A program made the position numbers and the translations under genes. The notes below the pieces were generated by a model. That model made no database searches, had not been told where the DNA came from, and saw only the letters and a list, made by a program, of their open reading frames with translations. This document shows positions 1 to 64,000 of a stretch of 64,000 bases of DNA, piece by piece. Positions within the stretch are counted from its first letter, which is position 1. Every line of letters begins with the position of its first letter. This DNA comes from Deroplatys truncata. Lineage: Eukaryota; Arthropoda; Insecta; Mantodea; Mantidae. The stretch covers positions 53,194,067 to 53,258,066 of the forward strand of contig CM060983.1 in assembly GCA_030765065.1 (NCBI GenBank), read 5' to 3'.

Positions 1-1
1 C

Positions 2-199
2 CCTATAATGGACTGGCCTGCACAGAGTCCTGACTTGAATCCTATAGAACACCTTTGGGATGTTTTGGAACGCCGACTTCATGCCAGGCCTCATTGACCT
101 ACATCGATACCTCTCCTCAGTTCCGCACTCAGTGAAGAATGGGCTGCCATTCCCCAAGAAACCTTCCAGCACCTGATTGAAAGTATGCCTGGAGAGTGA
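2..199 (+). pseudogene. Tc1/mariner transposase, C-terminal remnant
   Basis: The plus frame from base 2 reads [17 protein letters not shown] followed by [11 protein letters not shown], the hallmark third-acidic-residue region of Tc1-family DDE transposases (cut-and-paste enzymes). A TGA at 95-97 interrupts the frame. The same frame then continues with SEEWAAIPQETFQHLIES and ends at a TGA at 197-199, where Tc1 transposases normally end. The window edge removes the first two catalytic residues. The internal stop makes it a dead copy. A dispersed repeat begins about 50 bp downstream. Confidence 0.85.
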
Positions 200-251
200 A
201 CACTGCCATCAGGTTAAGGGTGGGCCAACACCATATTGACTTCCAGCATCT

Positions 252-702
252 TGCATAACAAGTAAACCATAAGAGATGGAGAACATTTTACTACACAATA
301 AATGTAGATCTCGTCAAAACACAATTTATGTCATATACATTTTTTTTTATTTTTTTTTGTCGAGTGAACCATTTCCAAGATATTTCTTGTTATTTGTTTG
401 AATTTTCCAATACTTACACTTTTTCTCAAAGGGAATTCATTATTAGTTTCTTTCTTTTTTTTTTAATGTCCTGGATATGCAAAGAGAATGGAATGCTCCA
501 CATAGCAACCAGCTCTTAAAAGATTTGACTATCGCTTAAAGCTTACCATATTCCCCTTGCACCTACCAGAAAATTAGCATTAACATAGTTTCTGCAAACC
601 TTTATCTCGATTAACATGAAGTAGATGGAGAATACGCATTTGTAAGAATAATTTGTACCAGGGTAGAGAAAGTCACCTGAATGCAACACATCGGATTTTT
701 TA
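252..702 (-). repeat. Dispersed modular repeat, partial copy
   Basis: This is a diverged reverse-oriented copy of the repeat seen complete at 4031-4920. It starts inside module b at the block reading GTAAACCATAAGAGAT and runs through module a to AGAGAAAGTCACCTGAATG, then the ACACATC terminal block. The distal part of module b, including the CA-rich stretch, is missing. It abuts the Tc1 remnant. Confidence 0.8.
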
Positions 703-819
703 ATTGTGTAACATCCGCTCTTACTTCATACAAAACCACAACCAGTGACAGGATGAAATAAATGGAAAATGAAATTTAGGAAGGAAACGTCTAAGTTTAT
801 GATACCTCACTAGCTTTTG

Positions 820-960
820 GCAAACATGAGAACAGCAAGGAAAACCTGGAGGGGATGGGGGGAAAAAAAGCCTCAATCAGGGAGGACAGTCTTGGTGGGA
901 TTTGAATCACAGATATTCCATTTATGGGTCACTACCGTAACGACTGACTACCTGTGTCTG
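820..960 (-). repeat. tRNA-derived SINE fragment
   Basis: Read on the minus strand there is a degenerate A-box-like stretch (TAGTCAGTCGTTACGG) about 40 bases before a B-box-like TGATTCAAATCCCACC. A body then ends in GGTTTTCCTTGCTG. The arrangement fits the tRNA head of a SINE. The flanks do not show a foldable functional tRNA. Confidence 0.5.
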
Positions 961-1260
961 TGTACTTTGGTTAGAAAAAGGATGATGATCCATGGGTGAC
1001 AGAGCTTGCAACCTCTTGCCTGGACATGACACTAATGGAACGATCAATGCGGAAGTATCCAATGGACCACTTCCCCATTTTCAAGCCCAGAGAAGAGAAG
1101 TCCAATTTAAACTTCAATGATCTTGTAACGAGTTACCAATATTCTGCTTCTGGTAAGTGACATATGCAAGTGTACGATGACTGATGGGAATGAAAGGAAA
1201 TGGGATGAGTAATATGGAAGTGCATGAATAAAGTTACAAACTGAAAACAATGTACAATTA

Positions 1261-1266
1261 TTTATT
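1261..1266 (-). promoter_or_regulatory. Polyadenylation signal of NDUFC2
   Basis: AATAAA on the minus strand lies 116 bases past the NDUFC2 stop codon, with GT-rich sequence further downstream. Cleavage is expected roughly 10-25 bases beyond it (about 1236-1251). This gives a short 3' UTR with no transposon in it. Confidence 0.65.
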
Positions 1267-1381
1267 AACTTGAAAAAACAATTATCCTTCCTATTTGTAC
1301 AATTTTATAGAAATTGCATTAAACAATCTGTTAGCGACACTTACTTTATATTTTTGGAACTACTGCAGAATAAAGCTTCAC

Positions 1382-1431
1382 TCAACGTATTGGTACCCAC
1401 TTCTGGAACACTTCTGAATACTTCTTTCTTT
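1382..1431 (-). CDS. NDUFC2: NDUFC2 exon 3 (terminal)
   Basis: The acceptor TTCAACACAG has a long T-tract before it (plus-strand A-run at 1440-1454). The exon completes a glutamate codon and encodes RKKYSEVFQKWVPIR, followed by TGA at 1384-1382. This is the expected family C-terminus. It is too short to appear as an open reading frame and was found from the splice signals and phase. Confidence 0.9.
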
Positions 1432-4400
1432 CTGTGTTGAAAAAAAAAAAAAAACATATTAGTCATTTAAACAATATATTAAAATAAAAAAAAATTACCA
1501 ATTTCCGGTAATACAGTTACAAAATTACAGTCCCCCAACTGTGCACTAATATGATCATTTGAATATTTTTATAATCAATTCCAAAAGTAACACACTAATC
1601 ATATAGAGGAGAATACATTATGTTATATATAAATTGCAAATACGTATGTGATATTGGAAGGACCATTCTTATTTTAACGTTTTCATGCTCCAATACAGGG
1701 CAATGCCCAACAGAAATCTTCAGATCAATCAGATTTAATCATGCTATTGACTGTTTGTTACAGAATATATAATCATTAGTCGTGGAAAGTGATGCACGGC
1801 AGTTACAAGATAATGGACATCAATTCCTTTAACATAAAAAAAAAGTAGATTAATTATAAATATTTAGATGTAATGCATATGTATTGTTAATAGTACATTA
1901 CAAATACGGGCAAGCAAGGTGTGTGAGGGACAGAAGAGAGGGAAGTATCATTTGCTGTTGCCATGGGAAATACAACTTGAGTGAAAGAATCTAAATCAGA
2001 CAATTAATAGTGAACCAAAGGTATTTTGCTGTTACGGTTATGTGTGAATACTCGTAGATGTACCTAGCTATTATTTTCAAATGGCCATTTGGAGCTTATT
2101 ATTTATTTATTTTTTTAAAGTAGCTTAATGGTTGGTACTATTACTGAAAATAACCATTTTCTCCCACATGTAATGACAAGTATTCATTCTTTGTATTCCC
2201 TTAAAGCATCCAGGAAATTTTTGAAAGGATTTACTCATTTTTATTCACTTTATTCAAGAAATGTGTTGAATGCATATTGTTCTGTAAATAATATGTCATC
2301 ACAAAATTTCAAATGAGGCAGTCTCACTGTTCTATGGAAACACTCACCAGGTTCTGGAAAGTCCTCAGGATGAAGCTGTAGATAGTGCCTCAGAACAGCA
2401 TCTCGCTCTGCCAAATATGAATCACGATATCTATCCAAGTAATATCCAGCAAGAGTTGCCAAACCTACTGCTGTAATGTGAAACTGGATACCTGGAATAA
2501 TAGATATTTTAGTTTAATTACACTTTTAAACTGCAGAGGTACCACTACTTCAATTATACTTTTTTTTTGCTTCAGAATAGCTCGTGAAAAATGCTCTGAG
2601 GTGAAAACCCTAAGGCACAACTCACAAAGAAAATTAAGCATTAACATTACGACATAAAACTTAAAGACATAAACGTAATGCAAATCTAGTCATTCACGTC
2701 AACAAATGATAACAGCCAATCGCAACAGTGTTAAACAGCTGAGCTAATATGGCAACCTGCAAAGCAAACACTGACAAAAGAGGTTATGTTCATGTGTCAA
2801 TATGAGCAAGAACTAGCCAACTGGTTAAAGGACGTTAAACTCACAAAAAAGCATCATCTATCATCACAGTTTGTTTTGGTATGATTTTTATACAGGTTTA
2901 TTCAAAAAGAAGGAATAGACTTTAAATATTTAATTCTAATGAACACAATAGATGGCAACACATGCACTACATCAGTGAATAGAGAAAAGCTCAAAATTTT
3001 ATTTTGTGTGTTCAAAATGTGCACCATTTGTTATGCAAGGACGACCAGTGCTTTTCCATTTGCATACGCAACCATCTTCTACGAATTTATTGTATCAATT
3101 GTAAATTTTTTATGATGAGACGGCTTATTGTTGAACTTACAACGAAATGCAAGCTGCAATGAAACAATGGATTCACTCTTTGGATAATGCAGCACATAAA
3201 ATGACTTTTCCTGTGACGTTGCCATTTTCTCGTAAACAAACACAGTGCCACTGTAGGCACTGAATGGAACCAATACATGGGGCTTAAAACTTTGAACTTT
3301 CCTCTATTCAATGATGTGTCGTACGTGTTGCTATCTATTGTTGTTCATTAAAAATGCATATTTAAAAATCTGTTCCTTCTTTTTGAATAACCCTGTAGAT
3401 ACCACAGTGATTCCTGGCACATGATATTACACATAAATTGTGTTAGCGAGTCAACACAAGGCAACAGGAAATCTAATGGGAGATGGCAGAAAGATCACGT
3501 GATGAGAATCACTCGACGACTGTCTAGTTTCTTAACTCTGACAAAAACATAAACATGAAAAAAGCAAGCCTCTAAGTTTATGTTTAATTCTATGTTTACT
3601 TCAATGTTTGTGCAATTCATTGTGAATGGTTCCATTATAACACATATCATATAGCTTTTAGGTTTACATTATGCTTATGTTTAAGGGGGTTATGCGTGAA
3701 ATTTCTATTTTGCACAATTTTAAAACTACATACTTAATTTTTTGTACACATACTTGGGGTGTTATGTAAACTATTTGGCAGCGCTTCATTTTTGTATTTC
3801 AATTAGGTTTTTAATTACTGAAAATTTTCTTTCAAAAAATTTGCAAACTTCAAAATGAAGTTCACTGCGCACTTTATTGAAAAAAGTTTGATTTTTTTTT
3901 TTACGAAACCAGGAGCTATTTAGAAAAACTTGGCACACAGGTTTTGTAATATCTTAACTGTAAAGGAAATAAAACATATGATCTTCACAAAATTTCAAAA
4001 TATTTGCAATCACCACATACGTTTTATTTTTACTTTCTCTACTACGTATAGTAAGTAGGGGAAGTATTGCATTCCACCCAAAAATTCAATACCGAGATTT
4101 CACCGAAATATATTTTGAGACCCCCTGAATCAAAAAAAAAAAAGCATTTTTGGAAACATGTACATGTGTGTGTCTGTGAACAGCATAACTCAGAAATGAA
4201 CAGTCGGATAAACACCAAACTTGGTATTTAGGTTCAGTATCTTCCAGAGATGCGACAGGAAGGTTTTCAAGAAAATCCCCCCACCCCAGATTACCCTTTA
4301 CATGGAACATTTTTCAAAAATTTTAATTTTCTCAAAAATGGCTCTTAACGATTTTGATTAAAATATCATATGTTTAAGATATTTTCATGACAAATAAAAT

Positions 4401-7117
4401 GTATATCTTGAATTTTCTGGAATGTCTCCAAAAGTATTCTTCATTGTGAACAAATTTTGCATAACTGGTAAACCATAAGAGATAGACAAAATTTTACTAC
4501 ACAAAAAATGTAGTACACATTAAAATACACAATTTATGTCATATACATTTTTTTTGTTGAGTGAACCATTTTCGAGATATTGCTTGTTATTCCCTTAAAT
4601 ATTTCAATACTTATTTTCTCAAATGGGAATTCGTTATTCATTTTTTTGTCTTGGATATGCAAAGAGTATTAATCTGTGGCAAAGGGAATGGTGCTGCACC
4701 TAGCAACCAGCTATTCTGAGATATGTATGTGCTTAAAGGCTACTGTATTTCTATATTGCCCTTGTAAATATATATTCCCCTTACATCTACAAGAAAATTA
4801 GCAATAAGATAGAGTCTGCAAATGTTTATCTCGATTAACATGAAGTAGATGGAGAATAAGCATTTGTAAAAATAGTTTGTACAAGAGTAGAGAAAGTCAT
4901 GTGAGTGTAACACATCAGATTTTTTTTGTCTTGGTTATGCAAAGAGAATGATGCTGCACATAGCAACCAGCTATTAAGAGGTATGTCTATGCTTAAAGGC
5001 TACTGTATTTCTATATTGCCCTTGCAAATACAAAACGAGGGGAACATAGTACGCCTTAAGCGATAATCAAATATTTTTAGAACTGGTCGCTATGTGTAAA
5101 ATGTAATTCTCTTTGCATGGCAAAAGATAGTTTCTGCAAATGTTTATCTTGATTAATATGAAATAGATGGAGAATAAGAGTTGTAAAAATAGTTTGTACA
5201 AGAGTAGAGAAAGTCATGTGAGTTTAACACATCAAAATTTTTATCTAAAAAAGTACTAAATTAATCCTAAATCCCATGCATCAGTTTTTTTGCCATGCTT
5301 TATAGAATGTACAGTAATACTTTCAGCCTAGCATCGAATTTGTGGATGTAATTTTGTTCTAAATGGATAAAAGTGTAGCAAAAATTAAAGGGAAGAAAAA
5401 TGGGTTTAAAAGTTTGCGTGCAGTTAACCAGAAATGATGATTTACAGACCTTCCTAGAAGTGTCCAGCTTAGACGTGTAAGTCATACTCTTTCTTCATTA
5501 CAAGCACTATAAATCAGTTATGGCATAAGCCAAGCCTTTCAATGCCAAGTCCTACAAACACTTTTGATTACAGTCATTGACCAATGATGACAGTAAAGTG
5601 GCGTCCACCAATATATATTTACATTCTTCATTATTTACAACAGGTACATGTTCATAAATATCCCCCAGCTGTTTCTGCCTTAAATTTTTCTTTTTGTACA
5701 CCACATTCTTGTTCATCTAATCTTTGATCACTGCTATTATTTACATTATTTACACTTGTTTATGGCTCATGTATACGAAACATATAATTTGGTGTTACAC
5801 AATAACTATTGGCAGAGCTGCTGTTATAATCGGCACAACAGTTCTAGACACGTGAAAATCTTAATGAGAGCTATGATGCGAGTTGCTTACCAGATCAGGT
5901 GGTGACCGGTCGTCTGCATGCTGCAGGAGTGCGTGGGACAGTCATCGTCAAATATCCACACCGGTTATGCACTGCGTTGCACTGATAAACTTAGTTATAT
6001 ACAGTATATTAAAATCCACGCTGTAAAAAGTGCTTAATCTAAAAAACGCTGTCAATCATTGCCTCCAATTCTTCCACATCTAACAACCCTTCCTCTTCTG
6101 CAGAATCACTCACATTATTGCCGTCATCACTGCTGTCACTACTTTCTGCACCATTATCCTGGATGTGAATTATTTTTATTTGATTTTCTGCAATTCCGTA
6201 TTTTTCGGAATAATGATTCTTAATTTATTCAGCATGTCGCCATACATTTTCCCATTCTGACCTTCCAATTTCAGCAAATTGCTGGCGTTATAACTGCTCC
6301 ACATATTTTAATTTAAAAGTGATATTTCTGCATGCCACCCATTTTTTGATATCAGCCCAGATTAATTCGATTGGGTTTAGATCTGGGCGATACGATGACA
6401 GTCTAAGTACATTATGGCGATGTTGTATTACTATCTGGTCAAGTATGTATGACTTCTGAAGCTGTTTGTTGGCTTTAATTAAGTTATATAGCTTTGTTTT
6501 ACTCATGCTTTCTTCTAAAGCTTTATTATGTCTAAGTAACCAAGCTCTCATTTCTTCTTTCAAGGAAGTTGAGGTAGGTGGTTTGTGAATTTGAGTGTTG
6601 ACGCATTGTGAAGCATTGTCGATGACCAGAACAGACCCAGCAGGCATATTAGGTATCAACATGGCGTTGATTCACTTCATGTAATTTTCTGTATTCATTT
6701 CTTGATGAAAATCTCCTGTTGTTTGTTGCGACTTGTAAAAGAAGGGCATTTGGAACGAAGCCGATCTTTCCAACAGCATGAACGATAATAAGTATTTGCC
6801 CTTTGGCAACAGGTGCCTGCAAACCTAATTCGCTATCGTCACTCCAACTTTTAGATGCTGTATGACTCATCTTCATACATTATAGTATTTTTCTGAAATT
6901 TGTAGCACCACCTTGAAAATTGATGCTGATATAAGTACATATAAAATTAGTCATTTGGAAAGGTAGAATCAGACTGAAAAATTAAATGCCATAGCCGGGA
7001 TTTGAACCACAGATCTTAGGTTTTCCGTGCCATTGCTCTAACTGACTAAGCTATCATGGCAACATTTACTTTTTATTTTTATTTCTATTTTTTATGTTAT
7101 TATTATTATTATTATTA

Positions 7118-7152
<35 letters not shown>

Positions 7153-10100
7153 TCATTTTATTTATTTATTTTGCTTATCTGTTAGAACTCTTCTATTTGA
7201 TTTCGGTTTCTTCCACTTGAACCCTAAAACTTTAATAATTTTTCTGAGATTTGTAGCACCACCTTGAAAGTTTCTGCTGTGTTTCAGCTGGATGAGCAAT
7301 CTGCTTATTATTAGCACAGTTTTTTCTTCCACATAGGAATTGTGAATTGTGCGCCGAATGACGCATTCGAAATCGTCTATTTCTGTAATACGTTTAGGGA
7401 CCTTATGTTTCTTCCCAGGCGTGTCAAATGGCATTCTTTCATCCATATGTTTTTTTTCTTATCTTTGAGAACTCTGGAAACGGAACTCGGTGAAACACCA
7501 GTTGCTTTGACTACTATTTCTTTCACTCTCTTAAGGCTTTTGTGGAACTCGGATGAACATATATTTTCTTCCTTCATCTCTGCTTCTTGCTTCATGAAGT
7601 CGAGGACATTTGCAATTATTTCCCTACTTTGACTGCGTAACAACTTAGCACTCAACTTTGAAAACGTAGAAGCCATGGTTATAAATATAACAAATATAAA
7701 ATAAGTACTATTTAGATACGGCTCTCTTTAAAATTACAACCAGATGCAGACACTTTCTATGCAGACTGTATGTGTTACGCACTGTGAGTAAGCAAAGGTA
7801 TTATATCGCTTTCGTTGATTAAGCTAAACATAAACCATTCCTAGGCTCGGCAGCTGGGGTAGCAATCAAGGTCACGATTCCAGAAGTTTTGCGCCAGTAA
7901 TAGTATGTTATACCAATTATGGTGGCTCAGTGATGAATCAGAAACTAGCCTTCATAGAAAAAATCCCACACAAATTGGTAAAAAAGCAGATTTTTTACTT
8001 CAAGCAGTGATTTCATCACCTGATATGTCCCTCAGAGACATTTAAAGAGTGCAGATCTTTAAATATGGCATAATTAGAGTAACTTCCAGGCACCATAGTG
8101 CCTTAATACTTTGCATATATATGCACTTCAAACCACCTAGTATTTTTTGGTAACCCCCCCCCCCCCCAAAAGTGAAATTTCGTCATTTTTGGTCACATTT
8201 TAACCCGTTTCCCCCCTTAATTTTCATTGTGAATGGGGTCTAATGTAGTCAAAGTAGTAGTGAAATAAGTTCTTTTTCATTCCGAATTGAGACATTTTAA
8301 TTGTTTAATAATCCTTCAATAAAACAATATTCAATATACTTCATATGTGCCAGCCTTACTATCAGTAGAGAGCAGGCATTGATCATCAGCTCTGTTACAT
8401 AAAACTCAGAGGTGCAACAAATAAAACAAGTATGTAACATTTGATAAATCTGTCAGTCATTACCGGCTTAGTTGCATACATATTACAATTTACTTCTTAA
8501 CGTGGTGGTGGTGGAGTGATGTTTAAGGGCCCATCGACAGCTAGGTCATTTGGGCCCAAGGAAAAACAGATAAACAGTTAAAACTGAAAATGGTCGATCT
8601 AAAAATGCATTAGAAGAGACTAAAAACTAAATAGCCGTAAGACCATAAATGAGGTTAAAAGAGAATAAAATCCAGGACTAAAAATATCGGTAAAATGGAA
8701 TAAAATCGAGGCTAAAAAGACAAAATTAAAAGGCAAGTTATACTTGTGGAAAAAACCCCGATCTTGGTAACAAACCGCAGGGTCTGCCTTACAGCCACTG
8801 GGTCATCGCCTAAAACTGAGGGCAACGTAAAACCCAGGTCATAAAACTGACGATCACGGGCGTATCTCGGACAATCAATCAGTACATGTGACACGCTAAG
8901 CGGCACAGCACACGTCTAACAGACAGGGGCCGGGGCACCAAGCAGAAGATGACCGTGTGTGGCGCGCGTATGCCCGATTCTTAGGCGGGTCAGAACAACT
9001 TCTGACCGCCGTGATCCCCTGCAGGAAGTGGACCAGGGCTGTACGGTGTCTTTGATTGTCCGGAGTTGAGTGCCAGCCAGAGACTCCCATGATAGCTGCC
9101 AAGCTGAAAACAGAGGACGATGGAAGTAAGGCCGAACATCCGTAGAAGGCACAGTTAAGGTGGAAAACTCCGGCAAACGGCATGCGGCCTTAGCAGCCAC
9201 ATCTGCCTCCTCATTGCCAGGAATTCCCACATGGCCTGGAGCCCATGTAAAAACGAACTGGTATCCGTGACAGATCAGCTGAGATAAAAGTGTTTGGATC
9301 TTTAAAATCAAGGTGGAGGAGCTGATAAACTGTTGCAGGCCCTGGATAGCGCTCAGAGAGTCGGAGCAAATAATAAAACGGCCAGGGACAAACGTGGAGA
9401 TAAAAAGCAAGAAAGAGAAGATGGCAAACAGCTCGGCCATAAAAACTGAACTGGCGTCTGGAAGGCGAAATTTGTGAACCCCACCGTCATAGATAAAACC
9501 CTGTGCCACCATTCACACGGAAACCATCAGTAAAAACCTGAGAATAGTCACAGTAACGGTCTAAGATCGCGGAGAAGAGCTGACAAAACACTGGCTGCGG
9601 GGTAGCGACTTTGGCATCACCCGAAAGTTTGATCAAACCAGGCACGTTGGAGCTGCCACGGGGGAACACGACTAAGACAGGATTGCTCCACAGGACGCAG
9701 TCGGAGGTCATGTGCGCAAAAAAGACTTCATAACGTAAACTTGCATGGCCACTGTTAAGCATTATTGAAGTATTGTTTTTAGCTTAAGTGGCAGAGCATT
9801 ATTGAAGTATTATTTTTGGCTTAAGTGGCAATCTTAAGGATTGGTAAGATGAAATCCTAGTTTCATTATGGTCTGTATTTGCATTACAAAATGTGTATCT
9901 TGAATTCTCTGCAAACAGCCTATGATGTCTTCATTCTGAATGAATTTTGTATATTTTTGTATACCTGGTAAATCAAAATATTACAACACAAACAATGTAA
10001 ATCTTGTTAAAACACATAGCTTGTCTCAAATAAAATGTTTTGTGGCATTAACTATTTCCAAGATATACAGGATGGACCATTTAAGTTGGGACTGTACAAT

Positions 10101-13100
10101 ATCTCCAAAACTAAACGTTTCAGAAATTCAGGATTTTCATTGTTATTTACGTTGGTGTAAAACAACTGCAAAGTGCTTTATACAAATGCTGTTTAGCTTT
10201 TAATAAGTGAGAAAACAACATAAAAAGGGTAGGTTCCAATTTAAGAAAAATTAAATTAACCCTAAAATGACCATCACAACATCCTTCAAATAAAACATGA
10301 CTAAATTTACTTTCTCCCATAATATCAAGCAACTTTTATTCAAGACATTTCTTTCTACAATGCTTAGATATTATACACCCTCAACTTAAATGGTCCACTC
10401 TGTATTGTGATTGATTTGAGTTTTCAAATACTTTACATACATTTTTTGTAGTGCTAAGGAAGTGGTCTTTAGTTTCTCAAGATGTCATGCAAAGAGTGAA
10501 ATTTTAAAACCAGCATAAAACGATCTACTTTTTAAAGATTTCACCATTGGTTCAACCTTCTGTATTCCCCTTTTAACTACAACGAAAACAGTAATGAAAC
10601 ATTTTCTGTACTAATATTTTAATGCTGTTTCCATGTTCAGTCCCTTACTTGATACCTATCCCATTTCCAGTTGAACCATTTCTTTCATTATTTAGCTAAA
10701 TCATTCTACCAAAGCTCCTATGCACAATTATTTCTCATTGATCTTAAGGTCACCCAGTTCTGCACAATATAACATTTGCATTTCCATAATTACATTGCAA
10801 ATTATTTCTAACCAGTTATACCTGGTGACTTTACAAGATGTTTTCAAAAATGATGGTCCAAAATGTACAGCCAGAGAGGGAGTTGGATTCAGAAAACATT
10901 GAAAGCATTCACTGACACAGTCTTTCAAAATACATGATTTAAAACCATCCTGCATTCATTTCAAAGCTATGCGATAAGTAGGAAATTTTCAATTTGTTTG
11001 TATGCATAGTAGCCAATTGGTGAAATGCATATGTGTTGTAATTGGAACAATCTGGGTTCGAATCCTTGGTGTATGTTTTTTTTTTTTTTATTATTATTCA
11101 AAATTTAATTTGTTAAATGTATGGCAATGCTGTATGTTTTCCATGCATAGGGTATCTATTAATTTTACGACATTCATGCACAAAAATACAAATAAATTGT
11201 CTTTTAGTTTTCAAAGTAAGTACCATATTAGCAAGAATTCTAAAGTGAAAAACTAAACCAAATATTTTAAAATAAAGAAAGTTGAGGGTTGTTACACTAC
11301 ATCACTAAAATATTCTTACTTGAACGCGTTTCGGGAGATAGCTGGTTCCCATCATCAGCATGTTCTCAACATGGGAACAAGCTGTCTCCCGAAACGCGTT
11401 CAAGTAAGAATATTTTAGTGATGTAGTGTAACAACCCTCAACTCTCTTTATTTTAAATTATGACACATCACTGTTACTAGCTTCTAAATCTTGAAAATTA
11501 GTCACTAAACCAAATATTTAATTGACTTAATATTGGATATGCAAACTCTGTCTCATTCTTTAGTTATGAATGGCACTGGCATGATTATGTGCTCGCACCT
11601 CATAATCTTGGAGTTCTACATGATATGTTAGCAATCATACTGACTTTTGTATGGCTGAGCGCACATATAAAGACAAAGCTACAAGATCTCCCCTTACATT
11701 AGTGAATGTTGCTGGATACTCTGTGGCGCAGGCTGCAAGAACACTTTAAGTGCCTATATCTATGGCTATGAGGTGGGTTCGGTTATCCAGGGAAAGGATT
11801 GTTCATCGTCAACCTGGTTTGAGTCGAAAACATTTCTCCACTTCTCAGCAGGACATTGCATTTCTAGAAGAGGCAGACAATATTTTCCAGCATGTCTTCA
11901 ATTAAAAGTAATTCTTGGTCGAACCTCACAGTCTTGCATCGTTTGACTACAGCAGGGCTCTTTGCTTGATCAGCAGCTAAGAAGCAATGTCTTAAAAATG
12001 ATCACAGATTACGTTGCCTCGCATTTGCAAAAGAAAATGTCAACCATAGCTGGAATAGGTTATATTCACAAATGAGGTAACATTTTCATTTACAAATGGG
12101 AGTAAAGCAATGGTCTACCATCCCAGAGGAAAATGTTACGAAGCAAAATACGTGGCACAAATGGATCGCCAAGGTTGTGTATCTGGTTTGTGTTGGAGTT
12201 GGATGTCACGAGATGGTCAGATGGTGTGTTATGGCAACTTGATGGCACATTAAAATATAGCCAGCAGTATAAAGATATCCTAAAAAACATCATGGTTCAT
12301 TCTGTAAGGACTCAACATCTCGATGGAATGATTGAATTCCAGCAGGATAACCACCCTCTCCACACAAGTCAGCAGGTTACAAACTGGTTCTCACAAAGGC
12401 AAGCTATCAGGGATTGACTGGCCTTCTTCCTCACCAGATTTGATTCCCATAAGTGTGTGGGTAGAGGTGAAGAAAGTTTTGGAGTTAAATTGGCCTGCAA
12501 GACAACAGAGATTCTGTGGGATGAAATACAGGATGCTTTGGAGGAAGTATCCTCCCATGAAAATTTAACTAGGTATTTGATCATTCATGTTCCATAGAAT
12601 GAGGGCAGTAATAGAAGCAGTGTGTTTACTTACCCGATATTACATGAATTTCTGTTTTTATTTGCTGTTTCTTTTGGGACTATATTCACTCATTTCTTCT
12701 TTTGCTTGAAAATGAAAAGGAGTGTGTTTCAGTTTTTATGCATGAGCATAAATGCCTTGAAATCAAATAAGCCTTAGCAATTGTAAATTATAATATGTAT
12801 AATAAACGTAGCATTTTTCAGGGGGGGGGGGGGGGAATTATGCTTGGGATATGAACCTGGTAGGCCTCATTACTACATACCTGCTTGGCTGTCAGCGCAG
12901 TAGCTGGAACTCAATATGAAAGATGACAATAGAACAAAGCTAAAAGCACGTGTCCCAAGACACCACTGTGAATCGACCGCAAACATTTGGACTTAGACCA
13001 ATATATGCTTCTAGAGTCTACTCATTATTTTTGTCTTACAATGTACAGAAGTAAAGCTGAAGAGAAGCAATTTCCTGTAAACATGGGTCCAGAAATTGAT

Positions 13101-16100
13101 TGGTTTCAAGATGACGCCGTTTCGTTGCTGGTTTGGGCCTGCTGAATGCTAGGAACTAATTTCAATGGAAGCAGTGACAAGTTTATTTATCAATCATGAG
13201 ACAATCACATTATTCAAGTGCAAACAGAAATAATCATGTGAGTTCCAATAAATATTAGTCTGCAAACTAATTCATAAATTAACATGTTTAAACACACTGT
13301 ACTATATCTTCATTATCCACAAACCTCACTGTTGTTCAAACAAAACTGTCTGTAATTCAATTCCATTTCTGAGATATTTCAAAAGTGGCTTAAAATATGC
13401 AAACTCCAAAAGCTTCAATAAACAGTGAACCACGAATTAACTGTTGAGATAATGTATATTTTCTAAGAGCAGATGTGCAGACATCTCTTCCTTAAATTTA
13501 CCTACCAGAGCTGATGTTCAAAATGCTGTTTATGGCTCAACTTTACCTTGATGCGCAATTTCTTCTACGTCCAACATCTGTGGCATATTTTTTCGAAATA
13601 CAGCATCACATTCTTTGGTGTAATATGTATTTAAAATTATTTATTTGGATGATTTCTTGTTGGAAAAGGATTTATTAACATAATTTAAGCCTTATAATTA
13701 TTTATTTACATACTGAGCATGTAGCCATATAGAAGAATGCAGGGCAGCCAAATTCTCCATCTTGCATCATTCAAAGTAATGCAGCCAATACTTTTTTGTC
13801 ACTAAATTACACTAAGTATATAATTATATACATTGCCCCTAAATTATGCTGACTAGCTATGTACACTAAACACTAAGTCGTTAATTTAACTACGCCTAAC
13901 CTAAACTTTAACTAAAACTAATCACCACACCACGGGTTAGACCTATGTCTCCCATTAGTTCCTGGAAAGGGTGTGCTGAATGGTTTTGGTGTCAGGATGC
14001 CACAAATACTAACAATTGTGAGCATCTAGGTGTTCTCTGTATCACTGAGGTAAACGACAGATCCGTCTTATTAATTGGATGAGCTTTTTCTAAATGTTTT
14101 ATTATTTGCAAGAATTTCTCCACAAACATGCAAACCTTGCTTCTCACACTATAATAAACTCTACTTCACTACATCACTGTGATTGTAAACCCTGAGAGAA
14201 AGCATGGTCAGAACTTTTCAAAATGGCTGGCTGCTAATCGCTTCCAGATTGTTGTGCACATGTATGGGAATCTTTTTCAGAGGTTGGCTACGGTCGTGAC
14301 AAATGAAGCACATATTGGCTACTATGTGAGAAGCAATAAAACCAATAGTCATCAGTCATTTTAATCTGCTTGTGCATACGCATTAGATAACCTTCGGACT
14401 TAGAAAATTTCTTGTGTCTCTTGAGTGACCTGTTCGAAAGTATCTCTGCTGTTTATGTATCAATAACTAATATATAGGTTAATATACAGTGCAGTCATTT
14501 TAAGGTGAGGCCACAGACCAGCTATAAGCGTAGCATGCTGTACTGCAGTGACCTCGGTACTTTTCTGATGTGCAACTGGCGACACATGACGTGTTCAAGG
14601 TTATCTTTATCAGCTGTACTATAGTCACTGCTTTGTGTTCGTGCTGTAAAGAGAGTTTTGCCTTAAGCATCTCAAATGTGAAAGTTTATCTGTGTTGTGT
14701 GTGATTTGGTTAAGAATGTTATGTCTTGTTATTAGTCCACTGCAATGCCTGCCGATAAATTCACGCTTGAACAATGAATTTTTATGCACAATACATATAT
14801 AAAAACCGAATCATGTAGACAGATGTGTAGACAAGTTCAGCAGAAATTTCCTGGTATTCCAGTTCCAGGTAGGGAAACTGTTAAGACATCTGGTTAATAA
14901 AATTAGGACAACGGGATCACTAAACCTAAGAAGTGAAAATGAGATATTCTAATGGAGGAAAAAATTGGTGCACTCTATTTGTGGGGAACCCTAAAAATAA
15001 AGTTTATAGGAACAATCCTCACACCATAGACAAACTTAAGTACAATATAAAAACAGAGAATATGAATATTATGCAAGAAGAACTTTTGCATGTGAATGAA
15101 AATTTCATCCGATGATACCAGGAATATCTCACGCACATGGACATCGCTTATAACAAGGTTAGTACTCTAAGAGTGGTGTGCACCAACCTGGAATAAGCTC
15201 TACTTTCGTAGTAAACTACTATTTAAGTCAACACTCGGCGACTTCCATGCGAGAGTAAACTACTTCCGAAGAATTTTACTCCTTTCAGATACTCCCAGAT
15301 TAAATTATCGTAGAAGTAAATGTCGGAGAGCACCATCATGTTGTATGTTACTACGGAATTAAATAGAGCACAAATATAGGTTACAATTTACTCTTGCTAC
15401 CTGGATGGAGTAACTAACCTGTCGATTGAACTAGAATACTGTATTGTATTTGTAGGAAGATATTTTTGACGCGTTCATGGATTACTTAGATAACATTGAT
15501 GGTCTCGATGAAGAAAACAGCGATTACTTAGGTTACATTGATGATCTTGACGGAAAAAAAAAAAACAGAAATGTGATAGGCTATGCGAGAACCATATGAT
15601 ACTTAAACAGTTATACAGAGAGAAAGTTCAATGAACATTTCCACAAAACTCACACACAAATTCAGCTCTATAATCCAAATTGCAATTATTGTTATGCATA
15701 CTATAAGTGTTTCGTACTGGACCGGAATATTTCAGAAGCTTGAGCCGGCATTACAATGCATTTAACGTAATGTGACAGTCTTACACTGTATTAAATGGAG
15801 ATATTTAGATTTGACTTAACGTGATGTAACTTAAAAGTTTGGCATCAAACTTCTCCTTCCCGTTACGTCAAGTTTGATTTCACATGGTAATTAGAACCAA
15901 TCAGTACTAGATCGAAGTAATAAAAGAACTATGAATCAAGAATCATTCCCATTAAGTTAAGTGCATGCCAATTATACCTTTAGGTTACCAGAATTTTCAT
16001 GTCACGTTAAGTAAAGTTCATCGTAATTCCGGTATTACAAGCAAGTTTATAAATAAACGTTCACCACGTGTCTGCTGGCCGTATATTTCACTGCGTTGTT

Positions 16101-19100
16101 AGAGCGCTTTTGAGGTTAAGAACAAGGTACCTACACATATAAATATACATGAGTGTTAAGAAAATAAAAGGCAATTCTTCTTCACTTTCACACATTTCCC
16201 ACACATTGTGTGAGGAATTGACTGCACGCATGTTACTATTTTGTACCCATCCGTGAATATGGTGAACTTTTCCGAAATCAGAAAGGGTATTTCTCTATCA
16301 ACACGCAAGTAATCTGCGGTGCAAAGTGAAGATTAGAAACATTGTTTCCAGAATTTTAAGCTGCTCTTCAGTATGTTTCTCGTCGCTAGAATTATTAAAC
16401 TCGTCAATCACGACTTTCCAGCATCTTTATAACACGTTTGGCTGTTTTGCATTACTTGGGTCCTCATTGAAAACGTTAATAAATGTAACCTCCTGTGAAT
16501 CAGGAACCTAAGCTTATATAAAACCAAACCCTAACCTAACCTTCTGTAAATCAGAAATGTAAAAAAAAAAAAACTAATGAACCTAAAATAAAAAGTAATA
16601 AGGAACGCACGTTGCGAGTGTTGGGGGTATCTCACTGGCTTTGAAGACCAACGTAATCCAGGTTATCACACGTTTTTTACACTCATATTGTTTAAATGGA
16701 TTTTCTTTATTTCTACCAACACACATTTATCTCTTTCGCTGACATTTCTCCCCTTTTCTTATCGCACATAACCTTATTCATGATTGCATCAAGTAAATCG
16801 CGCAAACAAAACAATACCTTCAGGAGTAATAAGCTCTTACTTCCGTAGTCGTAACTAAAAGAGTAAATTGTAATTGCGCTCTCCAACATTACTTTCGGGG
16901 TAAATTGCTCCCGTAGTAACCTACTTCCATAGTGGGGACTTCTTTAGTAAACGTTACTTCTGAAGCAATTTACTCCAACATGGTGCACACCACCCATAGT
17001 GCATGTTACTGTCAGTCATGAGTAGGGTTAGGATTTTTATGATAGGGCATATATTTTTTGGTAGGACTGACATGCTCCTTAAATACATATAAATGCTTCT
17101 GATGAAACAGCGAAATGAATTAACCTAGTTTGTTAAGTCATATTTTTGCATATATGGCCATTTCTCTCTGATAGAGCATATTTTAGTAAGTAAATGGTCA
17201 TATTCGTAATATTTTCACTCTTTCAAGAAGAAAAGAACTTTCTCATGCAATTTATTTATTACGTGTTACATTTCCCAGAATTGCGCACCTCATTTTGTTT
17301 CCTGGAAAATGGCAAGTATCTACATTCCTTCCCTGTTTCCTTTGAATTCACAATATGGACTTCACCCTTACGCATCAGTGAGTTTGTGTAAGCTATTGTT
17401 ACTCTATGAACAGGTATCGGATTAAGTCATTCTGGACTCTGGACTGCAGACAAGTGTCTAATTCACTCATTGTGTTATTCAGTCTCATTGAAGTCGTAAG
17501 CGTGTGCAGTACAGTTCAGAAAAAATGCCTAAAGTGAAGCAAAATGTTCAAGTAAAACTAAAAAAGTGTGTGTCTCAATAAAGTATTTTCAAGTGATGGT
17601 AAAATACTCTATTGTAAACTGTGCGACGTAAGAGTAACTGCGGAGAAGTCATTTAATGTTCAGCAGCATGTGGCAACAGATAAACACAAACGTGGAGTAC
17701 AACGGATTGAAAATGAAGAAACACTACAGCAAATGCTCCTAGGGGAATCTCGCCAATCTTATTCACCATTCTGCGAAGAACTTTGTACAGCTTTCCTTTG
17801 TGCTGATATTCCCTTAAGTAAACTAAACCATCCAAAATTTTGTGAATTCTTAGAAAAATACACAGGCAAACCTCTTCCTGATTCTTCCACATTAAGAAAG
17901 AACATTGTCAGCCGAAGCTACGAAAAAACAATACAACAAATCAGACAACAGCTCGTAAATAAAAAAATTTGGTTATCAATTGATGAAACTACAGACTCTA
18001 TGGTAAGATATATTGCAAATGTCATTGTGGGAACTTTGAAAGAAGATGGTCCAGGCGAAAAGTTTCTAATAAACTGTGAACATTTAGAAAAAGTAAATTT
18101 TTCCACCATTTCTAAGTTGTTCGACAGATCTATGGGTGCCATATGGCCCGAAGGTGTTAAGCATGACAATGTACTTCTCTTTGTAACGGATGCTGCACCT
18201 TATATGGTGAAAGCTGCCGATTCTCTAAAGGCATTGTACAATATGGTGCATGTGACTTGTTTAGCTCATGCCTTGCACCGAGTTGCAGAGGAGATTCGTA
18301 GTAAATTCAGTGACGTTGACAAATTTATTGGATGTGTCAAAAAGATATTTTTGAAAGCCCCTTCACGTGTTGTAGCATTTAAGTTGTTAGCTCCAGACAT
18401 TCCCTTGCCACCATCTCCCATTTTGACAAGATGGAGGTCCTGGGTTGATGCCTGCAACTATTACTGCCAGAACTTCAACGTTGTGAAAAGCATCATTGAT
18501 TCATTCGATAGCAGTGAAGCTACTTCAATTGGACTAGCTCAAGAATTAATGTCTAATGGTGAAATTTCAGGCAAACTTTCATACATAAAATCAAATTTTG
18601 GATATATTCCAGCTGTCATAACTGATTTGGAGGGATCAGAAGTGCCACTGGTGAAGCAGATAAAACAAGTGAAAAAATTGTGAATAAATTAGAGGGTGTT
18701 TGTGGTAAAGTGGGAAAAGAAGTGTCAAAGAAAATGGAAAAGGTGTTAGAAAAAAACGAAGGGTATCACACTGTGTTCCATTTTAATGATTTTGTTGGGT
18801 GAAAAGTTCTCTCTTAATCATTCAGATTTAGATTCAAATGATATTGTTCATTTTAAATATGCTCCTCTTGTGTCAGCTGAAGTAGAAAGGAGCTTTTCGA
18901 ATTACAAGGCTTTGTTGGCTGACAATAGGAAATCTTTTTCATTTGAAAATTTGCACAAGGTCTTCATTGTGTATTGCAACTCAGAGCTTATATGAAGTAG
19001 AATGAGGATGTAAAACGCACATAGGTTCCTATAATGTTAATAAAAATCATACTGGAATGTCAAATTGCATAGTTTAGCTTGCTTCTCATGTGCATTTTAT

Positions 19101-22100
19101 TCTCAAATAAATAGTTCATTATCAAAATTGACTTACTAATTTATTTTACAGTAGAAATTTTACCTCATTTTAATATTATTAGGTCATATTTATTATGTTA
19201 TTGTGCATATTTTGGTAAATGTTTGGTCATAACAGTATATTCTTTTGTGCATATTATGGTGATTTTTAGGACATAAATATCCTAGCCCTAGTCATGAGTA
19301 AGTGATGCAGGAGTCATGGAGGAAAAAACCCTCAGTGTAATACACAGTGTGCAGAGCATGCATATGCTTGAACCATGACCTCACCATAAAATGACTACAC
19401 TGTACTATAAATAGCACGGGTGATGGAAGACTTCAGTATTTGGAGATTAAAAGAAAATGCTCACTATGCTGATATTCATGTTTTTAAATAGGGCAAATCT
19501 GCTCTTAGAGCTCTTTGTGAAAAATGGTTATAAAAGCAATAGGAAAGTGAATAAATTAACTTAAGAGTGAGTTTAGAAGTGGATGTGATCTCTTCAATAG
19601 CTGGTGCCAAACTGGCCTCCCCCTTTTAGGCGTTTTACTTTTATAGGCAATTCACATTATGAACAAAACAAACTTAGCCATTTTATCCCTAAATCACATG
19701 CAAAGTGGGAACTGCGAACCTAAATGAAAAGGTGAAATCCGCTAAATATGTGATCTGTGGTTGTTACTAGAATTTCTTCTTCTTCTCCTTCGTTTAGTGT
19801 TGCCGCTGACAAAAACGCAATGCATTCATAGTAAGAAAGACTATCCACCAAAATTGTAATTTTTTTATTCATTTTGTGAAAGTTTGTTATATTAATATGT
19901 TACTTCTAATAAATAAAGAAGTTCCTTTACTGTAACAGTGGTAGATAGTTAACGCAAGCTTACATAAAGAGAAACCTAACCAAAGGCTAACTTTCCGTGA
20001 ATTCAGAAACGTAAGCTTATATAAAAAAAAAAACTAAACCTAAACGCCCAACCTAAACTCGCTTCGCTCGAGTGCTTTGATGTAACCACTGATAACTAAT
20101 TAAAATAAGGTTATATATATACATATATACAAAAAAAACTAACCTCCCGTGAATCAGAAACCTAAACTTCGCTCGCTTGCTTTGATGTAACCACTGGTAA
20201 CAAATTAAAACAAGGTTTTTTTATATATATAAATATAAAAGTAAATCAGAAACCTAAGCTTATATAAAAAACCTGATGTGTTACACTCACACGACTTTCT
20301 CTACTCTTGTACAAAGTATTTTTACAAACGCTTATTCTCCATCTAGTTCATGTTAATCGGGATAAACATTTGCAAACTCTATCTTATTGCTAATTTTCTT
20401 GTAGATGTAGGGAAAAATATATTTACAAGGGCAATATAGAAAACAATAGCCTTTAAGCACATACATATCTCTTAATAGCTGGTTGCTAGATGCAGCACCA
20501 TTCCCTTTGCCACAGATTATAACTCTTTGCATATCCAAGACAAAAAAATGAATAACAAATTCCCATTTGAGAAAATAAGTATTGAAATATTTAAGGGAAT
20601 AACAAGCAATATCTCGAAAATGGTTCACTCAACAAAAAAAATGTATATGACATAAATTGTGTATTTTAACGCGATCTACATTTTTTGTGTAGTAAAATTT
20701 TGTCTATCTCTTATGGTTTACCAGTTATGCAAAAGTCGTTCACAATAAAGAATACTTTTGGAGACATTCCCAGAAAATTCAAGATATACATTTTATTTGT
20801 CCTAAAAATATCTTAAACATATGATATTTTAATCAAAATCGTTAAGAGCCATTTTTGAGAAAATTAAAATTTTCAAAAAATCTTCCTTGTAAAGGGTAGT
20901 CTGGGGTGGGGGGATTTTCTTGAAAACCTTCGTGTCGCATCCTTGGAAGATACTGAACCCAAATACCAAGTTTGGTGCTTATCCGACTGTTCGTTTCTGA
21001 GTTATGCTGTTCACAGACACACACACATGGACATGTTTCCAAAAATGCTTTTTTTGGATTCAGGGGGTCTCAAAACATGTATTTCCGGTGAAATCTCGAT
21101 ATCAAAATTTTGGGTGGAATACAATACTTCCCCTACTTACTATACGTAGTAGAGAAAGTAAAAAGAAACTAAACCTAACCTAAATTCTCGTGAATCAGAA
21201 ACCTAAACTTAGGAACGCAACTGCTACGCTCCTCTCCTTCTAAAAAACATCCCTCGGCTATGCTTTGAGGCTGAGGGCCCTCAATCCCTCGGCTACGCCT
21301 TGAGGCTGAGTATCTTACCGGCTCTGGCAGCAGTAGCTATTCATATGTTGCCATCATTGCGTTAAAGCTAGCGTATGACGCAGAGTGACATCTGTTGAGC
21401 TAGCGTACGACATAGAGTGACATCTGTTGGACATATAACACATCATTTTCATCACTAAGGAAGAGGATTAAAAGCAGATTGTCGTTATGTCAAATTTCTA
21501 TATAGTTATGGAAAAACTGAGAATTTAAATAGCGTACTCCTCTGGTTGAACAATCCATAACATCTCAAAACATGGCTTTTGGAAGTTAGCCTGTGATGGC
21601 TCTGGAATTTTGAAGGAAGGACAAAATTTGTCAAATTTGTTCTCATGTCATTCTTTCAGAATTGGTGCTTTAATATGGAGTTTAAATACTATATATAGCT
21701 AATCATGCTTAATAATGGAGAAAGTGTCACCTGTAACTGTCTCAGTTACCACCAATACTTGAACAATTTCTCACTAGTAGTTTTTAAAACATCAAACATC
21801 CAATTATATGATCCCAACATTAAAATATTATCTTGGAGTGTTTTATTTGAAGTAATTTCTCTCTGGCTCTAAAATAAACATTGCTGAAGTTTCACTGAAG
21901 CTATGTAGGTTAGAGGCTATTCCTTATTTTTACATATGCTAAAATGTAGAGCACTAAGATAACTGAAGGGTATACGTGCAGAAGGGAGCAAGGAACATTT
22001 AATAAATTTTATTGGGGAGCTTTTTTAATAAACAAAATAGCCTTTTCTTACAAAGTGCAATGATTTGGGTAAGTTGCTCTTACGGGGTCCCCGACAGTGA

Positions 22101-23399
22101 TAGAAGTGATGTCTTATATGTCCTACAGATGTCACTCTGTGTCGTTCTCTAGCTCTAACGCAATGCTGGCAACATATGAATAACTACTGCTGCCAAAGTC
22201 GGTAAGTTACTCAACCTCAAGGCATAGCCGAGGGGTCTGCGTGTCTAAAACTCGAATGAGTCATGTTTGCAGAAATTCCTTATTTCGTGGATTTCACTTC
22301 TTATTTAGGTTGGTACTTCCCATTCAGCGTCTATTTTAGTGAGAAGATGGCTACGTTTGTTGTGTTTATATCACAATTTTCCTATAAAAGTAAAACACCT
22401 AAAAGGGGCAGGCAGCTGAGCACCAGGTATTGGCGAGATCTCATCTACTTATTTCCTCACTCTTAAGGTAATTTATTTCATTCCTTTTTGCTTTTTTCAG
22501 CATTTTCAACGGGGACCCCATAAGAGCAAAATAGCCAATGATTTTTCAATTGAACATATTGCTATTAATCAGCCTTTGTAGGCCGCAACTGCCTCACTCC
22601 TCTCCTTCTAAAAAGCATCCCTCGGCTATGCTTTGTGGCTTAGCACCCTCAATCCCTGGGCTACGCTTTGTGGCTTAGGGCCCTTAATATTGGCAGCAGA
22701 ATGTCAAGGGCAGAAACGCTCCCATGATTCAAGTAAGTGTGTTACATATCGGTAGCAAAAGTGCTCCCTACCAGCATACTGAATGTTGTGAAAGACAGAT
22801 TCACTTCTTAGCCAAACTGAATACCACTTAAAAATAATTAAGAGGTTCTGCACTAGAGCATTGTGAGTGCACACCCACAAGACATTTCACGGCTCCCTTA
22901 AGTCAACAAATTTAGTAAAAATGGGGTAAATAAAATTGGGAACTGTGATATGCGATAGAACTGAATGACCCGGATCTTGTTTGCTTAACTCATTACTACA
23001 CTAGCTCATCCTCAATTTTTTTTTTTCAGCACAGTAAGTATTTCTAACATACATCTAACCTTCCACCTCAAAGCCTGATGAAATGATTTTGTTTGGTTGG
23101 CTGGAATTTATGGATTTATTCATGTTCATACTATATTCTAAAAAATTTCGTTATGAGTGCAACTTTACGATAGTCAAAATTTCTTTCGCATTTAGCAAAA
23201 AAAAAAAAAAAAAAAAAAATAACCTATACTCATACATTCACTCACCACTCCACATTGGCCTTTTTTGCATAGCTCTAGCTCCCATAGCGCCAAATGCTGC
23301 AATTAGTCCACATGCTAAAGGGTTCCAATACGGTGTTAGAAAAGGTTGTATACGATTTTCATCTCTCGTCAATAACTCCATATTACTCTTTCCTGCCAT
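1382..23399 (-). CDS. NDUFC2: NADH dehydrogenase [ubiquinone] 1 subunit C2 (three exons)
   Basis: This is an accessory subunit (B14.5b) of mitochondrial respiratory complex I, embedded in the inner membrane arm. Coding exons on the minus strand are 23399-23246, 2491-2348 and 1431-1382. Both introns are phase 1 with GTGAGT donors and CAG acceptors. The spliced product is 115 residues, close to the roughly 110-120 usual for the family. In order it has a short N-terminus, YWNPLACGLIAAFGAMGARA (first membrane segment), a KRPMWSGIQ turn, a second hydrophobic segment ending LAGYYLDRY, the family signature HYLQLHPEDFP, and the C-terminus RKKYSEVFQKWVPIR. The start has a good context (AAAATGG). Intron 1 is about 20,754 bp and packed with mobile elements; intron 2 is 916 bp. 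The identification rests on recalled family motifs (LHPEDFPE, YGEIFEKF, PIR end), and the exons join without any break. Confidence 0.92.
2348..2491 (-). CDS. NDUFC2: NDUFC2 exon 2
   Basis: The acceptor is TTATTCCAG and the first exon base is at 2491. The exon completes the split glycine codon and encodes IQFHITAVGLATLAGYY, then LDRYRDSYLAERDAVLRHY and LQLHPEDFPEP. It ends in phase 1 at 2348, before the donor GTGAGT (2347-2342). The LHPEDFP block is the most diagnostic part of the family. Confidence 0.93.
2893..3395. mobile_element. Non-autonomous DUF4817-type mariner element in NDUFC2 intron 1
   Basis: Inverted termini CAGGTTTATTCAAAAAGAAG and CAGGGTTATTCAAAAAGAAG lie between TA dinucleotides (2891-2892 and 3396-3397), giving a 503-bp element. 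Inside on the minus strand, from 3225, is the transposase N-terminus (MATSQEKSFYVLHYPKSES then a VEDGCVCKWKSTGRP stretch). This runs directly into a piece resembling the C-terminus (NGAHFEHT), so the catalytic core has been deleted. Frame breaks are present. Confidence 0.8.
3400..4030. other. AT-rich intronic sequence
   Basis: Intronic sequence of NDUFC2. I see no ORF, tandem array or recognisable element here. Confidence 0.5.
4031..4920 (-). repeat. Dispersed modular repeat, near-complete copy
   Basis: This is the best reverse-oriented copy. It opens with ACTTTCTCTACTACGTATAG, runs through the block TTCCACCCAAAAATTC, a short CA-rich stretch, the CCCCCCACCCCAGATTACCC block, GTAAACCATAAGAGATAG, and module a. 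It closes with AGAGAAAGTCATGTGAGTG then ACACATCAGAT. A/T tracts lie at both ends. ACTTTCTCTACT is present inverted at the two ends, a 12-bp terminal similarity. Confidence 0.85.
4921..5234 (-). repeat. Dispersed modular repeat, extra module a
   Basis: A second module a follows the complete copy head to tail across a T-tract. It includes GCAACCAGCTATTAAGAG and ends with AGAGAAAGTCATGTGAG. It carries the longer variant of module a with an internal segment also seen at 25062-25391. Confidence 0.8.
5235..6038. other. Unassigned intronic sequence
   Basis: No gene is recognised. A broken plus-strand frame near 5360-5500 (MDKSVAKIKGKKNGFKSLRA) has stops and no family I know. The rest is AT-rich. 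The part next to 6038 is probably the 3' end of the neighbouring mariner. Confidence 0.4.
6900..7075 (-). repeat. tRNA-derived SINE inside the mariner pseudogene
   Basis: The minus strand shows an A-box region GATAGCTTAGTCAGTTAGAG and a B-box GGTTCAAATCCCGGC with tRNA-like spacing, followed by a tail with TTCAGTCTGATTCTACC. A fragment of the same tail occurs at 33575-33640. An imperfect 33-bp direct repeat containing TTTGTAGCACCACCTTGAAA lies on either side (about 6888-6920 and 7237-7270). Confidence 0.7.
7083..7152. repeat. TTA trinucleotide microsatellite
   Basis: About 20 TTA units with one TTG interruption, next to the SINE head. Confidence 0.9.
7680..8500. other. Unassigned intronic sequence with a C homopolymer
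   Basis: It holds a run of about 15 C at 8154-8167. I see no ORF, element end or RNA gene. Confidence 0.4.
8503..9762 (-). pseudogene. Non-LTR retrotransposon 3' portion with RNase H domain
   Basis: The minus strand from 9762 encodes the C-terminal part of a LINE polyprotein. The RNase H fold shows its acidic residues in order: VFTDGFRVNGGTGF, SSVFMAELFAIF, ICSDSLSAIQGLQQF and TWAPGHVGIPGNEEADVAA. A tail follows with LTRLRIGHTRATHGHLL and SHVLIDCPRYARDRQFYD, ending near 8712. The 3' UTR contains GGGCCCAAATGACC and TGATGGGCCC-like blocks and ends near 8503. RNase H is typical of I/R1/LOA-type LINEs and removes the RNA strand after reverse transcription. Stops and a frameshift near 9500 and 8910, and the absence of the reverse transcriptase, show a 5'-truncated dead copy. 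Confidence 0.88.
9763..9832. repeat. Tandem duplication, about 38 bp period
   Basis: Two copies of a unit with GCATTATTGAAGTATT and GGCTTAAGTGGCA lie immediately beside the 5'-truncated end of the LINE. Confidence 0.7.
9885..10620 (-). repeat. Old dispersed repeat copy split by a MITE
   Basis: A strongly diverged copy of the modular repeat. Blocks like ATGTGTATCTTGAATTC, ACCTGGTAAATC and ATGTAAATCTTG precede the MITE, and GATTTGAGTTTTCAAATACTT and ATGCAAAGAGTGAAA follow it. The two halves align on either side of the insertion at 10068-10402. Confidence 0.6.
10068..10402. mobile_element. MITE with mariner-like termini
   Basis: A 335-bp element has inverted ends CAGGATGGACCATTTAAGTT and CAGAGTGGACCATTTAAGTT, flanked by TA on both sides (10066-10067 and 10403-10404). 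It has no transposase. Removing it and one TA rejoins an older repeat (AGATA then TTGTGATTG), which is good evidence for a real insertion. Confidence 0.85.
11252..11519. mobile_element. Long-hairpin insertion with 16-bp flanking direct repeat
   Basis: Inverted arms (11266-about 11350 and about 11373-11457) match over about 85 bp with about three mismatches. Each holds ACGCGTTTCGGGAGA or its complement, around an 18-base loop. ACTAAACCAAATATTT is repeated exactly at 11252-11267 and 11504-11519, as a target-site duplication would be. About 46 bp of non-palindromic sequence follow the right arm. There is no ORF. Confidence 0.75.
11651..12568 (+). pseudogene. Tc1/mariner-like transposase, degenerate
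   Basis: It starts MAERTYKDKATRSPLTLVN with a helix-turn-helix region (GYSVAQAARTL). It continues through WVRLSRERIVHRQPGLSR, a damaged first catalytic region near 12060, then WSWMSRDGQMV and LNSSRITTL, read in another frame as FQQDNHPLHTSQQVTNWFSQ. IDWPSSSPDLIPISVW follows, and the last frame ends at 12568. The DNHP and SPDLIP blocks are the second and third acidic motifs. At least three frame changes and several stops make it non-functional. It lies in NDUFC2 intron 1, antisense to the gene. Confidence 0.8.
12600..14486. other. Mostly unassigned intronic sequence with a G-run and possible SINE
   Basis: A run of about 17 G sits at 12820-12836. Next to it (12845-12915, minus) is a degenerate tRNA-like segment with GGTTCATATCCC, possibly a SINE head. 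The rest, including a 61-codon frame at 14179-14364, matches nothing I recognise. Confidence 0.35.
14744..15165 (+). pseudogene. DUF4817/Tc3-like mariner transposase remnant
   Basis: The N-terminus reads MPADKFTLEQ, stop, then IFMHNTYIKTESCRQMCRQV and KFPGIPVPGRETVK. It jumps without the catalytic core to KVYRNNPHTIDKLKYNIKTE and LHVNENFIR, the C-terminal region of the same family. The internal deletion of about 700 bp and the stops make it a non-autonomous derivative that could only be moved in trans. Confidence 0.8.
15166..17000. mobile_element. TIR element, possibly PIF/Harbinger-related
   Basis: Long imperfect inverted ends start AGAGTGGTGTGCACCA and TGGGTGGTGTGCACCA, and TA or CTA/TAG flanks them. 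GAAGTAA-type motifs recur in both subterminal regions. On the minus strand near 16500-16330 a broken frame reads RCWKVVIDEFNNSSDEKHTE then EQLKIL, resembling the Myb/SANT-like (zeste-type) DNA-binding protein that accompanies Harbinger transposases. No transposase remains. The superfamily is an inference. Confidence 0.6.
17023..19290 (+). mobile_element. hAT transposon with exact 8-bp target duplication
   Basis: The 2,268-bp element begins TAGGGTTAGGATTTTTATG and ends with the complement of TAGGGCTAGGATATTTATG. GTCATGAG is directly repeated at 17015-17022 and 19291-19298, the 8-bp duplication typical of hAT. It encodes a transposase remnant at 17525-18995 and is inserted in a deleted mariner. 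Confidence 0.92.
17525..18995 (+). pseudogene. hAT transposase (CGGBP1-like type), three frames
   Basis: The likely start is MPKVKQNVQVKLKKCVSQ at 17525, followed by a shift into the long frame 17568-18683 (371 codons). There a BED-like zinc finger has LYCKLCDVRVTAEKSFNVQQ and then H..DKH. A DDE core follows with IWLSIDETTDS (first acid), VLLFVTDAAPYMVKAA (second) and LAHALHRVAEEI, then WRSWVDACNYY. After another shift, GEADKTSEKIVNKLEG leads to the dimerisation segment SAEVERSFSNYKALLADNR, ending at 18995. The family is often named CGG triplet repeat-binding protein 1-like in arthropods. Two or more frameshifts near 17575, 18660 and 18800 indicate a recent but inactive copy. Confidence 0.88.
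19403..20264. repeat. CCTAA-rich dispersed motif block
   Basis: It holds several copies of GTGAATCAGAAACCTAAGCT-type units with AACCTAA and TATATAAAA, plus duplicated GCTTTGATGTAACCACTG at about 20080 and 20180. Similar units occur near 16495-16560 and 21165-21215. A segment at 19560-19690 is the inverted counterpart of 22340-22480. No gene is seen. Confidence 0.55.
19560..19690 (-). repeat. Inverted copy of 22340-22480
   Basis: Both share CCTATAAAAGTAAAAC, CCTAAAAGGGG and a GCACCAG block in opposite orientations, about 2.7 kb apart. The 22340-22480 copy also makes a spurious 67-codon frame. Confidence 0.6.
20265..21160 (+). repeat. Dispersed modular repeat, near-complete copy
   Basis: Starts CTGATGTGTTACACTCACAC after an A-tract and ends TACGTAGTAGAGAAAGTA before AAAAG. 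It has one module a (long variant) and one module b with a short CACACACA stretch. Plus orientation, inside NDUFC2 intron 1. Confidence 0.88.
21287..22233. repeat. Inverted-repeat element with arms of about 140-170 bp
   Basis: The left arm (21287-21457) and right arm (22095-22233) are imperfect inverted copies holding GGCAGCAGTAG, ATTCATATGTTGCCA and GAGTGACATCTGT. The left arm has an extra tandem copy of about 33 bp (CTAGCGTA..GAGTGACATCTGTTG). The interior has no ORF. Confidence 0.65.
22076..22525. repeat. Possible MITE overlapping the right arm
   Basis: GCTCTTACGGGGTCCCCG at 22076-22093 is inverted at 22508-22525 with one mismatch. CAAAATAGCC lies outside both ends. It overlaps the larger inverted repeat, so nesting or shared ends are possible. 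Confidence 0.45.
22560..22690. repeat. CCCTCGGCTATGCTTTG-type dispersed/tandem unit
   Basis: Units containing CCCTCGGCTATGCTTTGAGG, with CCTCTCCTTCTAAAAA before them, occur here, at 21215-21310 (two units) and inverted at 62640-62765. Confidence 0.55.
23246..23399 (-). CDS. NDUFC2: NDUFC2 exon 1 (coding part)
   Basis: It begins at the ATG occupying 23399-23397, preceded by an A-rich leader (AAGCAAGAAAGGAAA). It encodes 51 residues plus one base, from MAGKSNMELLTRDEN to KRPMWS. The donor GTGAGT is at 23245-23240. It contains the first membrane segment. A 23-A run lies just inside the intron at about 23198-23220. No TATA box is evident upstream, as is usual for housekeeping genes. Confidence 0.9.
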
Positions 23400-23560
23400 T
23401 TTCCTTTCTTGCTTTCAGTGTTGGCAACGAAAAAGCATTGAATCTCTCTACAGACCGAACCAAAAGTCCACTACGTTCCGCTACAAAAATACAAACATAA
23501 TTATTATGCAAATAATTATTAAGATTAATAGTGATGATGATGTAGTTGCTCTATTTGATT
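23400..23560 (-). promoter_or_regulatory. NDUFC2 5' UTR and proximal upstream region
   Basis: The sequence upstream of the NDUFC2 ATG holds no inserted element and is richer in CG than its surroundings (GTAGCGGAACGTAGTGG, TTCGGTCTG). The transcription start was not determined. Confidence 0.35.
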
Positions 23561-23837
23561 AAGGTCTATTAAAGGGTTTTAATAAAGTAGAAGAAAATTT
23601 TTAGGGTGAAATACCCTTTATCTCATTATTATACAATTGATAATACTTATAAAAGTAGCCCACTCTCTGATTAGCACAACTCTTCAGTAGCTCCTGCTAC
23701 TGCAACGATTTCGACTGCCTCTAGCGGAAAAAGCAGAAAAGTATTTTCGGGAGATCACTGCAACTGTGCGCAATACCGCGTGCAGTTTAGTGACTTGTAT
23801 TCGTTCCTTCTAAGCAGAAATTGCACAAAATCAAGAT

Positions 23838-23960
23838 ATGGCTGCTGAAAAGAATTTACGATCAAGTTTAATGTTTTGGGGTTCGGAAAATAAAGTGGGA
23901 CTCATGTCATCATACTTTAGGCCTTCCACTTTGAAAAAAAGGCAAAAATCTTCAAATTAG
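23838..23960 (+). CDS. Small divergent ORF, 40 codons, unknown
   Basis: ATG in the context CAAGATATGG encodes MAAEKNLRSSLMFWGSENKV then GLMSSYFRPSTLKKRQKSSN and a TAG. It lies 439 bp from the NDUFC2 start in head-to-head orientation, in unusually GC-rich local sequence (CGGGAGATCACTGC, CAATACCGCG). I do not recognise it. It could be a short protein, a first exon, or chance. Confidence 0.25.
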   Translation: MAAEKNLRSSLMFWGSENKVGLMSSYFRPSTLKKRQKSSN

Positions 23961-24189
23961 TCAACATGAATTTGACCTGAAAGAAAGATCAGAAAACATA
24001 TTCGGCAAGTGTCAATGAACAACCTTATTCTATTAAGATCAAAGTAAGATTACTTATTGTTTATTTTCTAGATACGTATACAGATGTTGCATCATGTTTA
24101 ATTAACAACGTGTACGCTATCGTTATTGAGGTTTATAATTATACATATACGGAGGGTTGCCCCACTTAAGCTCGGGCATTTTTGCATAT

Positions 24190-27100
24190 GTGTTTTCATG
24201 GCCAGATTCCCATTAGCCACCATCTATTGTATGCAATGTGATTTCCACGGGCTTTAACTATGGCTCTGCAGCGCAATTTTAATTGAAGAAGGCCTGCGTC
24301 TAAGAACAGGAAGGGTGATGTTAGCCCACTCCTCCTGGCAGACTTTCCAGAGTCCTTCAATAGTGTTGGGATGCCGAGAAGCAAAGCGCTGTTTCAGCAG
24401 ACCAAATCCGCAAAAATGAATTGGCAAGACATCTGGTGACTTCACAGGGATCCTCTTAAATGGTATCACGTTGACACCCATTTCCATAGCTTTCCGGTGG
24501 CAGTAATGCTGAGAAGACCGAGACGTGTGACTGGAGACTTTATCCATGTGGATCCAAACATTTGGGACATCCTCACCAGACAACCGAGGAATCTTCATAA
24601 AAAAATCTGATGTGTTACACTCTCATGACTTTCTCTACTCTTGTACAAACTATTTTTACAAACGCTTATTCTCCATATGCTTCATGTTAATGGAGATATC
24701 GAGATGTCAATCTTATTGATAATTTTCTTGTAGATGCAAGGGGAATATGGTAAGTTTTAAGCGATAGTCAAATATTTTAACGCTGGTTGCTATGTGGCGC
24801 ATCCCATTCTCTTTGCATGTCCAGGACATAAAAAAATCTGATGTGTTACACTCACATGACTTTCTCTACTCTTGTACAAACTATTTTTACAAACGCTTAT
24901 TCTCCATATGCTTCATGTTAATGGAGATATCGAGATGACAATCTTATTGATAATGTTCTTGTACATGCAAGGGGAACATGGTAGGTTATAAGCGATAGTC
25001 AAATATTTTAACGCTGGTTGCTATGTGGCGCATTCCATTCTCTTTGCATGTCCAGGACATAAAAAAAATATGTGTTACACTCACATGACTTTCTCTACTC
25101 TTTTACAAACTATTTTTACAAACTCTTATTCTTCATCTATTTCATATTAATCGAGATAAATATTTGCAGAAACGATCTTTTGACATGCAAAGAAAATTAC
25201 ATTTTAAACATGGTGACTAGTTCTAAGAATATTTGACTATGACTTAAGGCCTACTAAGTTCTCCTTGTTTTGTATTTGCAAGGGCAATACAGAAATACAG
25301 TAGCCTTTAAGCATCGACATATATCTTAATAGCTGGTTGCTAGGTGCAGCACCATTCCCTTTGCCACAGATTATAACTCTTTGCATATCCAAGATAAAAA
25401 AATCTGATGTGTTACACTCACATGACTTTCTCTACTCTTGTACAATCTATTTTTACAAACGCCTATTCTCCATATGCTTCATATTAATCGAGATATCGAG
25501 ATGTCAATTTTATTTGTAATTTTCTTGTAGATGCAAGGGGAATATGGTAGCTTTTAAGCGATAGTCAAATATTATATCGCTGGTTGCTATGTGGCGCATT
25601 CCATTCTCTTTGCATGTCCAGGACATAAAAAAATGAATAACGAATTTGAGAAAAAGTATAAGTATTGGAAAATTTAAGGAAATAACAAGCAATATCTCGA
25701 AAACGGTTCACTCAACAAAAAAAATGTATATGATATAAGTTGTGTATTTTAACGCGATCTACATTTTTGGTGTAGTAAAATTTTGTCTATCTCTTATGGT
25801 TTACCAGTTATGCAAAAGTCGTTCATAATGAAGAATACTTTTGGAGACATTCCCAGAAATTTCGAGATATACATTTCATTTCTCATGACATTATCTTAAA
25901 CATATGATATTTTCATCAAAATCGTTAGAGCCATTTTTGAGAAAATTAAAATTTTCGAAAAATGTTCCATGTAAAGGATAGTCTGGGGTGGGGGGATTTT
26001 CTTGAAAATCTTCGTGTCGCATCTCTGGAAGATACTGAACGTAAATACCAAGTTTGGCGTTTATCCGACTGTTAGTTTTTGAGTTATGCTGTTCACAGAC
26101 ACACAGACACACACACACACACAGACACACACACACACACACAGACACACACACGGACATGTTTCCAAAAATGCTTTTTTTGGATTCAGGAGGTCTCAAA
26201 ACATGTATTTCCGGTGAAATCTCGGTATCGAATTTTTGGGTGGAATGCAATACTTCCCCTACTTACTATACGTAGTAGAGAAAGTAAAAATGAATAACGA
26301 ATTCCCATTTGAAAATAAGTACTGAAAAATTTAAGGGAATAACAAGCAATATCTCGAAAACGGTTCACTCAACAAAAGAAATGTATATGACTTAAGTTGT
26401 GTATTTTAACGCGATCTACATTTTTTGTGTAGTAAAATTTTGTCTATCTCTTATGGTTTACCAGTTATGCAAAAGTTGTTCATAATGAAGAATACTTTTG
26501 GAGACATTCCCAGAAATTTCGAGATATACATTTCATTTCTCATGACATTATCTTAAACATATGATATTTACATCAAAATCGTTAGAGCCATTTTTGAGAA
26601 AATTAAAATTTTCGAAAAATGTTCCATGTAAAGGATAGTCTGGGGTGGGGGGATTTTCTTGAAAACCTTCGTGTGGCATCTCTGGAAGATACTGAACCTA
26701 AATACCAAGTTTGGTCCTTATCCGATTGTTCGTTTTTGAGTTATGCTGTTCACAGACACACACACAGACACACACACACACACAGACAGACACACACACG
26801 GACATGTTTCCAAAAATGCTTTTTTTTGGATTCAGGAGGTCTCAAAACGTGTATTTCCGGTGAAATCTCGGTATCGAATTTTTGGGTGGAATGCAATACT
26901 TCCCCTACTTACTATACGTAGTAGAGAAAGTAAAAATGAATAACGAATTTGAGAAAAAGTATAAGTATTGAAAAATTTAAGGGAATAACAAGCAATATCT
27001 CGCAAACGGTTCACTCAACAAAAGAAATGTATATGATATAAATTGTGTATTTTAACGCGATCTACGTTTTTTGTGTAGTAAAATTTTGTCTATCTCTTAT

Positions 27101-28213
27101 GGTTTACCAGTTATGAAAAAGTCGTTCATAATGAAGAATACTTTTGGAGACATTCCCAGAAAATTCTAGATATACATTTTATTTGTCATGACAATATCTT
27201 AAACATATGATATTTTAATCAAAATCGTTAGAGCCGTTTTTGAGAAAATTAAAATTTTCGAAAAATGTTCCATGTAAAGTGTAGTCTGGGGTGGGGGGAT
27301 TTTCTTGAAAACCTTCGTGTCGCATCTCTGGAAGATACTGAACCTAAATACCAAGTTTGGTGTTTATCCGACTGTTCGTTTTTGAGTTATGCTGTTCACA
27401 GACACACAGACACAGACAGACACACACACGGACATGTTTCCAAAAATGCTTTTTTTTGGATTCAGTGAGTCTCAGAACATATATTTCCGGTGAAATCTCG
27501 GTATCGAAATTTTGGGTGGAATACAATACTTCCCCTACTTACTATACGTAGTAGGGAAAGTAAAAATTGGGTCCATATAATTCCTTTGATAATAGGTGCA
27601 TTAATATTTACATTGTTGGCAACTCTGTGAATGCCGAGTTTCCCCCAAGAGCAATAACCTGCAACCACCATGAACTCCTTGGAAAACTTTTCTTTGTTCT
27701 CCCGGATAGGCCCACTTTTCTTTAGTGTCATCTAGATAAACCCATGCTTCATCTAAAGAAACCACCCATTGCCACTTTCCACCTGCGAGGTGGTGTTCAT
27801 AGAGCATTCTCTGATGTGCCGCTCTTTCAAGGCATGTCCACGTGCTTTATGGCGCCGTTCTAGACACAAATTGCTGTGCATTATCCGATAGACGATCCCT
27901 TTGGATGTTCCAATGCGGCTAGAAATGCTTCTTGGTTGGTGGGTTTTCTTGAATCGCTGTTGCACTCATCGTGGCTACTACTGCTTTAGGTCGTGATGGT
28001 TGCTTTTTTTAGCCTTTTTCTTGCTAGTTTTTTCGTACACTGGGCCTCAAGTGGGAATCAATTTTTATACAGCTATGTTATACGCCCCACACACGACTTA
28101 CTTATGGCAAGACCTTTTGGTTTGCACCTTTCCACTATCATTGAAAGGCTGTAACCGGCATGGGAAAGCCCAACAATGTACCCCTGCCACAAGTCAGCGA
28201 TTGTTGAAGCCAT
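24190..28213 (-). pseudogene. mariner/Tc1 transposase, interrupted
   Basis: From 28213 the minus strand reads MASTIADLWQGYIVGLSHAG then SMIVERCKP (helix-turn-helix). RSISSRIGTSKGIVYRIMHS follows, then WQWVVSLDEAWVYLDDTKEK with the first catalytic aspartate, GKLGIHRV and APIIKGIIWTQF up to about 27570. The frame resumes past the insertion at 24598 with MKIPRLSGEDVPNVWIHMDK (second aspartate in the HMD block) and SSHTSR. PFKRIPVKSPDVLPIHFCGF gives the third acidic region, followed by LWKVCQEEWANI and LKLRCRAIVKARGNHI near 24250. Small frameshifts exist, but conservation of both halves suggests the element was fairly young when the repeat block landed in it. Confidence 0.88.
24599..27566 (+). 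repeat. Composite a-a-a-a-b-b-b array of the modular repeat
   Basis: Four copies of module a (24599-24830, 24831-25061, 25062-25391 long variant, 25392-25626) are followed by three of module b (25627-26288, 26289-26934, 26935-27566). All are in the plus orientation and joined at A-tracts. Module a starts TCTGATGTGTTACACTCACA. Module b starts ATGAATAACGAATT and ends TACGTAGTAGAGAAAGTA. Each b carries CA/GACA repeats of different length. The array interrupts a mariner transposase within an A-run. Confidence 0.92.
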
Positions 28214-28360
28214 TACGAGTAAACTTTGCCTCAGACTGGCCCAGAAGACACCTAGCAGTGCAGTGAGCTGATGCAATAATAAACATAAGCAGTTTGACCA
28301 ATGGCAGGAGTGGGAGGGTGATTCAAAATCGTCGGAGCTTAAGTGGGGCAACCCTCTGTA

Positions 28361-29569
28361 CTTTACTCATACTACAGTAATTTTCTATATGAATGTTATT
28401 TTTTGATGGGTTCTGACAGGAACATCAAAAGCTAAATGTAAATGTAAAGCAGGCCTATAAGAACGTTGTAAACATATTACTGTTTTGTGCTCTTTCATCA
28501 ATAGTGAAAGAAATTCCTCAAATACAGCCATTCTCCAACAATAGAACAAACCAAGAAGTTCCTGTTACAACCTATATTCAAAAGCTGAAGTTGTCCAAGA
28601 AATGCTTCCAGGTAAAATATGGAAACCAGCGATTTACTCGACGGAAACTGAAAAGGAACCTTTTCTAGGAAAGAGCTTTTAGAAAAAATAGAATACATTG
28701 ATTGTGCTTTCTCTCGCATACTAAAAGAAGAATTACTGCTGCTGAGCTTCGGAGAGTGAGCGAGAATATTTACACGAGGTATGCTGCTTGTTTGAGAGCA
28801 GAAGGTCAACATTTCCAGCATCTATTATAAGGTAAGGATTTTAGTCCGCCTCTGCCGGTTTAATTTCCCTGGCGACTGCCAGCTGTCTCACGCGGTAGAG
28901 AGAGGCCGTGAGTGGGTTCGAATATAATTTAACTACCCTATATTATATACAAGCTTATTATCTCCTGTTGACCTATTCTGTTAACCGTAAAGGTGGTTTC
29001 GAAGGATAGCTATGGAAGCCCATATTGCTGTGATATCAGTATTATATAGGATGCCTTTTCAAAGAGCGTCACAACTTAATAACTTGTTGAGGAATTGTAC
29101 ACCGCGCACCAATTAATACTTGTAATTGCACTATTTCACATTTTTTATACACATGAATAATAGTACCTAATTAAAATTGAAATATCCATCCTATGAAGAT
29201 TTTGGTAATAAAAAAACTTGCCAGGAACATTATACTAACTTATAACTTTGCTAGGTACGTGAGATTTTTCAAGAAGCTCAAAGGTATAGAAAATATTTCC
29301 AAATTTTGTGTCCCATCTGAATAGTGCCCCGCCCATTTGGGGAAAGTAATTAAGAGTAAGTGCGACCTATGTCATATACTAAGCTTCATAACAATCGATT
29401 CGACCATTCTTGTGTGAAAAGATAAACACGCACACCTACACGTATTTTAAAAATATTATTTTTGTAGCTTCATCACAGTCCATAATGCATGCTAACTTCA
29501 GCTATTTATACAAAACAAGAAACTATCAGAAGAACTTCAATTAAGACTTTTATCCTATATATTTGTTTT
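28361..29569. other. Unassigned sequence with a SINE-like head
   Basis: A tRNA-like segment with a B-box GTGGGTTCGAATA lies at about 28850-28915 (plus). A 107-codon minus frame at 28498-28821 is serine-rich and matches nothing I know. Near 29370-29445 a block (AACAATCGATTCGACCATTC then ACACGCACACC) resembles the pre-microsatellite block of the modular repeat. Confidence 0.35.
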
Positions 29570-30530
29570 AATGTCAATTTTATAATGTCAACATATTTTA
29601 TGTTCAGGTTTGAATATCTGTCAACCCTGATTGGCCCACTTATAAAGAAATGTGAAAAAACAAAATACATTCATTACAGCCTCACTCCTTCCCAAAGATT
29701 AGGAATGACATTGAGATACCCTGCTGCTGGAGACAGTCAACGGACCTTGAGTTTTGCCTATCGATTGCTCAGAGTACTGTTTCCTGTATTCTTTCTGAGA
29801 CCACAAAAGCAATAATTACTGCACTGCTACTAGTGTGTGTGTGAAACCACCTTTAAGTGAGGAAGAATGGTGAAATGTAGCAAGTGGATTCCGACATAAT
29901 TGGCATTTCCACATTGCATTGGAGCCATTGATGAGAAACACATACAAATACAAGCTTCAAAAAATGTATTCTTTAATTATAAAAAACATTTCAGTATAAT
30001 TCTACTCCCTTGATTCCGATTACAACTTCACTGTTGTAGATATCAGTGCCGAAGGGTCCCAGAGTGATTGTGCAGTTTTTATTCTGAACTGGAAAACAGA
30101 TTAAAATAAAATTCTCTAAATATTCCTCCATCTTGCTACTTACCTTACACCTGCCATATTCCTCATTGGTGATGCTGCAGAGGCAATATTTAATTATCGA
30201 TTAAGTCAAGCCAGAAGGGGGTTGAAAATGCCTTTGGAATTTTAGTTGCCCGATAGAGAATCTTTCTTCAGCCCATAATTGCATCAATAGAAATTATTAA
30301 GATAGCTGATAGTATAACATGTTTGCATAATTTTATTTAGAAGACAGCTGACAACAAGTTATACAATGAATACTCTCCTCCACAATTTGTCTATTTTGAG
30401 CTTCCTACGGGAAAAACTGTAGAGGGTGAATAGCATGACATTGTAGCTGATGAGATCGCAGCAATTACAACAGGCTCACGTTTTGGTTCAAGAAATGCAT
30501 CAGCATAAATGTTTGAGTAGAGAAATGCTT
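29570..30530 (+). pseudogene. PIF/Harbinger transposase, degenerate
   Basis: It reads FRFEYLSTLIGPLIKK, SLTPSQRLGMTLRYPAAGDS and, after a shift, LSFAYRIAQSTVSCIL. HCIGAIDEKHIQIQASK follows (first catalytic aspartate), then DSDYNFTVVDISAEGSQSD (second). Near the end come GVENAFGILVAR and IIASIEIIKIADSITCLHNF with the catalytic glutamate. This order is that of the DDE nuclease HARBI1 family. Many stops and shifts are present. The terminal repeats were not identified. Confidence 0.82.
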
Positions 30531-31806
30531 TGAGGAACTTTGTAAATAACACAGCAGTTTTGCCACGGCAGGATGATTTTATAACATTCAGTTAAGGAGA
30601 AAAACAAAACTAAAGCTAGCAGCTTTCTCAAATCTGCATATATGCAAAAGTGATGTAAAATATAAAATTGTTTTCTTGTAATCATTTTTAATTTTATGAT
30701 TCCAAGCTTTATCGGGCTTCCAGCCAGATGGTAAATCAGTGAAACACTAATAAAAATTATTAGTTCTATTCTTGTTAAAATGAGTTTCGTTGGTAAATTG
30801 TGTTCTTGTGATAACCTTAAATTCCATGTGTATGCTAATAGGTAATGCCAATATGTGCCTTTGTACCCTTTGTTTTGCTATAATAAGTATTAATTTCCTG
30901 TTTTCAGATAATCCAAACTGTGATATTTAACTGTAAATATCTGCATTATAATACAATTTTATGCCTGAGGTCCCTAATTCTATTTGACTTTAGCATTAAA
31001 TTAGTTTGAACTTAAAAAATGGGAAGGTATTAGTTATGTAATAACAATTTAAGGGCAATGGCCATTTCAAGGTAATACTTCAGAGAATTTGAAGAATTAC
31101 ACCAAACAGCACATCAAAATGTTTATTAGAAATTAAATTTTGAATTCTGGAAAATATACATATTTAACTCCAGAGAAGAACAGACGTACAAACAAACAAT
31201 ACACTATTTTCTAAACAAGTTCAATAACCCACACTTTAAATACATTAAGTTGGCTGGGTATACTTAATATTCTGTTCCATTCAAGGTTGTAAATAGGCAT
31301 TAAAAATAACTGCTAATATATTTAAACTCTTGCTTTGTTATTATTATTATTTCAGAAACAACAGTTCTCTTAACTTATGGTAACCTTTGGTAACTATTGC
31401 TATGCCTTTGGTGGGCACAGATATTACATGCTTCATGAATAATGAAGCTATTTAATATTTTATTTTTCTGAAAAACAATGTTAACTAGCAGCTATTAAAG
31501 CGAATGCTGATAATAAATGGGTAATTCTATAGAAGCTGCAGCTATTCAATGCATTGTAATTTTCAGCTAAAGAAGACTATCAACAATAAGAATGAATCCT
31601 CAGCCTCCGCAGAGTGTGGGAGAATGAAAGTAAGTAGGTATGTTTCCAAGTAATAAAATATCAAAGCCTAATGTTACAAGTAATACAACGCCAACAGGTA
31701 ATTAACATAAAAGAATTTATGTGCATGAAATAAAGCCGTGGTTACTTAACATCATTTCAAATAAATGATTCAGGAATTGAGCAAACATTACTAAGGCTTC
31801 ACTTAC
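30531..31806. other. AT-rich sequence, nothing recognised
   Basis: No ORF of note, tandem repeat or element end was found. Confidence 0.4.
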
Positions 31807-31890
31807 CATACGTGTACTGCAGGAGCATGCTTTCATAGGTTGTTATCTGTATTGTTGGCTTTGTTGATGGTTCAAACATCTGGATAGCAG
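31807..31890 (-). CDS. Candidate internal exon of an unidentified gene
   Basis: An 84-bp segment is bounded by a strong acceptor (TATATTTTCAG) and a consensus donor (GTAAGT at 31806-31801). It is open in one frame: two bases, then AIQMFEPSTKPTIQITTYES and MLLQYTY, then one base. It is not part of any repeat I can see, and the peptide does not match a transposon protein known to me. The frame is short enough to be open by chance, so this is only a candidate. If real, it belongs to a gene upstream of NDUFC2 on the same strand. Confidence 0.35.
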
Positions 31891-31899
31891 CTGAAAATA

Positions 31900-33574
31900 T
31901 AGGTAACACCCTAAAAAGGATGCTCCTGTAGTATAAGTAAGCTTATGAGTGACGTTTAGACAACTTCAATTCTATTTTTTTTACATTGCTGGTGGTTTCA
32001 CTGTTCAAAGTTCCTTTTCAAGTTACTTAAGTATTTGGTTATTTGTTTTTATGAAAAAAGAGCGTTTTTACAAATGTTTGCTTCCATGACTTGAATGAAG
32101 AGGAATATGGCACAATGTGCATATATAATTAGCACAGATATCATTAATCGTCAGTACAGAAAGCCTGTGAAAAACTTTTGCCTGAATGCACAGTTCATGG
32201 CATATTGTTTGGAAATCTTGCCATAAAAATAGATGACTCCCACATTTTTTTGGTATAAGGTACCAAAAAATTACAAAATGTTGGTGTAATAACATGTTAT
32301 TTCTTACAACTTTATGCATTACATTATTTTCTTATTGGAATCATAACTTTATAGCAGGGCATGTGAAATTTGTTCCATTTTGCTCAATGCACTAACTAGT
32401 TTTCTGCAGTTCAGTTTTAACTTGATTTTTAGTTATACTTGCATAAAGAATTTCTGCAATAATGATAATATATCTTAAACTTTTCCCTTAGCTTTGTCCC
32501 GGACTAAGCAGTAAATAAAATCAAAGGTTTTATATCATCGTTACATCTATTCAGGTTCTCATTCATAATGATTAACATTTAGATAAAGGATTTCTTTATG
32601 AAAATCAGAATAAGTGGTATAGTTTTATGCATTTATTTTGTAGCACACAGTTCAACAAGTGATATATTTTTCGAATCTGAGCTGTGAAAATAGCCTCACT
32701 TTCACAATAATACACACCTAGCTATGCATGAACACAACACCAAGCATGCAAATGATCTGCACAGGCCAGCAAATGTTCTAAAACTGTTTCAAAAAGAATG
32801 TTACTATTCTGTATTATAGGCTTCCAAGTTACTTGAAAATGTTGTTGTTTTATAAATGTGCTACATTTGACACCAAAGTCCTTAGCAGTCTTTCTCTTCA
32901 GTACTTCGCTGATTTGTAATCTTCACTAACTTGAAAATGTTGGGAAACCAAAAAAGCGTAAGGCTTTCAAAACAGAATTGATGTCATGCTTAAATACTTG
33001 CACTCCATACAAGGGGGATGAATACTTTGATTTAACATAACTTAGAACATATCTGTTTAACTTACAAGCACACCTTGCAAATGGTGGTGGTTAAAACCCA
33101 TTCCTGCTTTTGTATTTATACATCTGCATGGCATGATAAATTATGCCCGTGATTTTTAGTTAAAAATGTTAGAAATTTGGTGATGATTATGTAATGCATG
33201 GCGCGTTCAATGACCCTAAGCATGGGCCGAACTCACTCGCAATATTTTGTAAAAATTATATCAAAGTGTTTGCCCTACAGTTTTGACATCCAGCACTACA
33301 TGAAAACATGAATTCTGTTGAAAAAAAAAGGATTGCGACTTCTGTGGAATGAGTCAAATAGCATAATCTTTCACAATTTCTCACTAAGTTATTTTTTTAG
33401 TTTCACAAAAGCTTGTGTTGGAATTAGTTTTATATCCTACTTCAATATTTACTCTAAATATGAAAAATATTATGTGTTCTTTTACAGGAAAAAGTTTTAA
33501 CTTAAAATATTATGATAGTATACTAGTTATTCATTTTCCACCAAAGCAGCCTCCTCGCATTCCTGAATAAACTT
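31900..33574. other. AT-rich sequence, nothing recognised
   Basis: No convincing coding or repeat structure was seen in this stretch. Confidence 0.4.
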
Positions 33575-33640
33575 TGAAGTTTGAAAAGGTAGAATCAGAC
33601 GACTGAAAAATGCAATGCCATCGCGGATTTGAGTCGCAAT
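33575..33640 (-). repeat. SINE tail fragment
   Basis: AAAGGTAGAATCAGAC, TGAAAAATGCAATGCCAT and GATTTGAGTCGC match the tail and B-box end of the SINE at 6900-7075. Confidence 0.5.
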
Positions 33641-34583
33641 TTTACTTTTATCGAGTGTATTACCAAGCATACTTATCATTCATTGTTTCTGCAATTCCCA
33701 CACCCTTTGTTTCAAAGCTGTATTTTTAAAAGCCGCATGACTTTTGTCGTATATTTCGGGCCTAGCCCTGACAGCTTCGATTAAACAACTATCGTCCATT
33801 ATATCAAGCTGCTTATAACTTATAGCCAGCCAAGAGAGATGTTCTATCTAATGCTCTTGTTTATGAGTTGAATCTGCTCTGTTTCCCGCGCAAAACAAAA
33901 TAACAGAGAAATACTTTTATTTTTCGAATAGAGGAAAAATACTGTTACGTACTAACCCCCATTGCGGTAGTGTAGGACTATACCATGGCATTGAGCCGTG
34001 GCTCTACCCACTAAAATCCCTCCGCCGGAGAGGATTCAGGTAAAGAGTACCAGTACCGCTATTGCACCTGCGGATTCAAGGAGCGGGTGTATTGATCGAC
34101 CTCTGGGGCTTAGACCAGGTGAAGGTGAGGAGTCAGGACGTAACCATGGCCGAGACCTTGATCACGCCCTGGTGGATTGGTGTTGTTGGTTAGAACATTC
34201 AGGGTGTTACACTTCTAGTTCTTATCACGCCAAGCACTGCGTCCTCTTGTATTACATGTGTTGTGCGTCACAAGTATGCACTTGTACGCGAGTCATAGCC
34301 ATCTTGAGACAGTGGTTGCGTCCGTGAAACAAACTAATCATACACATGCTGAAAATATAATTTGCAATTGAGTACATATTCGGAATTCAATATCAACTTT
34401 GTTAATAGTAGTTTGTTTCTGCCACGTGGCATCGTCGTATATTAGTGACGTATTAATTACGACATTGAGAATTACTATAATCCGCCTTATGACGTCGTTT
34501 GATTATAGTATTTTATTTGACTTTCAATTAGATAGGTAATACTCTGTTTTCCAGCCATTTGGCATCGTCAATTTGTGTTACCA
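33641..34583. other. Unassigned; right part probably LINE 3' UTR
   Basis: A GC-richer block at 33990-34330 is open for 109 codons but resembles no protein family. The segment 34340-34583 has repeated GCCACGTGGCATCGTC and GCCATTTGGCATCGTC and probably belongs to the 3' UTR of the LINE at 34584-35641. Confidence 0.35.
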
Positions 34584-35641
34584 TTATGCATGTCCATGTT
34601 GAATGCGTGTCATAGAGTGCACACCCAGCGGGTTGCCTGCCTGAAGATGCAGGTGCGAACCGGTGCCTTGCGGGGTCAAAGTATTCTTGTATGTTAATTT
34701 CTGGTTCCGCCAGGTTCTGTCAAATAGAGACAGCAGTATTTTGTATTTGTTTGTATTAGTTTTATATGCACCCAATTCTTGTATTAGTCCGTTCCTGTTC
34801 TTTTCTTTGCGCTTATATAAGTTAAAGCTTTGACTCTTAATGAATTCTTCAATTGAGTAGAGCTTTAATTCCTGATGTAGATTTGCCGGAGCTACCGGGG
34901 GTTGTTTGGCTACTATTCGTACTATCCCATTTTGGAGTGTTTGTAGCTTATTTATGTACGTCTTTGCAGGTATCCCCATATTGAGGGCCATACGTAATGA
35001 TTGCCTAATTAATGTTTTGTATAGGGTAAGTGCCACGTTTAGTTTCAGTTGGCTATCTGTATTGAAGATTGGGAATAGTCTGTTGAGCTGGCATTGACCT
35101 TGGTTCTGACCTTACCAATGTGCTTATTCCAGGTAAGGCCAGGTTAGACCTAAGTAGACCACTTCCTTCCATTCTATTCCTTCGCCTTGATAGTTAAGGG
35201 GCTGAAGAGTGTTTTTGCCTTTCAGGCGAAGTAGCCTTTTCATGAATATTATTGCTTGTGACTTTCTGGGGTTAACTTTGATTCTCCACTTGGTGAATCA
35301 AGTTCGAGCATGTTTAATTCATTTTTCGCGGTTGAGTAGATTGCGTTATTATGGCAGTGTCATCTGCAAACATCTATTTGTTCGTTCAGACTAGATCAGG
35401 CATATCATTTATGTATAGACTAAACAGTGTCGGCCCCAAGAGGCTTCCTTGTGGGACTCCGGCGTTTATTCGTTTGGTACATTTGATGCTGCTTCCTCTA
35501 CTGTGGTGTGAAAGCGTCGATCGTAGAGATAATCCCTAATAAGGGCTTTAGCTAAATCTGTAAAGTGGTATTGTTTTAGTTTCCTGATAAGTCCAGCGTT
35601 CCAGACTTTGTCAAAAGCGCGTTCAGTATCTAAATAGCAGA
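34584..35641 (-). pseudogene. jockey-like LINE reverse transcriptase, degenerate
   Basis: Minus-strand order: YLDTERAFDKVWNAGLIRKL (first catalytic aspartate block), then ALIRDYLYDRRFHTTVE, INAGVPQGSLLGPTLFSLYI, two stops, MFADDTAIITQ with the FADD catalytic pair, and the thumb/C-terminal part LYKTLIRQSLRMALNMG. TYINKLQTLQNGIVRIVAKQ and ELKLYSIEEFIKSQSFNLYK follow, ending near 34584. It copies element RNA into DNA when intact. Stops, shifts and the missing 5' half show a dead copy. Its upstream end fuses to another LINE fragment near 35641. Confidence 0.87.
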
Positions 35642-35880
35642 ATTTTAAGATTGAAAACATGCAAGGTAGGGTTAATATCTTCAGTCTTCTAAAAAGATGT
35701 TTGCAAGAGTGTCTGTTATGGGTGCTGGTAATTATTCTTATAACCTTCTTTTGCATGAGGAATATTAGGTTACTTTCTACTGAGTTTCCTCAAAATAATA
35801 TTCCATATTCAATGATAGAGTTAAAATATGCATAGTATATTAATTTAAGTGTATCTACAGGCCACATACTTCCATTATTT
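35642..35880 (-). pseudogene. Second LINE fragment (reverse transcriptase C-terminus)
   Basis: The frame reads LKLIYYAYFNSIIEYGILF, stop, GNSVESNLIFLMQKKVIRII and TSTHNRHSCKHLFRRLKILT, then LPCMFSILKF. This is the typical region after the catalytic domain in many LINEs. It is normally downstream of the catalytic core, but here it sits before the YLDTERAFDKVW block of the next fragment and reads into it in frame. Confidence 0.8.
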
Positions 35881-35958
35881 GGCTGTTGGTTAAGGTAAGG
35901 CGGAGTTATGGAGGAGAAATTATTCGAGTAACAACAATGACACGGGAAAGTGACAGTG

Positions 35959-36849
35959 AAAAAATCTGATGTGTTACACTCACATGACTTTCTCTACTCT
36001 TGTACAATCTATTTTTACAAACGCCTATTCTCCATATGCTTTATGTTAATCGAGATATCGAGATGTCAATCTTATTGCTAATTTTCTTGTAGATGCAAGG
36101 GGAATATGGTAGCTTTTAAGCGATGGTCAATATTTTAACGCTGGTTGCTATGTGTCGAATTCCATTCTCTTTGCAAGTCCAGGACATAAAAAAATGAATA
36201 ACGAATTTGAGAAAAAGTATAAGTATTGGAAAATTTAAGGGAATAACAAGCAATATCTCGAAAACGGTTCACTCAACAAAAGAAATGTATATAACATAAG
36301 TTGTGTATTTTAACGAGATCAACATTTTTTGTGTAGTAAAATTTTGTCTATCTCTTATGGTTTACCAGTTATGCAAAAGTCGTTCACAATGAAGAATACT
36401 TTTGGAGACATTCCCAGAAAATTCGAGATATACATTTCATTTCTCATGGCATTATCTTAAACATATGATATTTTAAACAAAATCGTTAGAGCCATTTTTG
36501 AGAAAATTAAAATTTTCGAAAAATGTTCCATGTAAAGGGTAGTCTGGGGTGGGGGGATTTTCCTGAAAACCTTCGTGTCGCATCTCTGGAAGATACTGAA
36601 CCTAAATACCAAGTTTGGTGTTTATCCGACTGTTCGTTTTTGAGTTATGCTGTTCACACACACACAGACACACACACAGACACACACACACACAGACACA
36701 CAGACACACACACGGACATGTTTCCAAAAATGCTTTTTTTGGATTCAGGAGGTCTCAAAACATGTATTTCCGGTGAAATCTCGGTATCGAATTTTTGGGT
36801 GGAATGCAATACTTCCCCTACTTACTATACGTAGTAGAGAAAGTAAAAA
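35959..36849 (+). repeat. Dispersed modular repeat, near-complete copy
   Basis: One module a (from TCTGATGTGTTACACTCACA) and one module b (to GTAGTAGAGAAAGTA), A-tracts at both ends, and a long CA/GACA stretch at 36655-36716. Confidence 0.9.
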
Positions 36850-37159
36850 CTGAAACACTTTATGTTTACATACTGAATAGGTATTAACGGGAGTTAGAAA
36901 ACGTAAAATGACAACATTAATTTTGTAGAATATTAATTGAAAATTTTTTACATGTTTATTTAGTAGTAATCATCAATTTATTTTTAAAAAATTGACAAAA
37001 GTCACTCAGTGTTAAGAATAAAACCTGAGTGTTTCTAATAGTTTCTGCTCATGATTATGGGAACCTTTTGTGATTATACACTCAATTCGGGAGAATATAA
37101 AAATTTTCGTATGGATACTATGAGAGAAAACATTCTAACCCACACGATTATATACTAAC
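36850..37159. other. AT-rich sequence, nothing recognised
   Basis: No gene or element end was seen. Confidence 0.4.
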
Positions 37160-37167
37160 CTCTACAG

Positions 37168-37794
37168 CAGCGGTTCCCAAACTGTGGGTCGCGGTATTCA
37201 TCTGGGGGGTCGCAGTGGATATTTGGAATTATTAATAAATCATTTTTACTGTTAATTATTATAACAATGGGGAAATGGAATTTAGTCACCTATTACATTT
37301 AAACGAATCATGTTTTGTATTTAAGAAGCATATTAATACTACAATTTCACAGTAAATGCACATGTACAATTTTAAGTAAGCCATCAATTATTACACTGCA
37401 TATCAGGATGATTAGTGATAAGTTTGAGCCTGTTTGCTATTAATTAATCGTTCAATGTCTGGCTGTATATTAGTTGCACACATTATTAAGTCTTGATGTT
37501 CAGCATTGACCAAAATCCAATTTCGCAGAGATATGAGGTGCAGAATGGAATAAGTACGTGTAGTGCGGCAGACACCAGGGTAGTCTGTTCTTCTTGCTAG
37601 CCAGAACTGATAGACATCTTCCTTCTGGAAAGTCAGTTTTAAACTTTGGTCTGAAGAAAGCTTAATTAATTTATCCTTTAACTTCGCGCGAAAACTTGCA
37701 AATTAATGACTAAGCAGCGAAGTGAATGGAGGGGTCGCCAATAATTTCATTATCGAAAAGGGGATCGTGTGTGCAAGAAGTTTGGGAACCGCTG
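37168..37794 (-). mobile_element. hAT (Charlie/ZBED-type) non-autonomous element
   Basis: Inverted ends begin CAGCGGTTCCCAAACT, and CTCTACAG is repeated exactly at 37160-37167 and 37795-37802 (8-bp duplication). The 627-bp element retains on the minus strand a decayed transposase C-terminus with DVYQFWLARRTDYPG and TNIQPDIERLIN. The terminal GTGGGTCGCGG block resembles ends of Charlie-type hAT elements. Confidence 0.9.
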
Positions 37795-37946
37795 CTCTAC
37801 AGCGTTGCAAACCTGAGTATATACTCCGGTGAGTTACTCTCTTTGCCCGTATGCTAACATCGTTAGTGCCGAGATGCATTTGGCTTGAAGTCCCCATACT
37901 CGACCCATCCCCACCCAATCCTGATCTGAGATGGAATGGAAAGAGT

Positions 37947-38611
37947 CAGTGTTGACAAGTTAGCTATTTTATGGCTCAATCTAGCATTTTAACAGTAGCG
38001 TTTAGCCATATAAAATCGTAAAATGCTATAGCCTGAAATCTAGCCTATTTAACAAAATCCTTAGTATAAATCTAGCCTAAATAGCATAATTTCATCCGTG
38101 CTTTAGCTATGCAAAAGGAATAAATGGTTAGGGTGAATCCCCAGTACCTGTATAGTTGTAAAATGTTCCTACGAATCATGAGTCGTGACATGATATCAAA
38201 ATGTATACTAATCATAAGGCCGACTTTCTGGAGTATGCGCTCAAAATCTATGATTTTTGACACACAGAATTGGTCAGTTTTTACATATTTTACCTAAAGA
38301 ATTTCAGTAAATTTCATATCTCAATATCAGATATGTTTAACGTACGGTGATGGTGCTTAGCAAAAAATATACCTTATTCCATTACAATTTTATATTAAAT
38401 AAATTATTCTTTTACAATATTTAAATATTATGGAATTATCTAATCAGTTATGATATTTAGAATGCCTTAATGGAGTTTAACTTCTGCAAACAAAATATGG
38501 ATAGTTTTAGAGGCCAATTATATCTAGCCTTTTTTGTTTGTTTGTTTGTTAAATATTGCCTTTTTAAAGATACCATCTAGCCATTATTGCGAGGAAGTGT
38601 TGGCAACACTT
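37947..38611. mobile_element. hAT-like MITE
   Basis: The ends CAGTGTTGACAAG and AAGTGTTGCCAAC (complement of the right end) are imperfect inverted repeats. GAAAGAGT (37939-37946) and GAAAGAGC (38612-38619) form an 8-bp duplication with one mismatch. The 665-bp interior repeats CTAGCC/TTTAGCC motifs and has no transposase. Confidence 0.7.
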
Positions 38612-38619
38612 GAAAGAGC

Positions 38620-40179
38620 TTTTGCTCTGCTACATATTTGATCATTACGTATTCATATTTTAACGCGTTGAATCGGATTCACTCAGTAGTCCAATTCCGC
38701 AAGAAAGAAAAATGGTTTATGAATACTATAAAATCCGATTTTGAATTCAAACTTATTTTATAATCACTATCTACAAGTATAAGTTAGAGGATTTAAAGAA
38801 CAAATGTACTTATGCCTTTATGTATTACTAAAGAAACAGAGACACATTTGCTTATTCGAGACTATTATATTTCTTAGTACTAGAAATCTAAACTGCAACT
38901 TTATAGTTATGCTTCGCTTTCCTTTGGCAAGCTACACTTTCTTTACTTTTCTAAACCAGACTAGTGGTTATTCAATCACTATTGCTGCCATCTGCATTTA
39001 TAATTAATATAGTTTAGTTTGTAGTCGCTAGATGGCTTAAGCTTATATACAGAGCAGCACTATAGCGTCCACTATGACGGTAGTTATGTAACATTTCACC
39101 CTTTTTTGATACAAAATATTTTCCCATTAATGCTGTAACCAAGTCCAGCAGTAATACTAATCTTAGTGATTACTAAGCACAGATAAACACCAGATTCTCA
39201 ACTCAATTGTGGGAGTAAGGTGTCGCATTGGGCGCTTTCATCTGAAAAGTTTGGGTGGTCCTTAGAGAAACTAACGCTACGGTCGGTAATACGTCTACCT
39301 ACATTATCAATCGATCCTGACTGCTCCCGCGCACTGTTGCTAGGCTGCGCACCCCCCCCCCCAAGCTTTTGAAACACATGGAAACAAAAAGATTTCAAAT
39401 AAAATCAACAGCGTTTTTAAATGGTCTCCTCAACCTGAAAAGGAACACAGATGACTTTATTCAAAAGTTGCACTCCCTTCAGTTTGCCTTATTCTTGTGT
39501 TAGAATATTAAGATTATCATTTTCAATTGCATTAAACTGAAAATGTCTTTTTACTAATCTTCAATAAGGTGAGAAAGAGAAAAGGCTGTGGTTTGGTATT
39601 GTGCAATGTTATTCTTTGTTTACCACCATTCAGTGATTCGAAATACAGATTCTTGATTCTTACAATACAGAAATGTCATTGTTTTCCATTCTTCAATAAT
39701 ATGCAAATTATAACAAATGACATCCTACCATGAACAAAGCATGTCAGCTTTTAGTTATATATAAAACACCACATAAAACAATAGCATATGCACTGAAAAA
39801 TAAATACATTAAAAATATATCTGGCAATGAGAATGACAACGTAACTCCCCAAATTATTAATACGCACATTAGTTATAAATAACTGCAGTTTCAGTTTACA
39901 TTAACTGTAGTAAATGATACTATTAGCCTTACAAACATTTTCTTTCCTTTTTATGCTTAGATTTAGGTTAGATTTCGTTCCCGGCATAAATGCAAAATGC
40001 TATAGAGTTTCTACATTTTATTTCAATTTTAAGCTCATTTACTCACATATGGATTAGCTTCCTAAATTATATTTTTCGAAAATTTATATTTTCAAGACAC
40101 CATTAAAGCTGAAGCTTGTAGCACTCCTGAGTTGTGTACTTCTTTCATTTGTTCCGTGTTGATTCATTAGTAAACTTCA
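38620..40179. other. Unassigned sequence
   Basis: A C-run lies at about 39352-39362. A GC-richer block at 39215-39350 has no recognisable origin. Otherwise the stretch is AT-rich without structure I can name. Confidence 0.35.
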
Positions 40180-40490
40180 GTGAAATTAATACCACTATTT
40201 GCTTTTCTGCACGTTGGTGTGGAAGAACCATGTGTGGTTCCTTCTACAGAAGAGGAAATGGAAGGTGGGACCCAGGGGGATCTCATCTTTGAAACAAACG
40301 ACAAATTACCACCCCACCATCACCTTCAACATCAACTCGTAAATATAAAAGAAGGAGAAGTGCTGTGGAGGATCACGAGAGTGACATAACCCAAGGACTC
40401 TCAAATGCCGAACTGCAGCGGCTAGTTGTATTAAAACACTTATCAGGGCTATAACTCAAAGAAATGAAGTTGAGGATGGAACTTGATCTA
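40180..40490 (+). pseudogene. Myb/SANT-like transposon protein, C-terminal fragment
   Basis: After a frame change the plus strand reads SPSTSTRKYKRRRSAVEDHE, then SDITQGLSNAELQRLVVLKH and LKEMKLRMEL. The basic patch followed by a leucine-rich coil is typical of the C-terminus of Myb/SANT-like proteins encoded by Harbinger-type transposons. The N-terminal DNA-binding domain is absent and there is a stop, so it is a remnant. Confidence 0.5.
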
Positions 40491-40599
40491 TAGAAATATT
40501 AATTTTTTTTTCAAGAGTAGTATGTGTAGAATTTTCTTTCTCAGTGAAAATATATACCATTAATTTCAAGCATACTCCTTTGGCTCATGCTTTCCTCCG

Positions 40600-41930
40600 A
40601 GTTTGGTGTTCTGTGTGTTTGCTGGTATTTCCATATTTTCATTTCCCACCACAATACATAGATAGCTTCACTATCTGTGGATTACTAACGTTTTAATACA
40701 AGTTTGAGGTTTGGTTAGGTTTCTACATTTTAAGCACGTGACTTCATTTCCCATCAATACAGAGATAACAGACTATGGATTAATGATTTTACAACATGTT
40801 TGAGGTTAGATTAGGTTTTCACATTTTATTTATATTTTAAGCATGCTGCTTCATTGCCCACCACAATACAGAGATAGCGGCTTCAGTGTCCGTGGATTAA
40901 TGATGATGTTACAAGTTTTAGGTTAGGTTTCCACCTTTTATTTACATTTTAAGCGTGTGACTTAATTTCCCATCACAATACAGAGATAGCAGCTTCAGTG
41001 CCTGTGGATTAATGATGATTTTACAAGTTTGAAGTTAGGCTAGGTTTTCACATTTTATTTACATTTTAAGCACGCGACTCCATTTCCCACCACAATAGAG
41101 AGATAGCAGCTTCATTGTCCGTGGATTAATAATGATTTTACAACAAGTTTTAGGTTAGGTTTTCACATTTTATTTGCATTTTAAGCACGTGGCTTCATTT
41201 CCCACCACAATAGAGAGACAGTAGCTTCAGTGCCTGTGGATTAATGATGATTTTAGAACAAGTTTGAGGTTAGTTTAGGTTTCCACATTTTATTTGCATT
41301 TTAAGCACGTAGCTTCATTTCCACCACAATAGAGATAGCAGGCTTCAGTGCCCGTGGATTAATGCTCATTTTAGAACAAGTTTGAGGTTAGTTTAGGCTT
41401 CCACATTTTATTTGCATTTTAAGCAAGCGACTTCATTTCCCACCACAATAGAGAGATAGCAGCTTCAGTGCCTGTGGATTAATGATGATTTTAGAACAAG
41501 TTAGAGGTTAGGTTTCCACATTTTATTTGCATTTTAAGCATATGACTTCATTTCCCACCACAATAGAAAGATAGCAGGCTTCAGTGCCTGTGGATTAATG
41601 ATGATTTTAGAACAGGTTTGAGGTTAGTCTAGGTTTCCACATTTGATTTGCATTTTAAGCACGTGGCTTCATTTCCCACCACAATAGAGAGATAGCAGGC
41701 TTCAGTGCCTGTGGATTAATGCTCATTTTAGAACTAGTTTGAGGTTAGTTTAGGTTTCCACATTCTATTTGCATTTTAAGCACGCGACTTCATTTCCCAC
41801 CACAATAGAGAGATAGCAGGTTCAGTGCCTGTGGATTAATGGTGATTTTAGAACAAGTTTGAGGTTCGATTATGTTTGCACATTTATTTACATTTTAAGC
41901 ATGTGACTGATGTTGATTGTGAAATTCACC
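40600..41930. repeat. Tandem array, about 105-122 bp monomer, about 11 units
   Basis: Repeated blocks are TTCATTTCCCACCACAATAG, TTCAGTGCCTGTGGATTAAT, GGTTAGGTTTCCACATTTTA and TTTGCATTTTAAGCACG. Unit lengths vary by small indels and the first units are most diverged. No coding frame persists. Confidence 0.92.
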
Positions 41931-42761
41931 AGTATTATGCACTTGTTACCACAGTGCTATCATCAGGATAGAGGTTGTTTTCAATTTTAACACATGCTAA
42001 AATGTATCATGTTAAGGTAATTAGAAACATTCAGAAATAAAGGATTAATGAAATAGAACCAGGTAGAGGAGTGAAATTTCATCACACTTATGAGAAGCTT
42101 AGTTGCAAGTTTAATAGGATGGATAGTGTTATATATATTAAATTAGTAACTGGACATGCATTTATCTGTATTTCTTCCTTCCTTCTCAAATGAATAATTG
42201 CACAAATACATTCCTATACTAGAATAAAATGTCCTTATTACCGGTTACTTTTTGTATTGATTTGCTGGGTTCTCTAGACTGTACAGGAAGTGCTTTTCAA
42301 AACACTTAATATTGTCACATTTTTCTGCTAAGCAGAACAATTACAATGTAACCCAATCTCATACTTGAAACCGGTTACTGACTTCGTGGTTAGTAAAGAG
42401 GGAGCAAGCAGTGAAGAGATTTTCAGAGCATGCAGTATTTCAGGACCTTTTTATAAGATACAATGAGAAATTCTCAAAATATATACATATTTTATATAAT
42501 AGTTACAAATTAGTAAATTTTGAAGATTTTGAAATCATAAATCATTAAAATAAAGTGTATTAATTTGCCAACTTCATCCAGGTGGTTGGTATCGCATTGT
42601 AATCAAAATTTTTACAAAAGATTTTTAAGAAAGTCAAACAGTTGATTCAGACTTGAAAATCCAATGCCACAGATACCTATTGAACGGAGGCTATCTCTGC
42701 CAGAGATCCGCAATTCGAGTGCCAGTGGTAAAACTTGTGGCAGTAATTTTTATCACAATAA
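41931..42761. other. Unassigned sequence
   Basis: AT-rich; no gene or element recognised. Confidence 0.35.
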
Positions 42762-43477
42762 TGTAAATGCCAGAGTGATTGTAGTGTAAATAAGCATTAT
42801 TGTATGACATTGATTTGAGATGTTTGTTAATTATAAGCATTGTTAGGAAATAAGTTTACACGGCCTCACTGAAACTGACAATAGGAGCGGGTAACAATGA
42901 GCGAGGGGGGAGTTGTTTATCAATTAGAAGAGACAAACAAATGACGTCAGATTGGCGCGCTTTTCTTAGAAATGGCGGGAATATTTTCCCTAGAGCATAT
43001 GTTTTAGTAATTTTGATTGGATATAAAAATAGACGCTAATGTTGGCGCGTTTTATTAACCAATAGCAGCTCGGTTATAATCTTTAGGCATATCGAGGTGT
43101 GGGAGTATAAAAAAGCTAAAGCCAGAAGCAAGTATCGCCCAGTTCAACAAAATCATCCACCCGTTACACGTCGCCGAGTCCAACAGAATCATTCAGAAGT
43201 TAAACGTCGCTTAGTTCATCAGAATCGTTCGCGAGTTACACGTCGCAATTCTACAGAATCTCTCGCGTCTTAAAGTTTGTTATAAATGTGAAACACGCGA
43301 ATTAATAATGTGCAGTAAATAAGTGATTATAGTGATATTAGAAAATATAACAGTTTCAGTCTGGCGTGTATCAAGAGTCAATATGTGAACTTAATTAGTT
43401 GTGACGGTAATAACAGCGTAAAAACAAATTCTTTTATCAGTGTTATCTGTGAGTAACAAATCCTTTCCGTTTACACA
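42762..43477 (+). repeat. LTR-like sequence, copy 1
   Basis: It begins TGTAAATGCCAGAG and ends CGTTTACACA (TG..CA). A TATA box (TATAAAAAA at 43106) is followed by four loosely repeated units of about 38 bp containing TACACGTCGC and CAGAATC. An inverted homologue of similar length is at 57374-58098. No target duplication could be assigned because neither copy has a partner LTR in the window. Confidence 0.7.
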
Positions 43478-44120
43478 CCCTGTTCAAGAGATTTGTTTGA
43501 CCGAGAAATAATAGCTAGCCGGAGGACAATGAACCCAACATTCAAAGGAGTAAAACAATAACAGGCGCTCAGAAATAAGATAACACGAAGTGACCGCGAC
43601 AAATTGGCTTCCATACATTGTGCATATAAACATGAAGCATCTTCCAACCAACTACCTAAAAATATAATCCACTTCAAATTGGCTCCCATACGTGGGGGAG
43701 ATAAAAAAACGAAGCATCTTCCAACTTCCAACAAATATCATACTTCAAATTGGATTTCTAATTCGGGTTCAAGTTTGTGACTTGGTGCTTACACATGGCT
43801 TGAGTGGAAGAACAAACATTAAAACACAAAACATAAGCGTTTTGATAATTTTTACAAGTTGGTGAGGTTTAAAGTTGAGTCGGATTTGAAAATTAATGCA
43901 GTGGTCGGAACTCATGAATATCAAGCTGATGATATTTCCCTAAGCATCACTGAAACACAATTACATCTATTACAGTTTACAAGTTTTTCAAGGAATGGTG
44001 GTCAAGCAGAGGCAGTTTCCCGAGAATCTTAAACTTGCACCCTTGAAAGATACAAGATCTAAGAATTTGGCGTGTACAACTTTTCACTTTCAAGGCAGTA
44101 AATCGTAAAGAGAGAGGTGA
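43478..44120 (+). other. Presumed internal 5' region of the LTR-like element
   Basis: The first 130 bp (AGCTAGCCGGAGGACAATGA, AAATAAGATAACACGA) are shared with the internal side of copy 2. Beyond that is a pair of near-identical segments with GAAGCATCTTCCAAC. A broken frame reads GTHEYQADDISLSITETQLH, of unknown family. Confidence 0.45.
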
Positions 44121-44663
44121 AGCTATTCTTTAAAATGGTTTTTTTTTTTTTTTTTAATTTTGAGAGCTTCCAAGAATACTTCTATTGAAATTGTGTGATC
44201 CAATTCTTTACTGGGTTCACAACTGAGTCTGACTTCCAGGAAATATATCATTAGAACAATCAGAAATTTATATCATTAATTCATTATTGTGCACTGACTG
44301 TCTGTTCCTTTAAGTCTATTTGATAGAATTGATACTCATAAATTGTCTAAATTATAAAAGAAGTTTCACACTTAGAGTAGTACTTAATTGTCTTCATAAA
44401 AGTAATTCATATAGCTGGCTCAGCTTTTTTAAAAAGTTCCATTTTTAGCCTGAGGAATTTTAATGCACTACATAGGTAAGGGGCAGAAGTAGTAAAAACT
44501 GAAGCATTGTTAAAAAAAATAAAGAGAACATATGTACATGAACAGTATAAAAATGAGGTTGAAACAAAATAAACATATCAAAGCACAAAGTAGATGATGA
44601 CAACACTCAATCCATTTAATCTTCTGAAGCTAAATATAATATTGATTTAGAGAAACCAATTTT
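44121..44663. other. AT-rich sequence, nothing recognised
   Basis: Contains a T-run at about 44141-44155; no gene seen. Confidence 0.35.
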
Positions 44664-45570
44664 AAAAAAATCTGATGTGTTACACTCACATGACTTTCTC
44701 TACTCTTGTACAAACTATTTATACAAACGCTTATTCTCCATATGCTTCATGTTAATCGAGATAAACATTTGCAGACTCTATCTTATTGCTAATTTTCTTG
44801 TAGATGTAAGAGGAATATATATTTACAAGGGCAATATACAAATACAGTAGCCTTTAAGCACATACATATCTCTTAATAACTGGTTGCTAGGTGCAGCACC
44901 ATTCGCTTTGCCACAGATTAATATTCTTTGCATATCGAAGACAAAAAAATGAATATCGAATTCCCATTTGAGAAAAGTATTGAAAAATTTAAGGGAATAA
45001 CAAGTAATATCTCGAAAATGGTTCACTCAACAAAAAAAATGTATATGACATAAATTGTGTATTTTAACGCGATCTACATTTTTTGTGTAGTAAAATTTTG
45101 TCTATCTCTTATGGTTTACCAGTTATGCAAAGGTCGTTCACAATAAAGAATACTTTTGGAGACATTCCCAGGAAATTCAATATATACATTTTATTTGTCA
45201 TAAAAATGTCTTAAACATATGATATTTTAATCAAAATCGTTAGAGCCAATTTTGAGAAAATTAAAATTTTCGAAAAATCTTCCATGTAAAGGGTACTCTG
45301 GAGTGGGGGGATTTTCTTGAAAACCTTCGTGTCGCATCCTTGGAAGATACTGAACCTAAATACCAAGTTTGGTGTTTATCCGACTATTCGTTTCTGAGTT
45401 ATGCTGTTCACAGACAGACACACAGACACACACACGGACATGTTTCCAAAAATGCCTTTTTTGGATTCAGGGGATCTCAAAACATATATTTCCGGTGAAA
45501 TCTCGGTATCGAATTTTTGGGTGGAATGCAATACTTCCCCTACTTACTATACGTAGTAGAGAAAGTAAAA
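44664..45570 (+). repeat. Dispersed modular repeat, near-complete copy
   Basis: Module a (long variant with GCTGGTTGCTAGGTGCAGCA) plus module b with a short GACACACA stretch, A-tracts at both ends. It abuts the 3' end of the Harbinger pseudogene. Confidence 0.9.
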
Positions 45571-45589
45571 AAGCATAGAGGAAGGAAAC

Positions 45590-46260
45590 ATAAGAGTTTA
45601 TGCATGGTACAATACTTATTTCTGCTATCTGGTTTCTTCTAACTTCACAATTTCTTCGGTTTGCTGGTGGCATCCCATGATTTTGATCAGCATACACCTT
45701 CACTTCTTCATTGAAAGCTGGTAGTTCTGGATCCGGGTCTTGCAAGTATTTTGCAACATTATGCAGTACAGCACAGCAAGTAATTAGTTTTGGTATGTTA
45801 TTAGCACAAACGGACAGTATTCTGGAAACCGTTATTTTAGTTGCCCAAAGCACTCAATAGCTCAATGACGGCCCTCTCTTTAGTGATGCAGGGCACATAA
45901 GCCATAGGGTAATGCCATAACCATTGCCTGCTAGAAGCAATGCATTCCCACCATTAATACTGGTGAAGCATTCTTTTGCATTGCAAGTAGCTTGTACATG
46001 CTTGCATAGTCTTTTCTGTTCACAACTCCAAAATCTTTTGGCTTTTTAATTTGAATATGTGTACAGTCTAGAGCTCCCACTGCTGCTGGAAAATCCTACT
46101 TCTCTAGCCACTGACGTTTTGCAGCATCAAAGTCTAACTCAGTTTGGAGAAACTTGATCCAAACTGGTGCTTTCTCAATTATGGCATCCATAACCTCAAC
46201 AACAGTTAGCATTGTAAAAGAAGATAATCCGTATCTTATCGGGTACTGTATATGATGCAA
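45590..46260 (-). pseudogene. PIF/Harbinger (HARBI1-like) transposase, degenerate
   Basis: From the upper end the minus strand reads KAPVWIKFLQTELDFDAAKR, then DFPAAVGALDCTHIQIKKPK with the first catalytic aspartate. A frame change follows near NRKDYAS. The C-terminal end reads IPKLITCCAVLHNVAKYLQD and a tail with NRRNCEVRRNQIAEI. The middle catalytic segment is deleted and several stops occur. These transposases normally need a Myb-like partner; possible partner remnants are at 16330-16500 and 40180-40490. Confidence 0.85.
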
Positions 46261-47029
46261 ATTGTAAACCACTGTTCATCATGGAAGGGTATTCACAGTT
46301 ACAAATTTATATGTACCAGTGTTTAACTTAGGTTAAACGCAATATAAATGTAATGCATTTCAGATCTGAGATGCATCATTAGCCAATTTAAAAATTCTCT
46401 GTAATACATTATGTAGCTTTATGTTAACTATGTTATTTTAATAATATGTAATTAGTACTATATCTATCCACAATGTGTGCATATTTGATGTTCACGACTG
46501 TATAAATGCATTGAAATACATTGAAATGAAATTAAACCTAAGAGTTTTATTTCTGCCTTAAATACGTATGTCACCAAAATGTTTGCTAGGGATAAACGTA
46601 TATTCCTTGAATATGATTATTAGACTCGGCCTAGCAGTGGCTGAAAGACTGGCAACCATAGGCTGCATGTGCCATTTACCTCAGCCACCGCTCAAGTCCA
46701 GTGCTTCACAAGAAGTTATGACGAGCTTTCGGATTGCGGTACATTAAACTCATAGTGAATGTGTTTCAATTTTCAAAAGTAAGTAGCTTTACTTCACAAG
46801 TAATACTTGAAATATTAGTTGAAAGTTTATTCCCTATGCAGTAAGAAACAAACTAAATCTTCTAGTGTATCAATTTTATAATTTTTTAAAAGCCCCCCAC
46901 CCCCACAGAACATGAAGCAGAAGATAAAACATGACAACATTCTGCAGATAAAGCTTCTTACTACTAAAAAGGAAAAATAATCTGCAGTTTATGAAGTAAG
47001 GATAAGTGCTTCTAATACTTAAGTGGAAA
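46261..47029. other. AT-rich sequence, nothing recognised
   Basis: No gene seen. A GC-richer patch at 46620-46720 may be an old repeat. Confidence 0.35.
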
Positions 47030-47600
47030 CCGATCGAGATGGCTCCTGGTAATGTGGGGCTCGCAATCGAGAGGTTCGGATTCGATTCCCCGCGACTGCC
47101 CATTATGACATTGAGTTTTTCGTGGTTTCCTCGGGTCGGTAGGCCAATCCTCTTCTACTACGACTTTCCTGTCCTGCATTGCCTGTACCCATAATTTCCC
47201 TCATCATCAAATCATCATCATCATCTGTTTCAGGGTTCAAGGACCAGGCGACAGCGTTCTGCATGTTGCAGCTGGGCGGTAGATAATCGCCTTCTTTTCT
47301 TCTAGAAGGTGGTGGGTGGGTGGATGCGCTTTGTAGAGGTTTCTTCCTGGCGTCAGTCGGATTGCTCAGCTAGGCCAGGGGTCCTTCGGAGAGTCAGGGG
47401 CTTGTGGGTGGTCTTGGGCGGCGTCGGATGCGTTCGAACTGGAAACATTAGGGACCCTGTTCATGCTTGCTTACGTCGTCACCCGGATCTGAGTCTCTCC
47501 CCTCATTCCTCCCTCCCAAGAGGTCACGGTAGAAGCATAAAGGGCCCATTGGCCAACGTGCGGTGCTCTGCCCCGGTTGCGGGGGGCCCCTTCATAATAT
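47030..47600 (+). repeat. tRNA-derived SINE with long GC-rich body
   Basis: The head has an A-box-like ATGGCTCCTGGTAATGTGG and a B-box GGTTCGGATTCGATTCC. Then come TTTTTCGTGGTTTCCTCGGG, a CATCATCAAATCATCATC stretch, and a GC-rich body to about 47600. This body opens a meaningless 114-codon frame. The joined body may be a separate repeat. Confidence 0.6.
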
Positions 47601-48513
47601 GTATCTTTAACTTTTACTTCAGTGAAAATTTCCGCTGTCTGAAATTATGCTGAGATTGTAGCAGGAAAACAAATAGGCCTATTCAAACGGGCTATGTTTA
47701 CCAATAGTGAAATAAATAACAATAAATTACATCTTAACCAGCGTTTACTACTGCATAAGAGTTTCCTTAAAATAAACTTGGGGCATTTCATCACTACGAA
47801 GTAAAATGTCCAATTACTCGTTGCTTTTGCTTTGCGATACTGGTATATTAAAGGTTTTTAAAACAAGAAGTTACCCCCCTCCCCTGTTAGGGAATCCTGG
47901 ATCCGCCTCTGATAGCGCCGACATTAAAATTCTTTTTTAAAATCCCGTTATGAAATGACCCCCACCCAAAACTCCCGAAGAAAAACTCTGCGATTCCAAT
48001 CCAATGTCTAGCACCTTTCTGTTGTGGTGATTAAACAAGTCCATAGTTCGTAAACACTGCGCCGCAATCAAAAGACAAAAGAATGTCGAACTTTGTTCGT
48101 TGCCTGCGGAGGAATGGTCTTCACTTGGCCTTGATCATCTGAGTAATGAAAAACCAGGAAGCCGTGACGTGCTGGTATCACGTGACGGCGGAATACACCG
48201 TACTCACGTTGAGAAAGTCGTATCCATTTCGGGAACCAGTGTCGGTCTGATTTCTGCTGGGAAAAGTCAGCAATAGGTGCACCAACAGGTAAAAGCTATT
48301 TAGCTGTTTTCATATCTCTGTATCTGAGCGGTATACTATCGTAACCAACATTTTCTTAATTTTACAGGAGATGCGATAAATACTTTTCGTGCACGATTTT
48401 AATTTACTATTTATGTAAATCATTGCTGAATGGTATTAAATTTGGTATAAATGAGTTATTTTCGTGTATAATAAAATTCTAATATAAAAAGTTCTATTAA
48501 ATTATTTTTTTTT
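47601..48513. other. Unassigned, with a CG-rich block at 48040-48292
   Basis: The block has many CG dinucleotides (TGACGTGCTGGTATCACGTG, CACGTTGAGAAAGTCG) and ends CCAACAG followed by GTAAAAG, a possible splice donor. It could be a promoter with a non-coding first exon on the plus strand, but no ORF supports it. Confidence 0.3.
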
Positions 48514-49455
48514 AAAAAAATCTAATGTGTTACACTCACATGACTTTCTCTACTCTTGTATAAACTATTTTTCTACATCTATTTCATATTAAGCGAGATA
48601 AACATTTGCAGAAACGATCTTTTGACATGGAGAATTACATTTTACACATAGCGAACAGTTCTAAAAATATTTGAACTATCGCTTAAGGCCTACTATGTTT
48701 CCCTTGTTTTATATTTGCAAGGGCAATATAGAAATACAGTACCCTTTAAGCATAGACATATATCTTAATAGCTGGTTGCTAGGTGCAGCACCATTCTATT
48801 CGCCACAGATTAATACTCTTTGCATATCCAAGACAAAAAAATGAATAACGAATTCGCATTTGAGAAAATAAGTATTGAAAAATTCAAGGGAATAACAAGC
48901 AATATCTCGAAAATGGTTCACTCAAGAAAAAAAATGTATATGACATAAATTGTGTATTTTAACGTGATCTACATTTGTTGTGTAGTAAAAGTTTGTCTAT
49001 CTCTTATGGTTTACCCGTTATGCAAAAGTCGTTCACAATGAAGAATACTTTTGGAGACATTCCCAGAAAATTCAAGATATACATTTTATTTGTCATGAAA
49101 ATATCTTAAACATATGATATTTTAATCAAAATCATTAGAGCCATTTTTTAGAAAATTAAAATTTTCGAAAAATGTTCCATGTAAAGGGTAGTCTGGGGTG
49201 GGGGGGATTTTCTTGAAAACCTTCGTGTCGCATCTCTGGAAGACACTGAACCTAAATACCAAGTTTAGTGTTTATCCGACTGTTCGTTTCTGAGTTATGC
49301 TGTTCACAGACACACACACGGACATGTTTCCAAAAATGTTTTTTTTTTTGGATTCAGGGGGTCTCAAAACATATATTTTCGGTGAAATCTCGGTATCGAA
49401 TTTTTGGGTGGAATACAATACTTCGCTTACTTACTATACGTAGTAGAGAAAGTAA
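48514..49455 (+). repeat. Dispersed modular repeat, near-complete copy
   Basis: Module a (long variant) and module b. The CA stretch is reduced to GACACACACACGG. A-tracts flank it. Confidence 0.9.
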
Positions 49456-50109
49456 AAAAGTCAGTTACGACCTTGACGGCAAACATTTATGTTTTATCAG
49501 TGTTTATTTCTTCTGTAATTCTATATAGTTTTACACTAAACATATATTTTATTGCTTTATATTTAAGTAATCATGAATCCTACCTCTAGGTAAGGTTTTC
49601 AAGCCTTGAGCCCGGCAAGGAAGCTGCATTAATTCACCAAAACAGTTTGTGCTGATATAACAGTAAATTCTAATTTTCCTAATTGGTTTCCAGCATAATT
49701 TTTTTGTAATACATGAATCTTAAACAAACTTGGTATGCATATTTTAGAATATTTATCTACAAAACTATTTCCATAATTGTAGTTAGTAAACTGAGGAGAG
49801 TAAGTGTTTTCCATTAAGAATTTGTGAAAAAAGGCATTTTATGGAAACATACATTCATTTAAAATACTAATATGTATTAGGTATATGATATTAGTTTAAG
49901 TTGTTCTAGATTTATTTTATATTTTCCAAAAAAAGAAAACACCTTTATGTTTATTGACAAACACGCTATTTTGGAAATAGTGGCTCACAGTAAAGTGAAA
50001 GGTAGCCATTTTTAATATTAAATTAAGTTAATTAAAGATTCATTAAATAGCTTCAATTTTTGTTTCCATATAGATTACACCCTAGCCTCAAAGTGTATAA
50101 AATTTGTTA
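49456..50109. other. AT-rich sequence, nothing recognised
   Basis: No gene or element seen. Confidence 0.35.
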
Positions 50110-50311
50110 AGTAGGGGAAGTGTTGTATTCCACCCAAAAATTCGATACCGAGATTTCACCGGAAATACATGTTTTGAGGCCCGCTGAATCCAAAATAAGC
50201 ATGTTTAGAAACATGTCCGTGTGTGTCTGTGTGACTGTGAACAGCATAACTCAGAAACGAACAGTCGGATAAACACCAAACTTGGTATTTAGGTTCAGTA
50301 TCTTCCAGAGA
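50110..50311 (-). repeat. Dispersed modular repeat, terminal fragment of module b
   Basis: Covers only GTAGGGGAAG through the TTCCACCCAAAAATTCG block, the GTGTGTCTGTG stretch, and GTTCAGTATCTTCCAGAG. The outer ACTTTCTCTACTACGTATA end is missing. Confidence 0.85.
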
Positions 50312-50479
50312 TTATATGCATTTAATTACAATTTTTTACTATAATTTTTTTATTTAATTATGTATATCTTCCGGTCAATAATTACGGCATCAGGTGGATG
50401 CAATTTTATTTTTTAATATTGTGTCATGGTAAATATGTATGCAGAATTTATATTGAAGACATTTGTATGTATTGAGTTT

Positions 50480-50550
50480 GATTATACGCTCAGGCGGTAG
50501 TATCTGTGGCTCACATTCGAGCGATCGCGGGTTCATATTTATTATTTTAT
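50480..50550 (+). repeat. Possible SINE head
   Basis: CTCAGGCGGTAGTATCTGTGG resembles an A-box region, with a B-box-like CGATCGCGGGTTCATA. The body is lost. Confidence 0.4.
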
Positions 50551-50564
50551 TATTCGTGGGTATA

Positions 50565-51368
50565 CAAATGATTCTTACGAAAGTTTATTTTCCTATCTTC
50601 TTCATTTTAATCGAGATAAAACTTTCCTGAAATAGCTGTATTACACATTTCGTAATAAATACAAAGGGAATAGTGATTTAAGAACTAGAAACTACGTACT
50701 GACCTTAAAATTCGATGCTCTTTGCGTGCAATCGCGAGGAACAACCGAATATCTAAAGGACTTGAAAAGAATGACAAAGTATTGAACAATTCGATCAATT
50801 AATAACAAATATCTCAGAAATGTTTGATGCCACAAAAGGTTATTTGAAATAAATTGTGTGAATTAAAGAGATCTACATTTTTGTAGAGTACGTTTTCGTC
50901 ATCAATTAACATTTACCAGTTATACAAGATTATTCAAAATTCCATCCGAATGGAGAGGACTTCACAGGCTATTCCCAGAAAATTGAAGATATACATTTTA
51001 TTTGTAATATAAATATCTTTAATATATACTGTTTTAATCAAAATCGTTAGGAACATTGTTTAGAAAATCAAAATTTTCAAAAAATCTTCCATGTAAAGGC
51101 TAGTTTGGGCAGGGGGATTCCGTTGAAAATCTTCGTGTCGCATCTTTAGAAGGTACTGAACCCAAATACCAAGTTTGGTATCCTACTTTACGTTTTTGAG
51201 TTATGCTGCTCACACACACAGACACACATGGGCCTTTCTCTAAAATGCTTTTTTATTTTTTAATTTAGGAGACCTCAAAGCATGTATTTCCGGAGAAATC
51301 TCGGTATCGAATTTTTGGGTGGAATACAATACTTCCCCACCTACTATGTACGTAGAGAGGAAGTAAAA
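50565..51368 (+). repeat. Old dispersed modular repeat copy
   Basis: A diverged but full-length-order copy with TTTTAATCGAGATAAA, AATAACAAATATCTCAG and GAGATCTACATTTTTG. It continues with CACACACACAGACACACA, GAATTTTTGGGTGGAATAC and AGGAAGTAAAAAC. Confidence 0.75.
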
Positions 51369-51506
51369 ACATACTAGGGTGTAAGTAACTGTTGCAAGTC
51401 AACAGTTAAGTAAGTGTATGAGTATTGATGCATAACCGTAGAACAAGATACCCTTGGTCCACTGGTTTTGATTGACAGGTTCCTCTACTTCGTCGTGATT
51501 CTTTCT

Positions 51507-51695
51507 TCAGTTCTCAAGATTAACGAAAGACATGCCCTCTCCTGCTTTCTTTTCTCTCTCCCATCTTGCATTCGCGAATTCATTATATACTGTTAAAAAC
51601 AACACATCTGCGTCGCTTATAAAAACTGTTTTGTCTCCAGCGCTCTCCATATAGTCAATGACTTTCGGGAGAACGTCCCACCAAGCTAAACCCAT
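51507..51695 (-). other. Unidentified ORF, 62 codons
   Basis: The frame reads MGLAWWDVLPKVIDYMESAG, DKTVFISDADVLFLTVYNEF and ANARWEREKKAGEGMSFVNL, with well-mixed protein-like composition. I cannot assign a family. It begins only 6 bp from a TTAA that borders a TIR-like sequence, so it may be a truncated coding exon cut by an insertion, or part of another transposon. No splice signals were settled. Confidence 0.35.
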
Positions 51696-51849
51696 TATTA
51701 AGGCGAGTTTTCCTAGCGGCGCTCTTATTATGTCGCGCGTAGTTTAAAACGCCGACCTTAAACGCATCACGTAATGCGCTGCGTATTGTGTTTTCCTACA
51801 AACGGATAAAACGTGGCGTGTCGCAGTAACTCTCCAGTTGGGAACATAT

Positions 51850-52553
51850 TAAAAAATCTGATGTGTTACACTCACATGACGTTCTCTACTCTTGTACAAA
51901 CTATTTTTACAAACGCTTATTCTCCATATGCTTCATGTTATTCGAGATATCGAGATGTTAATCTTATTGCTAATTTTCTTGTAGATGCAAGGGGAATTGG
52001 TAGGCTTTAAGCTATAGTCAAATATTTTAAGAGCTGGTTGCTATGTGGAGTATTCCATTCTCTTTGCATTACCAGGACAAAAAAAAATGAATAACGAATT
52101 TCCATTTGAGAAAAAGTATAAGTATCGGAAAATTTAAGGGAATAACAAGCAATATCTGGAAAATGGTTCACTCAACAAAATAATGTATATGGCATAAATT
52201 GTGTATTTTAACACGATCTATATTTTTTGTGTAGTAAAATTTTGTCTATCTCTTATGGTTTATCAGTTATGCAAAAGTCGTTCACAATGAAGAATACTTT
52301 TGGAGACATTCCCAGAAAATTCGAGATAAACATTTCATTTGTCATGAAAATATGTTAAACATATGATATTTTAATGAAAATTGTTAGAGCCATTTTTGAG
52401 AAAATTAAAATTTTCGAAAAATGTTCCATGTAAAGGGTAATCTGGGGTGGGGAGATTTTCTTGGAAACCTTCGTGTCGCATCTGTAGAAGATACTGAACC
52501 TAAATACCAAGTTTGGTGTTTATCCGACTGTTCGTTTCTGAGTTATGCTGTTC

Positions 52554-52594
<41 letters not shown>

Positions 52595-52719
52595 CATGTT
52601 TCCAAAAATGCTTTTTTTATTCAGGGGACCTCAAAACATATATTTCCGGTGAAATCTCGGTATAGAATTTTTGGGTGGAATGCAATACTTCCCTTACTAT
52701 ACGTAGTAGAGAAAGTAAA
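51850..52719 (+). repeat. Dispersed modular repeat, near-complete copy
   Basis: Module a (short variant) and module b with an uninterrupted CA run at 52555-52592. A-tract at the left. It directly precedes the Harbinger fragment. Confidence 0.9.
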
Positions 52720-52720
52720 G

Positions 52721-53095
52721 ATGAATTGTGTGTTAAAGCAGAAAAAAAACTGTGCTTATTGTGGCTGTTAGAAGACTGTGAAGATATAGAAGACGAAATT
52801 GATTATGTAGTTGCTCATTATTGCTTAGTAAGTCTGTTACTGAAGTGTTTTCTTACAGAGAAAACGAGGAGTTTTTAAAATACTTGAGAAACACCTATTA
52901 GAAGACGATGTGAAATTTAAAGCATACTTCAGATTCACCCGAGAACAATTTAGTTTCCTGGTTAACCTAATGCAAGATGATTTGTGTATAAAACCATACA
53001 ATCGAATGAAAATGCCCATTTCACCAGCAGAAAAACTTGCCCTAACTCTTATATATATATATATTAGGAAGGAAAGTTGCAATTTCTTAGTTAAT
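52721..53095 (+). pseudogene. PIF/Harbinger transposase N-terminal fragment
   Basis: The frame DELCVKAEKKLCLLWLLEDC and EDIEDEIDYVVAHYCL is followed by a 31-base interruption that looks like GTAAGT...TTACAG. Then come RKRGVFKILEKHLLEDDVKF, KAYFRFTREQFSFLVNLMQD and MPISPAEKLALTL. This is the region before the DDE core in HARBI1-like proteins. A TA microsatellite breaks it at about 53050 and the catalytic core is absent. The 31-base gap is shorter than normal introns, so it may be an insertion mutation. Confidence 0.78.
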
Positions 53096-53781
53096 TAAGA
53101 ATTTAATGAACAAGTGCTTTGTCTATTTCTTATACTGGTACACAAAAAGTACTGAAATTGCACAAATTATCATAGCTGTCTTCATTGTTGGTCGTGGTGC
53201 CAGATGAGTAAGATGAGCGTTCACCAGTGCTGCAGTGGTGAATCCTTCTTTAAAGTGTTTTTGAAGTCTACATCCGACATATTCCACAAAATGGAATGTT
53301 CGCAACCAATTCAATTAGCTGTTCGTCTTATACAGCTGAAAATCGAACAGTAGGAGGTGTCATTTTGTAAGATGCACGATGTGTATCAAGTATAACTTCA
53401 CACACAAGGCCTCTATCACGCAGCGCACAACGCACTAGACCCCTCTCGCGCCAGGCGCATTATGCTGGCGCAAAACGAACTACGACGACGTATTGGCGGG
53501 CTGAGAGAACCCGAAGGTGTGTTAGGCGTGTACCTGCCCTAATTAGGCATAACTACGTAGTGACGGGATATGGAGGTTACAGGATGGCGGTTGTCATTGG
53601 TGTAGGGGAGAGAAAGGAGGTAACAAAGTTTGTTCCTCAGCGGTAGCCGGTCATGGTGCAACGGCCCTTGTGCACCGCTGGTGTTAGTAATTTATTAATT
53701 TAAAAATGTAGGGATAGTAATTTTGAAGTTCAAGCTACTCTTGAAGGGATTGCCTTAGCTGCTGTTGGAGGTGCTCCGTTG
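53096..53781. other. Harbinger-like subterminal sequence and LINE 3' tail
   Basis: The segment 53400-53540 is rich in GCGC/ACGC motifs like the subterminal parts at 51710-51830. The segment 53560-53781 probably includes the 3' UTR of the LINE at 53782-55005. A 63-codon minus frame at 53123-53314 is not recognised. Confidence 0.4.
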
Positions 53782-55005
53782 TTACCGGATATGCCCGCAA
53801 GCCATGCGGGGGAGCCGGAGACGCCTCAAGCGGCGTGTTCTGGGGTTATAATCCCCAAGAGACCGAACGAGGGCGCTCTGATGGTATGACAACTGGTCGT
53901 AACATTTTGCGGCCCGGCGCCTAATTTCATCCTCCACGTAAGGAAGAGATGAGGCTTCGTAAAGCAGTCTCACGGGAAAGGAGCGGTTTACAGAATAGAT
54001 AGCCCGAAGGCCCCTATTCTGCACCCGTTGCAGAAGCAACAGACTGGAGTCTGCGGCCATGCCCCAGATCTAGCAGGCGTAAAGAAGGACGGGGATTATG
54101 AGCGCTCGAAAAAGGTGTAACTTAAGAGGGACAGGCATCGTCGATCTCAGCATGGGGTGCAATGAAGCCATAGTCCCAGTGGTCCGATGCGCGAGGTCTC
54201 TGATGTGCCCCTCAAAAGTCAGGCCTCTATCAAACTTAACTCCCAAGTAGGTGATGGCATTTGTCCATTCTATCCTTCTCCTGAGGTAGCTGAATGTGGG
54301 GAGGATTGCGGGAAAGCGGTGCTTGGTAAAGAGAATGGCGTGGCTTTTTGCCGGATTAATGGATAATCGCCAACGCCTGCACCACTCTTGGAAGAGGCGG
54401 AGGTGTCTCTGAATGGGGTAGAAGGCTCTGCGTGGGTTTTCACTTGTACAATACAGGAACACGTCATCAGCGTACTGCGCCATATTGACGTGCTGCTATG
54501 TGGGTAGGTCGGCCACATACACACTAAAGAGCGTGGGGGATAACACCGAACCTTCAGGGACTCCGCCTCGTATTGGCTTTGGTGTAGATTTGTGTCCCGC
54601 AACTGAAACTATAAAAGTGCCATGTTTTAAGTATGTGTGTAGTAGTTGTATGAGGTGTGTAGGTAGCTCCAGTTGGATGAGTTTCATGAGGAGACCCGCA
54701 TGCCAGGTCGTTGAGAAGGCCTTCTCAACATCCAGGGAAACCGCGGCGGTGTAAGCCCTGTCCTGGAAACCCAGGGCAGCTGCCTCCACCACGCGCAGCA
54801 GCTGCTGGAAGGTCGAGTGCCCAGGACGGAAGCCGAACTGGTGTGGTGGTATGGCTTGAATGTCTCCCAAGGTGGGAGACAAGCGGGTAAGCATGGTCCT
54901 CTCGAAAACTTTCGAAAAGACAGAGAGGAGGCTTAGTTTAGGAAGACATTTCAATTCTTTTTGTTTGAGTCTGCTGCGTATTGCACTCGACGTGTTACGT
55001 TGCAC
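53782..55005 (-). pseudogene. jockey-like LINE reverse transcriptase, 5'-truncated
   Basis: From 55005 the minus strand reads LSLLSVFSKVFERTMLTRLS, PPHQFGFRPGHSTFQQLLRV, AAVSLDVEKAFSTTWHAGLL (first catalytic aspartate), IRGGVPEGSVLSPTLFSVYV, a TAG at 54496-54494, then AQYADDVFLYCTSE with the YADD catalytic pair. ITYLGVKFDRGLTFEGHIRD and IPVLLYAC follow, then a second TAG, IWGMAADSSLLLLQRVQNRG, and the end at 53782. The whole piece stays in one frame with only two stops, so it is a comparatively young dead copy. The endonuclease and 5' part are absent, as usual for truncated LINE insertions. Confidence 0.92.
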
Positions 55006-55049
55006 GCGTCGCAGAATGTGCGTTGCTAGGAAAACCCGCCTTAAGCTGG

Positions 55050-55250
55050 AGGCACCTAACGGGCGCTGCCCGTTACCTCCGAATATAAAACGATGAGGGA
55101 ACCTACAGGTTTTACTGTGGATTCCGAACCAGTCACATGAGTTAGACTGGAGAGGGTAGACTTAAAATTCGCCACTCCAGACCCGGAAATCGAACTATGG
55201 ATCCTCGGTACGAAAGCCGCAACCTGACGCAGCCACACTACGCCCTCCAA
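55050..55250 (-). repeat. tRNA-derived SINE
   Basis: The minus strand has an A-box-like GGGCGTAGTGTGGCTGCG and a B-box ATAGTTCGATTTCCGGG, followed by a body with GTGACTGGTTCGGAATCC and CCTGTAGGTTCCCTC. It lies right beside the LINE and the right TIR-like end. Confidence 0.65.
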
Positions 55251-55254
55251 CAAT

Positions 55255-56410
55255 GAAGCACTACCTTTGCCTCACGGTTGCTGCTTTTCTCCTCCTAGAT
55301 GTCTTTTTTATACTTTGCCACGGCTGCTCGAGAATGAGATCTTAATCACTGGGTATGCGTGAGTGTATGTACAGAGAAACACGAACGCTTTCCTGGAACA
55401 CTTTTATTTTCACCATTTTAAAATAGAACTTAAGGTTTGCCGATCACTTTTAAATGCATACGATGCTACTGTGTCTTTACCAAGACCGAAGATTATTAAC
55501 TACAGCTGAACGTTCTACCCTCTTGCATGTTCGCCGCCAATGTTCACAACTCGACGAGAATGTCGTCCCGTTCTCACCAAGCACTCAGGACACACTGACT
55601 TTACCCACGCTGCACCAGGAAAAGCAAGCTACTGACTTCTCCTACTCTCCCCTCAAACGCTCGTCACAACTCGGCGTCCTGAAGCCTAGAGTGACCTTCA
55701 CCAGGCTAAGTGCAGCTGTCCTCGGCTGTTACCAGGAAAACTTGCTTCAATGGTATTTACCCTTTCTACCTGAGGCTGGTCCCTAATTAAGAAAACTGTG
55801 CCTGTCTGGTCTTTCTGTCGCTTTTACAGTCAACAATTTTCACAATGCTTCTCCTTTTTTATACATACACTGATTTTAAATATATTATTACTTATTTTAT
55901 ATCGCTATCCTTCTCAGAATATTATGATAATCATTGCCTTTATAATTCCGGCTTCAAACCTAAACCACTGCATATATATCAAACTGCTGCTCAATTAATT
56001 CGCGTTGAAGGAATCCACATCAACGGTCATCGTAGTAACTGTTTTGTATGTTTCCATTATGCTAATGATTATATGTTCCAAAACGGCATCTCAGATAATT
56101 GCCTTTCGCATGGTACCGCAAAAGCGAAATAAGATATTTAAATCTGATTGGCCGCAAGGTTTTTGATGGGCGTTGCCTTCTATTGAAACTTGGAAGCTCT
56201 AAAGCACTGACGGTTCCAAGGTCTGTAATAGCAACGCACTCTCTGCTATCATAACGGTCCTTTTGGAACCGGATATAAAAATATTGGTATGATAGCGTTA
56301 GTGCAAAGTTGGAGGACTGTTATTTGGAAATGTATAACTGGAATGGTTCCATTCTCGGAACATTTCCAAAATAACTGTTGCGCTGGTTTTCCTCTGCCTC
56401 TATGCAGTAC
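55255..56410. other. Unassigned sequence, possibly an LTR in minus orientation
   Basis: The minus strand shows AAAGTATAAAAAAGACATC at about 55300 and an AATAAA near 55405. A 110-codon plus frame at 55454-55786 has no known relatives. No LTR partner was found. Confidence 0.3.
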
Positions 56411-56417
56411 ACTCCCA

Positions 56418-56640
56418 GCTAGTACACCGACACGGTAGCCAAGGTCATTAAGGCATGGACTCGTGAATAGGAGGTCCGCGTTCAAATCCCACCAGGACCG
56501 TCCTCCATGTCTGAGATTTTTACCAGATTTTCCTCATTCTTTATAACTAGTAAATGCCAGAGAAGTATCCTAAACTTAGACCTGGAGTATTTCCTTTCCT
56601 AATTATCATTTCATTCATCATCAGTGTCCACCGTCTGTTG
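56418..56640 (+). repeat. tRNA-derived SINE
   Basis: A-box region GGTAGCCAAGGTCATTAAGG, B-box GCGTTCAAATCCCACC, then a body with TTTTCCTCATTCTTTATAAC and a CATTCATCATCAG tail. Confidence 0.65.
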
Positions 56641-56799
56641 CTGAATCGTGTGCTTATCTTATCAAAGAAACTTGACTTATGCAGAGTTACTAATATGTAA
56701 CTGCAGAGCTTTCCTTGTTGACTTCCTAACTCCTATACTTTCTTAAAGTTGCACTAATGTTCACGATAACACGCAATAACAGTTACTATGTTTCAGCTT

Positions 56800-57373
56800 G
56801 AGAATGTCACACCGTGCATCATGGACCGTCACTTCGTCGTCTTCCTCATTTCCAAATTGCAGCTTCCTCCTTACTGCTCAAGGATTGGTGCAGCTTGCAC
56901 AGACGGTAAGTATTTCTTCTTTGTAAATGCAGTTCAAAACATTTATAGCATATTTCAAAACAGTCTCTTGGAGTTAAATGAGTGCTTTCTAATGTTGCAG
57001 TGGCTTTTATGTATCCTTTAATGCATCGTGTAAGATTACTCTCAGAGGATTTGAAGTTGTAAATCGCCGACATCGAGTGAAATTTTTAATTTGGAGAATG
57101 GGCACAATTAGAAGAATTCATTTCTGCACTATAGGCTGGTTGAGAGACTGCTTTCCAGTTGTAATCGGTCAATGTAAGCTCTAGCGATGATTTAGATGCA
57201 TTATATTCAGGGTTTGGGTCTCTCCTCATAAGTTATCCGTTTGTCTTGTCGCAGTTCTCATGACTCGTGTTATCTTATTTACTGGGCGTCTCTTGTTTTA
57301 TTATTTTAAATTTGGGTTCATTGTCCTCCGGCTAGCTATTATAGCTCAGTCGAGCAAGTAACTCTAAGCAGGG
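56800..57373 (-). other. Internal 5' region of LTR-like copy 2 with a Gag-like ORF
   Basis: Next to the LTR it shares AGCTAGCCGGAGGACAATGA and AAATAAGATAACACGA with copy 1. Further in, 57073-56846 (minus) encodes MSAIYNFKSSESNLTRCIKG, YIKATATLESTHLTPRDCFE and ICYKCFELHLQRRN. The position after a leader suggests the start of a Gag gene, perhaps BEL/Pao type, but no diagnostic motif is present. Confidence 0.4.
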
Positions 57374-58098
57374 TGTGTAAACAGAAAGGAGTTGTTGCTA
57401 AAAGATAACACTGATAAAAATTTTTTGTTTCTACACTTTTATTGCCGTCTCACTTAATTAATGATTCACATATTTAATCTTTATACACGCCTGACTGAAA
57501 CTGTGATATTTACGAATGTAACTACAGTTGCCGCGCACCAATTACTTCGCGTACTTCACATCTTGTAACTAACTCTGCGACGTGCACCTCGTGAGAGATT
57601 CTTCAGGACTACGTGACGTGCACCTCGTGAAAGATTCTTCAAAACTGCGTGACGTGCACCTCGTGAAAGATTCTTCAAAACTGCGTGACGTGTACCTCGT
57701 GAAAGACTCTTCAAAACTGCGCCACACTTGCTTATGGCTCGAGAATATATACTCCTTCACCTCGAATTGCCTAAACATTATAATAGAGCTGCTATTGGTT
57801 ACCAAATCGCGCCCACTTTAGCGTCTGTTTTGATCAGCCAATCACTACTACTAACATATTTACTCTAGGGAAGATATTCCCTCCATTTCTAAAAAAGGCA
57901 CACTACCCTGACGTCATTTGTTTGTCTCTTCTTAGTGATAAACAACTCACCCCCTCGGTTTATTGTTACCCACTTCTATTGTCAGTTTCAGTCAGGCAGT
58001 GTAAACTTATTTCCTAACAATACTTATAGCTAACAAACATCTAAAATCCTGTACATATACTAATATTAATTTACACTACAATTACTCTGGCATTCACA
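57374..58098 (-). repeat. LTR-like sequence, copy 2 (inverted)
   Basis: On the minus strand it begins TGTGAATGCCAGAG and ends CTGTTTACACA, 725 bp against 716 bp in copy 1. It has a TATATATT box, then a clean tandem repeat of about 37 bp (57579-57725, four units with CACGTCACGCAGTTTTGAAG). The stretch with TGACGTCATTTGTTTGTCTC also matches copy 1. Confidence 0.72.
57579..57725. repeat. Minisatellite, about 37 bp x 4, inside the LTR
   Basis: Units contain GTGCACCTCGTGAAAGATTC then TTCAAAACTGCGTGAC. It sits just downstream of the putative TATA box, in the expected 5' transcribed part of the LTR. Confidence 0.88.
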
Positions 58099-60193
58099 GC
58101 ATGTTATGATATAAAATATTGCCTCAGTCTTCGTGCAAAATATTGACAAGATCTCTGCCGTGAAGTATACAGTGACTTCAAAAGCATTCGTCCTCACTTA
58201 AAAAAAATGCTAGCAGTCAAATTAACGGAGAGAAACTCCTAGTGTTTAATGTGGAGAGAGAGCAAACGATATCATAGTTAACCTGCTCTGGTATTTTTCC
58301 ATATTTTATATTTTAAGTTGTAAATTGTTTTTAATAATTACACCGATTTCTCAACTTTTTTAAGTGTGGTGTTTACAGAATTATTAAATATGCACTTGGT
58401 AGAGCATTGCTTTGTTTGCAATGCCTGACAATGTCAGCAACATGCGATTTAAACTGATGGAGAAATACATTTTTGAAGAAAACTGAGGTGTTGATGAAAC
58501 TTATTCTTATTTTGATTTTTTTTTTTTTTTTTTGCTCCGAGAACAAAGCCATTTTTCATTACAATTTCAGGTATTAAACTAAATAATTTGCTCTATTAAA
58601 TGCATGTCAAATTATTTTGTAAACCCCATAAGTAGTGTAATTTACTAAAAATTATAAAAGTAATAAAATAAAAACTCTGAACAAACCACAAAACGCGTAA
58701 ACAACTAAACGCTAATATAGTTTGTTTCCTTCTATTATTAAAATAACAATATTGTCTTTCTTAACCCTCTACTGAATGAATTAGTTTGCTATATAATATG
58801 CCACTCTTCTTGTAATTCCTAAACTGGTTTTTATATCCCTGTCACAGGCAACGTATTGTTACATGCTGGGTAGATGACCTAAAAGTTCACATGAAAATTA
58901 AATTAATTTCTAGTACCCAGCAAGCACATTGAGGGGACGTATACTTACTTGGCTGCGGAGGACCGAAACGTGGTGTGGAGGTTAAGACGAAGGCATGAGT
59001 TTTTCGCTGTACAAAATCCATAACACAAATCCACTCACACATTACTAGATTTATTTCCCAACCTTTTGGGGATCCTACATTATTAAAAATGGAAGGTGGG
59101 AGGAGATGTCCACCGATCCAAAGCTCGGCTTACACACGCGATCCGTACCTCACGGAATCCTAACCGAGACAGGCGCTATCCCCAGCAAAGTTACCAGCCA
59201 AGAGTGAGGTAAACAACAATGTGTCTGGTTATGACAATGTAGAACAATAATGTAATCCCCCATATTATTAACATGCCACAGTATTTAAGCTATTTAAACA
59301 GCCATGATCGTTAAGGCGAGATAAAATGAACTGGCCATCCATTCAAAGCTGAACGCCACAACTTTGAACGCCAAATGTGCCTGTGCTAAAGGATGGGAAG
59401 GAACCCACGTAAAATAACGGTGTAATGGTATGCATGGATGATGACAGGGTTACAATGACATGGACTTTCCTTTTTGTTCTAAAAACACTGAAATAAATCA
59501 ATATGTTTATGATATATAATTACTATAACTAGTTTTATTTTATTGTTAAGTGCCAGTTAAAATAAGAAAAAAAGCATTGTTAAAATATTCTAAAACTTTG
59601 GCTAAACGTCTTTTTTGCCAAATGGCAACACTATGCATTACAGTGCTGCTAGAATTTTCTGGAGCCCCTATATGGAGATGATGTTAACCTTACGGTGCAT
59701 TTACTGCCTTCTGTATAAAGAAATGAATCCGTCACTAGACGCGTATGGTGACAGGGTATTAGCCCACCACCCATAGATAGCACCACGGGAGAGAAACAGG
59801 ATAATACAGGCGTGAAAGACAGTTTTGTTGAGGGATCTTTTATTCCAAGGTGTTAGCGTTTTTTACTTGCAAATAAACATTGCATGAGACCAGCGGTAAT
59901 TTACAATAGACAACCAAAACGTGTCGGTTCTGTTAGCATAGTTAGTACAACAAACACTTCGTTAATATTCGTGTGGATTCTGTTAAGGTGTTACTATACA
60001 TGCGACTGGAGAGTTCCCTGTGTCTGGTCCCAGCTTACGGTGTTACATTACACCTTGGTTTTTTTTTTTAAAAAAAAAAGTCACCAGCTGCATATTTTGA
60101 AAACGACACTTCCGCGAGAAAAACATTTTGAATAATAGTTCCTTCGTTTGAGAGGAACAGAAGTTATTTTGACGTCTGTACCATCTGCCTATG
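58099..60193. other. Unassigned sequence
   Basis: A T-run lies at about 58518-58533. A small hairpin TGCTGGGTA / TACCCAGCA spans about 58863-58922. CG-rich blocks at 58950-59200 and 59680-59800 have no recognised identity. No gene seen. Confidence 0.35.
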
Positions 60194-60312
60194 GTTGTTA
60201 GAGGAAATAGTGCATTCCACTCAAATTTCTAATAAATATTTAACCGGAAAATACATGCTTTGAAATCCCCAGAACCCAATATAAGCTGGCGCGCGCATGT
60301 GTGTATACAGAG
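60194..60312 (-). repeat. Old modular repeat copy, first part
   Basis: GAGGAAATAGTGCATTCCAC, then AAATACATGC and TGTGTGTATACAG match the start of a reversed copy, diverged. The remainder resumes at 61400-61720. Confidence 0.6.
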
Positions 60313-60466
60313 ATGGGCAAATCTAGGTATATGGTAATGAAATATGATGTGTGCAAAGAACCCTAATATGATATAGATTTATGAAGTGACATATACAATT
60401 AGAATATTCTTTTGTGGATGTTGAAACTGTAGTTCATATTTACACACTGCTGTACTCTAGATTTGA

Positions 60467-60716
60467 TACCGAAGGTCATTTTACTGTTCAGTTCTTTATT
60501 TGTATCCATTTCTTGGCATGTCTCCCTAATGGGCTGAATCATGTCATCACACTAAGTGGTCTTCTTGCAAAAGCTTTATCTTTCAGAATATCCCTAAGAA
60601 AGAAATCCATAGGGATAAGATCCGAAGATCATTGTGGCCATTTATCTGATTTCCTTCGTCCTATTCACTTATTTGCAAATTCTTCGGCTAAAAGGTCTCG
60701 TACAATTTATGCTTAG
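60467..60716 (-). pseudogene. DUF4817/Tc3-like mariner transposase, C-terminal fragment
   Basis: The minus strand reads LVRDLLAEEFANK, stop, IGRRKSDKWPQ, stop, SSDLIPMDFFLRDILKDKAF and ARRPLSVMT. The SSDLIPMDFFL block is the third acidic region of this family (usually RSPDLTPLDFFLWG). Stops and truncation on both sides mark a remnant. Confidence 0.75.
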
Positions 60717-60813
60717 CGAGCAGGAGCCCCATGTTGCTGTAAGTAGAGCCCTTTGTAATCGTGTTACCCACCCATATTACATATATAATTATGTTTGCCC
60801 AACCTGTTTATAT

Positions 60814-61370
60814 TGTGGCGCAGCGGCTATGTCCCAAGGTTATCGGGAGGTTGGCGCCTCCAAGTCGGAGGTAAACACAGATAAGCAACGTTCTCGCCCG
60901 GCGTAAACATCGGAAGCGGCAGAAAGTAACCAGAATGTTCTGTAAGTTACCTCCCCCGCTTCCAGAATGTGTATCCAGATAGTTCTGGAATGTTCTGTGG
61001 AAGATTCCGCTGCCTATATAAGCGAGCGTTCTCGAGAGAGAGAGAGAGAAGTCAGTTGAGTTAGTGGCGAGTTAGTGAGTGCATTTCTGATGCGCTTCTA
61101 CAAGTGAGTTGGTGATGACTGCTGTGACGTGCAGCAAATGTTACTGCGAAGCGAGGAATTTGTAGAAGTCTTGTGTTTGACTCCCCAGCGAGTGAACCGT
61201 CTCGAAGTGGCTACGTCGTGCATATTGCATTACACCGCTACGTCAGGAAGGGGAGTGAAGTGACGGGGAAAATGAACTAGTTCACGTTATTGAAGTGATA
61301 GTGTGAACTGAGTGAAGTCCCAATAAAATTGAACTAGATAAAAACAGTGAAGTGAAATTGAGAGCTTACA
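60814..61370 (+). repeat. Probable solo LTR (Gypsy-like)
   Basis: It starts TGTGGCGCAGCGGCTATG and ends GAGAGCTTACA. A TATA box (CTATATAAGCG at about 61014) and an AATAAA at 61322 lie in the right order for the U3-R-U5 layout of an LTR. A GA run follows the TATA box. No second LTR, internal genes or clear target duplication were found, so the exact ends are uncertain. Confidence 0.6.
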
Positions 61371-61399
61371 GAAGTGAAGCTGAGTCACCATTATGTATA

Positions 61400-61720
61400 T
61401 ACCATACTTCAGTATCTTCCTGGATGCGATACAAAATTTTTCAAGAAAATTCTCCCAACCATACTATTCATTACATGGAAATTTTTCTTTATTTTTGACT
61501 TTCTCAAAAATGGCTCTAAGATATTTTAATAAAATACCAAATGTTTAAAACATTTTCATGACTAATAAAATGTATATCTCGAACTTCTGTGAATGCACGG
61601 TGCAAAGTCCTTATTCTGAATGAATTTCATATAACTTCGTATAACTAATAAATGTAAGAGACACAAGAACTTACTACACGAAAAATATAGAGCCCATTGA
61701 AATGTAGAGTTTATGTACTT
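61400..61720 (-). repeat. Old modular repeat copy, second part
   Basis: TTCAGTATCTTCCTGGATGC, CTCAAAAATGGCTCTAAG, AATAAAATGTATATCTCGAA and AAATGTAAGAGACA continue the copy begun at 60194-60312. Confidence 0.65.
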
Positions 61721-61756
61721 ATGTGTGTTTGAGTTCCTTACGTTCCTTACGTGTCG

Positions 61757-62045
61757 TCCTCCGTGGTGTAGTGGTTACCATGCTAGCCTCTAGTTCTCGA
61801 GATCGCGGGTTCAAACCGGCGCAGGGCGCTGGATGTTTCGGGCGTAAAAATCCTTAGCATTGCTTCCTTAGGAAGGGAAGTAAAGCCGGTTATCCCGTGT
61901 CCTAGATTTACGGCACGCAAAAGAACCTCAAGCCTGATAAAGAGGCCTCTGAGCAAAATTACCGTTCTTTCACGTCCATTATAGAATAGGACGCTAAAAC
62001 CACAGCAGTTAAAGAGCGTTTATAAATAAAAAAACTAAAATAAAA
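61757..62045 (+). repeat. tRNA-derived SINE
   Basis: The head CCTCCGTGGTGTAGTGGTTA (A-box) and CGCGGGTTCAAACCGGCGC (B-box) is close to a real tRNA. The body GATTTACGGCACGCAAAAGA and an AAATAAAAAAACTAAAATAA tail identify it as a SINE rather than a tRNA gene. It is the best preserved SINE in the window. Confidence 0.8.
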
Positions 62046-62639
62046 AGTATTCTGCGTTTTGTTTTTCGCATCGCACTTAATCTCAGATTATTGTTCGTCA
62101 AAAGCGTATCGTGATTAACGTAACGCGAATACAAGAATCGCTTTTATCTGAATAGTGTAATATAAGGAGTAATGTGAAGGTTTATTGGGCAGAGGAATTC
62201 GTGTGACACATCATAAACATAAATATATATTTTTTAATGAGAAACTACATTGATTTTTTTGTCAGATTCTGATTTTATGCTAAAACAACTTTTCCCTTAA
62301 ATATACTAAATCAAACTTTTATTTTTCAAAGTATTTAACATAAAGGCATATTACCTGGTAATCTGTTGATAGCTTTCGCTTTGATTTTCCTCCTTAGCTT
62401 TTTGTTTCTTTCAAAACATCTGCGCGTCGAATGCTGTTATTGCACAGTAGAAGATTTATGCACAAACATTTGTTGAATATGAATGAATTCGTTATTAACT
62501 ATCATTTGTTGTGATATAAACCGTAGAATGTTGTTTTCGTATCTGTATTAATTAAAATATGCGCCATTATTCCGTATATTTCAACAATCTTTTGAATGCA
62601 TTGGATTTTTGAATGGATCTTTGGAGACGTTATTGTGGG

Positions 62640-62765
62640 CCCTAAGCCTCAAAGTGTAGCCGAGAGATATTTTTTAGTAGAGGAGTGGAGCAGTTGCAAC
62701 TGCGAAGCGACAACAGGCGTAGCCTCAGGATTTGCCCGTCTAAAACTCGAATGATCAATGCTGAC
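62640..62765 (-). repeat. Inverted copy of the CCCTCGGCT-type unit
   Basis: GGGCCCTAAGCCTCAAAGTG, TAGCCGAGAGATATT and GTCTAAAACTCGAATGA match the blocks at 21215-22260 in reverse. Confidence 0.55.
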
Positions 62766-62877
62766 GTACTGAATGCTATTATGAATCAATTCCTTAAGTG
62801 TTATGCGTCTCAGATCGTTGTTTACGTATACGGAATTTTATCCAAAATTCTAACAAACATTTATTTTAAGTTACAGG

Positions 62878-63376
62878 GAGAGCCAAAAAACTAGGAACCG
62901 GCTGCGCGGTGTTTTTCCTGTCCGCATCCTCGGCGCCCATTGCCGTCTGTCGCTATCATAGAAAGGCGCGGATGAAACCATACAACATTTTTAAAACTAC
63001 TTTTAAAGGCTTTACTTACCAACTTTACGAAAGGAAATGTTGAAACTGGCCACCGTCGTTGTCCATACATTTTTGGCATCTCTTTAGAAAACTATCCATC
63101 ACTCGCCGTAGTTCACCTTGAGAAATGCTGGCAATTTCCTGGCGGATATTTTGTTTTAATTCTTCCAGGATGTGTGTGCCAAAAATGTATGGACAACGAC
63201 TGTGGCCAGTTTCACTGTCTCCTTTCATAAGTTGGTAAGTAAAGCCTTTAAAAGTAGTTTTAAAAATGTTGTATGGTTTCATCAGCGCCTTTCTATGATA
63301 GCGGCAGACGGCAACGAGTGCCGAGGACGCGGACAGGAAAAACACCGCGCAGACGGTTCGTAGTTTTTTGGCTCTC
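62878..63376. mobile_element. Foldback element derived from a DUF4817-type mariner
   Basis: Arms of about 200 bp (62878-63078 and 63177-63376) are inverted copies with roughly 90% identity, starting GAGAGCCAAAAAACTA, around a 98-bp spacer. On the minus strand the spacer and left arm encode a transposase C-terminus: THILEELKQNIRQEIASISQ, GELRRVMDSFLKRCQKCMDN and QFQHFLS. The right arm is an inverted duplicate of the 3' end including that last segment. Confidence 0.88.
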
Positions 63377-63399
63377 TCTGCGTGACTGTTGCACATTAG

Positions 63400-63828
63400 A
63401 TTTATTTTGTGCTCTAATTGTATCAAGCTCAGTATTTTCATGCATACATAAAACCGGTATCCCTTCATATGTGAACGCAATGCGCTATTACTTCCCTATT
63501 TCATTTGGGTATTTCCTAGTTGTTTAAACTCAGGGCTCGTTACTGTGAAGTAAACCAGAAGTTACCGCCCGAGGCAGACACGTAACCTTGCCATGTGAAG
63601 TATATACTTAATATCAGCGTTCAAGGTGATTCGGAGAAGCACGAGAAATTTATGTCTGTCATTTCTGTTTTCTATTGTTATCATTTCTTTAAATCACCAC
63701 AAATTGAAAAAGAAATGTTAAGAGCAGCATACACATTATTTTCTCTTCACATTATCGTTTATCTTCATACCTATTATATACACACACATATATGTATATA
63801 AAAGCTTATTTTTACTTACACTACCACA
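63400..63828. other. Unassigned sequence
   Basis: Contains a short TATA/CACA-rich stretch at 63770-63800; no gene seen. Confidence 0.35.
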
Positions 63829-64000
63829 CACCGAGTAGGTAGAGACGGTATTGCATTCCACCCAAAAATTTGATACCGAGATTTCATAAAATGCATGATT
63901 TGAGGCCCCGGGAATGAAAACATTTTTAGAAAAAGGCCCGTGTAGGTATGTTTGTGTGTATCTGTGAAATAACTCAAAAACGAAAAGTCGGATACATACC
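63829..64000 (-). repeat. Dispersed modular repeat, copy cut by the window end
   Basis: TATTGCATTCCACCCAAAAA, TTGATACCGAGATTTCA and AAAACGAAAAGTCGGATAC mark the start of a reversed, diverged copy. Confidence 0.8.

What the first reader, a model, noticed from the sequence alone, without database searches (positions are those of the whole stretch)
24599..27566. Undescribed modular repeat arranged a-a-a-a-b-b-b
Two sequence modules are joined at A-tracts and multiply independently: single a+b copies elsewhere, an extra a at 4921-5234, and this 4a+3b composite. Independent module copy number is unusual for a DNA transposon and suggests template switching, unequal crossing-over or rolling-circle/array capture.
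Basis: seen in the sequence. Interest (0 to 1): 0.8.

Follow-up and report, generated by a model that had tools for sequence, protein, structure and literature searches.

The report
Jumping DNA nested inside itself
The repeat is an array that was most likely built when a very common "rolling-circle" jumping element, which prefers runs of A or T, inserted into the A-run in the middle of older copies of itself; it offers a testable route from single transposons to tandem repeats.

Summary
The array is real: 24599-27566 holds seven modules, a-a-a-a-b-b-b. Read on the minus strand, one b plus one a is a complete non-autonomous Helentron (HINE): b is the 5' module, a the 3' module. A partner exists: one ~9.8-kb Helentron with a 2,324-aa open frame shares its first ~860 nt (90% to the longest HINE type) and 37 of its last 39 nt. 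The composite sits in an A-tract of another repeat; 11 of 11 paralogues are empty, with no duplication beyond As. No lone module was seen among 101 b and 128 a. Best-supported origin: nested self-insertion of whole a+b units into the a|b A-tract of older copies. In mixed balanced arrays the outer b is old-like in 10 of 10 and the inner b in 0 of 10 (one weaker measure is uninformative). Of 25 insertion ends inside modules, 18 lie in A/T tracts, all 18 with the predicted orientation. But 40 of 58 multi-module blocks, this one included, have unequal a and b, so a second, unidentified process acts. New variant of a known kind.

The parts
24599..24829 (-). a1, short 3' module (aS, 231 bp) with its own subTIR; outermost 3' end of the array in element orientation
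24830..25060 (-). a2, short 3' module (aS)
25061..25394 (-). a3, long 3' module (aL, 333 bp); nearest relative in the sample is the aL of L004 (0.9% divergence)
25395..25626 (-). a4, short 3' module (aS), innermost a
25627..26283 (-). b1, 5' module, innermost b
26284..26929 (-). b2, 5' module
26930..27566 (-). b3, 5' module; outermost 5' end of the array in element orientation
27550..27561 (-). 5' subterminal inverted repeat in b3 (AGTAGGGAAAGT on +; the others, AGTAGAGAAAGT, at 26274-26285 and 26920-26931)
24628..24639 (-). 3' subterminal inverted repeat in a1 (ACTTTCTCTACT on +; also 24859-24870, 25088-25099, 25425-25436)
27533..27556 (-). short inverted repeat CCCTACT...AGTAGGG partly inside the 5' subTIR, as described for DINE-1
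   Evidence: sequence; DINE-1 layout in PMC4067079, passages
24841..24857 (-). 3' terminal stem-loop ATGTG-TTACACT-CACAT in a2 (5-bp stem) next to the terminal T-run; a1 has one mismatch in the stem
   Evidence: sequence; the same hairpin of the unit at 35959 and of the autonomous 3' end folded
26094..26154 (.). CA microsatellite inside b1 (others at 26751-26804 and 27397-27428)
25627..25633 (.). A7 tract at the a|b junction: the proposed internal target of nested units
24254..24598 (-). left part of the host repeat (open frame; reads like a DDE transposase by recall, no Pfam match for this piece)
27567..27900 (-). right part of the same host repeat; one frame stays open across the joined flanks
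35958..36848 (-). single unit of the young (aS+b) type
44664..45571 (-). single unit of the intermediate (aI+b) type
48514..49458 (-). single unit of the long (aL+b) type, of three types compared the closest to the autonomous Helentron
51850..52719 (-). single unit, aS+b
20265..21164 (-). single unit, aI+b
4027..5243 (+). composite with two a and one b (aL-aI-b)

Best explanation
It is a family of non-autonomous Helentrons (HINE/DINE-1-like rolling-circle transposons) whose arrays arise by nested self-insertion. In element orientation (minus strand) one unit is 5'-b'-T-tract-a'-3'. The family inserts into A/T tracts without a target duplication, with the orientation set by which strand carries the As. 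The A7 tract between its own two modules is such a target, so a whole young unit can insert there in an older one and give b'b'a'a' (a a b b on +), with the innermost pair youngest; repeats of this, and insertion in other tracts, give longer orders. SHOWN in the sample: Helentron-type ends, an A-tract empty site, one partner with matching ends, no lone modules, agreement of outer a with outer b in mixed balanced arrays, tract targeting with strand-set orientation. INFERRED: that transposition is rolling-circle; that the partner's protein moves these units. UNEXPLAINED in detail: unequal numbers of a and b (40 of 58 multi-module blocks), which need a second process such as transposition from alternative ends of a composite, deletion, or exchange between neighbours; this composite has 4 a and 3 b.
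For: (1) Ends: 12-bp subterminal inverted repeat in five of six a+b units of the window, 9 bp in the sixth; stem-loop and T-run at the a' end. (2) Empty sites: in 11 of 11 other fetched paralogues of the host repeat the flanks are adjacent at an A4-A6 tract followed by TT. (3) Partner: 152 Helitron_like_N matches (150 of 291 candidates scored), 18 of those listed in frames above 2,000 aa; the one copy examined, C9 ~66063253-66073045, starts with a b' (87% over 630 nt), then the inner part of a' (85%), and ends with 37 of 39 nt identical to the a' end; its 5' part is 90% identical to an aL+b unit over 863 nt. (4) Lone modules: 0 of 101 b, 0 of 128 a. (5) Nesting: in 10 balanced arrays with an old-type outer a and aS inner a, the outer b is old-like in 10 and the inner b in 0 (mean distance to single-unit references); in S-only arrays with two or more b the outermost is old-like in 3 of 19 and the inner in 2 of 19; leave-one-out, 4 of 5 I/L references and 9 of 10 S references fall on their own side. 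In 17 balanced arrays outer a and outer b divergence correlate (rho 0.70, p 0.002), outer a and inner b do not (rho -0.15); the outer b is more diverged in 16 of 17 and the outer a in 16 of 17. In arrays with two or more b and both end copies full, the inner b is less diverged in 27 of 31, and in 16 of 20 S-only ones (p 0.008). (6) Targeting: of 25 element ends abutting the inside of another module, 18 lie in A/T tracts of 5 or more (b: 18 of 24, against 13.7% of b positions), and 18 of 18 of these have the same orientation in A-tracts and the opposite in T-tracts (13 separate insertions by my count of the list). (7) Tract length follows the left-hand module: A7 after a (44 of 55 a|a, 30 of 40 a|b), A5 after b (43 of 45 b|b, 7 of 12 b|a).
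Against: Pure nesting predicts equal numbers; 18 of 58 multi-module blocks are balanced, 24 have more a and 16 more b (my sums from the list; some blocks are cut by locus ends and some modules are counted in pieces). The pairing result depends on the measure: with nearest-reference distance and all references it is 8 of 10 inner against 10 of 10 outer old-like, because one aI unit (L004:3773) carries a young b; without that reference it is 0 of 10 against 8 of 10. One of the 10 arrays was added after seeing that its outer a is 15% diverged. Divergence is from the majority sequence, so for aI and aL it measures subtype rather than age. In the 8 S-only balanced arrays the outer-outer correlation is rho 0.63, p 0.09; in S-only arrays the outer a is more diverged in 19 of 28, p 0.10. 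Three b that have only aS beside them fall in the old clade (L069 Sb, both b of C1_23978362 Sbb). Seven of 25 ends are not in tracts. In this composite b2 is not clearly the partner of the aL: its nearest relative is in L002, and the composite with the closest aL (L004) is 4.2% away in b. Loci were chosen by junction pattern or by similarity, not at random; 5 of the 17 balanced arrays came from the search with this composite. The partner's helicase and endonuclease were not examined.
Confidence: 0.8

Rival explanations
1. Local amplification in place: unequal crossing-over or replication slippage between A-tracts copies a and b separately.
For: Four pairs of b in the same array are each other's nearest relatives, three of them 0-0.6% apart (L002, L005, C1_24209622) and one 4.5% (C1_14406182). 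Unequal a and b numbers are common. Regular higher-order arrays exist: 2,481-bp steps at C1:19.82 Mb and about 3,408-bp steps at C1:20-123 kb.
Against: 72 of 80 b in arrays are closer to a copy in another locus, the three b of this composite included; it does not predict old outside and young inside nor insertion inside modules at A/T tracts with strand-set orientation. A test for chimeric b in a-a-b arrays showed no gradient along b.
Confidence: 0.1
2. Template switching during rolling-circle replication at the T-tracts inserts modules from other templates.
For: All four junction types exist and share A-tracts; Helitrons can bypass their 3' end (PMC4778049, passages).
Against: It does not by itself require that an old a pairs with an old b around a young a+b unit, nor opposite orientation in T-tracts.
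Confidence: 0.05
3. Composites are mostly mobile units: arrays with several 5' and 3' ends are copied as such (the FoHeli model), and nesting in place is rare.
For: aL-aI-b occurs at three loci (window 4027-5243, L083, L085) whose b-side flanks have no similarity to each other. Fusarium Helitrons with several 5' ends are reported, with self-insertion proposed (PMC5148889, sections 10 and 16). Unequal numbers follow easily from choice of start and stop.
Against: In aL-aI-b the outer a differs by 9-10% between loci but the inner a by 2.5-3.6% and b by 5-7.5%, and in the LSbb arrays the closest locus differs from module to module: not what one copied unit predicts. It also needs nesting first.
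Confidence: 0.25
4. Assembly artefact or chance similarity.
For: None found.
Against: Tens of thousands of the same junctions, reversed controls 0; clean empty sites; 0 of 20 resampled sequences.
Confidence: 0.01

Closest known systems
HINE / DINE-1 non-autonomous Helentrons (Thomas et al. 2014, PMC4067079; passages and section 6 seen)
   Same: Subterminal inverted repeats of about 12 bp, short inverted repeat nested in the 5' one (DINE-1), stem-loop near the 3' end, T-runs at both ends that vary in number, T-rich target without target modification, microsatellite, autonomous partner with the same ends.
   Different: Here both end modules are repeated, in nested order, at one internal T-tract. 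The 3' subTIR lies about 28 nt from the end, against 38-60 nt given for the mite HINEs, and the subTIR is not itself palindromic.
Cg_HINE elements of the Pacific oyster (PMC7492417; abstract passage and other passages seen)
   Same: HINE made of two end modules; tandem repeats carried between them.
   Different: There satellite-like monomers lie between one left and one right module; here the end modules themselves are the repeats.
FoHeli elements of Fusarium with multiple 5' termini (PMC5148889; passages and sections 10 and 16 seen)
   Same: Several 5' ends in one element; self-insertion proposed as origin.
   Different: Duplicated 5' pieces are typically short (under 200 bp) with a single 3' end; here whole modules of about 650 and 231-333 bp at both ends.
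Helraiser/Helibat (PMC4778049; passages seen)
   Same: 3' hairpin as terminator that can be bypassed; insertions right next to other copies.
   Different: Canonical Helitron with CTAG 3' end; no nested a/b arrays in the passages seen.

Membership tests
Non-autonomous Helentron (HINE) | Subterminal inverted repeats of at least 11 identical bp | tested here: met
   12 bp ACTTTCTCTACT in five of six a+b units (9 bp in the sixth); criterion from PMC4067079
Non-autonomous Helentron (HINE) | Palindrome or stem-loop near the 3' end | tested here: met
   5-bp stem before the terminal T-run, in one HINE and in the autonomous 3' end
Non-autonomous Helentron (HINE) | T-rich target, no target-site duplication | tested here: met
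   11 of 11 empty paralogues; one insertion site examined this way
Non-autonomous Helentron (HINE) | Shares both ends with an autonomous Rep/helicase element | tested here: met
   5' ~860 nt and 37 of 39 nt at the 3' end shared with one copy that carries Helitron_like_N; its helicase part was not read
Non-autonomous Helentron (HINE) | Partner encodes an endonuclease after the helicase | not tested
   That part of the partner's frame was not fetched; the first 957 aa gave DUF6570 and Herpes_teg_N only
DINE-1 of Drosophila | Inverted repeat with its 5' side nested in the 5' subTIR, and a microsatellite | tested here: met
   27533-27556 and CA repeats
DINE-1 of Drosophila | Conserved Drosophila core sequence | not tested
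   No copy of the core was fetched
Canonical Helitron | 5'-TC and CTRR-3' ends, A^T target | tested here: not met
   Ends read TTTTTACTTTC... and ...CATCAGATTTTTTT; the general feature list is recalled, the TC and CTAG ends of Helraiser are
Terminal-inverted-repeat DNA transposon or MITE | Inverted repeats at the very ends and a target duplication | tested here: not met
   Inverted repeats are subterminal, no duplication beyond As; feature list recalled
Satellite DNA | Long homogeneous tandem array of one monomer | tested here: not met
   Seven modules of two kinds; Tandem Repeats Finder (periods up to 500) gives one row of 2.4 copies at period 231 (24596-25158) besides microsatellite rows; regular arrays exist elsewhere

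The most novel reading that the evidence does not exclude
The internal T-tract works as a landing pad for the family's own copies: many new insertions are funnelled to one harmless site, building ordered arrays with several start and stop ends that then move as units and seed tandem satellites. Many of this genome's tandem repeats could then be read as balanced-parenthesis records of transposition order.
Probability: 0.3. Interest if true: 0.68.

Novelty: new variant of a known kind. Interest (0 to 1): 0.5.

Why it matters
How rolling-circle elements acquire tandem repeats and turn into satellite DNA is usually argued from static structures (for example PMC7492417, passages). Here the order and divergence of modules appear to record the steps: an old pair of ends outside, a young pair inside. 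With 21,203 b|b, 8,449 aS|aS and 5,270 aI/aL|a junctions in one genome, nested self-insertion, unequal exchange and multi-ended transposition could be separated statistically. The orientation rule also gives a natural read-out of Helentron target choice.

Tried and rejected
Average-linkage clustering of b copies split off single outliers only and was dropped. The first b tree had name collisions that overwrote some window copies; replace it. A search for diagnostic columns between S and I/L singles found 0 (with the colliding names). Nearest-reference classification with all references was uninformative because one aI unit carries a young b; told above as evidence against. A test of single-strand-annealing origin of a-a-b arrays (rising divergence along b) showed no gradient: quarters 0.066, 0.062, 0.049, 0.052, against 0.046, 0.067, 0.074, 0.051 in I/L singles. 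Five further loci fetched as a held-out test of pairing (L083-L087) turned out to be aL-aI-b twice, aI-aI-b twice and one aI-aS-b whose b is in two pieces, so they could not test outer/inner pairing; in 4 of 4 with aI next to b the b groups with the old references, and the fifth b does not. A blast run printed nothing, probably because of an unsupported scoring choice, and was redone. The first annotation of L002-L008 found nothing because the files were not where the script looked; redone. The host repeat piece gave no Pfam match; 'DDE-type' is recalled. The species was not identified. Papers: six searches; none of the titles, abstract starts or passages seen describes nested end-module arrays at an internal T-tract in a HINE; no paper was read whole.
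Full report
WHAT IS THERE. The window is G000:C9:53194067-53258066 of a 4.29-Gb genome in 818 contigs; the species was not identified. Positions 24599-27566 hold four a modules followed by three b modules, each beginning at an A-tract. Three a are 231 bp (aS), one is 333 bp (aL); other copies in the window have an intermediate form of about 279 bp (aI). In the singles a and b occur once each. Self-alignment against 20 resampled sequences shows that the repeats are not chance.

COUNTS. Whole-genome pattern counts within two mismatches were: b|b 21,203, aS|aS 8,449, aI/aL|a 5,270, b|a 6,580, aS|b 43,297, b end 301,010. The control, the pattern read backwards, was 0 each time. The patterns differ in length and in the subtypes they admit, so ratios between them are rough.

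WHAT IT IS. On the minus strand the unit reads T-run, subTIR ACTTTCTCTACT, an inverted repeat partly inside the subTIR, a microsatellite (all in b'), a T-tract, then a', which ends with the inverted copy of the subTIR, a stem-loop and a T-run. This is the layout given for HINE and DINE-1 (PMC4067079, passages; target section), except that the 3' subTIR is about 28 nt from the end rather than 38-60 nt as in the mite HINEs. The genome has 152 matches to Helitron_like_N (150 of 291 candidates scored), 18 of those listed in frames above 2,000 aa. One copy was examined at both ends with small fetches: it starts with a full b' (87% over 630 nt), followed by the inner part of a' (85%), then a long frame, and it ends with 37 of 39 nt identical to the end of a'. 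Its first ~860 nt are 90% identical to an aL+b unit, 88% to an aI+b unit and 86% to an aS+b unit. So the HINE looks like an internal-deletion derivative, with aL the nearest form. The first 957 residues of the frame match DUF6570 and Herpes_teg_N. A further b' piece (253 nt, cut by the end of the fetched stretch, 97% to the young type) lies directly in front of this copy.

TARGET. The composite interrupts a dispersed repeat with an open frame. Of 12 loci fetched (from 40 scored matches), one is the window itself; in 11 of 11 others the flanks are adjacent, with an A4-A6 tract and TT at the insertion point. There is no duplication beyond As. At its outer ends the composite therefore behaves as one insertion, but this does not tell whether it arrived whole or grew in place.

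NO LONE MODULES SEEN. In the window, 41 merged contigs of chromosome C1 (140 kb) and L002-L008, counting modules at least 90% complete, at least 85% identical to the references and away from locus ends, 0 of 101 b lack an a or b on the a-side and 0 of 128 a lack an a or b on the b-side. The 41 contigs were chosen for an a|a or b|b junction.

NESTING. The 78 blocks parsed include 20 singles and 58 multi-module blocks. In the b tree an old clade (support 0.956, 18 members) holds aI and aL singles together with the last b of LSbb (4 of 5) and ISbb (3 of 3) arrays; the first b of these eight arrays is outside it. Three of its members have only aS beside them, against the simple reading. By mean distance to single-unit references, 10 of 10 outer b and 0 of 10 inner b are old-like in balanced mixed arrays, against 3 of 19 and 2 of 19 in S-only arrays. 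One of the ten (C1_23939704.163) was added after its outer a was seen to be 15% diverged. The other measures, one of them uninformative, are given under evidence against. In 17 balanced arrays outer a and outer b divergence correlate and outer a and inner b do not. Five of the 17 were fetched by similarity to this composite.

INSERTION INSIDE MODULES. Of 25 element ends that abut the inside of another module, 18 are in A/T tracts (within 3 nt), and all 18 obey the rule same orientation in A-tracts, opposite in T-tracts. Four nested insertions were seen with both sides. The seven others lie at or near shorter A or T runs, in the microsatellite, or elsewhere.

THE SECOND PROCESS. Only 18 of 58 multi-module blocks are balanced. 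Four pairs of b are local nearest relatives, so some exchange or duplication between neighbours is likely. aL-aI-b stands at three loci whose b-side flanks are unrelated, so movement with two a ends may occur too, although the outer a is more diverged between those loci than the inner a. One version of the deletion model was tested and found no support. The 4:3 composite of the window needs at least one such step, and its own pairing is not resolved.

VERDICT. A HINE family, a new variant in that its end modules form nested arrays at an internal T-tract. The parts are known; ordered self-nesting at this scale, with pairing of outer modules and the orientation rule, was not seen in the listings and passages.

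Noticed in passing
G000:C1:20305-122596: Thirty-one aS|b junctions at steps of about 3,408 bp near the start of contig C1: a long regular tandem array that contains this element.
   Followed up: no
G000:C1:19824421-19831897 and 76053557-76063895: b|a junctions at steps of 2,481 bp, and at steps of roughly 1.22-1.24 and 1.33-1.37 kb: the element inside higher-order tandem repeats.
   Followed up: no
G000:C9:66063253-66073045 and places listed: Eighteen listed Helitron_like_N matches lie in open frames of 2,108-2,543 aa, which suggests recent activity of autonomous Helentrons.
   Followed up: partly
L089:330-3200: The N-terminal part of the Helentron frame matches Herpes_teg_N (E 1.9e-9), besides DUF6570; a cysteine-protease-type domain by recall.
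   Followed up: no
L002:4076-4690, L003:897-1416, L008:1131-1486; window 50777-51369, 61408-61716, 63808-64000: Older relatives of the b module at about 71-77% identity, so the family has several generations.
   Followed up: no
window 40783-41908: Tandem array of a 121-bp unit (9.6 copies, also a 353-bp period).
   Followed up: no
window 43135-43260 and 57579-57721: Two minisatellites with 36-bp units.
   Followed up: no
window 17562-18683: Open frame of 373 aa with a DUF659 match.
   Followed up: no
window 54073-55161: Reverse transcriptase fragments (RVT_1) on the minus strand.
   Followed up: no
L004:3773-4708: An aI unit that carries a b of the young type: possible exchange between subtypes.
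   Followed up: no
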